64,000 nucleotides of DNA from Branchiostoma floridae. Lineage: Eukaryota; Chordata; Leptocardii; Amphioxiformes; Branchiostomatidae. The stretch covers positions 2,646,342-2,710,341 of the forward strand of contig NC_049989.1 in the NCBI RefSeq assembly GCF_000003815.2, read 5' to 3'. Made by a program: the position numbers and the translations under genes. Below are positions 1 to 64,000 of this stretch, one piece after another (the first letter of the stretch is position 1; the number at the start of each line of letters is the position of its first letter). A model generated the notes under the pieces. That model was not told the origin of the DNA, did not search any database, and saw only the letters and a program-made list of their open reading frames with translations.

Positions 1-839
1 ATTGTGCATCACCCTGGTCCCATCCTTCCTGCAGGTCAGATCACCATCCCACCCAAGGGAGTAGCTCAAAATAAATCATAGTTCAATTAGAACACTGTTC
101 TAGTTGGTGTCAGCACAATGATAAAATAATTGCGGTCCTCTGAAGTTGCTAAAATCAAACAAATCAAGAAGGAGAGTCTGTAGGACACATTTCTCCGTGA
201 AGTAAATTATGGTGTTGTTTTAGATGTTGTACGGTTTGTTTTAGATGTTTGATACATGGCAAATGTCAGACTAAACTTAAAAATAATCTTGACAGTGCAA
301 AGACTCAGTCCCATACCCAGACAAATATGTATCTAATTGCTGTTTCCGTTTTATGTTCTTGTTCATCATAACAAAAGGCACTAACCATGAGTACAGTGTA
401 CTAGAGCTAACCCAACATCTGCTTGGATCTTTGAGAGCTGTTTCCTTTAATAAGCCACCAAAGGACAGTAAAACAACACCTGCTTCGAGAAAAGGCTGTA
501 AGTGGGGACCAAAACAAGCAGACTGCATCTCTCTATGAATGTTCCACAATTTTCTGAATATAGGAGTGTTCTTTGAAAATTACAGTGTAAGCAAAACAAT
601 GTGCATTATCAGTTTGTCACATAGGTACCATTTGCCAAAGTAGTGTGTCATACTCATAGTTATCTACCGAACCAATCGTGAGATACATGTCAAGCTGCAA
701 GGAGCACAAACTCAGACAATTTCAAAACCCCTTGTCACGTCAGCATGTCACCTTCCTTTCCAGGAAGTAATTACAGTATACTGTATCAAGTCACTCCTGC
801 AAGGTCTCAGAGAATATGTGTTCTTATTACCACCATGAA

Positions 840-1060
840 AAATGGAGGTATAGTTTTTTGGTGTGTCTATCTGTGTGTCCGGATATTTGTTGTCACCATA
901 GCTCGAGAACCTCCAGATGGATTGTGATGATATTTGGTATGTGGGTAGGGGTTGGGAAGACGAAGGTCAAGGTTGATTTTGGGCCCCCTGGTGTGCAACC
1001 TCGGTACTGCAGTAGAACTTTGATTTTTCGTATCTTTTGACCTGGACATGCTATGTTCTT
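840..1060 (+). repeat. Dispersed repeat, copy 1
   Basis: The core GATATTTGGTATGTGGGTAG, followed by a GTTGGGAAGACGAAGGTCAA-like stretch and CTCGGTACTGCAG, recurs at 45455-45630 in the same order. A shorter reverse-strand fragment lies at about 39833-39890 (CCTACCAAATATCATC). Short frames over it on either strand are repeat-derived. The element class is not recognised. Confidence 0.7.
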
Positions 1061-2974
1061 GATTTTTTGGTGGCAGATAGCTTGTGATGTAGGGAAGAAG
1101 TGATGTATGTTTTGGTCCGCTAGCGGCTTGCTCTGGAACTGCAGGAGCATTCTGGTCAAAATCTTCCAAGAAGCATAACGGAACATAGGAATGACAGATT
1201 TCCATGATATATAGAATGCAGGCATCCTTGGCAGAGATGTATATATTGAAGTGCAAATTATGCAAATTTGAACTTAATCTGCATAATTAATGAAGAAAAT
1301 CAGTATTTAGTGTTTTCCATTATAGGACTCAAATACATGTAACATGTGCAGTTTGTGGCAGGTAGAAGATTAGCAGATACAAATTATGCAAATAGCTCCA
1401 TAATTTGCATAATTAATTTGAAATTGTCATAACTATTCTAAGTACAGTTAAATGATTGGATTGTCAACATTGTTACCTGTGTAACATGTGTAAGTTAGTT
1501 AAAGTTGTACATAACCAAGCATAAATTATGCAGATGTGCAAGTCATTTGCATTATAAGAATATTTCATGGAGGTATGAGGTCAGAGGGCCAAAGAAAAAC
1601 AGTTTCCAGCTTTCACTTTTACAATTATCTGTCCTTAAAACTTGCAAGCAATTCTGTGCAGTGTGTACAAGTCATGGCCTGGTATCTAACCATGTTATAT
1701 AACTCCCTAGTCTCTTCTATTGTATCTGCAAGGATTTGCAGAGAGGACAAAGGAGACTTGGAGCTATAAAAGGGCTGGATACCAGGCTATTTAGTTGTGA
1801 AATGCTTGTGGTTAAAGATCAATCAGTGTCATCAGCAACGGAAGGTTCAAGTTAAAGGCAATGTATCTGACTGTAGGTTATTCTGCCAGACATTCATCTC
1901 TATGTCTTTGCATTTGTCAGTTTGTTTTCTAAAGTGCAACTCACATGTGCTACGCAATAACTGCATCCATCTTTCTTTTGTTTTGTAAATGGTGTTGCTC
2001 AATACAAGGCCAGTGCTGGCCACATTTAAGCTAAGGACTGAACTAATTGAAGATGTAAGGCGATAGCTGTGTACTTGGTGTGGAAATCTAATGTGGGTTG
2101 TATTTGTGTGGGAAGCACTCCCCAGAAAAAGAGTTCCACATTTAGTCAAAGGATAGACGCTTTTGCTAAAAGGGGGTATTATTGTACACTTTCCACACAA
2201 GAGGTATAACATTTTACTGCACGTGCTTACTTGGCAGTTGCATTCTTTCTTACTGTGGATGTGTTTAATACCATGATATACTGAAGTTGATAGTCCCAGT
2301 GCTAGTAAGACATCTACATTGTTACTATAATGCCCCTAGATAAAAGTAACACTTACAGCACAACAGATCTGTGGGTCCTTAAAACTAAAGAGGGAGGTAG
2401 CCTGCTGAGGTAGCCACCCTGCTATAGCCTGCCCACCATTTCCAGACACCCTATTACAAGAATCCCTTTCTCAGTTTTTTGAATGTCATCTGTAGGAGTT
2501 TCATCCACTGAGCCTGGCTTGGCATTCCTTTCTATGATTATATGTGCATGCGGTAAGAAAGAATATTTGGAGCTTAATAATAATAATGATAATAATAATA
2601 ATATTTGTTTAGGTGTCAGAACAGTCATACAGGTCTGGACCTAAACAACTGTGCCTGTCCTGTACCTTCAAACAAACTAAATACTGATGGACACAACTTT
2701 TTAAGAGTACAGATAAGTAAATTCCAAAGCAATGATGACTATTGTTATATTCTTGCAGTTGATAATCAAAAAGTAACTTTGCTAGAGGTTGAAATAGATG
2801 TTAGTATTCATATAAAGATTCCAATTTATCATTTTAAAAGTCATTAAGCTACAATCATTATTTTATAGCTTAAAAGATGATTGATCAAACTTGTTAATGT
2901 ACATGATCTGGTCTGGAACTTTCCTAAAACAGTGTTAGTCTGGCTTCGTAACCTGGTGTACTTGAAGTTGAATA

Positions 2975-3040
2975 TTGATATTGTTTGCTTTTTGTTTGAA
3001 CCTTTAAATTTATTTATTCATGAAAAGCTCAAATCCGCCT
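2975..3040 (-). repeat. Dispersed repeat fragment shared with 33728 and 38468
   Basis: A TTATTCATGAAAAGCTCAAA-like segment followed by CCGCCTGCAG matches 33728-33800 and 38468-38540, where it continues into GGCCGCTTTTCA. In reverse orientation the copies would read as an A/CAAAC-rich end after a GCGGCCTGCAGGCCGATTT-like core, which resembles the 3' end of a retroposon. The class assignment is inference. Confidence 0.5.
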
Positions 3041-3279
3041 GCAGTAATACTATGGCTGTTTTTAACATCTCTTGCAATCAGGTGGAATCTGAAAGTCACT
3101 TTTGAATAAGCATAACTTGAATTTGTAAGCTCTACTATTAGTACACCAGTAGGTATTGACAGTCACTCTCAGCTGCCAGCTGTACTGCATGGCTACCACC
3201 TGTGTCCCTCTAATGGGAATATCCAAAATCTGTGAGGGATTGTAATCCAAAGCAGTGACCCTGTAGTGTACCACTGATC

Positions 3280-3607
3280 TAGCCTGGAATCCAGCCGTAC
3301 TGTGCGTTGGTCGCTCTGCTCCTGCCAGTACGTCTGGCATTCGTTAGCATTGGAACGATCGGCATTTGAATATTCGCACACTTTATGTGCGCGATTTCTG
3401 ATTGGCTGTTGGCTCCAAGCCCCCTTCGCAAAGCACCACCAAGGTGGAAATCGAGCACACAGAATCATGTTTACAGTTCGTAATCGAACGGAACACTACT
3501 TCTATCTTTCCCGCATTAATGACCGATCGTTCCAATGCTAACGAATGCCAGACGTGTTCGCAAGGAAGTAGAGCGACCAAAGCACAACACGGCTGGATTC
3601 CAGGCTA
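3280..3607. mobile_element. Mutator-like MITE with 9-bp target duplication
   Basis: A 328-bp non-coding element with long terminal inverted repeats of roughly 90 bp. It begins TAGCCTGGAATCCAGCC and ends with the complement GGCTGGATTCCAGGCTA. It is flanked by the exact direct repeat CCACTGATC (3271-3279 and 3608-3616). Long inverted repeats plus a 9-bp duplication are typical of Mutator-like (MULE) elements. There is no transposase, so it is non-autonomous. Confidence 0.85.
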
Positions 3608-3760
3608 CCACTGATCAATATTGACTGAAGAAAGCGATGCATATGTCAAATGCAGATGTACCAGCACCTTATAAGGTACAGAGTCTGATTTAGTATTGTC
3701 TCAATGGCTGAAATTGTCTATGATGGCTTCCAGAACACAACTAGCAAGAACATTAATGTA

Positions 3761-4220
3761 CAGTCAAACCTGTATTAGCGGCCACCACATGGCCATAGTG
3801 GCCACTTTTTGTCGGTCCTTTGGATTCGTAATGATTAAGAAATAGGCTTAGCGGCCACTTGTCCAACGCGGCCACGGCCACACGGCCGGTCCCATCGATA
3901 CAGAAACACTGCCTATTGCAACCGTACAGCGGCCACATGTCACCCTGCGCCGAGTTTGAAATCGTAGTTTGCAAGGATTTGGAATTCCCAACAGGGTCAT
4001 TTTGGCGACAGTAGAAGGTATGCATGCCTTGAGCATTGAAATGCAAGTCTTTGTCGGTGAATTTACCGATCGAGACAATGTTACTTGGTGAGAAAGGTTA
4101 GTGGGAACTGAAATCATGTGTAACTTGCTCGTGGTCAACATTTTCTCTTTAGTGGCCACCTGTCTACAGTGGCCGTATTTCTCCAGTCCCTTGATTGGCC
4201 GCTATAGACAGGTTTGACTG
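3761..4220. mobile_element. TA-flanked MITE (Tc1/mariner-type)
   Basis: A 460-bp element with inverted ends CAGTCAAACCTGTATTAGCG and the complement of CTATAGACAGGTTTGACTG, flanked on both sides by TA (3759-3760 and 4221-4222). Several internal AGTGGCCAC/AGCGGCCAC words act as subterminal repeats. The TA duplication points to the Tc1/mariner superfamily. No transposase frame is present. Confidence 0.8.
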
Positions 4221-4299
4221 TAGTTGTTATGAATGTACCATAGCAGATCGTTGGACTGCGGTACTCCAAGGTGAGACTTGACACTGCAAGTAATATTTG

Positions 4300-5130
4300 C
4301 ACATGGCATGTGGGTTTGGAGACTACGTACAGTACCACGAAACAACAGTTGTATGGCTTGTTGGACTGGATACATGGTAACTTATTGTACAGGTAATATT
4401 TTCATGTTTCTGTGATATACCATTTAAAGTATCATACTGATAATTTTTTGCATGGTTCTTTGGTCTGGAGACCAGGTCAGGTGCTGTACAACTTAAGACA
4501 TATATGACTTGTCGGTCTGTATACCAGGTACCTTACAGGTAAGATATTTTGGATTGTAGGTCTGGGCACCAGGTTAGTACTGTATAGGTAACAATGGTGC
4601 CATATGCATGGCTTTTTGGTCTGTATAACAGGTATGTACCATACAGGTAACATATTATGGATTGTTGGTAAAGGTGTCCTCTCAATGCACTTGCATCAAG
4701 CTTGCGTCTCTGCGGGATTCAAAAGATACTCAACGAATTTCAGAGATAAAGCATGAATTTTCTTACGTTTTGTGTATTTTGTCTTCAGTCATACTTTTAC
4801 GTATTACGCAATATCTAAATCATAAAAAATAGGAGAAAATAACAAAACAGTGACGCAGTGAACAAACCCCGCAGTGACACAAGTACAGTGAGAGGGCACC
4901 TTTAGTACCCTTTATCTTCAGGTAACATATGCATGGCTTGTTGGTCTGTATACCTGGTACTTACTGTGCAGGTAACATATGCATGGCTTGTTGGTCTGTA
5001 TACCTGGTAAGTACTGTGCAGGTAACATATGCATGGCTTGTTGGTCTGTATACCTGGTAAGTACCATAGAGGTAACATATGCATGGATTGTTGGTCTGTA
5101 TATAGCCGGTAAGGTACCATACAGGTAAAA
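4300..5130. repeat. About 50-bp minisatellite interrupted by a MITE
   Basis: The unit GGTAACATATGCATGGCTTG plus TTGGTCTGTATACCTGGTAA recurs with 50-bp spacing: clean copies start at 4921, 4971, 5021 and 5071. Degenerate copies run from about 4300 to 4665 and on to about 5125. A separate inverted-repeat element (4669-4904) sits inside the array, so the array predates that insertion. Confidence 0.85.
4669..4904. mobile_element. MITE, TAAAGGTG...CACCTTTA family
   Basis: A 236-bp element that begins TAAAGGTG and ends CACCTTTA, with an internal TTACGTTTTGTGTATTTTGT segment and a CCCCGCAGTGACAC-like segment. The same family is found at 45966-46215, 52594-52848 and, truncated, at 44345-44441. It is inserted in the 50-bp minisatellite. 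It carries no coding capacity, and the superfamily is not certain from the ends alone. Confidence 0.8.
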
Positions 5131-5350
5131 TTTACATAGTTCTTTGATCTAGCTGGACACCAGGTAATATACTGAACAGGTACTAGTAATAGTTGTAAGA
5201 TATTTGGTCTAGAGAATGGTAAAGCATTTTACAGGTTTATCATACAATTTTCAAATCTGAGAACAAGATAAATGCTTATCTCTATAGGTGACTGGACACC
5301 ATGTGTTTGATCAGAAGTACGTCACTGAAAACTTTTCTCTTTCTTTTCAG

Positions 5351-5467
5351 GGCATTGATGTAAAATGGCAGAAGGAGAGAAGCTCAGGTTACATAGCAGG
5401 AGTCAGAGATCTTCATACATCAATGTTATCTGTGTATACAGTGGTCAAAGCACCTGTTACTTGTTAA
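5351..5467 (+). CDS. Possible terminal exon of an upstream gene
   Basis: A good splice acceptor (TTTCTCTTTCTTTTCAG, ending 5350) opens a frame of 38 codons to TAA at 5465-5467. It is followed by about 530 bp of non-coding sequence, an AATAAA at 5990-5995 and a genomic A-run from about 6012. This is the shape of a last exon with a 3' untranslated region. The frame starts GIDVKWQKERSS and matches no family I know. The other two phases stop within 12 bases, so the exon could be almost entirely 3' UTR. No upstream exon was identified. Confidence 0.3.
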   Translation, partial: GIDVKWQKERSSGYIAGVRDLHTSMLSVYTVVKAPVTC

Positions 5468-5989
5468 CAACTTTGTTGGTCCGACTGAAGACTACATGTT
5501 ACATACTTGTAGACAAATATGAAATTGTCAGGTAGATTGGTTAGAACTGTCCTGATGAATTGTAGAATAAGACTTCGTTTGCTCTTAAGTCATTTAAGTC
5601 TCTAAAATTGTATAAAGCATACACGGTGGTAATGATTCGATTCTATTTTGTATTTAGCACAATATTTTGTATTCTGCTGGTACTAAGTTTTAATACTGTA
5701 AGTAATGTGCTTCTCCAATAGGAGTGCTGTATATAATACATTCATGATAATTTGACCTGCCAACCCTAGTCTATTGTTTCAAATGTTTTTTTTTGTGTGC
5801 AGTACATACAGGTCATATGCATAGGTTCATTTTTCGATGCCTGATCCTGAAATGTAAATATGTGAATACGTACACTTGCAAGTATTGTATATATATATAT
5901 ATATATATGTAAATACTTACCGTTTGTGATGCCTATTGCTGCAGTACAATGTGAACCAGTCAAAATTGCCCACCAAAACGTTGGAGTGG

Positions 5990-5995
5990 AATAAA
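5990..5995 (+). terminator. Candidate poly(A) signal AATAAA
   Basis: AATAAA lies about 20 bases before a run of nine A's. It is consistent with cleavage and polyadenylation of the transcript whose possible last exon begins at 5351. The A-run in the genome could also mark a retroposed copy. Confidence 0.35.
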
Positions 5996-6424
5996 GAAAC
6001 TTTAAGGGTTGTAAAAAAAAAGAGTCTCTTCATTCACAGAAATTAGCATTTTGATAATATAGATGGTGCATGATAATTGGAGACCATATCTTTTATTTTC
6101 AAGACAGCAGATTGGCCAATTGTCATTATTGAGTGCACCTGAATAATGTTTGTTAGTTTTGTTTATGTGTATTCATGTGTGTGGAGTGGAGTGGGTGGCT
6201 ACCAGATCACCGGCCCTAATTTGGACCTGTGTAATATCCAAAAATCTGAGTACAAAATACCCAAGGTCAAGAACCCGAATCGAAAAAAAACTGAACAATG
6301 TACAAATACACCCACTAGACATATCTACTCAAAAATCTAGTAGGTAATTTGACAAAATAGGGTTTAACAATTTTGTAAGCAAATCTGATTGTCTCAATTC
6401 AACTAAATCAGTCTACGTCTACTA

Positions 6425-8410
6425 ACCCTAGAAATTAGGGTTAAGGTTAAAGTTAGCACTTAAACACTCATATCTCCACAACAAAGCACGCAATTTCAAA
6501 ACGGATTTTAGAGTGCAAGTACCCATTAAAAGACCTTTCTAATCATACCAAGTTTGACCACCTTGAATGCACTATATACCCTAACCCTAGCTATAACCGC
6601 CATGAATACCCTATAGTCCTAACCCGATCCCTATCCCTAGCAATTAGGGTTAGGGTTAGAGCTTAAACACTCATATCTCCACAACGAAGCACGCAATTTC
6701 AAAACGGATTTCAGATTACATGTACCCACCGAAAGACCTTTCTAATCATGCCAATTTTGACCGCCTTGAATGCAATATGTATCCTAACCCTAGCTATAAC
6801 CGCCTTGAATACACTATAGTCCTAACCCTATCCCTATCCCTAGCAATTAGGGTTAGCACTTACACACTCATATCTCCACAACAAAGCAAGCAATTTCAAA
6901 ACGGATTCGAGATTACAAGTACCCATCAAAAGACCTTTCTAATCATACCAAGTTTGACGGCCTTGAATGCACCATACACCCTAACCCTAGCTCTAACCCT
7001 AACCCTAACCCTAACCCTAGAAATTAGGGTTAGGGTTAGCGCTTCAACACTCATATCTCCACAACGAAGCAAGCAATTTCAAAACGGATTTCAGATTACA
7101 AGTACCCATCAAAAGACCTTTCTAATCATACCAAGTTTGACCGCCTTGAATGCACTATATACCCTAACCCTAGCTCTAACCCTAACCCTAACCATAACCC
7201 TAACCCTAACCCTTGAAATTAGGGTTAGGGTTAGCGCTTCAACACTCATATCTCCACAACGAAGCACGCAATTTCAAAACGGATTTCATATTACAATTAC
7301 CCATCAAAAGACCTTTCTAATCATACCAACTTTGACCACCTTGAATGCACTATATACCCTAACCCTAGCTATAACCGCCTTGAATACCCTATAGTCCTAA
7401 CCCTAACCCTAACCCTAGAAATTAGGGTTAGGGTTAACGCTTCAACACTCATATCTCCACAACGAAGCACGCAATTTCAAAACGGATTTCAGATTACAAG
7501 TACCCATCAAAAGACCTTTCTAATCATACCAAGTTTGACCGCCTCGAATGCACTATATACCCTAACCCTAGCTCAAACCCTAACCCTAACCCTTACCCTA
7601 ACCCTAACCCTAACCCTAACCCTAGGCTAGAAATTAGGGTAAGGGTTAGCGCTTCAACACTCATATCTCCACAACGAAGCACGCAATTTCAAAACGGATT
7701 TCATATTACAAGTACCCATCAAAAGACCTTTCTAATCATACCAACTTTGACCACCTTGAATGCACTATATACCCTAACCCTAGCTATAACCACCTTGAAT
7801 ACACTATAGTCCTAACCCTAACCCTAACCCTAGAAATTAGGGTTAGGGTTAGAGCTTAAACACTCATATCTCCACAACGAAGCACGCAATTTCAAAACGG
7901 ATTTCAGATTACAAGTACCCATCAAAAGACCTTTCTAATCATACCAATTTTGACCGCCTTGAATGCACTATATACCCTAACCCTAGCTCAAACCCTAACC
8001 CTAACCCTAACCCTAACCCTTACCCTAACCCTAACCCTAACCCTAGGCTAGAAATTAGGGTTAGGGTTAGCGCTTCAACACTCATATCTCCACAACGAAG
8101 CACGCAATTTCAAAACGGATTTCATATTACAAGTACCCATCAATAGACCTTTCTAATCATACCAACTTTGACCACCTTGAATGCACTATATACCCTAACC
8201 ATAGCTATAACCGCCTTTAATACACTATAGTTCTAACCCTAGCCCTATCCCTATCAATTAGGGTTAGGGTTAGAGCTTAAACACTCATATCTCCACAACG
8301 AAGCACGCAATTTCAAAACGGATTTCAGATTACAGGTACCTATCAAAAGACCTTTCTAATCATACCAAGTTTGACCGCCTTGAATACACTATATACCCTA
8401 ACCCTAGCCT
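6425..8410. repeat. Ten-copy satellite with telomere-type motifs
   Basis: The word CACTCATATCTCCACAAC starts at or near 6465, 6668, 6865, 7048, 7243, 7446, 7658, 7861, 8079 and 8282, giving units of about 183-218 bp. Each unit has a roughly 120-bp unique core (ending ACCGCCTTGAATGCACTATA), then a CCCTAA run, a short spacer GAAA, and a facing TTAGGG run. The telomere-type motif therefore forms a potential hairpin in each unit. Length differences come mostly from the number of CCCTAA units. The 224-codon open frame across 6720-7394 is a by-product of the repeat. Confidence 0.95.
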
Positions 8411-8419
8411 AAGTCGGAA

Positions 8420-11400
8420 GGCACCCTAGCGCTCCGACCGCAATGTAATTTCTAGGTCGATTTGAATCCCACATGACGGGAGAGCGTTTTCCTTTATAAA
8501 ACAAAAATGAAGTAATATTGGTCGCAGAAATTTTCACCACGGTAGGCTAATATGGTGATCTATATGACCATGTAGCAGTTATGATCTCCCGTTCATCTTC
8601 TTGCAGATATAAGCAATTCATCTTTGCCCAAACGATATCTGTGCAGCAGGTGGTGCTTATTTGTGTCTTTTTCGAGTTTAAGATTCTTCTATTCATCAAG
8701 GATGATTTACACAATTAGCAAGCATAGGTATGTTGATATTCCAATTGTGAAATTACCTTCAGAATGCGTTTTGATGAATATATTCATAAACAACAAAAAG
8801 AAGTATATACAATAGCGACAGTCAATTGTGACTAGCGACATTTAGCGGTACTGCAAAATTTGCCCTAGCGTGGTGTATTATTGACGTATTTTGGCGAGTT
8901 TTGACACCTATTCTATTATGATGATCAGTAAAATGAGTAACAATTTTATTCATTTGTTCAAGTCTTTTCTGTGCACACATCATGTAATTTGAACAACTCA
9001 AAAGCCTTCCATTTATTGAAGTCCAGTTATCGGAAACAATAGAGTTTCCTGATTTTCAAATCAAGTCCTCATTTGCATAATATGTGTATTACTATAAAAA
9101 TCTTTGCCTGAACGACCTGCATGCCTAAAATGACGGAAATCCGTTGTTTCTTCCTTCAGTTGTACTCTTTGGAATGTCTTGACAAAAACACTCCTGCATT
9201 TCCAAAAACACATAAGGAAATTCAAAACCTACCCTACCTTGTCCTGCCACCCAAATGTCAAGACCTTACCATGTTCGTGATAAGAGATGCATTGAAAAAC
9301 TACTATAATGGAATATTCTCATTCATCATGCAAATGACCCCCATTTTGCATAATTAATATTTCATTTTGTATATTTTGGCCTAAGCCACCTACATACAAT
9401 CATGAAAATCCGTTATTTGCAACTTACACCTATCTTGAGTTATCCTTTGTGGATTTTATCTAATACACAAAATGTCCAAACTTACACAACTTCTTCCAGA
9501 GGTATCTAATTAACACATCGAGTCCATACCTTGTTCACAACACAAGATATATGGAAAAATTGAATTTCAACGGCAGTATCAAAGGAAGATGTCGCTAGGG
9601 GCCCAAAAATCGATCGTTCACATCCCACCAACACACTTAGTAACAAACCAATCCATTCAGCCATTCCAACACACTTAGTATCAAACCAATCCATTCAGCC
9701 ATTCTTGAATTATTTACAGACAGACGCACACACACATAAACGCTAGACTAATTGAAAATATAACCTCCATGAATATATTATGGAGGTTATAATAATAATA
9801 ATATACACAGATGTGCTAGCCAAACATTTTGTTTAATAGAAGAGATACATGTATCATATTAAAAACAAAACTTGAAAGAAATTTGCAATGTCATTAGATT
9901 CGGTGTCACTTGACAACATGACAACTTCAAGACTGTGCATATGGTGGATTTGTTTTCGAGTCCTTACATCACCATGGTAAGTTAAAACAATCTTATTCAT
10001 CCTTAAATAAGGAATATTGGTGACTGCTTACCTGCCCTTAAACCATTGACTCATAAAGCTCAGATGACTCACTGTGTTTATCAAGACCACTGTTTATTTC
10101 ATGATGACTTGACTGCAAAGTAAAGCTTGACAAATTTAGGGGATCCAATACTTGGAAAAGAAAGGCCAACACTTTTCATACATTTGGATATAATCCTTGC
10201 ATGTCTTTGCACTTACTGTATGTTTTGTATATATAATTCGCCACGAAGGAAAATTCATACAGTTACATAATAAACTGATATGGAAAAATAGATAAATCTT
10301 AATTATTCAGATTATATTCACACAAAACAAAAGAAAAATAAAAGCTTCTTAACCATCAATTCCCTGTTCTTGTTACCCCTATCATCATGTCCTTGAGTGG
10401 CAGTATTGCTTAGCAAGACTCACACTAGGTCTCAACACATACAATGTCTTACATTGAGAGTGACCTCATACATGTGTGTACAGGTTATGGTGAAAAGCAC
10501 GTACTGCACTATAAACATGAAATTCTGTGATTTAAAATCTATTCACCAGGAACTGCTCATATACCTATTTTTGACAGAACATCTGAAACACACATCCATA
10601 AATAGTATAATGATTCTATCCTTCCCTATAGTTACCTTTAATACATTCTAAGGCTGTTCAATATATGGAATATATGGTAAAACACAGAACATCAGAAAGT
10701 CACTGCTCCTTTTCAATCAGTCATGCTTACAATTACAGTTACTGAAAGCATATATAGTTATGGAATATATAATGCAAGTTAAGCATATATAGTTATGGAA
10801 TATATAATGCAAGTTACTGTAATTGACACGCAAAATGGTTTGTCACAACATTGCATTAATGGTGATACATTAGGTATTAGCTGCAACATTTTCTATCACA
10901 TCTTCAATCCAAAGATTCCAAAAGCATCTGAATCAGATGTATCAATGGCAATGTAACAATTACAAACACAGCACACTGCATATTTTTAATCTATATACAC
11001 TTCTACCAGTTGCTTAACTTTTCCACAGTACAGACTGTACCTCACTGCATTTTTCTTAATTACTACCGGGACTTAGTTGGTGCTCATGGATGACTCCTCC
11101 ATGCAGAAACAGGTTAATCCATTTCTGCATAATCAGCTTCTCGTCTGCTGCCATCCCATGTGTACAGATAACACACTGGTGGCCTGACTGGGTTGAGTAT
11201 CATCAGCACCTATAGCAACAGCAACACAAAAATATACATTAGTTGTGATGGACATAATTCTGGTGAAGGATACGTTAACAGAGACACTGTATTGCATTGT
11301 TCTTGGTGCTTATGGTAGGCATAAAAGGGTATCTGACTAGTATCTTGTGATCTATGGCAACAATAAAGACACTACTGAGATGTATCAATTTTCTCCTGTA

Positions 11401-11460
11401 GATATAACTTTTGACACATGTCTCTGTGGCTCATCACCCATCAGAAACTGTAGAAAAGCT
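8420..11460. other. Non-coding stretch
   Basis: AT-rich with no supported gene. It contains an imperfect tandem pair at about 9637-9703 (ACCAATCCATTCAGCCATTC twice) and an exact 35-bp direct duplication at 10747-10781/10782-10816, bracketed by an imperfect inverted repeat (AATTACAGTTACT and AGTTACTGTAATT). Confidence 0.6.
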
Positions 11461-11470
11461 AAATTTGTAA

Positions 11471-11765
11471 ACACACACACAAACACATGCCCCCCCCCCC
11501 CCACACACACAGTGCCACACACAGACACAGACACACACACACACACACACAGACACTCACACACACAGTGCCACACAGACACTCACACACACACACTCTT
11601 ACACACACTCACACACAAATGCCCGAGCGAGCACACACACATACACATACACACAATCACAGTCAAACACACACACAAACATGCACAGACACAAACGCGC
11701 ACACACTCTTATTCACAAAAACATGCACACACACATAGAAATACACACACATTCACACTCATAGA
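11471..11765. repeat. CA-rich microsatellite
   Basis: An imperfect (CA)n tract with CACAGACA and CACTCACA variants and a short C10 run near 11491. Long histidine/threonine frames across it are compositional artefacts. Confidence 0.95.
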
Positions 11766-11769
11766 GTCA

Positions 11770-14460
11770 TATTCATAATGTTTTGATTTGTTTGGTAATA
11801 TTACATTAAATGTGCTCAAAACACCATCTGTATACTAATTATAAAATTAATGTGTTTGATTACTATTAGTTCTTGAAAAGGATTCTATTGAGTGTATTTT
11901 GCTATACTTCTGCACAATAAAGTATATTGGTAGTCATTGTCAAAATAACAGGGATTGGCACTAACACCCATTTCATTTTTAGAAAAAAATAAGTCAACTT
12001 AGCAAAGTCCCACTTTGCAATGCTGTTCCATACAGGTGACATGATAACTCAAAATTAGTAAAAACCAATGATGAATAAAAAAAGTTATAGCACAAGTTTT
12101 ATAATTGGCTCTTATCCTGGTCTTCTTTTACAATAAAAGAGAGTACTGTTTTGGTCTATTAGTGTTTCTGTAGCTAGAGTTCTCATGTGATGATGAATAT
12201 AATGCCTATGGTACAACAAGCTGCAGAGCTCTGCATGCTTGTAATACAATATTGCACCACACCTAATGGCAATACTCTATCACTCACAGGCACATGTGCT
12301 AGAGCCATCATAAAGCAACTTTGCTAGGATCTTCAATTCAGGTCTATTATATAGAACATTTAATGTATAATCAAGTTGTGACAATTTAATCAGAGACTCT
12401 TTCATACCACTGGATTTACCCTAGAGGTCAGGCACAGGCCCAATGATTGATCCCAAGTTGCCAATCTTGGTATGAACTGTCAGAATCTGGATTGGCCCTA
12501 ATGGTCTTCTGGTGAATTCAGTAGATTGAGTACAAACACCCCCTTGGAGCCTGATTCAGACAGTTAACGTTGATACCAGTATTCGTGAACAGGACTGGAC
12601 CATCCTGTGCCTGGGTGTCACCTATTGCACAGTAATTGATTCAAAGTTGAATGATATAAAATATTAGCTCGGCTAATTATCATTAGTGCTTCATGACAGG
12701 TGCAAAAATAATATAGAGTACACACAATGTAAGAAGTGATGTGATCTGGCCATGAATGAATAAGTGGTGTGTTCAATGTCAAGTGTATCATGGGTTACTA
12801 ACAAAAAGGATTATGTTTAGCTAAAAGTTTACAGTATTTTGACTATATTGCTTACTTTTGATATTTTAAAAAGAAACTATGCATATAGATAGGAATTATC
12901 CAATAAAGTAATATGATATTTCTCATGGAAAATGCAATTCCTAATCATAGCATCTGGTATAGGATGATATTCTGCTTTCATTGACCACAACCAAAGTTTT
13001 TGTAACCTGCCTATAGATGTACATCCTATTACTACTTTCCTGGGACAATTATGACTGGTTTACTTCTCATCATAAGGTGGTGCTGACTAGTTATTATTAA
13101 ACCATGATTAAGGATGAACATGAACATATGAAAACCTTTGGGACTGCAGAAAGGATACCAGACTAAACTTAAATATGGTATAATTCTGAAACCAAAGTAT
13201 GGTATATTGAACAACATATTCATTTCATTCAACAACATTCAACAATATATTCATGTCATACAACATATTATTCATATTTGTTCCTAAACACCTTCTTTGA
13301 CTTAATCAGTTAATGGAACTGACTTTGTTATTGTACGACATTATTTAAAGTATCTGTTTTCTAATATTTTGCAATTTACAACAGTTTGCTAATTTCTCAG
13401 CTACTTTGGACAGCTGAAAGTTGATGCAGCGAATTCGGATGTCATCCATATAATCAAATCAACAGACATGTAGCCTGAGTGCATGTATTTCGAGCCCAGG
13501 GATTATCTTATGATTCATCATAATAATCATATTGACCCTAACTCTGGCTTTCCACGTTTTTCTGCAAAGTTGAGTTTCAGCTGTGAAACAGTGTCAAAAG
13601 TTAATGACCCTGCATTCTGACTATGGAAATTAGTGACCAGTCAGTTGATAAGGGGGAGTCATTTATCACAAGGGTATTTGAATAAACTAGCTAGGGATGT
13701 GTAACTACATGTAGATGTACCATCAGGTACTGGTACAGTAATCAGTTACAGAGGTTTAGGTACAAGTCCAGACCTGAACAGCATAACAGAGACAATTGAA
13801 TATCAAAACAGAGTAAACTAAAGGTTTCAGGTATCTTATGCAGAGAACATGACATGGAGAGGCTTTCAAAACAAAGATGGTACTGATTTCACTGCCGAGC
13901 ACCTGTACACATTCCTAGTATGTCTTGTCATGCCTGATAAATCATACCATAACAGATACCACTGTGCTACACCTGTGGATGGAGAACAGGTACAGCAAGA
14001 ATTTCTAGCGGGAACGTTAAGAATTATTGAATACAGTCAGTATTTCCAGGGCGTACGGTAAAAATTACGAGGTACGGCAAAAAATTTCTTTTTGGTATAT
14101 ACACATGTAGCAAGAATAACTGATACATTTGTTGTATAGGGGAAGAAAGGAGTTTCAAGGGTGTGGGCATGGGGAACTGACATGAATATCACAACTGAGT
14201 TAGACAATAAGCATACCTCCAATGGAGTTTCTGGCTTGTTCTCATTATATAGCGATTTTAGGTTTGAAATTGCCTGATTTGGGTGACAGGTAGAAACCAC
14301 CTTACACAGTGTATGAAAGCAATGAGTGAGCCAAGGAGGTTAAAAAAAAACCTCCTTGGTGCCATCTGAGTGACATCATCTGTCAGGGCCTCAGCCAATT
14401 TGGCTTTACCTGCCAAACTATTAGAACTTCTGTGTTAGACTAGATTTGTGATCCTTGTAT
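11770..14460. other. Non-coding stretch
   Basis: No gene supported. A short perfect hairpin lies at about 14334-14360, with CCAAGGAGGTT facing AACCTCCTTGG across an A-run. The 70-codon frame at 13849-14061 has no recognisable domain, splice context or codon pattern. Confidence 0.5.
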
Positions 14461-14466
14461 ACGTAA

Positions 14467-14491
14467 ATATATATATATATATATATGCATG

Positions 14492-14573
<82 letters not shown>
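14467..14573. repeat. TA dinucleotide microsatellite
   Basis: An almost pure (TA)n tract of about 100 bp, broken only by a short ATGCATGTATGT interruption near 14487-14500. Isoleucine/tyrosine frames over it are artefacts. Confidence 0.95.
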
Positions 14574-14574
<1 letters not shown>

Positions 14575-15263
14575 TCGGTTGGGCAAAACTGTACAATAAA
14601 GGTCTTCATTCGTTCGCAAAACTGTACAATAAAGGTCTAAACTTCATATCAGTGGCCATTTTTTGCCCATGGCTATAAATTTCTTTTCCCCATGGCTATA
14701 AATTTTTTTCCCCATGGCTACCAATGCCAAGACATCAATAATAAAGATGTGGTGAATCATAAAACACAATAGGTGATGTGGAAAATGAAGAAAGCAACTT
14801 GGTGTTGCCTATAACTGTCTCCATATCAAGTCATAAATCCTGAGATTTTGTATATTGTTTAAGTGAGAACAGGATTCCTATCAATTATCATTTCAACAAA
14901 CTTAGCATTTGAAGTAAACTATCATAATAACAGTCACAGATTTGCTCAAGGATTAAGCAGACAATACAATTAAAGTTTAAACATCAATATTATGCAAGTA
15001 GCACATCTGTGTTTCATGATTTCATCGCTTATTGAATCTAGGAGGGCATATTTTGCTTCCTGTATCGTATATGCAAGCGAGGAGGTTATAAGCAAGTATA
15101 TAATATATATATATAACACCACAATCAAAGGATGTCTGTGATGTTCACTGCATCATCCTAGGTTAACCTTCCTAATCTCAAACAGAGTTAGCTTTTGATA
15201 TATTGACTGGTTTGAATGCACTTTTCCACATGGCAATATTAGCTATATAGTGATCATGAGCTA

Positions 15264-15676
15264 TAGGGGTGGGTACCGAGGTCCGGTTCAGGTCCAGAGG
15301 ATCAGGTCCTGGTCCGGACCTGAACCGGACCTGAACCTAGACCTGATTCAGTATGTCGAAACTTGTGAATGGACAATACTCAAAACAACGGTCCATTTCG
15401 CTACAAAGAAATCTGTTTTGTGGAATGTTTGATTCCCACTGGCTTTTTAAAATCCTACAAGGCTAACTGCCTCTGTACGACTGACTGTAAAACTGACTAT
15501 AGGCTCTACTCTACTTCGCTCTTGTTATTTTCATTGAATGGTAGGCCCCAAAACGTGTGAATGCCTGTTCCTTTTCCAATAGGTCCAACAACCGGTCCAC
15601 CAATTTTTTCAGGTTCGTTTTTTTCTGGACCGGTCCATTAACATTAAGAAAAACCGGTACCCACCCTTTATTAATA
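15264..15676. mobile_element. hAT-like MITE
   Basis: Inverted ends TAGGGGTGGGTACCG (15264) and CGGTACCCACCCTT (right side). The flanks ATGAGCTA (15256-15263) and GTGAGCTA (15677-15684) match in 7 of 8 positions, as expected for an aged 8-bp hAT target duplication. Many internal GGTCCGG/CCGGACC words form further inverted repeats. There is no transposase frame. The right end is offset by a few bases relative to the left. Confidence 0.65.
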
Positions 15677-15689
15677 GTGAGCTACTTAA

Positions 15690-17600
15690 AGAAACAGTTA
15701 GACAGTCAACTCTTTTGTGTAATGTAATTAGATGCTTTAGGTTGAACACAGATAACAGCCTGGCCTTTTGAATTTCTTCATCAAGAACTGATTACCACCG
15801 ATATTCTTTTTACATCAAACATCACGCGATTGGAATGCCCTCCAGGAATATATAGTCCAAGCCAAAAACAGGGAGGCATATAAGAATGCCCTCCATACCA
15901 GTAATTTACTTCAACCAAAGGCTACGGGTTCTTGCCACCACACAGCAGAGTGGCGGTCAGGGAGTGGCGCCCCTACCCACTGAGGAGCCAAAAGCCACCA
16001 GCCACCAACCAGCCCCACAAACCACCTGCATCTACAGTTGTACACCTAGAAAATTACCCCACCCTCACCCCAGTGCCTGAGCCCTCAACCTAATCAGGTA
16101 TGGCACTCAAAGGAAGAAGAAGACATTATTTGTTATCCAAAATTTATTTTGCACTAGGACACACCATCACGTGATGATGCGAGTAGAAACAGTCTCCTGG
16201 CTTACTGCAGGAATAATGAACCCAGGCCGACCAACTAACGAACCAAGCACCATAACCGCCAGGCCAAAAGGTTTGGACCCATTGGACTGGTTAGTTAATG
16301 GCATTTGAATCTCACTGTTACATGAATTATAGAAATTGTTTGTATCTCAATTGCTTATATCCCTTTATCCAGCCATTCATAACTGGCCTGAGGAACTCTC
16401 TAAACTTAATTTATAACTTACATTACAATATAATGCTTCCAGTAACAGGTCAGGTCACCATTCTCTGGTCGGCTTCGTTATAATTATAATATAAGGGGTG
16501 TTTGACGGCCCAGTCGGCCTGCTTCTGATTAGAAGTCCTATGAGACTTCGTTACCAGAGGGGTTTACCTGGGCTTTTGCGTTGTAAATAACCTAACCCCG
16601 TAAAAGTTCCCTGGCGTGCGCTGGTGAACTGGGCGGACGGGCCACTCTCTCAGCCCGTAGAGATAGCGACCAGCTCCCGATGGCATAGTTACCAGGATAG
16701 GCGGTTGTGTCACTATTCGTAGACTAGTTTTACCACCTAAGATACTAGTAGTAGTAGTAGGCAAGGTAAGTTGGGTATATAGTGACCACAACGTCATATG
16801 ATAAACCGCTCAGGGCTTACAAAAATGATTTTTCCCCGTACAACAAAATTATATGGCTGCTACTTCACCTTCGGGTTTTCAAACCATGATTTTTCCATAC
16901 TTCATTGTTGGTTATCAAAGAGAAAACCGGAGCCAGGATTATAAGACCTACCTGTTGAACGTGTTACGTGGAATGAATATGCTTGGAAAGGAGTTTCCAG
17001 GCTCATATCGCCGACCGCCACACACCTTCTGTCCGATCTGTGGGCGCCGCCATGTTGGGTCAGCATCACGGGTTGTTGACCCCGACTCCTGATTACCCCC
17101 AGCGCGAACTCTTCGCTAATCAGACGGCCTCAGTCCATGGGAAGGCACTGATCAACCGAACGTATTCGCAAATCATGCCCCATGATTAACAAACCTTTAT
17201 GATAATAATGATAGAATCGGGTGGACCTTCTCCAGAACATAGTTTGGAGATTATCGGCGAGGTACCTCATAGCATGCGCATTAGCCTTATTCCGTCCACA
17301 ATTGATACTTATTGATGATCATAAACCAACCTTCTATGCTTAACCTAAGATGGGTCAATTCAATTCATTCTTTCATTATCCACAAATCCCCACAATGTTA
17401 AAGGCAGTATCTTATGTTTAGAGATTAGTGGCATACTCCATTATTTTACTTTTAGACTGTGCACGAAATTAGCCTTAATTCCGGCACTATTTTGCAATCA
17501 AAACACCGGCATGATTTTGCAAATATAACATATACTGATTACGCCAGTGGAACCTGACTATGGTTAAGTTTCATCTACAGAAAAATGAATCTAAAAAGAG
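15690..17600. other. Non-coding stretch downstream of the sialyltransferase exons
   Basis: The missing 3' exon or exons of the sialyltransferase would be expected on the minus strand below 17618, but I could not recognise sialyl motif S here. The minus-strand frame 16564-16797 and plus-strand frame 16853-17092 have no family signature. Confidence 0.4.
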
Positions 17601-17617
17601 GAGGAATGTAAACGTAC

Positions 17618-20600
17618 GATTTGATGACATTGTTGATGCCCGGCGGTGGAAACGCCGTCTTGATCTGTAGTTTATATTGCAGAATGAACCTGGCAATGAC
17701 GTTCGTGTGCCCCCCTCCGGGGTTCGTGAAGGCGGGAACGTACAAGATCTGGTCTCCGATTTGTCTTAAGCGACGTAGCAACCGTTCATGGTCCTTTTTG
17801 CTCTTCAGCCATTTTCTATAGTACACAGGAATTACCGACGGATTCATCGTGGTAAAGTTTGCTTTCGAACCGACGTCTTTTTCGTACCCTGTAATTGGAG
17901 GAAGATTACACCTTATAACGAAATCCATGGAGTCGATTTCTCGACCGCATTTGCTGTTCAACACGATCCCAGAATTCCCTACGACTGCGCACGAGTTAAA
18001 ATGGCGGCCACGTAAAGGAGACTCCATTGGGGTCACCTTGAGGAAGTTTTCGGTGACGTTGAAATAACTTCCAGGTCCAGTCTCGTACTTGACGTGATGG
18101 CCGACGCTTAGGTCCGACGTCGTCATCGTCAGGTGTTTGTCTGGACTGTAAAGCTTCAATATGTGTTTTCTAGAGAAAGCAATGAAAATACCACTTTGTT
18201 AGTAAGATTCAAGAATCGATGACACCAGGATTAAAACTCACACTTTGAGTCAAAACCAAGTTATAAACGAGGAGTCTATCAATATCATCTTTATAACATG
18301 AACTCATTTTTTAAAAATATTAATTGATTCATACAAAATGATGAGACCAGATACAAATCGCTGAACATCGTTGTGACAAGGTCTAAGTGTACGTATACCC
18401 CTAACGATCTGACATTTCTTTGTAGGTGTATCCAGGAGTCATCCTAGCCCTCAACAACAAATGCCTTCGAAACCATACTTCCAATTCTCCAAGTTTCCTG
18501 TTACACCACTTTCGCCTTACATGCTGCCACTGTAGAATATTCACATAACTGTGTACGCATACCAGGACAAACAAACAAACATTTATAATACCTTAATTTT
18601 GTTTTTAAGGAGGTAAAGGGATACAAAACGTATGAAATGGTAAAAAAAGCAAAACTATCCATTCAGATAAAGGGAAAAAAATTACCTCATTTTCTCCACC
18701 TCTGTGCTGTTATAATATCCCGGCTTCAGTGTTGTACTATTGAGTGCTTTAAACGTCTCTGTGAGGAAAGGCAACTCCGGTTTCGCGCCAACAACTGGCT
18801 TTGGCTTCCTGACACGTTTGACGACTCGGACAACTTTCCTTACCCGCTTCTTCGGAGGTGCTTTTACTGCCTCAGGTTTGGTCGAGTTTGTCGCAGCATT
18901 CGGGATTTGTTTCACCGCACTGGACGACACTAAAGAAGTTTGATTCGTAGTGTTCTCGGTACGCAATAGTGATGCTACTGGTGGTATGTCTTCCACCATG
19001 GATTTGTTAGCCACTGTTTTTATCAGGCTATCTAAAGATTTTTGTAAATTTGGCGAATCTGTAAGTTTTCTTGTTCCATTGTTCGTCTCCTTTTTTGGTA
19101 TTTCCGGAGTCTTGCGTTTTTTCTTGCGTACTTTGATAACTTTGACTATTCTTCTAACTTTTCTCTTCGGCGCTGGAGCCTTTTGGACAGTGTTATTTTG
19201 AGGTAACGTGTTGTTATTTACAGACACGGTGTTATTATTAAAAGTCACGATGTTTTTATTTTGAGGCACGGTGTTTATGTTGTTTACTAAGGACTGTTTT
19301 CCAGTCAGGAAAATTGCCTGACCAGCGCTGATGTTGCGCAGACTACCGGAGCGTGTTGGTGTCGTCATGACCATGTCTTCCAGCACATCGGTACTGGAAA
19401 AGAAAGAAGCATATAACAATAGAACCAATGTTAGTCATACCTCATGACATTTTATTCGTTGTTTCTACACGTGCAAGTTAGAAACATTGATATCAAATAT
19501 AATTACACAGTAGTAGCCATGAAATTTCATCGTTCAGAATGACTTTATTCATGCTTTAAAATGCTATGTACCGAATTATCTATCTACACTCTTTTCTTGT
19601 TTCAGTTCAAGCTATAACGGTTCTTGAGTTACATCTGACAGCTAAATGCATTAATCTTAATCGTCCGAATTTCGCTGAACTCTCATTCTCGAGAAAAAAT
19701 ATAAGGGCTGTAGAAAATTATGGGTCAATGCCATATCGTTAACTGAACGTGTATGGTCATTTGGAATAACTTCATTTCTGGTAATTGTTTTCTATATCAA
19801 ATGCGATTAGTTTTATTGATTGTATCTACGATACAAATCAATTGTAAAATACTGTACCTCCATAGCTTGGGCGTGTCCCATTTTACATTTTATGGTTAGT
19901 TCAACTTTGGAAAGATGCTTTTGTCTCCAGCTTTTCATCATGTGAAAAGGAGCACGCAACCACTACACATGATAGTGCGGTTATGGTACCGCTCTTAAAC
20001 CTTGATTCACTTGTCATTGTGCTTGTCGGAAGGAGATAGGAACCTGGCTTCTCTGTCACGAGCAGTGGAATAATAGCTCTTCAGTCACCTAAACTTAGTC
20101 TCTACCAGATCGCTGGAAAAATCGTAGAAATGGAACAAATAGAGGAGTAAGCCGACCAGGGAACATATTTATATTCCGGTTATATTCCTCTGGCCGGCTT
20201 ACTCCTCTATTTGTTCCATTTTTACGATTTTTCCAGCGATCAGGAGTCTGGTAGAGACTAACCTAAACTGGTCGAGATCACTTTCTGCCACCCTTCTACA
20301 AAAAGCTTACGCAGGCTTAAATTTTCAAACGAAAGACGTCTGAAAACATTCAACATAAAATGATATTTTGGAAGCTCTTTCCCTTCAAAACAACCAATTT
20401 CAATAGAATGGCCTGGACAATTTAGCTCGGATAATTATTGAAGCCACACCCCACCACACAAAACCCTAGCATTCAACACGTGTTAACGTCATCTCATTAA
20501 TAATGCAAATATGCTCCGCAACACATAATATGCCGAATTTACAATATTCACAGTCTCATATTATTCACAAATTCACTACATCTGAGTGGCAAATATCACA

Positions 20601-21672
20601 ATCATATATTTCTTAGGAGGCATTCTTGGAATTAAAGAATTGTTGGACTTTGACTTGACAGTTTTGACTATGACTATGTGCTTTTCGTCGGCCCAACCCT
20701 TGTGAGTTCATTGACCTTTACCGGTAAAGTAAGGACACTTTTCGACTGTTCAAGCATATCTGGTGGAACAATACGAGCCAAGCATCACAGCACGCGTGGC
20801 TTGGGAAGATGAAAGCATGACGCTTGTGTTGACAACGTCGTCAAGACAAGAGAATTACTTTTTTTTTCTATGACTCAAGCTTTACAACGTTACAAGCCGT
20901 GCCTGGCATTCGGAAATTAATTTTGCCAATAACCCGATGAATTGGAATAATTAGCAGAAATAATCAACCAGAAATGTTTTGGGGAAATACCTCCTTCGGG
21001 GGTGCTTTCCCTGTAAATTTGACAGGTGTAGAAAGATAGCTGCTTCTTGTGGAGAGAAGAGTGCTCAGTGAATATAGTTCAGCCCGGCGAAATGAGGTTA
21101 GGTACACACTAACCACCGGTCTGTCACGGACATGCACCGATGCCCGTCGGACAGTTATCTAAGTAAGTATTTAAAAACCCCAACCTGTAGACTTCACTTT
21201 ACGACCTTTTTTCTGTCAGATAGAAAACAACACGTCCATAGTAAAATAGTATCAAGGTGTTCAAAATTAATTCGCTTTTCTTAAGAACTGTCCTTCGTTG
21301 TCACCGAGTAATGTAGGAGCACCCTCACTAGATAGATACAAACAACGCTTACAGTTAGATGTACATACGTTAGGTGTGCAAAGGTTAGGTGTGACAGGTC
21401 GTTCAGTGTAATATAACCAGCTGCTGTTGTACTGTGTGCCTGCAAGGCTGGTGTGTTACACCGACTATGTATACAGATATAGATACTACATTAACTAACC
21501 CATACCTTTGGGTTGTATGTTGAAAGCCGCCGAGTTGTCGGTTGCCGCGGGCGTCTTGCCTAACGAACGTATAACGGTCCACCCACACCATGTAACTCAT
21601 CGCGACGTTCATAAGAAACAGAGCCACTATTCCTGCAGTGGACAGCGAGTTACACGTCGCCCTAAAAGACAT
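17618..21672 (-). CDS. Alpha-2,8-sialyltransferase-like protein, 3' end not found
   Basis: A Golgi type II membrane enzyme that would transfer sialic acid from CMP-sialate to glycan acceptors. Three exons join in phase 2: 21672-21506, 19393-18686 and 18169-17618, giving about 475 residues. Residues 11-31 are a signal-anchor, preceded by a short cytoplasmic tail (MSFRATCNSL). A long stem follows, rich in Asn and N-glycosylation sequons, with two very basic blocks (about 128-150 and 234-255). Exon 3 holds a clear sialyl motif L at about 351-398: NSCAVVGNSGIVL, then CGREIDSMDFVIRCNLPP and DVGSKANF, as in ST8Sia enzymes. Exon 3 ends at a GTACGT donor after AFPPPGINNVIKS, so motifs S, III and VS must lie in later exon(s), which I did not find. 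The ATG was chosen because it directly precedes the anchor and the only upstream in-frame start-like codon is GTG. The family call is firm; intactness is unknown. Confidence 0.85.
18686..19393 (-). CDS. Sialyltransferase exon 2: stem with two basic repeats
   Basis: A 708-bp exon with phase-2 acceptor (TTTTCCAG) and phase-2 donor (GTAATT). It encodes the lumenal stem only. An Asn-rich stretch has internal repeats (FNNNTV, VNNNTLPQNNTV). Then come two related Lys/Arg/Val blocks, APAPKRKVRRIVKVIKVRKK (19111-19179) and APPKKRVRKVVRVVKRVRKP (18796-18861), separated by a Ser/Thr-rich linker with further sequons. Such cationic repeats are not a usual part of ST8Sia stems. Confidence 0.85.
20096..20260. 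mobile_element. Foldback MITE with exact 9-bp duplication
   Basis: A 165-bp element in intron 1 of the sialyltransferase gene. It is almost one long palindrome: TAGTCTCTACCAGA at the left and TCTGGTAGAGACTA at the right, with arms of about 70 bp (for example ATAGAGGAGTAAGCCG facing CGGCTTACTCCTCTAT). It is flanked by the exact direct repeat ACCTAAACT (20087-20095 and 20261-20269), typical of Mutator-like insertions. Confidence 0.9.
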
Positions 21673-22671
21673 CTTGTAAACGGTGTCCCTCAGGTGAGCA
21701 CCTTTGCCCCGACCACCCGACTGTGTCACTGTCGATTAGAGAATCTTCTCATCCGTACAGAAGCGCTCATTGGAACGGGAGGGGATCGTGTCAACAGTCT
21801 TACAGGTGGCTTGAAAAGAAATGTTTTCATAGCGATGGTAGGTGTGGTGCTCTTGTTGTTCAAAACAGTTACAAGCCTCGTTCGTGTCGTCACCGTTTAG
21901 CTGTATAGCTTGTCTTGTAAAACTGTTTTTACTATCTGTAACAGAATTATCGCTTATTTCTAAACCGATTATTTGCCGCTCTCGCTCTTATGTCGTCAAG
22001 GAATAGAAGCTTATCTTTCGGGATGATCCAGATAAAACGAAGATAGACTGACAGCTGACACCGTCCCCTGCGGCTTTTCTTTTGTTGACGTCTGCTTTGG
22101 TTACAAACATGGCCTACATGTACATTTTATGACAAAATCATTAAATGCGTCCGATATGGTTGTTGACGTGGTTGCACTTGTTGCTCGTCTGTAACCCAAA
22201 AGATTGTGTAAAAAATGTTTGTCACGAGTATTCGTATTGTCTTCAGTCCGGTTTTATTTCCAGATAGATATCCTGTACCTGTATACAATATTTATAACAG
22301 CCTAAGAACGTTTCAGAAGATTATTGCACACAACCCCAAAGAGAACTCGATATACACATTTGTACATGGATGTCTAGTAGAGACTGTATATCAAAACTGC
22401 AGGTATCTCAAAACTGCGCCAGACTGAGCCAGGTATTCGCAAAGTGGCTCATGGTAATTATCTGCGCAATTCGCCGCCTGAAATTTCGATTTTGATTTCA
22501 AAATGTATTTGCTAATTGATTTTTTTTTAAATCATTGTACATTGGATTTTTGATGTAGTGGAAACATTGTGAATCCCATCAAAGTTATCTATCTGCAGAT
22601 GTGACATCTGGGTGCAGCCGTTTTGTTGGGCTTATCTGGGATTTATACGCGAACACGTTGCACGTCAGTGT

Positions 22672-22862
22672 AAGCATCTACCAGACTCGGCCACAGGTAG
22701 TCGGAAAAATAGTCAAAATTGGCCAAATAAGACAGAAAATACGCCCGCCAGAGGAGTTTGATGGCCAAGAAGTACAGTTTGCGACCTAAGGTATTCCTCG
22801 GCCATTGAATTTGGCCAATTTCTACCATTTTTGCAGCAACCTATGGAGCCTGGTAGAGGCTA
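22672..22862. mobile_element. MITE of the TCTACCAG...CTGGTAGA family
   Basis: The left end ATCTACCAGACTCGGCC pairs with the right end GAGCCTGGTAGAGGCTA. The direct repeat CGTCAGTGT flanks it at 22663-22671 and 22863-22871. Same family as 20096-20260, 29775-29915, 53877-54080 and the half copy near 38759. Confidence 0.8.
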
Positions 22863-22958
22863 CGTCAGTGTGACCACAGGAGAAAATTGTCACAATTTCG
22901 CAAAGTTGGCACAGTTTCCTAGCGCAGTTTGGCGCATTCCGATGAGATACCTATTCAC

Positions 22959-23028
22959 CAAGCAGAGGTTGAGCCGCGGAGATATAGTAGTTCTACTATA
23001 TCTCCGCGACTCAACCTCTGCTTGGAGA
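22959..23028. repeat. 70-bp near-perfect hairpin
   Basis: CCAAGCAGAGGTTGAG, then CGCGGAGATATAGTA, is followed immediately by its reverse complement. This gives arms of about 34 bp with almost no loop. It could be a foldback transposon remnant or a structured RNA. No target duplication could be assigned with confidence. Confidence 0.75.
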
Positions 23029-24049
23029 ATATGAGATACCCGCTTTGACGTCAGAACAGTTAAAGACTTTCACCAGACGGGAACATCCTCCGAGCAAATA
23101 TGACCCCGTTGTGAACTGTATCCCTCTACATGGCTTGTGAGGCACGCCCTAAGCCATAATTCATCTGCAAATAGGGGTCCTTTCAAAACTGATGTAACAT
23201 ACACGGCCAAAGCCACGTTTCCATACCGTGGGCATATTTACAGAGTACACACTTAGTTATGATGTCAGCACAGTAAATCGCGACGTCTTACACCTGCCAT
23301 GTTCGAACGCATGGTTCCAAACTTTTTACTTAGGAATTACTGTGGAGGGCATGATGAAGTACTCGTTCACAATTCTGTAGGGGTTAAATTTTCTTGAGTT
23401 TCTTTTTACAGACTGACTAGTTTTCCCCAACTGTTTGTTGAATCACTTTGCTACGAGTGCTTGCATTTCAACACTTTTGTAGGGGTTACAAAACTTTTAC
23501 AGCCCTGCTAACGTTACAGTAAGATGACAATAAGCTCGTCCACAATTTTGAGTGCACATGCGCAGCGACATGTATTATGGGTAATATGTCAAAGGTGAAG
23601 GCCACTGAGACAAAAGGATAAACTAAACACATTTAGACATTATCATGCAAATCGTTTATACTATTACCCACAATTCCAGTCGCTGCTCATGCGTACTCGG
23701 AACGATGAACGTGCTTATTTCAACAATTTTGTAGGGGTAAAAACTTCTTTATAACTTTGTTACACTTAATATATACGCTATCAATTCGGTACAAGTTACA
23801 AAGTGAGTTACCAACCTACTACATCAGGTTCTGTTTCTTGTGTACATCACTACATGTACATGTGGCAGTAAGCTCGGTCAGGATTTTCTGCTTCAAACTC
23901 TTTTAATTGTATCGCCAGTCTTGTGCGTATGTTCTATACAATGCCATGTTGATAAACTCGAACTACCCACAAGTTGTCTGCAAAGATATTTCGTTTACTT
24001 TAGCCTATAGAAGTGTATCGTTGTTCTGTGTGGGATTTGTTAGTATTGA

Positions 24050-24600
24050 GTAGTTTTTTGTCGTGATCACCTATTGAGTGGAATCTAACGTTACTATCGA
24101 GTGTGATTTGATCATGATCACCCATAGACCGGGATCTAGTGTTGATCATGATTACGTTTTGACAGGGATCCAGGATTGGGTGAGACTTAACAAAGATCAT
24201 TGGTCCTCTGGGTCTAGTATAGAGTAAGATTTGATCTAGATCACGTACAGGGATCTACTATTGAATGAGAGTTGGTCATGATCACATATTTAGTGGTATC
24301 TACCGTCGAGTGTTTTTTTAATCAAGATTACGTTTTAACAGGGATCGAGGATTGTGTGATTGAGATCGTGGATCCTCTGGGGTCTACAATTTAGTAAGAT
24401 ATGATTAAAATCACGTACCAACAGGGATCTGGTGTTGAATGAGATTTGATTTTGATCATATTTCACAGGGATCTAGTATTGAGTGAGATTTGATTATGAT
24501 CACATATCGATAGAGATCTACTATCGAGCGTGATGTGATTATGATCATATATCGACAGGGATCTAGTGTTGCATGAGATCCCGATCACGGATCCTCCGGG
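24050..24600. repeat. Minisatellite of about 36-50 bp in the 3' region of the SH3 gene
   Basis: Roughly a dozen degenerate units contain GGGATCTAGTATTGAGTGAG and TTTGATTATGATCACATAT. They begin just at the stop codon of the PX/SH3 gene (24585-24587) and fill what should be its 3' untranslated region. Near 24463-24590 the array reads open on the minus strand, in a frame different from the gene's. Confidence 0.85.
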
Positions 24601-26262
24601 ATGGGGTCCTGTATGTAGAGGGATCTGACCCCGGATCGGCGGTTGGACGACTTCTTCAGACGACTGCCAATCTCCATGATGGAACACCTGCCGATAGAAA
24701 CGGTTTCCGTAGATTTGTAGTTTCATAATGAACATTGTCAATTGTCATTGAGTGAAGATCGTCTAAACATAATGACATTACGATTTAATACGGTCCTTCA
24801 TCATCGAGACCTATCCTCGCAACCCTGCCGACCAACTGGCATATCCCAAGCGCAGATGACCTTGCTCATGATTAATTCCCAACCATTGTCTGGAGGAGGC
24901 CGGGAGGTCATGTGTGACATGGATTTAAGGTTTCCTTAGAGTCCAACACTTTGTTCTCGTATACGATTCTTACGCATTCAACCCGTTTTCTAGTTAGATG
25001 TAATTGTCTTGAATTGTTCCAGCACATTCTAGCGACGGATATCACTCGAAACGTCCGGAAGTAAATCTGTATTTGAATATTGTAATACCTGCATGGTCGG
25101 ATGTCTAACCTTCATAAACGTAAAACAAAGTTGGTTGTTTGTTCGGTACCTTCTCGGCGGCGCTGCGTTTTCCAGCTGCTCCGGCAGGATGAAGCTGATG
25201 TCGTGTAACCCCAGGGCCTTCATCTCCTCCTCCTGACTACTGCTGGAGGTACTGCCGGGCCGACTTCTGGGGTGTCTTAGGTCCTTCTTGTACCGACGGG
25301 ACACCTTGTTCACCTTCTTTAAGTAGGTAGCCGGAGCAAAGCCTTGCTTCTCAGCGATACTGTGGTAAACAGACGAACAGGCAGAGATCAAGATCAATAG
25401 ATCTTTATGCTCAATAGGAGGCACGTACGTTCGTACTCAGTCAATGAATTGAAAATTCTAATCATGATGTTAAATGATGGTGCAAGATGGCGCATACATG
25501 ACGTCAAAATTCAACATGGCGTCACCTACCGACGCAGACGAAAACAAAACGTTTTTATTGCTATCGCAGATTTCTGTGTAATCGAAGTGTCTACTTACCT
25601 GACTAGCCACCAGCCATCCAAGTTCTTCATGATGACCTCTACCCTTTGACCCTTGTCGAACTGCAGCTCATCCTCCATCTGCGGGCTGTACGCATGCGTG
25701 GTGATGTAGGCGGAGGACCGACCCTCCATGAAGACCGTGTCCCTCTGCGGATCGTGGTCGATCGGCTCCAGGTAGGACCCTGGCGCCCAGCCCTCGTCTT
25801 TACCTATCCACACGTACCACCACCCTAGGGTTCCGAAAAATACAGTATCGTCAACTGCTATAGCAAGGTCTATGCCACGTTATATAATTAAGTACTATCA
25901 AGAAAAGTTTGAAGAGAAGAGTTGTACAGAAAAGTTGTGCAGAAAAGTTACACAGAAACGTCAAACAGAAAAATTGTACAGAAAGTTGGAAAAGTCACAC
26001 GGAAAAGTTATACAGACAAGTTCGAAAACGTCAACGTAGCATGATTGCAAAGGTGCATCTATGTCAATTTCAGGCATTCTTACAAAACGTGTAATCAATA
26101 TTAATGCATTGCTCTGCTGTGGGATTGAGACGTTACCGTTTTCATTCTTGTGTATGACGTGCACGGTCGCCCCTGCAGTGAAGCTGACTTCCTTCTCGCA
26201 CGTTTTCTCGTAAGCACCGACAGCTCGGTACGTTTCCGTCTCTAGGTTCCTTCTTCTCGCTT
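24585..26262 (-). CDS. SH3 cassette 3 and C-terminal basic segment, exons 18-21
   Basis: Exon 18 starts SH3-5 ([19 protein letters not shown]). The 226-bp exon 19 holds both its end ([20 protein letters not shown]) and the first half of SH3-6 ([20 protein letters not shown]), whereas cassettes 1 and 2 split these between two exons, so one intron was lost here or gained there. Exon 20 ends LENAAPPRR with the Arg split by a phase-2 intron. The last exon reads [20 protein letters not shown] and ends EDP with TGA at 24585-24587. The PPRRCSI plus Arg-rich tail is the best match to the p47phox autoinhibitory region. Confidence 0.88.
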
Positions 26263-29200
26263 CTGAAATCGATAAAAATTAGATTTAAAACTTCTGTTTA
26301 TAGCTATACAATGTAAAATTAGTTGACAGTGTATGCAAGTTACATGTTCTGATCAAAAGTGGCCGAAAGAAAGGAAACCCCACTATTGAAAAGTTACAAT
26401 TTCATTGCCAAAGTAGTGGGATAGACTATGGCGAGTACTGATTGAGAGTTGTCAGGAGACACACCCCTGTAAATTTGGGGGAAAAGTCATGTGGTTATTG
26501 CAGTCACTGCCCACAATTCCAGTCACAGTACATGGCATATTGTATCTGAAGTTACCACTACAGCCTTGTTACCTCCGTAAAACGGTATTTTTTTTTTCGG
26601 TGTGCCTGTTTGTGCGTGCTAGGCGTGTCGGGGACACTAAAAGGAAGCTAGGCTTTAGGTCCCAGAGTTATCTCATTTCCAATGTTCTATTTCCTGCTCC
26701 ACGAACGTGTCTCCAATTTTCTACTACGTATATGTGTTACCTTAATCAAGCGAAAAATGCGCCAATGGACCTTAAGAATCAACGAGATATTCGTAAAAAA
26801 AATGAATAAAAGAAAAATATCATCATAAATAGGTACGATTTCAAATCTTCCAGCACTACCTTCTTCAGCTGATGTCATTCTCTTCAAGGTTTGCTTTGCG
26901 CCATGGATGCTACCACTCTCTGTCGGAGGGGGAGGCAGGTTGCGCATCAGGACGTCCCGGGGATCTCGGCTCTTCAACTGCCAGTTGTCACCTGCCAAAA
27001 TTCGGGAGTAAATAGTCTCGTTTCGTGACTTTTCTTAAAGTTGCACGCAAAAGTTAGCACCAACATAGTGGAAAATCTTAAATCAACGGATAAAGATTAA
27101 GAAACTATACAATATAAAGAGAAATTAAAAGTGACGGGCACCAGGGAATTTCATACAAAATGTATCTGACCAGAATTTGAACAGCTCAAACGCATAACAT
27201 TTTACAGACATACTGCAAATTCGTATATTTTCGCATTAACTGAAAGAGGAAAGTAGGTTTTCGAGGCGTTCTGGATTCTTTAGCGCACCAGTAATGCATT
27301 GGATACTGATATTCGTGAATATGAATAAAATCACCGAGAACAATTGGAGATTTACAGTACCTAAACATGAGACTGCTGCGTCATCTTCTGGCGACGGGCT
27401 CCCGCATTCCTCACTCTTCACCCTCTCCATTGCCACGCGGCGGAACGATGGGTACATGGAGTCAGCCACGGAAATGGTGCACCTGTGTGGAACGGTGAGA
27501 AGTGCCATGTTGTGTCTGGTGAAAGAACTGCTGTTGCCTTGACATCTGTACACGCGGCTGGCCTTGCTTATGCTACGGTCACATTTCTAAACCGGGACCC
27601 GATCCGGATGTTTGTGGAAACGAAAAGTAAGTGTATATCAAGGAATATTGTGTGCCCCGTCGTTTTATGTATCCACAGAATTGTCCCGTATGACTACCGG
27701 ATACAAAGAGGTACCTCTCGGTGTTTTCACGGTTTAACAGTTTACGGCGTCTATTTGTCGCCGGGGTCAGAGCTGATTTTAACTTCGAGTTTAAAAATTC
27801 GGGGCCCGACAATGTCACAAAATAGCCCGGTAATCGAAGGGTGTCTTACATTGTCACGTCGGGGTTACGCCCGAAAATGCAAAGAAACTGAAAACAGCCC
27901 GTTAACTACCCGGCGGAGCCCCCTTTTCCTATTGTGAACGTAGCATAGCTATATATGTGATGCTGAATAAAGGTCTACTTATTGAAAGTCGAACTTTACC
28001 GTCTGGGAGGCGGGGCTTTATCTGCTATCTGTGTTTCCTCGTCACTCGTCTGGGCATTTGTTCCCTCCTGACGTAACAAAGAGAAACATAATAAGAACAA
28101 TATATATCGTAGAAAGTAGTTGCTTCTACTTGTCATTAAGCTGCCAGTCCTCTGCTGTACAATATTCTTTACGTTTTTTGCTTTAGTTTGTCATCATTGT
28201 TCATAATTATTTAGAAATCTCACCGCAGGTCCACCGTAAGGATACTCCAGACTCTGCCCGACGTCCTCTTTCGCCAGGTAGGTGGATGGCGCGAATCCTT
28301 CTTTGTCATTAAACCTGAAAAATTCAGGATGATCACGGATATGCGGTAGATGATACGGATATCAAGGAATTGGTCTATTATTGATAAAATTTGTTGGGAA
28401 CTATCAACCAAGTATTAACAAAATTCAACTATATGACTAGAACATTTGCAGTAAGGCCAGACGTTAATAATCAATTAAAATTCTTTTAGGTCTATCAATA
28501 TTGTATGTCATGATCAAAGACCCGTGGTCCCCCAAGCTATAGATCGGAGGCCTGATGGAGAAAGAGAGAAGGACCCAGCGTCCCAGTGTCCTAGCGTCCA
28601 TAGGGCTTCCCTTGCAATCAGTTCAGATTATGGCGTAGGACAGACCCAGATGGAAGAAAAAGGTCTCGTATCATGTCTCTCCAGTGAGGAAGAGGATAAG
28701 TACGTTTGCTCAAAATGCCCTTCCCTTTTCTTCTTTCATTCTTTTACAATAAGGTACAACTTACTTGACGAGCCACCAGCCGTCCAGATACTTCCTTAGC
28801 ACCACCAGGGTCTCCCCCCGCTCGAAATCCACCTCGTCTTCGTTCTCTGCGTGGTAGTCAAACTTGCTGATGTACCGCTCGCCTGTGGTCGGGATTCAAC
28901 ATATAGAAGTCAGGCTTGTACAGTCACGCACGCCATCTACCTCTTTAAGTATCAGATTGCAGCTGATATAGTATAACGATAAAGGCATGCATGAAAAAGT
29001 CTATGAGAAATACTTTTTGGGTTTGTAATTTTCGGTGAACACAGTCAAGCAAATTGCTTATACCTCGAATTTTCGGTCGCACATCCGTTGACCTTCTTCA
29101 GGAGTGGTGATTCAATTAAACTGAGCACGTGACAATGGGGACACGTAACTTGAGTAATTAATTGTAATTGCCTGTAAAGCTTCTATGATTGATTACCAGG

Positions 29201-32200
29201 GCTATATCGGCCCCATCTTACAGCCAATCACGATTCATACCTTGAGTCACGTGTCCCTAAAGAAGGTCGACGGATGTGCGATCGAAAATTTGAGGTAATC
29301 AATTTCCTAGTGTTGAACGAAAGGTAGGAACTTCAAAATGGATTGTACCAACACAGGTGAGCTTTAATTCTGCTATGAGAAATGCTAATTACCTTCTCCT
29401 AGGGCTATTTCGTCCTTTTCCGGGCAGTGGTCCACTGGTTCCAGGTAAGAGGCCGGAGCCCAGCCAGATTGACCCTTACACGTCACATACCACCAACCTG
29501 GTAGACACAAATATTATACAAAAACATTTTCCTTTATCCACCATAATGTTATGCCAGGCCCTCCGTTGGTATGTACCTTGGCGTACCGGCCTGCGATTCG
29601 TCCTTCTCGTTGCGCTGAGATCTGACTCAGCCGTCGCCAACCAATCACGTCGCCGCCTGCGATCAGAAGGGAACGTGATTGGCTGGTAACCTTCCCGCCA
29701 ATAGCGGCAGCAGCAGGGAGAGTATTTGATTGGCTAGCGGCTGGCAACGCTAACGCAGGCCGGTACACCTGGGTTAGCCTCTACCAGGCTCCGCGGATTG
29801 CTGCACAAATAGTCGAAACTGTCAAAATAGAGTGAATAATATGATAAAAGATTTGGTCGGCCAAGAAATCCGATATAATAGGCGAACCACGGATCCCGGA
29901 GCCTGGTAGAGGCTACGGCTTGGTCGGTGGGCCAGGCATGATCCATGCGTTGTTCCTCGTACGTTGTAAATATCACACCAAAACTGAAAATACTTGAATA
30001 TATGAAATATGACATGCATTGTTTGTGGCTTGAAAAGAAAGAAAATAAATTCTTACCGTTTTCGTTTTTCTTGATGACGTCTACCGTGTCGCCGGCCTCC
30101 AGGCTGATCTCCGTGTCGTCCATGGACTGGTAGGCGGCGATAGCGCGGTACTGCTCCGGCTCGGCAGACTCTGAGTCCGTGGCGTCTGGTGGCGACAAGT
30201 TTAACAATGGGAGAAAGTTAATTCTCGCCAAGGAATGTAAATCTTTGTGATCAGTTTTGGAGGTGGTTCGGAAAATTTGGTAAAAAAATCAAAAAACAAA
30301 TATGTAGATATATCAGAGAATGTTTAGACATTAGAACTTAGTAGTGTAGATGATACGTGAAATATTTGAATTCAAGGGGGCTTTGATGAAGGGGGCTTTT
30401 TTAAGTGCGAAACAAATAAACAAATAAATAAACAAACCCTGAATGCCTTGTTGAATTGACATATCAACCTGATGAAAATGTTAATGGATGTTTCCAAAGC
30501 AACCGTAGTGTTTACAAATGTCATGGTAGAATGTAAGTTGTTTTCAAATGTTAAGCGTCTAGGTCTTTTTAGAATACATGGAGCTGTGTTTGACTGGGGT
30601 CCCTACCGAAGTCGTCCCCCCAGTCGCTTTCGAACGAGTCGTCGGAAGGGTCGGTGTTCGAATTCGGCTGTTCCTCTTCCGTCGTGCTGTTGTTCTCCGT
30701 GGAATTCTGGGTAAGAACGCTCAGCTGATGACGTAATCCTTCCAGACCGTAGAGGGTTGACCTATGGAAAATCAGTAAAAATTGGAATTTATAACATTAA
30801 CTAATTGGATACACTATGTCCAAGTGAATTTTTTTCCGTGCCCGCCACGGCACTTTATTCTATTCAGTCAACCTCTGTAGAAAGAGCAGAAGTACAAAAA
30901 ATATCGTACACATCGTTATTTAGTAGCTTTTAAGGACGTTACATTTTTCTAGCATCATCGGTCCCCTCAAGGACGCCCTTGGCTTCCTTAACGGAAGTTG
31001 TAAAATTCAAGTCCATTATTCCGATTTTAAGCATTCAGACATGTGTCTGCTAAGTTCAAGAATAGATATTCATTGCTTGATTGTCGATTGATTGATTCTA
31101 GGTGATTGATGACATACCGTATCGGCTGTGTGGGAGTCCCGGATGACAGGTTTGGCGTCTCCGACAGCAGAGCCTGTTTCTCCCCCTGCGCCACGGACAG
31201 CCGGTTCGGGTTCTTCCACACCTTTACATTAATGATGGGATCCGCTAGGGGCGTCAGGAACACGCACGGCGTATAGCCCTCCTTTCCGTTGTACCTACCG
31301 CGGGAGGGACGTACAATGAATGAAGGAAGGAAGGAAGGAAGGAATGATATGTAAATGAGGTGATGACAAATCTCAAATCTATTCTTAAGAGTTAATTTAC
31401 GTACAAGTCAAGGTAGTAGCCTTCATTGCAGGCTCTTTTTGGGTCTTTTTTTTCATATTTTTTGCTCATAATGCACTGTTGCTGGTCATTTCGTTTTGTA
31501 CTGAGTCGCTTGTACTGTCGTCCCGTAGAATTGACTAGCAAAAGTGTATTAGGAGCCAAAAAGACGAAAAAGGCCAAATGAGTCTGATGTTGAGGCTATT
31601 ACTGTTTCGTCTTTCATTGGCGCATAATACACTTTTGCTGGCTGTTCAGTTTTGTACTGGGTCGCTTGTGCTGCCGACCCGTAGAATTGGCCACCAAAAG
31701 TGCCTGCAATGGAGGCAGGTTAGGGAGTGTGATCTAGTGGCTCTGTGGTTTACACAGATGGCGACCAGGATGCAAGGAATGTGTTGAGTTGATTTATAAA
31801 TCCTATATTTCATGTCAATCATTTTGGAGGTACATGTGTAAACTATACCTTTAAAAAGAAGTCACTGCTAGATAAAATTCTATCAACGTGCTCATACGTG
31901 ATTAATGAGTTTTTGTTTCTATATAAAAGATGGAAGCATACCTGACAAGCCACCACCCATCCTGATACTCCGTGAGCAGCTCCACCACCGTGCCTTTCTC
32001 CAGATCTAGTTCATCCTCCTCTTGTGCACGATACTCATGGGTCGCTATATACTTCTTACCTGGATCAGAAAACATCATATATGAAAGTCAATAAAAGTTA
32101 GACATCCAGGTAATAAGATACGTCAAAAAGCAGTTACTCTAGCAACTGAGTATGGTTTTGGAAACATTCGATGTTTCAGATGGCATCCAACACTTTTCGT

Positions 32201-35200
32201 CAGTGTCACTGACATGAATATATAAACTTTAGAGGTGATTGCTTGACAAGATTAACTCTTAAGGCTCGATTTGTCTTCACCTTATCTTTTACAACTCTTA
32301 GATTTTTTGTTAAATACCTGTTGAACTGTAGGTCCTTAAGTCACAGACGAAATGTTTGCTACCCGAAACTTATGACCGTTTCCAAAATCTTGTTACCTTG
32401 CAACACGTTTTGATGCATTCTTTTCTTGTTATTTACTTTGTTTGCATGCATACTTTTAACACAGAGTAATAAGGGATTTCTCTTTAATAATAATAATAAT
32501 GGTTTATTTCACAGAAGCATTTCGCAGCCTTTAGGCTGAATTGCACACTCCTTTCACAATTGATTAATATACAGCTGGGTAAAATCCTATACATAAAATT
32601 TACAGCCTTAAGATTAAAAGTATTTTTAAATTCTATTGATATGATTTACAGCAACAGGATAATCTCAGCGTTTGTAATCCTTTCTAATCATGAACATTTA
32701 ACATTGGTGGTCGATACAATACATGATCATTTAACAATACAATAACAATACAAGAATTAAAATTTGATGGGGTTTTCATTCACATATCAACTTAATGCAC
32801 ATGTCTACATACTGTTATTTAGCAAAGTAGTTAGATATGGAATTGGGCTGTTTCTGTAGCGCTCTGTGTGTACTGGCAATGTGACTAGTTGATTGTTTTG
32901 TCGCGTTACCCTACCGCTGACGTCTCCTCTACGCTTGGGGAGCCAGTGTCGGTACTCGTCTGAGGCGTACAGGGTCTTCGCGAACTTCAAACAAAGGGCA
33001 TCCCGTCTATCATTGAGTTTCTCCAGGTTTAATACTTGACATGACAGTGAGTAACTGTGGTAGCTACTTCCCAGTATAATCCTAGTTGCACGCCTCTGTA
33101 TGTTCTCAATTTTCTTCCGTTGTCCGTTTGTCAGACCTCCATGCCACACAGGGGCGGCATACTCTAAAACTGGGCGAACAAAGCACTTGTAGACGGTCAG
33201 CAAATCCTCCACTGGTAGGTTGAATTGTCGAAGTCTGCACAGCAAGCTTTGTCTTCTCTTTGTTTTCAACCTTCCGCTGTGGTCGAATAGTACAACAGTG
33301 GTAGAGGTTTCTTGCCGCTGTTGCGTTGCTGAATCGAATATTTGCTTCCCTATGGTATCATCTATTCATTGTAATAAACAAGGGACATTTGTCTGTCATA
33401 ACTTAACTACGGACTATTGCAAGAAGGACTGAATCTCTCTACATCTCACTCCTGAATGATAGTTTTCTGTTTCATCATTATCTACTACTCACCGTTTCCC
33501 GCCTTCCCCTCTTGTTCGGTCCCCACGGACAGAGTGAGCGGTTCCAGGTATGACGCAGGCGCCCAGCCCTGATCGTCATCGATACAAATAAACCACCAAC
33601 CTGTGCGAAACAACAGTGAAGGTCTTTAAAATCCAAGTCAACAAAACCGTCCTATAAGAGACATACACGTTGCACGGTTCTTTACGGTTAAACCCATTTC
33701 CAAGGTACTGAAATGCCTTCCGTTGTTCCGTACTGTTTGTTTGAACCTTTGCTTATTCATAAGAAGTCCAAATCGGCCTACAGGCCGCTTTTCATTGAGA
33801 TCATGAAGGAAAGGTTAAAGGGTCAAACAATATCTCACTGTCGTTCTTGGTTTAAAGTTCTTATGCTCCCACTGTAGCGTCATGGACGGATTCACCTTGG
33901 CATTGGAGTTCGGGATGATCTTAGTTCATGAGCAATTGCTAAAATGATTCAGTAAAAGTACATTGCCTTTTATTGTATCATTGTTGAACGGATTTTAATG
34001 ACTTTAAACAAATGTTTATGTCCCATACCACAATCCCTCAATGGCTGCAATGGTATGTATATGCATATGTTTCATCGCAGATAAACCAGTCATTCATTGA
34101 TATGAAGTGCTAAGATATCAAGTGTGTACCGTTCCGAGTCTTCTCCATCACATCTACTTGCAGGCCCGACTCGAAGCTGATCTCGTTCTCCCCGCGGCGC
34201 TCGTAGGCGGCTATGGTCCGGTAGGGTTCCAGTGCCAGCGGGCTGGACACCTCGATGGGTGTGGGAGGTTCTGCCGTCTCGGGGGTTTCAGCCACTATCT
34301 CCGGCTGCTTCGATTGGCACTTCGATAGGCGGGCCAGGTTCAGAGCCGGCTTTTTCAGTGCTCTACAGAGAGAAACGGTGTTTTGTTTTTAGTAAAACAG
34401 AAGGAACATAGAAGGAAGAATGGCGAGGAAAGGAAAGGAGAGAAAAGTTTTCATAAGCATACTTTATAGTTTGTAAACGTTGCTGAAATGAATGCCACTA
34501 CGTACGATTTACGAACAAACATAAGGTAGCACAGAAAGTGACATTTAAGCACTCGTAAATACATCATGAAGGAAGTTGCAAGAGTGACAAAGCGAAGCCT
34601 TTGAGTATGCTTTGAAAGTAAATCGTTTTTTCTAAATTTGAAAAATACGTTCGGCATGAATGTAGATGTTTTGATTTTTTTTATCAACCTTAGCGATCTT
34701 CTTTAGAATGTTTGACCACTCTCCACCTTTTGCGTTGCTTTAATAAAAAAAGAAATGCCCTTCTGCATACCTTAGATGAACTTCATAAAAACGTTTAAGT
34801 CGCCAAACATGCTTAAAATTTTTCAAGATCCTTTGTCACAAAAGACAACATGGCGTCCCAAATCAAGTGTCCTCACTGACAAACACAGTATTTTTTGCGA
34901 CGCCTCAGGGGCTAGCCAGAGAGTGTATCATTACTAGAAACTGACTCACTCCTCTGACGGCGGATTGATGTCTTCTCGTTTGGCTTCAAAGAAGCGCAGC
35001 ACAAATTTACATCTTGATATCCTCGGTGGCAAGGCGATCAGTTCCTATGGAAACGAGAGAAAGAAGAAACGTGCGTAGCGTAATGGTTAGTGATCCACTT
35101 TCTGGACCAAGAGATCGCGAATTTGAATCCTTATTGTTGTGCGATACACGCTACTGGGAAGTCTCATAGTCCTTGAGCTCAGGACATTACACCGTCCAAT

Positions 35201-35578
35201 ATTTATTGCACTTGTCGAAAACAGCTAGGGGAATCTTTAGAGTCTAGCACCCTACGCATTAAAATGGCTACGGACACACAAGCAAACAAACAAACAAACA
35301 AAAAACAAAATCCTAGTACACGGAAATATTCGACGAGATAAGTCAAGACTATCTTTTGTATAAGATTCGGATCTTAGAACCAATGAAGGATAGATATTAG
35401 AGTAAACTCTGCTCTTACCCTGCAGAATTTGCCGACGTGAAGAAGACGTTTCTCCGCGATTTTCTGTGTCCGCGTCCTACCTAGGAGGATTCTTCCTGCA
35501 GAATCATGGTCACATAAAGAACATGTCAGAACCTGGATATATCTGTCTCCCAATGCTTTGAAGCTTTTGAATCAGATT

Positions 35579-35639
<61 letters not shown>

Positions 35640-38600
35640 GACACAGAGTGACACGTACAAAGAGAGATGCTCAGAGAGAGAGAGAGAGAGACATACACAC
35701 ACACATACACGCACACATGCAGAGAGAAAGAGACACACACACACACATACACACAGAGAGACACACATACACAAACGCGCTCGCACACAGACACAAACAC
35801 GCGCACATGCACACACACACATTATATTCTAACACACAGGACTTACCGGGAAGACGAGGAAGGATACGTTCCTTCTCATCGATGACACCTGCCTCCAATG
35901 GGAACATTTCTTCCAACTCATTCTGCAACAATGTTTTGAGGTATGTTATCCTTAGGAACAAAACTTTCTTATTACGAACACGACCTGTCCTACTTAGTAT
36001 CTATAAGCTTGCTCACGGTTTGGAGTGTGCCTGTGCAGTGACATGCACTGTGGGTAATATGTCAAAGTGCAAGGTCCCTTGCCATTTTTTACACGCACAC
36101 TTCAAACTATTATTGTAATATAGGTACATGTTGGCCGATTAAAATCAATATCGCTAAAGCAAAATCTGCTACAATTCAATAGCGTTAACCTGCCACACAT
36201 AGCCGACCTTCCTCCAGACCATTGTTGGAAGTTAGTTCTGGCCAAGGTTACTAAGTAATACCTGCGTTTGGGTAACAAATGCCTGTTTGTTTGTCTACTT
36301 ACGTGGAAATCATGGACAACGGAAAAGCGCCGGTAGATCACGTGTTCACTCCCCTCAGACCAAGTCACTCTCAGTACGTAAGCCTGGATGTCACAAACGA
36401 AAATCAGAAAATGTCATATGTCTGTGAAATAGCAGAGTACGTGGGAAAGGACAAACTCAAGCCGACCGCACACACTTACACCACATCTTCAGACAAGACG
36501 CTGGAGCCGTATATTTCCCGTCTAGAGCCGACACGCAAACATGTTTCGCCATGTGACTTCTTCAGTGCTTCGGGCTTGCATGTATGTGTCTCTCATGTCC
36601 GTGAAATAGAAGTTTTGGGAATTTCTTGTTCCATTCATTACACTGGCTCCAAAAAGGCATCAGACATGAATATAGCAGGTAATTGAAAGCAGGGAATGAG
36701 CTAACTTTTGATAGCTATCCTGTGACCTTTGACCTAACTTTGCTAACTTTCCTGTGTCTGGCGTGTGGAAATAAGTGTAGAAACACAGAAAGACAAAACA
36801 GATGCACCAAACAATACCCCCAATTTCATTAAGAGATATTATTGGAGTTAATTAAGAGATATGTATACGTTTTTCCTTGCCCTATATATAAATTTATATA
36901 GCTGATAACAACTAATCAACAGACTAACCACCAATCAACCAACCACCCAATAAAAACAAACAAGTGAAATGAAAACAACCATTACAGCCCAAACAAACCG
37001 CCATGACTACAGGAAGTCCTGGTGACCAGTTATGAATGTGAATGTCCATCCGCAGACAATATTCGGTAATATTCTAGGACGGGGACCGGAAATGATGATA
37101 TTGAGTCAGTGACATGTTTCCAAGACATTCATATTTCACTTTTTTTTCAAACAGGATTTTTCGCACGTCATTGTTTCTATCTAGAATAAATGACAATATT
37201 AAACGTTTTATTTTTCAACGAGATTGTTCAGAGCAAGGTCAAGGAATTGAACTAAGAAGTTGGAAATAACTGTGCGTGGAGATAGCGGTGGACATTTGTT
37301 TTGATATGAAGGTTGATGGTTTTACGCTTGTGTGGAGTTGTTTTTACAATACGATTTGTTGTTTTGTTTTGTTGCACATTGCCATCCTCGCCCACGCACT
37401 CCTGGTACTGCCCACCCACGCCCATTCCACACCATCTTCGCCACACGCACTGCATGCATGACAACTAGACTAATTTTGGGCATATCTCTCTCCGTTTCTA
37501 ACATAGAAAATAAATCGAACGACCAGTTTATAGGTTCCCTAGGAAGTGAACGATCACTTCTTACAACACCTGGGAGAAAAACTAGAAAAAAAGACAAGAC
37601 GTATTCGCGACATCGCAGCACCGCTGAGAAATTTTATAGATGGACAGATCTCAGCGAATTTCACAGACAAAAGACCAAATGTTTCTACGTTTTCTGTGTC
37701 TCATTTTCTTGTACATCACACGTTTTCATCTGTCGTACCATCCGACGTACTAGTATGAATCTATACACAGGTGCAATTTCGATCGCCGTCCAATGGAAAG
37801 GTTGTCTTAAGGAATCATGTCCTTCTTTATGTTTACTGCAATCGCTGTGGTACTACTACTGCTACTGAGCCACTGTCCAGTATTATCATCATCATTAACA
37901 GGCAGCGTAGCTGATATTTTTATATCATTCTTGAGCATTAATCTCTTTCTGTGATTTTTAAGATTATCTAAACAAGTCACCATATTTGTATATGAGACAT
38001 CGGTATTTATCAAGGTCGCTATGATGTCGGGCGCCAATATTATTGATTTAAAAAACATATTGTATGTGGGTCTGTTTTCAATGTCAGTCCTGCTACTACT
38101 ACTGTCAGTCATTCTATGCAGACTACTATGACACTACGCAAGGACAATGACAATGTTGACTAGAAGACAAAAAGGTGTGCAAATTGAATACAAAATACAT
38201 AAACAAGACTGCCTGAAAAGCAGGTCTAGTTTCGACCTGTGTGTACACTCCTGGTAAACAAATAAAGTGAAAGTGAAGTTACATAATGGTGACCTTTTCC
38301 TATGCTATAAATGGCAACATGTACGTAAACACAAGGATATTACATATTAAAAATTACAATATGTTGCACTTGTGCTTTAAAAAAATTAAAAAATACAAAT
38401 GTGCGAAGTTGGCTACATTGTAGAGAGTGGTATCGTCAACAGTTTACAAAGAACAGGTCTGCGTGTGTTTGTTTCTTTGATTGTTTGAAATTCATTCATG
38501 AGAAGCATAAATCGGACTGCAGGCCGCTTTTCAATGAGTCAGACGTCGACGTCACGAAGGATTAGTATAGTAAATTTAGAACTGTAAATGTTAACAAACA

Positions 38601-40456
38601 TTCCTCGTATATGTGGTGTCATCTTGGAATATTCCATAGTCTACATTGTTTACCTCTGAGTTGAAGGTCATGTTATCATTCAATCTTTTCGTCAGACAAA
38701 TCCTAATAGAGCTTACAGTCGATGCATATATTGTGACTGTCCATGTTTTTCTAGCAACCTGTGGAGCCTGGTAGAGGCTAAGACTTCCATACGGACCTCA
38801 TACGGACTTGAACCCACCCGAAAGGGAGTGTAATAAACTCCGGATGTGCACAGATGAATCATTATTTGATGAGCTTCCGTTGTAAAAAGAATTGATTATA
38901 ACTGTCACGTCTTTCAGTGCTACAAAATGCCAAAAAAATGACCCCCATCAAAGCAAACTGTCAGCACAGTCATTCACCCAAGAATACCGCGAAAGATTTG
39001 TTCAAATAAAGCCGTGTGACTTTCTTATCGTTTCTTCAGACATTATGTAACAGTAGCACATTCTCAGAACGTAATTTGCATACGCTAGATTCTGAACGAT
39101 CAGCCTGGCTGGTGAATTGTTTGTATTTATCTATAATCAGTGGCAAAGTCAAACTGTAGTACTGTCTATTTATCACATTATTTTAGTTCAAAAACGTTTT
39201 TCATTCGAAACAGTGTTAACTTCTTTTACACGTCATAATGGTTGTCACAATGATATTACAATATTTCACCAGTACATTTAGAGAAAAGTTATTCTCCTTT
39301 TACACCCCTCTATCACATAATTTCTCTAGCAAGAGGTAAAAGATAACGTCTATTAGTGAAAAAACGTGATAGCACCCCTCTACCACATTAATTCATTAAT
39401 AAATGATTAAAACCGGTCTAAATTTGTGTCTCCTAGAGAAAGATGTGATAACACCCCTAAATCACATGAATCCACTAGTAAATAGACAATTATTGAACTA
39501 ACTGTTCGAAAACAAGTCATCACAACTAGAACACTATTCAGGGCTAAATATATGTGATAAATAATCAAGTCTGAAACTGTTAACAATAACTAGACACCAT
39601 TTAACCATTGACCAGAATAGTACCTCAGTTTTAATCTGTTATCTGGCATGTACAGAATCTTTTTTTAGAAATCATCACAGTTTCTTGATACTTGGTCAAC
39701 GCTATAAATTTCGTCTGCTGACTGCGATATTTTTCCCGGCAAAACATTTGAAAAACATATGAAAACCGCTACGGTATCTTAGATAGACGCTAGGAGTCTA
39801 GGAGAAACTTGACATGTGTTTTCCCAACCACAACCCACCTACCAAATATCATCAAGATCCATCCACAGCTCCTTCTTAGCGAAAGTAATTATAGACAGAA
39901 TACGGTTGCATAACACACGCTGCAAATTTGCTTTTTGGTAAGATGCATATATAATGTGTAAGCCACCAATCAGTTGTACTTATCTTTGTATTGCTATCTT
40001 TTTATGGCGTTGTTGTTTAAATGGATAGATTAAAAAATTAAAAAATTATAGACAGAGCATCATAAGTCTTCTTTGTATGCATTCTAGGAGCGGCGATATT
40101 TACTTTTTGGGAAAGCGCTGGTTCGTGAATTTTCAACATATCGGCCATGTTCCTATACCGGGAGGGCGGCAAAAACGATAATCTCTCTTCATCATAGGAA
40201 CCTGGACTACTATGTTGAAAAGATCGAATCAGTGCTCCCAAAAAATAAACGACGCTACTTCTAGAAGGCCTGCAAAGGATGCAAGGTTACACACGCGAAT
40301 ACGGCCCGGCGTTTATATGATTAAATACGATACGTTCTGTCGAGGTACTTATGATACAACAGCCATACTCACGTAGTGTTTCCTCGGCAAGTACCGCTTC
40401 TGTAAGCCCAGTGCCATCACATCGGTGACGTGCCGCTTGCTGTTGGCTGCGGGCAT
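24585..40456 (-). CDS. PX and six-SH3 protein, p47phox/Tks-like oxidase organizer
   Basis: Likely scaffold that binds membrane phosphoinositides and organizes an NADPH oxidase. Twenty-one exons join in phase to 878 codons including the stop (coordinates descending): 40456-40373, 36383-36303, 35922-35847, 35495-35419, 35044-34950, 34362-34130, 33600-33493, 32059-31942, 31294-31118, 30761-30607, 30185-30057, 29497-29393, 28882-28765, 28314-28224, 28067-28000, 27482-27361, 26991-26860, 26262-26137, 25824-25599, 25359-25150, 24687-24585. PX about 9-133; SH3 domains about 184-240, 253-308, 412-466, 482-536, 666-720 and 737-790; basic PPRR segments about 567-590 and 839-870. p47phox and NoxO1 have one SH3 pair and Tks4/5 have four or five SH3s; this has three p47phox-type pairs. 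The ATG opens [20 protein letters not shown], matching the p47phox N-terminus in length. All junctions are GT-AG. Family call firm; oxidase role inferred. Confidence 0.9.
26860..26991 (-). CDS. Linker exon 17 with NLPPPPT motif
   Basis: A 132-bp phase-1/phase-1 exon between cassettes 2 and 3. It encodes [20 protein letters not shown] followed by PPPTESGS and a basic tail (KQTLKRM). The polyproline run could be a ligand for one of the protein's own SH3 domains or a partner's; this is inference. The donor is GTAGTG, a weaker form. Confidence 0.8.
27361..30185 (-). CDS. SH3 cassette 2 with PPPRR segment, exons 11-16
   Basis: SH3-3 ([19 protein letters not shown], then [20 protein letters not shown]) and SH3-4 ([35 protein letters not shown]) repeat the exon phases of cassette 1 (1, 1, 1, 2). 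The 68-bp exon 15 ends KAPPPRR, with the last Arg split by a phase-2 intron, and exon 16 continues [20 protein letters not shown]. This resembles the APPRRSSI core of the p47phox autoinhibitory region. Several transposons sit in the introns (29063-29295, 29578-29768, 29775-29915). Confidence 0.88.
29063..29295. mobile_element. TA-flanked MITE in an intron of the SH3 gene
   Basis: Left arm CCTCGAATTTTCGGTCGCAC and right arm complement of GATCGAAAATTTGAGG, each extended by the shared CATCCGT(T/C)GACCTTCTT. TA lies on both sides (29061-29062 and 29296-29297). About 233 bp, with no coding content. Confidence 0.75.
29578..29768. mobile_element. MITE-like repeat, copy 1 of 2
   Basis: TGGCGTACCGGCCTGCGATT at the left faces CGCAGGCCGGTAC at the right. 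The internal CGTCCTTCTCG and CCAATCAC words recur in the copy at 63642-63770. It lies directly beside the MITE at 29775. No coding content. Confidence 0.7.
29775..29915. mobile_element. MITE of the TCTACCAG...CTGGTAGA family
   Basis: TAGCCTCTACCAGGCTCCG at the left is the perfect reverse complement of CGGAGCCTGGTAGAGGCTA at the right. 141 bp. The flanking nonamers CACCTGGGT and CGGCTTGGT match in 6 of 9 positions, consistent with a decayed 9-bp duplication. Confidence 0.8.
30607..34362 (-). CDS. SH3 cassette 1 and acidic linker, exons 6-10
   Basis: Exon 6 carries a proline-rich lead ([14 protein letters not shown]) and the first half of SH3-1 ([17 protein letters not shown]). Exon 7 completes it with [20 protein letters not shown], close to the p47phox SH3A signature. 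Exons 8 and 9 form SH3-2 ([20 protein letters not shown], then DGWWLV and [11 protein letters not shown]). Exon 9 ends TPTQPIR, where a phase-2 intron splits the Arg codon; exon 10 continues [13 protein letters not shown] and a polyacidic tail ([12 protein letters not shown]). The segment occupies the position of the autoinhibitory region in p47phox, but the PPRR core is degenerate here. Confidence 0.88.
31417..31717. mobile_element. Compound foldback MITE in the SH3 gene
   Basis: TAGCCTTCATTGCAGGC at the left faces GCCTGCAATGGAGGCA at the right. The core contains two copies of a TTTTGCTGGC...TTTTGTACTGGGTCGCTT-like segment that also forms the middle of the element at 61512-61642. It is therefore the same family, apparently a duplicated or chimeric copy. 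The target duplication is not clean. Confidence 0.7.
32115..32215 (+). repeat. Dispersed repeat, intronic copy in the SH3 gene
   Basis: AGCAGTTACTCTAGCAACTG, GGTTTTGGAAAC, GATGTTTCAGATGGCATCCA and TTTTCGTCAGTGTCACTGAC, in the same order as 44650-44735. Class unknown. Confidence 0.65.
32488..33290 (-). mobile_element. 5'-truncated CR1/L2-like non-LTR retrotransposon
   Basis: The minus-strand frame 33269-32805 encodes the C-terminal part of a reverse transcriptase: [20 protein letters not shown], then [17 protein letters not shown] and a [10 protein letters not shown] segment, typical of the thumb region of CR1/jockey-like elements. The minus-strand 3' end reads GAAATAAACC followed by (ATT)n, the microsatellite tail seen in CR1/L2-type elements. 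The catalytic domains are absent, so it is a dead 5' truncation. It lies in intron 7 of the SH3 gene, in the same orientation. Confidence 0.85.
33728..33800 (-). repeat. Dispersed repeat fragment
   Basis: Shares CTTATTCATAAGAAGTCCAA and CAGGCCGCTTTTCATTGA with 38468-38540, and its first half with 2975-3040. Probably a retroposon 3' end in reverse orientation. Confidence 0.55.
34950..40456 (-). CDS. PX-domain exons 1-5 of the SH3 gene
   Basis: Five exons with phases 0, 0, 1, 0 and 2 encode a p47phox-type PX domain. Exon 1 ends KRYLPRKHY and exon 2 (27 codons) reads [20 protein letters not shown], with the RRF motif at 46-48 whose Arg binds the lipid headgroup in PX domains. Exon 3 holds [15 protein letters not shown] and the PxxP loop ILPRLPG (77-80). 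Exon 4 has AEKR (Arg97), the second basic position. Exon 5 ends [20 protein letters not shown]. Exon 2 is the same length as the matching p47phox segment as I remember it. Intron 1 is about 4 kb; intron 4 carries a SINE-like copy and intron 3 a CA microsatellite. Confidence 0.9.
35070..35310 (+). mobile_element. tRNA-derived SINE-like element
   Basis: GTAGCGTAATGGTTAGTG resembles a pol III A box and CGAATTTGAATCC a degenerate B box about 45 bp further on. The unit ends in a (CAAA)n run near 35280-35302, a common SINE tail. It lies between PX exons, antisense to the SH3 gene. The call rests on box spacing and tail, not on a family match. Confidence 0.55.
35582..35830. repeat. CA and CA/GA microsatellite
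   Basis: A pure (CA)n tract at 35582-35637 is followed by GAGAGAGA and degenerate CACACATACACA stretches to about 35821. It lies in PX intron 3 of the SH3 gene. The Cys/Val-rich and His/Thr-rich frames here are artefacts. Confidence 0.95.
38468..38540 (-). repeat. Dispersed repeat fragment
   Basis: TTCATTCATGAGAAGCATAA and GCAGGCCGCTTTTCAATGAG match the fragment at 33728-33800. It lies in the large first intron of the SH3 gene. Confidence 0.55.
38744..38812. repeat. Half copy of a MITE plus shared flank
   Basis: AGCAACCTGTGGAGCCTGG and TAGAGGCTA are followed by AGACTTCCATACGGAC and a further stretch to GGACTTGAA. The same order, element end and flank together, occurs at 54046-54112. The two copies therefore share sequence beyond the element end. 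Confidence 0.75.
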
Positions 40457-40459
40457 GCC

Positions 40460-43020
40460 TGGACACACTCACTCATCCGATCCGCACAGCACCGATAAAA
40501 CTCTTTCTGATAGAAGCAGTTTTACACCGAGAAAATACACAACACCGGGCTAGAAGCGAGTAGGGTACTGTGAGGGCTGGAATTTTTTATGTTTTTTGCA
40601 CGACGCAGACAATGAATATGTTATGCATGTAATATCGCAAACTTTGGAACGGTCTATGCCTGGGGAGGGCGGCGAAATAAAAAATGAGTCCCTGCGTACA
40701 TACGGTGAAGAGATCAAACGAAACGGTTTGAATATGTCAGATAAATGATTCTAGGCGTAAATACTATGAAAAGAAAGGACTTTCTGTGACCTCCTCTTCT
40801 CGAACGTTTAAAGTGACGAAGAGAATTCTCTGCTGTACTCCCGGTGAAAATCATTACTTACGTACATCATACCAGCCACGAAAAGGAAGGGAAAAAAGTG
40901 TCTGCCTTCACTCCACCCGGCAAGAGGTGTTGAAAGTACAACTTGTTCTAACAACGGAAACTATACGCCTTGTAAATGAGTGAAGAAACATTCTATTTGG
41001 GGAATATTGATCGACCGACGAATCTGAGTGCTCAAAATGACATTTCCGGTAATAAAAAGCCCGGAATTATCTCGATAATCCAGCGAGTTTTAGATGCCCC
41101 CAAGCCTCATTCAACGTACCTCTATGTACCTCTGTGGAGGCCTAACAGCTCTAGCAATTTCTTCACCCTGTTTTTGGCATGTTTCTTTTAAATAGCAGGC
41201 ATATGAGTTTGGTAGTGGCAAAGTAGGATAGGGAATTAGCAATCTGGCATTTTGTTGACAGAGACTCTGATCACTATTTTTGCTGGTACTTGAACGGTCA
41301 ATGCTTAAAACCGGCATTTTCCCATTTCCGAAAACAGCACAATTTTGCAATTCTACGATTGCCAATTCTTTACCTAGCGATCAGACGGGTAACTGCAGTG
41401 TAGGATCTCATTGAGTATGGGAATTTCAAACAACTGATGCCAAGAATCCAGCACTTAAGGCTTTCATACAAAAATTACTTTTACAGCTTTTTAACTGTGA
41501 TAGAATTGTTTTAGCGCTTATTTTGGTTAATTTTGTAAATTTTCTAATAGACAATTCATAATCCAAACATACACACATACTAGTATTTGATTTCAATCGG
41601 TGTTGGGAGGTAGAGCCCATCCAACTTTTACCTCCCCATTGGAAGCGAGGTACCCATTTTTACAAATTTGGAGTGATCAAGTATAAAGTGCATTTCCCAA
41701 GGGCACAGCAGTGGTGGCATGTCAGAGGACCCTCTATATTCTGGGCCAAACACCATAACCAGTGTGACGTCACTTCCGGCCTTTCAATTTTGAATACTTC
41801 CGGTCGGTACAATTACGGTTGTCAAAAGGTACACTGACAGAGTTGAATTGTCAGAACATCCATGTATACGAGGGATCGCTGTTGTTTATATCCGGGCCGC
41901 GGGGCATTGGACGGTTGATGACTATCAGGACGTCAGTAGATTGGATTAAAAATTGATATTTAGATTGTCAACTCAAATTACTAGTTAATGTGTAAATCAA
42001 TCTTTTGCCAAACACCTGCTTTTTCAGGGTTTTTTTTGCCTACCACTGCGTCACCGTGACATCATCACGGTCGCTCATATAGTAACATCTGTCTTAGTAC
42101 AAAATTCCCACATTCCTTCCCATGCAGGATCTCCAGGCGTTGTCAGGAATTCCACAAATCGACGATTTCCAGCTTATATCAATTCCCACGGTACATGACT
42201 CATGACAGCATGACAGCTGGTTTCGTGCGCTTTTGACAATTCACTGCTTTTTAATTCATTTAGAATTATACCTCTTTTCCTCTCGTCCATAGTAACGATT
42301 TATTGAGGCTGTTGTGGCATACACGTAAGTTGAGTAAAGAAGACTCCTTGGACGAGAAGAATGAAGTCTTATTGGTGCGACAAAAAGTGCAGTGAATTTC
42401 CTACGGTCAACCACAAAGTCACTAACTAAAAGCTACAAAATAGAAATACAACATAAATCATAAGGTGGGGCCAATCGTGGGTTTCGCTTATAACGAAGCA
42501 ATATTTTAGCTGTCCACCCATTTTTGCACTGTGAGAGTTGTCACATCTAAATGAAATACTAGTATATCGAATCTCTTGAAATCAGTTGCATTTAAACATC
42601 ATCTACCCTGGCTGTAGAAAACCGAAATAGATCATTTTGTTTGTTTTGGTTTGTTTTATTCAAGGAGGTTGAAAAAGGAACAACCACCTTGGTTTATTTG
42701 TATGCCATACAAATAAACCGCCTCATGGCATGACACACCAGGTTTGTACTGAAGAGTCATGAGCTGCATATCTGGACAGATTCATTTGATGAATGAATGA
42801 AAATAATGATATTTATGATAATAACGTTAGATATTAGAAGATAACCACAAAGTGAAACTACGGACTTGCTGTTGTGTCCTTTGTCATTACAAGCAAGCGA
42901 TGATTGACGTGACTATGTGACGTCATTTGTGACTCACCAAATCGCTCCTTTAACACAACTTTGTAAATCCGATTGATTGGTCATTCGTTAAAAAGCAGCT
43001 TTCCGCCACCCGTTACTATA
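40460..43020. other. Intergenic region between divergent SH3 and lectin genes
   Basis: Holds the probable 5' UTR and promoter of the minus-strand SH3 gene just above 40456. No TATA box or other element could be assigned with confidence. Small frames near 40786-41365 lack splice or domain support. Confidence 0.45.
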
Positions 43021-43413
43021 CACCTTTCTCACGCGGCGGCCATGATAGATCTAAAACGAGTTCAATGTGGCAAACAAAAGGCTGTCCATCATAATTAGCA
43101 GTTCGACCAATGGTAGCCTGCCAATTAGGAATTCGACCAATAAGTGAATGGCTGCAAATTCGTTAAAAATTTGCATTATTATGTTTTTATTTTGCATCTC
43201 TTAAGGGACTATGGGGTCAGTCTACACTACTCTAAATTGCTACATCTTTCGGTGCATAACACTTCTTGTAATATTTATTATTCTATCTTATATCATGAAA
43301 ATTTTTGTGGTTTGGGGGAAAACTAAATGGGACCTGATTTTAGAAATAAGTTTTGTCTGTATGCCTCATTGACCTCTTCTTCGATCTATCATGGCCGCCG
43401 CGTGAGAAAGGTG
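43021..43413. mobile_element. TA-flanked MITE with 30-bp ends
   Basis: CACCTTTCTCACGCGGCGGC at the left and its complement at the right extend to perfect 30-bp inverted ends (inner word CATGATAGAT). TA flanks both sides (43019-43020 and 43414-43415). 393 bp, AT-rich inside, no transposase. It lies about 0.8 kb upstream of the lectin gene. Confidence 0.85.
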
Positions 43414-43574
43414 TATTCGCGATGACTATGGCATGCTGCAAATCTCCAAAATTGTGACTAAAAGGTAATTAAGTTCTTGGATACCAGGTGTGTTTTGTGT
43501 CTTCCCAACGAACAGCCGATAAAATAGTAACGGGACAAACTAGCGGGCCAGTTGTGGAAAACAGAGACAGCGCT

Positions 43575-43869
43575 NNNNNNNNNNNNNNNNNNNNNNNNNN
43601 NNNNNNNNNNNNNNNNNNNNNNNNNNNNNNNNNNNNNNNNNNNNNNNNNNNNNNNNNNNNNNNNNNNNNNNNNNNNNNNNNNNNNNNNNNNNNNNNNNNN
43701 NNNNNNNNNNNNNNNNNNNNNNNNNNNNNNNNNNNNNNNNNNNNNNNNNNNNNNNNNNNNNNNNNNNNNNNNNNNNNNNNNNNNNNNNNNNNNNNNNNNN
43801 NNNNNNNNNNNNNNNNNNNNNNNNNNNNNNNNNNNNNNNNNNNNNNNNNNNNNNNNNNNNNNNNNNNNN
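43575..43869. other. Assembly gap, 295 N
   Basis: A run of unknown bases upstream of the lectin gene. Reading frames drawn through it are meaningless. Confidence 0.99.
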
Positions 43870-44174
43870 CTTTTCACGTCTCGTGTCAAAAATCTAGACC
43901 TTGTTATTTGCAAACTTCAGTGTTATATACAACTGCACATCTCATTACAGTTTCACCTTTTTTTGTGAATTCTAAATAACGGACCATTGAAATTGTGGGC
44001 TTGTTTTGCCTAAGCGGTCAACATATGAAAGCACCGAGTAGAACATAGTTTTATACATTAACGTTAAATACAAGGCCGACCTTGATGGCACAATGTTGCT
44101 TTCATACTCCGCTTGTGTAGTACCAGCTGTTACATACGCATGTATTTCACTTTTACCGTACCCACAGCAGAAGG

Positions 44175-47100
44175 ATGACGCTTGGTGTCTATACTGCCCT
44201 CGTCATCGGCTTAATCTTAACGACGAGTCAAGTCCATGGAGGTACGTACGGCCCTTAACATGAATGACTGAATGATAGCATCTCGTATGTCGCTACTGTG
44301 TCTTAATTTTATTTTGCCTGTTCCTGTGATGCATTATCGTGTGTCTAAAGGCGGTATCTCACTGCACTTGGGGCACTGCGGGGCTCGAAAGATTACTCAA
44401 CGAATTTCGACGAACGAATTTTCTTACGTTTTCGATTTTAGCTTTCCTCCCCGCTGACTGTCTGTACACCGTGACGAACGGCGGAGACTACCGCGGGAAT
44501 GTCAGCGTGACGGAGAGCGGCCTGTCCTGCCAGCCGTGGGACTCACAGTCCCCCCACCGGCACGTCTACACGCCTGCAGACTACCCGCAGGTAATAGATC
44601 ATTTATCACAAGTGCTAGATTTTCATGTGTAACAAGACTTTTACGCCAAAAGGAGTTACTCAAGCAACTGGATATGTTTTGGAAACGGTCAGACGTTTCA
44701 GGTAGCGTCCACTAGTTTTCGTCACTGACACTGAAGAGATCTTGTTGGAGAGGATTTTTATATCCTAGCTGTGAATTGATATATGTATGTAAAGGGCTGT
44801 AGTTGAAGAACAGGTTTATCCTAACTATGAATGCAAAAAGGAGGAAGACAGATTTTCAATGGCCCAGAAGCTAGATTTTTACCGTATAAAGTTTTGTCAT
44901 AATAGTTAATTTAGTTAATTTTAAGTGCTAGATGTTTATGTGTAACAAGAAATATGTTGATTTAAGGGTTAATGACCCGCTTTGCCATATTCATGGCCGN
45001 NNNNNNNNNNNNNNNNNNNNNNNNNNNNNNNNNNNNNNNNNNNNNNNNNNNNNNNNNNNNNNNNNNNNNNNNNNNNNNNNNNNNNNNNNNNNNNNNNNNN
45101 NNNNNNNNNNNNNNNNNNNNNNNNNNNNNNNNNNNNNNNNNNNNNNNNNNNNNNNNNNNNNNNNNNNNNNNNNNNNNNNNNNNNNNNNNNNNNNNNNNNN
45201 NNNNNNNNNNNNNNNNNNNNNNNNNNNNNNNNNNNNNNNNNNNNNNNNNNNNNNNNNNNNNNNNNNNTGTGAGTAAGCGCACTTAGTCTCACTATAATCT
45301 CCTTGAAGACGTGTTTTTGCCCGTTTTAATGTCAACATGTCTTTTTTTAGATTGCCCGAATTATAACGTTTATGAAGGGCAGGCATCCAGGTGAAAAATA
45401 TTAGAAGGTGATTCCATCTCCATAACTGGATAAATTTAGAGATTTACTACTGTGTCTCTGTCTGTGTTTCCGGATTCTTATAGTCAATATAACCCAAGAA
45501 CCCCTAGATGGACTACGCTGATATTTGGTATGTAGGTAGGTGTTGGAAAGACAAAGGTCAATGTCGATTTGGGGCTTTCTGGTAAGTGACCTTGGTACTG
45601 CAGCAAAACATCTGGGTTTTTATTATTTCTTTGAAATGTGTACTTTGNNNNNNNNNNNNNNNNNNNNNNNNNNNNNNNNNNNNNNNNNNNNNNNNNNNNN
45701 NNNNNNNNNNNNNNNNNNNNNNNNNNNNNNNNNNNNNNNNNNNNNNNTTCTACAAGTACGTGACGGACCCACTGAGGTTCACCCAGGGGAATGACTACTG
45801 TCGGGCAGAGGGCGGCTACCTCGCTTCCATTCACTCTGCTGAGGAGAACGACTTCGTCTATTCCGTCGCCGGACCGACCGCCGGTTGGATAGGCCTGACC
45901 GTAACAAACACGGTAAGAACAAGGTCAAGGAGCTTCTATCAAAGGAGGTTTGATGAAACCTTCTTGGTTAAGGTGCTATTCAACTGCACTTGGGGCGCCC
46001 GTGAGGCACTGCGGGTTTCGAAAGATTACTCAAGGAATTTCAAAGAAAAGAACGAATAGACGATTTTCTACGTTTTGTGTATTTTGTTGTCTTCTAAGTC
46101 ATATGCAATACGCAATATCTAAATTATAAATTATAAAAGCGACAGAAATAACAGAACAGTGCCGCAGTGAACCTGCCTTGCAGTGCCGCACCAGTGCAGT
46201 GAGATACCATCTTAAGATCTAGACCAGCCTAAGAACTAGATAGCTCTTGGGCATACCTCGAGCACGTAAAAGAAGCCGCCACACTTATGGAAAAGAGTAG
46301 GGGTCATTTCTGGTGTGGGTTGAACTGGGTTCAATCAAAAACATTCCGGCAAAATGGGGTAGGGGATTCCCGAGCAGCCTTCGTAACCCCAGCTTGGCTT
46401 ATTGAGTTAGTTAGTCGAACTTGCCGAAGCACATCTTTCTGACTTAAGAGAAGAGGTACTGCTACGCGTATACGGTGTTAGGTCAGTGCCCATGTGGCTT
46501 TACACTGACCAAACTCGTCAAAAAAGAGACAAAAACTCAAGAAGTGGTTGGTAGATCGTAATGATTTTCTTGTATCTTTTCTATCTGTTCTAATGTGTAC
46601 AGCGAGTGCTTGCGTGGCAGGATGGTACGTCTGTGGACTACCAGCAGTGGCATCCGGGCGAGCCGAGGTACTTCTACTCGCTCGCCTGTACCACCATGTG
46701 GTCAAATAAAGGCGGTAAGTCTTCATTATGCTATGTTGTCGTCATGTTCTGTATGTCATGTTTGTTCATTAGGTGTCCTCCTGCGATGTGTTATGATTTA
46801 TGATTTTCTCCTGGTCAACCCATGGAGATGTACAGGTGATTTGGAGCTTTGTATCGTGTCATGTTATCGTAATGTTTTATATGGCGTCGTAAGTTCGAGT
46901 GTGTCGTTTAACGATAATGTTTTCAGCATCTTTATGGATACATTTTGCTTCAGAAGACACGCACAGGTACAGACAGACAGGCACACACACACACATATGC
47001 AAGTAAAGTGTATCGAATCTTGCTTTCCCGGTGCATAGAAAAGCAATATGAAACTCTAAACCTTCCGAGGAAAACGTAGAAAAGTTTCTTGTTTATTTCT

Positions 47101-50100
47101 TATCAAATATTCTTCCTCTCTCCTCAGGAAACTGGGACGACACCATCTGCGGTGGTCCCGCAAATTTCGTCTGCAAGAAACGTGAGTGACTCTATAAACA
47201 TTCTATCTTCACCATGACACTAAAAATTAAACATGTTTGCTTGGATTTGATTTTGCGGTAGGGAGAAAATGAGGTTTTCGAAGTGTTTTTGCTAAGTTCG
47301 TGACTGAAGAAACATTTTCATGGTGGTTTTAAGTTCGCGATTAAGAGATTACAACCATTTCCCCTTTTACGGTAGATCATGTAGAGAGTAATTTTGTGCT
47401 ATATATTTCGAGCCGAAAAGATAGCGATCTTGACACAGTAACGTATAATGGTAGAGAAAAAAAAAATCCAGCTGCAGTACATGGAATATTAGATATATCG
47501 ATTTACTGTGTGAATCGTCTTATATCAAAATACAATTCAACATTAACCCCTACGTACACGTCCAATCTGTACCTACGGGAAAATGGAGGTATCGGTTTCA
47601 TCCGTTCTGTTGATTTGATATCATATTATATCATATATCATATCATATCACATATCACATCATACTGCATAAATCAACCTAAACTCTATATATTTCAGGA
47701 AGGAATTAAATCTCAGATTTCTTGTTTGTGTATTCCCTCGCCAGCGTTTGACAAGTGCCAGTCCGGCATCGTGTCGTGTCCGGCCGGGTTCTTCTGTGAC
47801 AACTTTCCCGGGGAGTTCACCTGTTACTGCGACTTTGGGACCTACCGGGACGGGGAAGTTTGTAAAGGTATGGGCAAAATGTCGTATTGCATTCGCCAGA
47901 AGTGTGTGCGTGAACGTGTGCGTGTGATCATACTGATAGAAGGCTTGGCAAAAGGAAGAAACTATTCTGGAAGATATCTAGCGTCTGCACTAGCGTCTAT
48001 CTAGCGTCTGACCAACTTGTCTGGAGCAATGGAGCAACCAGCTGTCCCTACCAACCATTTTTGCTCAGTCCCTTCAGTGGTTGCTGTGGAGGTTTGGCTG
48101 TATTGCCTTTCTACAATGTCTACATTCATATGCATCTCACGATAACCATCAAAATCTTCCTATTGTGATCCACACAGAGTTTCACGTCTGTCCCCAAGGC
48201 TGGGTCCGGCTCGAAGGCCACTGTTTCCGCGAGTTTAACCAGACTCGGCTCGGCTACGCTGACGCCCGGGCCTCCTGCGCTCGCGAAGGCGCCCGCCTCG
48301 CTGCCGTGACCAACAGCTCCACCTACCAGTTCCTCACGAACTACACCCACACGGAGGAGGACGTTTGGATCGGTCTGCACTACGAGTCAGGTCATGGAGC
48401 ATTCCTGGCGAGCGATGGAGTTAACATAACGACGAGTATGTTTTTCTCTTCTGTAGGAATTTCAGATCAAGAATAGTTTAAGGGTAGAAATTTAGAAATT
48501 TGTCAGGATAGATTAAGACACACAGTGTACCGCGATTTTCAACTGTTGAAATGATGACTTATTATTCTCAGACAGTAGGTAAACATGCTCAATTGTTGTT
48601 GTTGTTCGCCTTGTTGTGGAACATAGTTCAGCAAGTTTCATTGCTATTCAAGTAGCAGGGTATATTTCGACAGAGAGGGGTTGCCTTCCCTTCCTCTTCT
48701 ATTTGCTAGAGCGCTTCCTCGATCACGGGACCCCCACTTTCCGTCCCTTCTGAAAGACCTGTGTAGCCCCAACCGAAATTCCCTTCCCAGGATAGAACAG
48801 GGGTCTTTAGATTACCAACTGATTTTAACAATGAGTTCACCAGTGAGACTGCTGCCAATTGAGGCTAAGTTGTGCTACTTTTCCCCCTGCATGTATCACT
48901 GTAGATCCCGGCTGGGGACTGTGGGAGCCGGACCTGTGGAACGAGACCTCGGGGTGTGGCTACCTCGTGCATGGGAACGAGAATAACGTGACGATCTACA
49001 CCTTCAACGTCAGCAGCTGTGACGTAGAGCGTCCATACATCTGCGAGATTGGTGGGTACAATTTTGACTTTGACAGTGCTGGTGTGATCAACTGTCACTG
49101 ATCCAACCCTCTGGATGCGAAATGCAGTACTACATTTCTATCATGGTGTTGTACAGTACATAGCCGGATATATGTGTGCCTGCAAGGATTCGTGTGTATT
49201 CATCGTAACAAGTACCTCAAATATTTTACCATTACAACACTGTTACAATGTATAGTACTTACATGAACCGAGAAGAGGGAGCCATAGACCACGCAAGTAG
49301 AAGGCAGAGGGAAAATGTTCGCGGTGGTTTTGAGTTCGCGGTGAAGCGGCCATCGCGAAAATCGCGAACATAAACCACCACGAAAGTTTTCGCATTTGCT
49401 TTTTTATTTGCCCACCTAGCACTGACCCAAGTAGACGACTGCAGCCCGGACCCCTGTGTGCACGCCGTGAGCTGTGAGGACCGGTGGGTGGGCTTCACTT
49501 GTCACTGTGAGACCGGGTGGACCGGGAAAAGGTGTGACATAGGTAAGTTCTTCACTTAAGACTGTTAAATGGTTGATTGGTTGACCTTTATTGCTCCTCT
49601 TATTGCATCCAAGAAGAAACTGAATTTCCCCCGACTTCTATTTGTTTTCTTCAAAATTTTGGCGAAGACAACTTCTAGAGACTAGTATCCAACTCCAAAC
49701 CGACCAACTCCAAACCACATATTACCTCGCTATCACTAAACCTTAACCATGATCTAGGGTATGTCGGGAGGACACACACTCAGTGTTGGCTATGTGTGAC
49801 AGGGGCTCTACAAAATGAATCACTATTCAACTTTTCGGTCGATCTAATATTTTCCACATAATGAAAGAGGCTGACTTACTTCCGATATAGATAAGATCAT
49901 GACACGCACGTCTTCGCCTCCACAGATATCGACGAGTGCCTGTCGTCCCCTTGCGAGAACAACGCGCCCTGCACCAACACCCCGGGATCGTTCGAGTGTA
50001 ACTGTCCCGCCGGCTATAATGGGCATATCTGTCTGGACGGTGGGTGACAACAGATAAACAAACAAACAAACAAACATACAAACAAACAAACAAGAGTTGT

Positions 50101-51658
50101 GTTGTGATATCTGTGATAAGAGCATAAAACCTGTTACAGATACAAACTTGACAAGTTTAGCAAGATAAGATAGATGGCAAGCATTTGTAGAATTTCTTTC
50201 CACGGTTAAGGTCAGCGGAGAAAAGGATTAACTAAAAATTTAGTTGGATTAGGATCATGAGGGGGGGGGTGTCAAATGTTTGTCTTTTGTAGCACTACAT
50301 CTTTTGTTCTTTATCTTGCTTGCTTGCACTTGCTTTGCGTTGCAATAAGTCAGCTCGTAGTTTCAAATGAGCATGTGCAGGGGTCAAAGTTCAAGGTCTC
50401 TTGCCGTTCCTTGTCTACATTATACCACAATGCATCGCAATGCTGCATATGCGCACTTGGAACTGTGACTGGCTTATTACTGGTCCCATATTTGCTGGGT
50501 AATTAATCGCTTACCTCCTTGTGTGGCGTCAAATGACCAAGTGGCTAGCGCAGCACACAATAGACCTAAAGGTCCTGGCTTTCAAAGTTTCACGGCATTC
50601 CTCACTCCACCCTGGTGTAAGAATGGGTACGTGCCTGACTTCGGTTGGGGAGGCAAAAGGCGGTGGAAGGAGACAGTTGGGCTCCGCCTTCCTATACCGT
50701 GCCTTAGACACAGTGGATAACAATGCACTGCCTCTACGGCCTCAAAGAACGCTATAGGACTTTCTTTTCCTTAAGTTAACCTAGACGCTTACATGGCTTC
50801 CCTCCGTGCATCCCCTGCAGACATCAATGAGTGTGACTCCTCCCCCTGCCAGAACGGTGGCCTGTGTGTGGACATGATTGACGTCTACACCTGTACCTGC
50901 AAGGAAGAGTTCACCGGGGGACACTGCCAGACCTGTAGGCGCTGTCGCTATCTTGCACACAGCTTTAATGTAGATGCACGGTTTTAGTACGTCTGGCCTT
51001 TCGTATGCTTCTTCCTTCTTTGGGATAAGGTATAATCATACCAGCACGGGGGCCGGAAAGATATGGGGCTTTCGGCTCACGTAGAGTATCTACCGATTCA
51101 TTGATGTATCAATGCGCACAGTATGTAAAGCTATCTTTATCTTTCCACAGGTTCAAAGCAGTATGTGTATGTGTATAGCTATCATGGCACACAGTCATGG
51201 TTATAGAAACTGTAACGGTTCCAGACTTTATTCTGAAGTATCTCTTTCCCGATTGGGGGCTTTTGACGTTTCTGGGAGTGTTTTATGAAGATTTCTCTGA
51301 ACAGTTTCGCATCTCCCTCACAGATACCGGAGCCACTCCCGGCTGGGTCATCGCCCTGGCGGTCATCCTGCCACTCATCGTGCTCGCTGCGCTGGCCTGC
51401 ATCATCGTCGCCGCGCTCAAGTAAGAACACTTATGGCCCGGTCATGTTAGTCGCACGAACGTCGTACGATCGAGGGTTTTCTTGAGAAGGTCGTGCATAT
51501 ATAGAGAGAGAGAGAATGACATGTATAGAAAGTAGTAAAAATAACGTTGTATTTCTTGTTCTACTTCCAGGCGCAAGAAGAGGCGTAAGGGCGTAACCCC
51601 GGCCGTCAGCCGCAAGCCGTCCGGAGAAATGATGGACAAGGGAACGGGAGAGAAATAG
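44175..51658 (+). CDS. Kringle/C-type lectin/EGF type I membrane receptor
   Basis: A probable cell-surface recognition protein. Exons seen: 44175-44241, 44442-44590, (gap), 45748-45912 (5' end in gap), 46603-46714, 47128-47181, 47745-47867, 48178-48435, 48905-49051, 49420-49542, 49926-50039, 50821-50934, 51324-51420, 51571-51658. All sequenced junctions are GT-AG and keep phase, mostly phase 1. Order: signal peptide (MTLGVYTALVIGLILTTS), kringle, C-type lectin domain, EGF, second C-type lectin domain, EGF, two EGF with calcium-binding D-I-(D/N)-E-C starts, a 24-residue transmembrane helix, and a short tail starting KRKKRRKG and ending EMMDKGTGEK. About 536 residues are visible; the second half of the kringle and the start of the first lectin domain fall in the N-runs at 45000-45267 and 45648-45747. 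Many N-glycosylation sequons. The ligand is unknown. Confidence 0.9.
44345..44441. mobile_element. Truncated MITE supplying the kringle-exon acceptor
   Basis: TAAAGGCGGTATCTCACTGC, the word ACTCAACGAATTTCGACGAA and TTTTCTTACGTTTTCG match the left half of the family at 4669, 45966 and 52594. The match stops at TTTTAG, the splice acceptor of exon 2 (44440-44441). Three bases before the AG the sequence departs from the transposon consensus. The polypyrimidine tract of this intron thus lies in transposon sequence. Confidence 0.75.
44442..44590 (+). CDS. Kringle domain, first-half exon
   Basis: Enters in phase 1 and leaves in phase 0 at a GTAATA donor. Encodes AFLPADCLYTVTNGGDYRGN, then VTESGLSCQPWDSQSPHRHV and YTPADYPQ. 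The pattern C..NG.DYRG...T.SG..CQ.W....PH matches the kringle family as seen in plasminogen. The second half (the NYCRNPD and PWC motifs) is missing and should lie in or near the 268-base gap that follows. Confidence 0.88.
44650..44735 (+). repeat. Dispersed repeat, intronic copy in the lectin gene
   Basis: AGGAGTTACTCAAGCAACTG, GTTTTGGAAACGGTCAGACG, TTTCAGGTAGCGTCCA and TTTTCGTCACTGACACTGA. Same family as 32115-32215. Confidence 0.65.
45000..45267. other. Assembly gap, 268 N
   Basis: Falls between the first kringle exon and the first lectin exon, so it probably hides the second kringle exon. Confidence 0.99.
45455..45630 (+). repeat. Dispersed repeat, copy 2
   Basis: Shares GATATTTGGTATGTAGGTAG, GACAAAGGTCAA and CTTGGTACTGCAG, in the same order, with 840-1060. 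Intronic in the lectin gene and cut by the gap that starts at 45648. Confidence 0.7.
45648..45747. other. Assembly gap, 100 N
   Basis: Exactly 100 N, the usual placeholder for a gap of unknown size. It removes the acceptor and 5' end of the first lectin-domain exon. Confidence 0.99.
45748..47181 (+). CDS. C-type lectin domain 1, three exons
   Basis: Exons 45748-45912, 46603-46714 and 47128-47181 (junction phases 0, 1, 1). Visible signatures: YCRAEGGYLASIHSAEENDF, WIGL, WQDGTSVDYQQWHPGEP and GNWDDTICGGPANFVCKK. The usual EPN sugar-specificity triplet reads EPR and the WND motif reads NWDD, so a calcium-dependent mannose-type site is only partly kept. The first domain cysteines are in the gap. 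Confidence 0.9.
45966..46215. mobile_element. MITE, TAAAGGTG family, in a lectin-gene intron
   Basis: TTAAGGTGCTATTCAACTGC to CAGTGAGATACCATCTTAAG, with the family core TTCTACGTTTTGTGTATTTT. It sits about 50 bases after the donor at 45913. No coding content. Confidence 0.8.
47745..47867 (+). CDS. EGF-like domain 1
   Basis: A single phase-1/phase-1 exon. Cysteine pattern DKCQSGIVSC, FFCDNFPGEFTCYCDFGTYR and DGEVCK, six cysteines. It separates the two lectin domains. Symmetrical phase-1 exons of this kind can be shuffled or duplicated without breaking the frame. Confidence 0.85.
48178..49051 (+). CDS. C-type lectin domain 2, two exons
   Basis: Exons 48178-48435 and 48905-49051 with phase-1 boundaries. 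A complete long-form domain: CPQGWVRLEGHCFREF, CAREGARLAAVTNSSTYQFL, VWIGLHYESGHG, then GWGLWEPDLWNETSGCGYL and CDVERPYICEI. The EPN/QPD and WND triplets are absent, so calcium-dependent sugar binding at site 2 is unlikely. At least six N-glycosylation sequons (NQT, NSS, NYT, NIT, NET, NVT). Confidence 0.9.
49312..49396. mobile_element. Foldback fragment before the EGF2 exon
   Basis: AATGTTCGCGGTGGTTTTGA pairs with the complementary TTCGCGAACATAAACCACC-like stretch on its right. Same family as the TA-flanked element at 52384-52591. It ends about 23 bases before the acceptor of the exon at 49420, so it supplies sequence near the branch site. Confidence 0.65.
49420..50934 (+). CDS. EGF-like domains 2-4, three exons
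   Basis: Exons 49420-49542, 49926-50039 and 50821-50934, all phase 1 on both sides, one domain each. Domain 2: DDCSPDPCVHAVSCEDRWVG, then FTCHCETGWTGKRC. Domain 3 opens DIDECLSSPCENNAPC and domain 4 DINECDSSPCQNGGLC; both openings and the aromatic-x-C cores (SFECNC, VYTCTC) fit calcium-binding EGF modules. Together they form a stalk before the membrane helix. Confidence 0.9.
51324..51658 (+). CDS. Transmembrane helix and cytoplasmic tail, last two exons
   Basis: Exon 51324-51420 encodes TGATPGW followed by the hydrophobic VIALAVILPLIVLAALACII helix and VAALK. The final exon 51571-51658 gives KRKKRRKGVTPAVSRKPSGE and ends GTGEK with TAG at 51656-51658. The basic stop-transfer sequence gives type I topology. 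I see no tyrosine-based signalling motif in the tail. Confidence 0.9.
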
Positions 51659-51801
51659 GAGAAGGATGGAAGGATGTAGAGATCTGATCTATAAGTTTTG
51701 ATTCAATAATAGTTTTGATAAGATTTTTGAACGTCTGTAAATTTTAGCAGCACTGACTACCGGCCATCGATACGCCACAGGAATAACAACCGAGATATTA
51801 G

Positions 51802-51807
51802 AATAAA
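51802..51807 (+). terminator. Candidate poly(A) signal of the lectin gene
   Basis: AATAAA about 145 bases after the stop codon. A second AATAAA lies at 52292-52297, so a longer alternative 3' UTR is possible. Confidence 0.55.
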
Positions 51808-52383
51808 CGATTTGTGTTTTTTTTTTCTAAGTTTTGTCGCATAGATGACGCCATTGCCATGTGCTGTATCGACAGTATCAAACTTAGCTTTTATCTTGAA
51901 GAAAGCACTAGGTATAGTTCACGTTTGTTTAGGGACTGGTCCCTTAGATGCCACAAAGGTATGACTTTTTTGTCATTCACGTTGTTGTTCACATTCGTTT
52001 TATGCATTTTAATATGAGCACAATGCACTTAATGATTAGCTGTATCCATTTTGGAATATTCTAGGGGACCTATTGAAATATGTAAATATGATTGACATTA
52101 TCTACCGTCCTTGAAACATGACAACGCTTTTTTATTTATCGTGTCGTGTCGTATCTTATGTACGTTGTAATCAGTTTAAAATTAATATCCCTTATTTCAT
52201 TATTCCCTTTGTAGGTTCATTTGTGTGTTAGTTTTAGCTTTTTTCTCTATTCAAAGCTTTTTTACACTAAGTAAACAATTCGGTGTTTTTAAATAAAAGC
52301 TATGCGATGTACGTGTAGATCGTTTCTTCGTTCGTTTGTGTTGCATACCCGGTAAACCATCTCATGGCGTAACACACCAGATA

Positions 52384-52591
52384 CTGTAAATGCAGAAATG
52401 TTCGCGGTGGATTAATGTTCGCGGCTTTCGCGGTGACCACTTAACCGCGAATTTAAAACCACCGCGAACATTTTTCTATTATGATATTAGATTGCAGTCT
52501 ATGGTAATACCACGAACTTAAATCCACCGCGAAAAGTCCCTTTTCCCGCTACCGCGAAATTAAATCCCCGCGAACTTAAATACATTTACAG
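52384..52591. mobile_element. TA-flanked MITE with TTCGCGGTGG repeats
   Basis: CTGTAAATG at the left faces CATTTACAG at the right, with TA on both sides (52382-52383 and 52592-52593). Internal inverted copies of TTCGCGGTGG / CCACCGCGAA. A truncated relative lies at 49312-49396. Directly followed by another MITE at 52594. Confidence 0.8.
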
Positions 52592-52593
52592 TA

Positions 52594-52848
52594 ATTAAAG
52601 GTGGCATCTCACTGCACTTGCGGCACCGGTGCGGCACTGCGGGGTTCGTAGCTGACTCAACGAATTTTAAACATAAAGAACGAACTTTCTTCCGTTTTGT
52701 GTATTTTGTTGTCTTCTTAGCCATACCTTTACGTACTACGCAACATCTAAATTATTGAAAATCACGAAAATAACAAAAAAGTGCCGCAGTGAACGAACCC
52801 CGCAGTGGCACAACGGCGCCCCAAGTGCAGTGAGATACCACCATTAGA
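52594..52848. mobile_element. MITE, TAAAGGTGG family
   Basis: TTAAAGGTGGCATCTCACTG at the left and CAGTGAGATACCACCATTA at the right. The best preserved copy of the family, with complementary GCGGCACTGCGGGGTTCG and CCCCGCAGTGGC segments inside. No transposase. Confidence 0.85.
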
Positions 52849-52849
52849 A

Positions 52850-53870
52850 TGGCAGATCGTCTGGGATTTGGGCAACAGCTGTTCTGGTGACGTCATCGGC
52901 GTCGTCCATTCGGCGCTAAATGCCGTGAAATCGTCTGAAATGTGACCCAGTGTGGAAAAGTCTATTTCTGGTGATCCTGACTGTTAGGAACAAATGCTAC
53001 CTTCTAACCTGACATTTTGACGTAAGCGGGTATGCTCTATAGATGATGTCACAGCGTATGCACCACAGATTCAACAATCACTGTGACCAAAATGAAAAGC
53101 CCAGCAAAAGTTCACATTTTGAATTTTCAGACAGTCGGATTTTTCTAAGCAAAACCATCCAGTTCGTCACATACGAAAAGTACAATGTACCAGAATCTTA
53201 ATTCTTATAGCAACCGGAGATGCCTAGATGCCAGAGTCTGTTTCCAGGGCCTTCAGTGGCCAGCTCCTCGGCTCCATAGTAATGTTCGTCTAACGAGCTG
53301 GGTGGGTGGTAATTTCCTTGGGAGGCATGTTGGCCCTGGAGCCTTGGAGCCAGCCTGGAAAAGTAACAGTCTGGCATCCAGGCTTTAACACAGGTATAAA
53401 ACTCGGAAAATGGGCCACCATCGCAATAAAATGTCATGAATGCCATCTTCAATTTGCTGAAAATTCCAAGAAAATTAGAACAACTTTAAGGTTTTCGCGC
53501 ACAACAAAAGGAGACAAAATCTTCGTCATTTAAAACTATGATCTCTGGAGATAGAGAACACTTATGGGTACATATATAGATATGTTTGCTTGTTCGAAGA
53601 TAATCTAATATGCCAGTAAGATGTTTGTACAAATATTAAAGGAACTCTTTCCAGGCCTTTGAACCGATTTGATCTTTTTTATCAGTAACATGGCCCTCAT
53701 GATGCTTTGGGAAATCATCCAAAAGTTGACGACGTATTTTTCTGTGCGTAAAGCACTAGCCTCAAAGAGCAGGCCTTTTCGGAAGGCTCCTGTGTCTAAC
53801 CATTAATTTCCAAGCCAATCCTTCAATTGCCAATGAACACTCCCAGGCCGACTACACGACCTTTGCCAGC
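52850..53870. other. Non-coding stretch
   Basis: No gene supported. About 53213-53390 contains several GCC(T)GGA/TCCAGG words that form weak inverted repeats, possibly another decayed element. Confidence 0.4.
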
Positions 53871-53876
53871 TTTTGA

Positions 53877-54080
53877 TCATCTACCAGGCTCTACAGGTCG
53901 CTGGTAGGACAGTGGAGATTGGACAAATATCGACACATAACATGTCAGATGAGTTAGCTGACAGAGGAGTTAGCTGACCGATGAGTATTGTTTGCTATAA
54001 ACTCGTTTGGCATGATATCTCTATGTATTTGTCCGGTTTCTGCTACTTTTTCAGCGATCTGTGGAGCCTGGTAGAGGCTA
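53877..54080. mobile_element. MITE of the TCTACCAG...CTGGTAGA family, decayed left end
   Basis: CATCTACCAGGCTCTACAGG at the left and GTGGAGCCTGGTAGAGGCTA at the right. The first bases of the left end differ from the family. The right end and the 32 bases beyond it match the half copy at 38744-38812. Confidence 0.7.
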
Positions 54081-54589
54081 AGACTTCCGTACGGACGTCA
54101 TGCGGACTTGAATATATACGCGCGTGTGAAATATCTAATGCTACGGTAGGATCTGCTTGGAGATTATCTAACCACCAGTTAATGCCAGGAAACGGAGTTA
54201 CCACAGAGACCAAACCGCACCCAGACTCCCCGCTCCAGTAGACTGCTGATTACGAGCCTGTGCTCCATGGAGATGATGATGTATGTGAGATGTATGTCCG
54301 GTTTTATCGGGAGGGCGGGGTCTAACGTGCTAACAGTGGTCCGTTCTGTGTCTGGGTAATGGGCCGGGAGAATCCGACCGTGACTTCCTTCCTTCCATAG
54401 ACAAATAGTCTAGTTACTGACCCTGACAATAAGTGATGTTTGTGAGCCGTGCACTGCGGGCATCCTGGATCAGTGAGAAAAACACTTGTTTGCCGTCATT
54501 TCAGCTGGTTCAGATCACACCAATGCAAGTCTTTCCGCATCCCGATGCGGTTGGTAGATTGTATTGAAAAATCATTGAGACAGACACCG

Positions 54590-54740
54590 ACACATACACA
54601 CTCACTTCCAGAAGCACACATACACACGCATGCGCGCGCGCGCGCGCACACACACATACACACGCACACACACATAGATAAACACACACACACACACACT
54701 CAAACACAAACATATACACATGCGCTCACATATACACCAA
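54590..54740. repeat. CA/GCGC microsatellite
   Basis: (CA)n with a (GC)n block near 54632-54646 and TACACA variants. The CVCVCV- and HTHTHT-type frames across it are artefacts. Confidence 0.95.
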
Positions 54741-55029
54741 ACTCCTTGTAATACTTCCAAACAGAAGACGCCAGAAATGTGACTCATAGTGGCCCATTCT
54801 GCCAGAAAACGTGTCGAACATGGAAAGAAGGGAAATATTACCCCGCCTTTGTCCACACGATGAAAAGCGAAAATGCCAAATGCCAGACCGCCCAGCCTTC
54901 AGATGTACCCGCTTCAGATTCTTCATTCAGAACCCGTAGACTCCCGTTGCGTCATTTGTTGCGAAAACAAAAGATGTTCGTCACAACAGACTGGCAAAGG
55001 ATCTTCGAATGGGAATTAAGCTAGTGTCA

Positions 55030-57235
55030 ATATTGACTCATACTTAAGAATATGCAGTGATGTAATAATAAGAGGGTTATTTTGGGAGCCATAAGCCGGA
55101 AAATGTCAAGTGGAAATCCTTTTTTTTTTTTTGGACCGAGAAAAGTTCGTGCTTGTGATGATAGCCGTTGAAAGACCAGTGTGCCACAGATACACTACTG
55201 CGGTTGCTCACGCATAGTGACGTAGTCAGTTCTTCGGGAGGGTCTGCATGGAGGGATCCTGTCAACGTTTAACGGTGAATATAGGAGTACTGGCAAAATG
55301 CAGAACACTGACATCACCAAACGCTCCGAAGTGATTTTAGGGCAATCTGGTGTTCAACTTCTAGATAATCTGTCAATAAAGCTAAACGATAAATTCAGGA
55401 TAAGAAAAAAAAATACTTTTCTTCACGAATAATTTATCGACAATGTACCATGTTGAATAAGATTGGGGCGAGTATTTATAATAAGATACGGTAAATTACA
55501 ATATAATAACACTATACGCCTCACAGAAACATGACATACACAGCCTCCTAAAGTCCAAAGCACCGAGCTTATTTGCATCGCTATTTTTGGGTGGCGGGCT
55601 GTGTCTTCTCCGTGGTTTATGAGGAAGGGGGTGCTCTGGTTGAGTTTGTTTTCATGAATCAAGTCCAAACCTGACGGTTGGAAGAATCGGGAGACCTTGA
55701 AATAGCGGCACTGTGCTTGGGTGAGTCAAGGTTGTTAAAGAGTGATAGATTGATACATGTGCTGGTGGCGCAATCACTCAGTAAGTCGTACGTGGTTCTA
55801 TAGTGCTTTCTTACGTCGTGAGCTTTGCACAATCCCCATTCCACTGCAATTGGATATACGATGCAAAATGTAAAAAAAATCGACTAAAAGACAAGAAAAC
55901 AATGAAAGCGGAAAAAAGATTCATTTTTTTTTGTTTTTCATCCGTGAAATGTGTGCGCACCACCGCATATAACTCCATTGTCATACAAGACTGAAGGATG
56001 CCAACAACAAATTGCATATGACGTGTGTTTGATCCTTTGGAAATATTCAGATTTCGGGCAAAGTTCGTTAACGAAAGGTGCAAGAATGGATTATGGGTGA
56101 TGCATTTTCATATCATGTTGACAGCGTTCCTCTTTGACTTTGTGGGCAGTATGTGTTCTGACATGAGTTGGTCTTTGTCACGCACTGAATGCAGGAAATG
56201 CTTGCTTTTCTAAAACATCAAACCTTTACGTACATAATATGAAGAAATGTGATCAAATGATGATATACAGCTGAAATGCGGCTGGCAAGCGTTCACAAGA
56301 TTTCAGGCTTCACAAATTGAGAACATTACTGTCTTGATGTACTTATGTCCGATTACAAGAAGTATGAAATAGTTTGTCGGTTTGGACCGCAATGCAGGGT
56401 CGCTATCTTGAACGGCTCCCTCTCAAAAGTCAAAACTGTTCAAGTGAGTAGTTAGAAATGATTTAGGCTGACCGAAGTTGAACATGTCGAGCATAATGTT
56501 TGATTTTGGCAACTCATCTCCAACCAATGTTAGGGTGACTTCCTTCGCACTGCAGTATTTCTGTACTTTGTTTTGTTTCTTTGTTTTGTTTCTTTGTCGA
56601 AGGATACGGTCAATACGAAATCAACGACGCTTGAGCCACAAACTGCGCCGTTTATATCTGTAGAATGTGTACGCCAATGCAGCTTTTTAGAAACCAAGTG
56701 CAACTTCAAGTTCAACTCGGTACAACAGAGAAGTGTTTACATTTCTCACCCTCGCTCCCGCCTTTGTCTTTTCCCGAATTTTTCCACAAAATCATCGGGC
56801 AACCGTGCCCCTAAGTGTCGGTGGCCTTGGCTTCTCCACATATAAGGCCGCTGCAAGTAAACTTCATGGGTGGCATCCGCGCGTGCATTGGTTTTAGCCT
56901 GATTTCGAAAATAAAAGCAAGGGAATTTCGTTCTCCTCTAGCGATGGTCAACAAGAAAATACCAAAATGTGAAAAATGGCGCGTAGAGTTTACTTATCAA
57001 AAGCCACAGTAGTGCGGTAGCCATGAGCATAGTTCTAGAGTACACTTGTGTGGTAGTATTGAATGCAGTTGTAGTGATACTACTACCACTTGTACTCTAC
57101 ATATACTCAAGGCTACCACGCTAGTATCACTTCTGCAACCACCGAACTGTCACTTCCACGACTGCTCTCATCGCTACCTCACTAGTATCACTTTTACAAG
57201 GCTACCACGCCGCTTTCTGCATTATTTGCATACAG
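55030..57235. other. Non-coding stretch
   Basis: No gene supported. A 65-base inverted repeat lies at about 57032-57096 (AGAGTACACTTGTGTGGTAG facing CTACCACTTGTACTCT). Frames of 60-90 codons lack domain or splice support. Confidence 0.45.
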
Positions 57236-57830
57236 AAATAAAAGACTTGGTGGTATATGTGTTGTCTTCAAAACTTCAAGGGCTCTATGGCGCGGTCACA
57301 TAGGTCGTGCGATCGTCGCACGATCGCTAACCTCGGGCATTTTTGAGGACAATATGTACGTCCCATGCAAAGTTCAACTATCTTGGTACACAAAATGCTG
57401 CTGGACCCATGTCGATGGTTGGTTCTGTCACAGTCTGCTTGAAATTAAATCCTATGGCCATCAAAATCGTACGACGACCGCACAACCTATGTGGTCGCGC
57501 CATATCTTGAAAATTTAGATAATTTTTCACCATTTGTTTTTGCATTAGACCTGGAGTCTGCATACATTTTTCATAGAATGTACTTGCTGTAGTCTAAGGC
57601 ATATCAGGCAAACAGAGACAGTGGGATAAAAGACTTGGTGGTATTTGTTGTCTTCAATTCAGAATTTCTTGTAACAGTTACAATTTTTATGGCCTCTTTC
57701 TTGAAAATGTAGATCTTGTTCTTTTCCCAATTGTTCATGTTCTAGCGTCAGACTTTGAGTCTGCATGGAATGTTATCGATAAAATGTACTTGCTGTGGCC
57801 TACGGTTTGTCAGGCAAACAGAGACAGAAG
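57236..57830. repeat. Tandem duplication with a MITE in one copy
   Basis: Two diverged tandem copies, starting near 57236 and 57626, share AATAAAAGACTTGGTGGTAT, TTGTCTTCAA, GAGTCTGCAT, AATGTACTTGCTGTRG and AGGCAAACAGAGACAG in order. The first copy holds an inverted-repeat element (57286-57504) that the second lacks. Confidence 0.75.
57286..57504. mobile_element. MITE with TATGGCGCGGTCACATAGG ends
   Basis: TATGGCGCGGTCACATAGG at the left faces CCTATGTGGTCGCGCCATA at the right, each extended by a CGTGCGATCGTCGCACGA-like palindrome. The target duplication is not clear. A partial relative occurs at 51432-51476, in the last intron of the lectin gene. Confidence 0.75.
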
Positions 57831-57839
57831 AGTGGCTGT

Positions 57840-60800
57840 GTCCCGCGGCCTTCACCACAGCGGGGGCAGGCGGCGCACAACCCCGCATACTCTCCGGCCT
57901 GCTTCACGATCCTTCAATGTCGCAACTGTAGAAAAAAGTTACCACCAAACAATAGACGGTTCAAAAGACTGGCGAAAGACATCGGATGGTGTCTGAAATG
58001 TCCGACCGTTTCCAAAATCATATCCACTTGCTTGAGTAACTGCTTTTCGGTACATCTTATTACCTTCATAGACGTAATAGACCCTGTTTAGGCCTCTTTC
58101 TCTTACTTTATGGCAAAAGTATCTGAGGAGAGACACATCTCGACTAATCTATGTGACACAAACTCAGGGCTGTTCAGGGCTGTAACTGGCCCCTCCCCTT
58201 CTAGGAGGCCGGCTGGATGTTAGGCGGGCTGCTACAATCGAGATTTAATTAGGATACATCGCGTTGTTCTGCTGTTGTGTTGTCCTATCGTAGTGCATGA
58301 CGTATGAAGCTATCTATAACCTTGTCATAGTTGACAGACTTTACGCTTTTGAAAAATAGACCAATGAATCGTCAATCTAAGTATGTGGTATACATTGAAA
58401 AATGTGACTCTAGCCTCCCTATTTTCGGATTTTCGCTCCATTCAATCACATAATAACATGCTACAAGGATTTTACCAGCTTTTTGTGCATATTCATTTCC
58501 CCTAAAGTGCTAATGAACTGGTAGATGATTTTCACGACGCCCGGTGGTTTGGCCGTGGCCGTTTACACACGCATGCGGTAACAATGAGCTCATTGTCGGT
58601 AAGAAAGGGAGCAGAACTGGCGAAGTTCTCGAAAACAGCGAAAACGGCGGGATGGTCTCGTAGAACGTAATGAGCTACTATCAAAAGTTACAACACGGCG
58701 TTAAGTTGGTGATCTCATGGTGTAATACAGCAGGTTTGTCATGAACAGTACAATAGCACATCTGAACAACAACTGAACAGTACAAGCTGCATAGCTGTAC
58801 AGATCTATTTGATCCACTCACACCGGGAAAGACCCCTTTTCTATAAGTGTAGTGGTTTCTTTCACAAGCTGGGGATGTAGATATCCTTAGAGATGGGACC
58901 TTCATTTGACGTCCAATCCTAGGGACGTGCCGAACAGCAGTTAGGTATTCATTTTCACCTGGGTAAAGTGAGGGAAATCAGGAGGCTCAAATCCAGGACC
59001 TTCGGATTCTGGGACAAAAACCCTTAGCTACCACTGACGTCAAGCCATCGATACCTAAAGTTGTACCGTTAGGATATGGGAAAAGGGTAAAGGGGTTTTA
59101 CTATGCTACGGTCTGGGCCGACAGCATAGAAGTAGTATCAAGCGCTATGTCGAGGACAGCACAGACGTCAACATCGCGTTGTCCAGATTCAACAGGCTGA
59201 TAACAAACAACCACCTTGCACCAAAAGTATACAGCGACTTTTGTAACGTCTACTGATAAGTAAAGTTTGGGTGTGCGCACCTGATTGTGGTGGGGAATCA
59301 CACCTTACCCTGAACCCCACCGCCCTTACGCTTTACATCGATAGACTCCCAGCGGAGAATGGCCTATAGCACTATATCCTAGAAAAGGAAACCTGAAAGC
59401 AGGATGACCTGAAAGCCGCCCAATGGCAGCCCTTGCATCTGTGTGTGTACGGTACCCTGCAGGGCCGACGTGACAGACATATGTGCAAATATACTTAGCC
59501 CGCGAGATTTGCGGCAGACCTCCTCACCCAAATAACCAACAATATACTACGCGGTCTCTCTCGAACTAACAAGTTTTTCTCATCTTTAATCGTCTGACTT
59601 TATATCCAGCTTGAGGGGTTTATGTTCGCTAATTCCCGTACAAAAAAGAACCAGCTCGTAAAGTCTGTGTGTTTGCGAGACAATCGTCCCCCGGCTGCGG
59701 CACGATGTGTGGGATCTGTTGTAAATCTGTCCCGCCTGAGGTTTTGTTCCCGAAGCCGGGACATAAAGCGCGGGACTGAGTTGTGGTGCCCCCTGATGCT
59801 GCTGACATTTGCAGGAACAAAACCAAAGCTTACATGGACGTAATTTAGGCGGACAGCGCGTCAGGACGAGTTTGCTCTGCGGATATCTACAACTCAGAAA
59901 ACATAGTAAATTCTGTCATCAAACACACTAAAGTCACAGCCCGCCAAATACCTTTTCCCCACTTCCCAGTAGTTGAGGTAGTAGACTCACATAGAGACCA
60001 CGACTCAGGTTAGTACGGGAATGAAAGATGGGTTGAGGAACTGATAGATGGATAGATGGATGGATAGAGGACAGGTGGATGGATAGATGGATTGATAGAT
60101 TTCTGTAAAGGCAAGTGTCGTTTTTCTCAAGTGTGCGTTTTTCTTTCAACTGTTACACAGAGCTCTCATTGATGCTCTGAAATTTCTTGCCATGCATGCG
60201 TCATTAATGACAAAGCTGCCAGGAGTCTGATAATCTGGGAGTCATTTTTTTGACATTGTAGTCCTTTTCCTGCTTTTCATACCAATTGCGTTACTTTGTA
60301 GTGTTTCGGCAAATATAAATTTTGATAAAAGTCCTGGCAGTGCGATATACAGAGTTCCGTAGTTCCATATGGATGATGAAAAGTCAATGATAATCATAGG
60401 AAGAAAATAGACGATTCGGACTAGAGGAAAAGTGTTACAGTGTAACTGTGAGCAATCAGAAAGGCATACATGAAAAATTATTCAGCAAAATTACTCATGA
60501 TTTTGTCCTAGGCGCGCGTAGTTCCTGTTAGTGTTATGTGTTGGTGTGTTCTACAATAATCGGTCCAGCAGTTTCAAAATGGACCTTCAACTTTTTCTTC
60601 CAACTTACATTTCTTTCTGAGTCGGCAACGTAAAATTTAAAAGGATTTTATTGGGCCAATAGATATAAAACATCACTAACGATACAAATGCGACATGAAT
60701 TGTGTTAATTCTGAGGGAACGATTTATTTGCTATAGCTCACTTTTTGTTCACTTTAGCTTTTAGAGTCTTTCCTACTCTTTTGTACTTATTGACGACGTG

Positions 60801-61080
60801 TGTGGTTTACAGTTCTCTTCACTCAGAAGAAGAATCTTTAGTTTATGAGGTACCACTGCCCTTACTATGGTAACAAAGAGGACTTCTAATTGATGACATC
60901 TGGCGATAACGGTATCTTTCATGCTGGGAAATCATCACAATTATCGTTATCGTTATCAATTATACAATTATCGTTATCTGTACAATTATCGTTATCTGAA
61001 ACAAGGCAATTATCGCTACAGTAGCCGTAGCTCATTTTCATTTTTGAACGAAAAGCAGTTCCTTCATGGTGTTGAAAAAA
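57840..61080. other. Non-coding stretch
   Basis: No gene supported. Holds a GATGGATAGATG microsatellite (about 60039-60100), a TTATCGTTATC tandem run (about 60943-60990) and a fragment of a dispersed repeat on the minus strand (57985-58048). Confidence 0.5.
57985..58048 (-). repeat. Dispersed repeat also at 32115 and 44650
   Basis: ACCGTTTCCAAAATCATATC and GCTTGAGTAACTGCTTTT are the reverse complement of AGTTACTC..GCAACTG..TATG.TTTTGGAAAC found at 32115-32215 and 44650-44735. Confidence 0.65.
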
Positions 61081-61088
61081 GTAGGAAT

Positions 61089-61320
61089 GTCCCTGTGGCT
61101 CAACTGATCGCAGTCTCACAGAGAAGCTCCTGGTTCCGATTAGTTGGTAACTCGAGACCCCGGTTCAATCCTGGGTAGGACACCTTGGTTGGGGCTGCAC
61201 CTGTCTTTTGGAAGGGACGTAAAATGGGGTTCTCGTGGTTTCGGAGGTTCTTCGAGCACGTTGAAAGAAAAGAGCTAGCAACCTCTCCATATAAAAGTAT
61301 ACCCTGCTAAACTGCAAGAA
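61089..61320 (+). mobile_element. tRNA-derived SINE
   Basis: CTGTGGCTCAACTGATCGCA resembles a pol III A box and CCGGTTCAATCCTGGGTAGG is a near-consensus B box about 55 bases further on. The body then reads CTGTCTTTTGGAAGGGACGT, close to the GGATGGGACGTTAAA core seen in several animal SINEs, then GAGCACGTTGAAAG. No clean tail or target duplication. The promoter boxes support the call; the family name is not assigned. Confidence 0.7.
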
Positions 61321-61511
61321 ACCTTGCTGCCCTATATATGTGTCACTAGTTAGTCGTTACAATTAATGTGAACACCGACAACAGCACGCCGTGAAATGGC
61401 ATTGAAACATAGCACAAATCGCTACTGGTATTGACAAAAGCCATTCACCACAATGTGTAAATCACTTAACGAATATGGAATGTGTTTGTAAAACCCTTGT
61501 CACACATTCAG

Positions 61512-61642
61512 TAGCCTCCATAGCAGGCTCTCTATGGCCTTTTTTGGCTCATAGTACACTTTTGCCGGCCATTTCTTTTTGTACTGGGTCGCTGATGTAC
61601 TATGAGCCAAAAAAGGCCATAGAGAGCCTGCTATGGAGGCTA
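61512..61642. mobile_element. Foldback MITE with exact 9-bp duplication
   Basis: TAGCCTCCATAGCAGGCTCT at the left is the perfect complement of the right end; the arms run about 50 bp (TATGGCC, TTTTTTGGCTCATAGTAC). 131 bp in total. The exact direct repeat CACATTCAG flanks it at 61503-61511 and 61643-61651. Its core (TTTTGTACTGGGTCGCT) is shared with 31417-31717. Confidence 0.92.
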
Positions 61643-62445
61643 CACATTCAGGTCCTTGCCACGACTTTGCTCCCGACCTCTCCTCAACCAAGGTCAGCGC
61701 TGGGTTCGGAGCAGCTTGGAATTTTTATGGCATCCTATTTTAGCTCCAGCTCCAGTCGGTCCCCTGATCTCTCATGAAGCAGAACATAACTTGATTTTGA
61801 TTTTTTTTTTCAAAATGCATAGTCGGTTGGCGCACACAACTTTTAAAAATTAGTAGCTAGGTAACCCCGCTGAACAACCTTGTTAACGACTAACTCTCGA
61901 CCATGGTCTGGAGGGCATGGTCGGCTGTGTGACAGGGGCCAAACGTAAACAAAGAAAATAGTTGTGGATGGATATACGCTCAAAGTGTGATGTTCTATTC
62001 GTTTTTTCATCAAATCACTGTGCGTGTCCTTTTAACGAATTAAGAACGTTATCTTGGCATTTTCTTGATTGAGCCAGTCACAGATTTGCTAATCTTGGTT
62101 CCACGGGAGATCCCAGAGATGTGTGTCACGTTTATGTGATGTACTGAACACGTTAATGACAGGTTTTAATTGCCGACCTAATTTGTTTCCCCGCCAATCA
62201 GATCGACATCTTTGATAACAACATAGTATACACGTAATTAAACGCCATGGAAATGTACAGTATGTAATACTACACTATATATTGTACATCCACATCTTAC
62301 CATGCAGTCTTTAATTTGCATCGCAGAGTGTACATCGTCTATTGGGAATTATTACTCATTTTTATCAGTCTTACTTACTTTCTTTTCATTTCATATGAGT
62401 TCCTGTTGTTGAATCCTCTCTCTCCCTTGGTAGTACGTCATCAAC

Positions 62446-63450
62446 ATGTGGAAAGTGTGCTTCTCCTCAACCGTGACCAGGGGTATATTGGCGGTGCTGT
62501 TTGGACTATTTGTAAGAGGTACGTCATGTTTAAATCTTTTGTTCTATGTTCAGGGCACTTACATGTATTTCTGTCAGTTGAATTTACTACGGAGCCTTGC
62601 ATGGTATTTCTTTCAAAATCTTCTAGTTTTTTAATCCTTTTCTATATGTAAAAGATCATCATCATCGTGTAAAAGATGCCAAATGTATTAAGAGGTCATA
62701 GCCACAAACGTCGTTCCCTTCCTTGCGTATAGCGCGTACGGATAACTATCAATTGTTGAAGAAACAATGACTTTGATGCTAAGGTCTCCATTTGAACTAG
62801 ACGGCGATAGCGCTGCGACCTCGCTGTGATCTACATTGGCTTTGCGTCATGATTGACTTCATGATTTGAATATCATGTAATACCATGTTAGATATTAAAA
62901 AAAGACAGCGAAAACACACAAAGCGGGAAAATATTCGTTTAGTTTTATCTAAGAAATTAGTTGAGCGCTCTGTGAAATTGCTGGGTCGTCGCGCTGTCGA
63001 GGCAAAGTCACGGTCCCTATACCCCTGTCGTCACATTGCGCGAAAATCGATCGGACGACGAGTCTGCGGCAATCGCCCGAGCCTCGCTTATAATAATAGC
63101 AACAATTGTACAAGGTACAAAGTATGGCTTATATGTGACAGGGACGGTTTTCAGGTGAAAAATACGCGCAACCCTCTGTCGATCATAAATATGGCCGACC
63201 TTCCATCGATAGGCCGGAAGATCGTGGACAAAATGACAAGGGTTTAATAAAATGGGGTTGTTACGGAACAACCATGTTATACACGTAGGTAGCAACAGCC
63301 TAACGGTGACGGTTGACTCGGAGAGCCCCACCACGCTCGTCAGCGGACAGGACGGGTACCTGGTCTGTACCTTCACACCTGCGTCTCCTACCTTCATCCT
63401 CACCTGGAGGAAGGAGATGTACACTGTCTACACCAAGTTACAGGTTATGG
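62446..63450 (+). CDS. Secreted or membrane V-type Ig protein, 5' exons only
   Basis: Exon 62446-62518 encodes a signal peptide (MWKVCFSSTVTRGILAVLFG, then LFVR) and leaves in phase 1 at GTACGT. Exon 63289-63450 joins in phase and encodes SNSLTVTVDSESPTTLVSGQ, DGYLVCTFTPASPTFILTWR and KEMYTVYTKLQVM, with the Ig cysteine (YLVCTF) and core tryptophan (LTWR) 14 residues apart. This is the first half of a V-type Ig domain; the second cysteine must be in a later exon. A TTTTCCAG acceptor at the very end of the window (63992-63999) is a candidate for the next exon. It could belong to an amphioxus-type V-domain family such as VCBP, but nothing visible decides that. Confidence 0.72.
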
Positions 63451-63501
63451 GTAAGTCTAGCAAACTATCTTAAGTCTAGCTCACTTCGATTCCTCATTCT
63501 A

Positions 63502-63611
63502 TAGCCTGGAGTACAGTCTTGTTAGCTTTGATGCGCTCCCAAAGGTTTCTACCCCGCGGGCTAGCAACCTTCGGGAGCGGACCAGAACTAAAAAGACTGT
63601 ACTCCAGGCTA
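63502..63611. mobile_element. Short MITE with TAGCCTGGAGTAC ends
   Basis: TAGCCTGGAGTACAGTCTT and its perfect complement AAGACTGTACTCCAGGCTA enclose 72 bases that themselves fold (CGCTCCC and GGGAGCG). Its termini resemble those of 3280-3607. No clear target duplication. Confidence 0.75.
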
Positions 63612-63641
63612 TTATTTTATTTCTAGTCATGTATCTAGACC

Positions 63642-63770
63642 CTGGCGTACTCGCCTGCGATCCGTCCTTCTCGCTGAGTTAGCATTGAGTCATCAGCCAA
63701 TCACACGTCCGTCAACAGGCATCGTGATTGACCAATAACTTTCCGGCCAATAGCAGGAGGGGCTAAGCTT
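63642..63770. repeat. MITE-like repeat, copy 2 of 2
   Basis: TGGCGTACTCGCCTGCGATC, CGTCCTTCTCG, AGCCAATCAC and CCAATAGCAG match 29578-29768 in the same order. The right inverted end is not preserved. Confidence 0.65.
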
Positions 63771-64000
63771 CAGTGATAGGAGTCAGCCGACAAAGAAAGC
63801 TTGATATTTCCACAAACACGACCGAAGCAATATTACGAAAGATGAACTAGATATACTAGTAACTGCTTATGCCAATACTCATCCCGTGCACCCCCAGGAC
63901 TAAACCAACACCAATTTTTACTGCTATGTAAGAGAACTTTAATAGCACTATGTAGAGAAATCCAAGATTGCTTATGTGCCGAATTCCGTCATTTTCCAGG

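Follow-up and report, generated by a model that had tools for sequence, protein, structure and literature searches.

A locus of the amphioxus Branchiostoma floridae raises the question of whether a single gene could encode an NADPH oxidase organizer in which the p47phox-type SH3 pair (bis-SH3 cassette) is present three times. The window, that is, the whole stretch of DNA that was analyzed, comprises 64,000 nucleotides of contig NC_049989.1. A minus-strand gene model was predicted in which 21 exons make up 878 codons including the stop (Table 1); all 20 introns have GT-AG boundaries, and one frame is kept across all 20 junctions. The splice-site beam search was confined to 21 exon regions chosen beforehand by reading and is thus not fully independent of the preliminary description, which had joined 21 exons in phase from ATG to TGA over 878 codons. 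The top-scoring path was 860 codons long including the stop, with the exon 16 donor at 27415. The open path of 878 codons was recovered with the exon 16 donor of the preliminary description at 27361, which scored below 27415 and was adopted for comparison with that model.

Table 1. Features of the predicted gene, given as window positions.
Feature	Position	Strand	Basis
Complete predicted gene, 21 exons, 877 aa + stop	24585..40456	-	Splice-site search
PX domain, exons 1-5, aa 1-138	34950..40456	-	Pfam PX and human p47phox alignment
SH3-1, first-type, cassette 1; phase-1 intron in GWW Gly codon	33536..34229	-	Pfam, tree, intron map
SH3-2, second-type, cassette 1; phase-2 intron after GWWLV	31246..32057	-	Pfam, tree, intron map
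Cassette 1 tail; phase-2 intron in Arg codon; TPTQPIRST instead of PPRR	30607..31245	-	Intron map, motif scan
SH3-3, first-type, cassette 2	29433..30156	-	Pfam, tree
SH3-4, second-type, cassette 2	28266..28880	-	Pfam, tree
Autoinhibitory-type motif 2, aa 568-574, PPPRRCT + basic stretch, split by phase-2 intron	27398..28013	-	Regex, PF16621
SH3-5, first-type, cassette 3	25760..26236	-	Pfam, tree
SH3-6, second-type, cassette 3; no intron between SH3-5 and SH3-6	25311..25714	-	Pfam, tree
Autoinhibitory-type motif 3, aa 840-846, APPRRCS + basic C-terminus, split by phase-2 intron	24585..25163	-	Regex

The model was predicted from DNA alone, several of its splice sites have low scores, and exon 16 has alternative donors; these points speak for a fusion in the model of two or three neighboring genes, in which case each cassette would be a separate small protein. 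Codon usage compared with intron segments gave values of 0.05 or less for 15 of the 21 exons and values above 0.05 for E2, E4, E5, E12, E16, and E21; the weakness of linker exon E16 and last exon E21 also favors a fusion. Against it, the linker exons E10 (0.018), E14 (0.007), E15 (0.000), and E17 (0.000) score as coding, a single frame runs through every junction, and the gaps between cassettes measure only a few hundred bases. A six-frame motif scan of the whole window returned 20 frames, of which 10 were exons of the model and 10 were chance-like as judged by eye; only one PX was present among them. A fusion is therefore considered very unlikely, and the earlier observation of a putative oxidase-organizer-like gene with three SH3 pairs is confirmed as real.

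Pfam analysis placed one PX domain at aa 35–127 (E value, 1.5e-11) and six SH3_1 stretches (E value, 2.3e-61) in the protein, both profiles being over the cut-off, as expected from the one PX and six SH3 domains first described; the SH3 motifs quoted at that time are also present in the translated model. Human p47phox (8wej) aligned with the protein at aa 12–147 for its PX (106 bits) and matched it with its bis-SH3 (101 bits). The top rank of p47phox in this PDB search came from an unfair contest, since no TKS PX or tandem was among the listed matches. The positions of human Arg42, Pro73, and Arg90, which are on the list of lipid-site residues in excerpts of PMC2121648, are conserved in the alignment, and the protein thus carries an N-terminal PX with basic lipid-site residues, as is typical of p47phox. 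Over the PX, identity was lower with human p47phox (39%) than with human TKS5 (46%) or the TKS of the same genome (49%), and a tree of PX domains joined the protein to p47phox with a support of only 60.

The tandem-SH3 residue signatures of p47phox were found in all three pairs, with GWW in six of six SH3s and both [DE][DE] and PxxPhiL in three of three pairs. The bis-SH3 linkers are 15, 14, and 15 residues long in cassettes 1, 2, and 3, respectively (15 in human p47phox), and their acidity is clear in pair 2 and weak in pairs 1 and 3. The −2 residues E and L are conserved in pairs 2 and 3 and changed in cassette 1. Intron positions recur across the cassettes at the Gly of GWW (3/3), after GWWLV (3/3), and at the tail Arg (3/3), and an intron separates the two SH3s in two of the three. 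A regex search found the strict tandem-SH3 motif after cassettes 2 and 3 and not after cassette 1 of the translated model; two or more such motifs occurred in none of 20,000 residue shuffles, compared with the two observed. Two signs of a repeated cassette, the matching introns and the two strict tandem-SH3 motifs, are far from chance, and the repeated unit is larger than was first seen, as it includes introns, linkers, and autoinhibitory motifs. An organizer with three bis-SH3 cassettes is a highly probable identity for this protein.

Phylogenetic analysis of the SH3 domains supported the pairing. In the 12-sequence tree, run after dropping the SH3s of NOXO1, p40, and p67, SH3-1/3/5 grouped with the first SH3s of p47phox and TKS, and SH3-2/4/6 with their second SH3s, in 990 of 1000 bootstraps. 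When TKS SH3-3/4/5 were added to this reduced set (18 sequences), the same grouping had supports of 882 and 804 per 1000. A tree of 22 SH3s including NOXO1, p40phox, and p67phox had node supports mostly between 25 and 70, with the second SH3s scattered and those of NOXO1 on long branches with wrong partners. The predicted division into SH3-1/3/5 and SH3-2/4/6 therefore held, but a predicted affinity to p47phox rather than TKS did not emerge, since the first SH3s of both families fall together, as do their second SH3s. Within-gene monophyly was unsupported for the three first SH3s (85/1000) and the three second SH3s (413/1000). At the pair level, monophyly of the three cassettes reached 780/1000 without NOXO1 and was lost with it. 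Overall, these analyses support the prediction of an oxidase-organizer-like protein whose SH3s form three pairs of the p47phox type.

By raw identity, the protein is nearer to TKS than to vertebrate p47phox: the PX and, slightly, pairs 2 and 3 are closer to TKS, and the pair trees are undecided. The tandem of TKS5 (SH3PXD2A) and its same-genome ortholog also shares three intron positions with the cassettes (GWW Gly, between the SH3s, and after GWWLV), in addition to a PX and a PPPRR motif, and TKS5 itself is able to serve an oxidase (excerpts of PMC12730246). These features would suit another TKS (SH3PXD2)-type protein that has diverged and acts as a scaffold of podosome-like structures rather than as an oxidase organizer. 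A separate TKS gene elsewhere in the genome (C4, 21.84–21.88 Mb) weakens this alternative; its PX pieces share 51–85% identity with human TKS5, and its five SH3s follow the TKS order. Unlike that ortholog, in which SH3-3/4/5 are of other types and SH3-4 and SH3-5 lack introns, the window protein has no TKS-type SH3-3, SH3-4, or SH3-5 after a tandem, as all six of its SH3s fall into the first- and second-SH3 groups of the tree. In the ortholog, PPPRR is unsplit by an intron and followed by an acidic residue; the window motifs lack this acidic sixth residue of TKS PPPRRD/E (rule from excerpts of PMC12730246). Moreover, primitive p47phox-like genes are known to be nearer to SH3PXD2 than to vertebrate p47phox (excerpts of PMC2121648). 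The scaffold reading is thus regarded as unlikely.

The autoinhibitory-type motifs had been missed in the preliminary description. The Pfam profile NCF1_PBR_AIR (PF16621) matched the cassette 2 tail below its 25-bit cut-off (18.4 bits; E value, 0.002) and gave no match at the tails of cassettes 1 and 3; alignment of the p47phox AIR to aa 834–860 scored 1.0 bit. Cys573 and Cys845 occupy the place of human p47phox Ser303 in motifs 2 and 3, and Thr574 and Ser846 that of Ser304. A C-terminal proline-rich region of the vertebrate type was not found, the two PPRR sites being the sole strict or loose motifs in the protein. This region is also missing in the p47phox-like proteins of Ciona and sea urchin (excerpts of PMC2121648) and therefore marks vertebrate p47phox, not the wider family.

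Candidate partner genes were located elsewhere in the genome. The p22phox exons were over the cut-off, and the p22phox tail (QPPSQPPPRAPAH) keeps PPPR but failed both the strict and loose motif rules by one residue, the fifth being Ala. Pieces of p67phox were found in order, with the PB1 and TPR pieces below Pfam cut-offs and a strict tandem-SH3 motif (PPPRPPS) directly preceding the PB1-like piece. The chance of such a motif in this proline-rich DNA is not small (104 of 20,000 shuffles of the motif exon); the neighboring exon yielded motifs in 2,786 of 20,000 shuffles, yet none is present in it. A tandem-SH3 site in human p67phox has already been proposed (excerpts of PMC12730246). The NAD_binding_6 profile matched at four places, with no assignment to NOX2.

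Based on these sequence features, this invertebrate chordate protein is probably an NADPH oxidase organizer of the p47phox lineage that would use different cassettes for p22phox and p67phox. As in p47phox, the two SH3s of each pair would build a single composite groove. In the resting state, cassettes 2 and 3 would be closed on their own PPRR motifs, and phosphorylation of Thr574 and Ser846 would open them; such intramolecular locking is somewhat favored. Cassette 1, without a PPRR motif and without the two GWW-adjacent residues by which the SH3s of p47phox are pinned to each other, may be unlocked or weak, like NOXO1. After opening, the p22phox tail may be bound by one cassette and the proline-rich stretch of p67phox by another; the extra cassettes would then take over the role that a C-terminal proline-rich tail has in vertebrate p47phox. 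The assignment of separate cassettes to the two partners is tentative. All three cassettes could instead bind p22phox and cluster oxidases by avidity, with no bridging of p22phox to p67phox, as the conservation of GWW, [DE][DE], and PxxPhiL in every pair and the PPPR retained in p22phox would allow. However, p67phox has the better ligand by the motif rule, and the cassettes are unequal, since the −2 residues are changed in cassette 1 and only the other two have a motif of their own; clustering on p22phox is rather doubtful. A bolder form of the preferred organizer reading, which we regard as speculative, has three separately governed cassettes, one open and two self-locked, holding p22phox and p67phox simultaneously. 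With a cysteine at the Ser303 place in each lock, opening or closing of the locks could be driven by what the oxidase itself produces.

Compared with known systems, the protein resembles human p47phox (NCF1) in its PX, its bis-SH3 with a 15-residue linker, its GWW signatures, and an APPRR-type motif after an SH3 pair, whereas p47phox has one cassette instead of three, a C-terminal proline-rich tail, and Ser303 in place of Cys. NOXO1, a vertebrate duplicate (excerpts of PMC2121648), has a PX and one bis-SH3 without an AIR, as in cassette 1, but is only 25–28% identical over the PX or pair, and the window protein differs from that layout in its three pairs and two PPRR motifs. Sea urchin and Ciona have p47phox-like proteins that share with it a PX, bis-SH3, AIR, extra SH3s, and the lack of a C-terminal proline-rich tail, with three SH3s in Ciona and four in sea urchin (excerpts of PMC2121648). 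The extra two of sea urchin form no close pair because they lie at 367–430 and 561–618, and a repeated bis-SH3 and AIR cassette, as present here, is not described for these proteins in those excerpts. The preliminary description did not take into account that invertebrate relatives of p47phox with three or four SH3s have been published; three bis-SH3 cassettes would be the new arrangement. A literature search on amphioxus p47phox/NCF1 and six-SH3 PX proteins, covering few subscription journals, returned nothing on the window protein; the match for the six-SH3 layout dealt with human proteins, and those for amphioxus p47phox were unrelated as judged by title.

Intrachain SH3 tandemization is probably confined to the p47phox family, in which SH3s one and two make up the tandem (excerpts of PMC12730246). 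The tripled p47phox-type module would offer a new way of testing how an oxidase is switched on, as three tandems, two with their own lock, would allow locked and unlocked cassettes to be compared inside one protein. A reversed docking has been proposed for invertebrates (excerpts of PMC2121648), and the window protein makes this proposal directly testable. A three-tandem chain would suggest how p67phox could be held by an organizer that lacks the vertebrate proline-rich tail.

An open frame of 21 exons running from ATG to TGA on the minus strand was obtained for the candidate organizer gene, with GT-AG borders at all 20 introns. The exon regions were preselected by reading, and splice sites and phase were then chosen by beam search, the top path of which comprised 860 codons including the stop. 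The 878-codon version of the preliminary description, also 21 exons joined in phase, is equally open and differs solely in the donor of exon 16. The two in-frame donors lie 18 codons apart, and alternative splicing of the linker behind cassette 2 is possible (cassettes 1, 2, and 3 being SH3-1/2, SH3-3/4, and SH3-5/6, each with its tail). Pfam analysis of the product reproduced the count read earlier, one PX domain and six SH3 stretches. The top PDB match was human p47phox (E value, 1.1e-59), aligned over PX (106 bits) and cassette 2 (101 bits); this ranking does not decide between p47phox and TKS, as TKS5 appeared among the listed matches as single SH3 chains. The sialyltransferase and C-type lectin pieces are neighboring coding pieces, and the intronic frame resembles, on visual inspection, the terminal part of a retroelement reverse transcriptase.

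Features of the organizer gene and its surroundings in the window
Feature	Position	Strand	Remark
Organizer gene model	40456-24585	-	21 exons
Alternative exon 16 donors	27361, 27415	-	
Cys of cassette 2 motif	about 27479-27481	-	aa 573
Cys of cassette 3 motif	about 24684-24686	-	aa 845
Open frame between exons 7 and 8	32805-33269	-	154 aa; no Pfam match
Tandem repeat	24421-24579		45 bases, 3.6 copies; immediately past stop codon
Sialyltransferase family 29 piece	17578-18159	-	E 1.8e-31
C-type lectin piece	45586-46056	+	E 5.6e-7

The grouping of SH3-1/3/5 against SH3-2/4/6 proposed earlier held in a tree of 12 sequences comprising the first- and second-type SH3s of this protein, human p47phox, human TKS5, and the TKS (SH3PXD2-type) gene of the same genome (990 of 1000 bootstraps), and with TKS SH3-3/4/5 added (882 and 804). 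It did not extend to a larger tree including NOXO1, p40phox, and p67phox, where support was weak and the second types did not stay together. Within the protein, identity was 53-58% among the first SH3s, 44-47% among the second, and 27-40% between types. Intron positions provide evidence independent of residues: a phase-1 intron in the Gly codon of GWW, a phase-2 intron after GWWLV, and a phase-2 intron in the tail Arg codon recur in all three cassettes, and a phase-1 intron between the paired SH3s in two of three. Given this grouping and these introns, the extra SH3s would most simply derive from copying of a whole p47phox/TKS-type tandem including its tail, as three cassettes rather than six loose SH3s.

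The amphioxus TKS tandem shares the first three intron positions (Gly of GWW, between SH3s, after GWWLV); however, its PPPRR motif is unsplit, unlike the tail motifs here, and its SH3-4 and SH3-5 lie within one 845-codon frame. In excerpt L021 around this gene (about 9081-9200), the second half of SH3-1 breaks frame after GWWFVTVEDEQGW, through an assembly error, an allele, or an unusual splice. Raw identity keeps a TKS-like assignment alive as a rival, the PX domain being nearer to TKS (49% to the amphioxus protein, 46% to human TKS5) than to human p47phox (39%); the SH3 pairs share 41-52% with amphioxus TKS and 41-45% with p47phox. We nevertheless file the protein as a putative p47phox-lineage organizer, because the genome holds a complete separate TKS gene, the protein has none of the SH3 types specific to TKS, its motif does not carry the acidic residue seen in TKS, and there are precedents in PMC2121648. 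There, early p47phox-like genes are nearer SH3PXD2 in appearance, and those of Ciona and sea urchin encode three and four SH3s, respectively, without a C-terminal proline-rich tail.

According to the ligand rule in PMC12730246, tandem SH3s bind [PAVIL]PPR[PR] provided that neither of the next two residues is acidic. Exactly two strict motifs occur in the protein, at aa 568 and 840 behind cassettes 2 and 3; of 20000 residue shuffles, 149 contained a single motif and none contained more. The cassette 1 tail, TPTQPIRST, has a similarly placed intron but no such motif. The residues two positions before GWW are E and L in pairs 2 and 3, matching human p47phox and TKS5, R and Q in pair 1, and P and D in NOXO1. 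Since the Pfam autoinhibitory region profile stayed under its cut-off in cassette 2 and gave no match in cassettes 1 and 3, the evidence for the putative locks consists of the short motif together with its position and the intron. Both motifs have Cys at the human Ser303 position and Thr or Ser at the Ser304 position, and a redox-sensitive lock is conceivable.

In the 513.4-Mb assembly (431 contigs; window on C11), a search with pair 2 as query returned 12 hits at E ≤ 1e-5. Five of these fall in this gene and two in the C4 TKS gene, and the other five are single hits (34-40% identity) on C12, C15, and C16; no second organizer was seen within this search. No report of a repeated bis-SH3 and lock cassette was found in searches of an open-licence library.

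Exon limits of the partner genes p22phox and p67phox are putative, drawn by reading of the sequence. p22phox (C6) had two exons above the family cut-off; its tail, QPPSQPPPRAPAH, keeps PPPR, and the fifth residue fails both strict and loose ligand rules. Human p67phox residues 1-223 gave two genome matches at E ≤ 0.01. The p67phox region (C8) contains, ordered over 16 kb, a TPR region, an activation-region-like piece, an SH3, a PB1-like piece, and a C-terminal SH3, the last alone passing its Pfam cut-off (TPR, first SH3, and PB1 fell below). The exon preceding the PB1-like piece carries the strict ligand PPPRPPS (by chance in 104 of 20000 shuffles of that exon); a neighboring proline-rich exon has none, though 2786 of its 20000 shuffles do. 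Part of the central SH3 exon is present in several near-identical tandem copies (excerpt L031, about 2978-3461). The NAD_binding_6 profile matched four places, which shows genes of NOX or ferric-reductase type without singling out NOX2.

At rest, cassettes 2 and 3 would each be bound by their own tail, and kinases acting at Thr574 and Ser846 would release them. One cassette may then take the p22phox tail and another the proline-rich stretch of p67phox, the latter contact replacing the tail-to-tail contact of vertebrates. Such two-cassette docking would extend the reversed docking proposed for Ciona and sea urchin in PMC2121648, together with the tandem-SH3 site proposed for human p67phox in PMC12730246.
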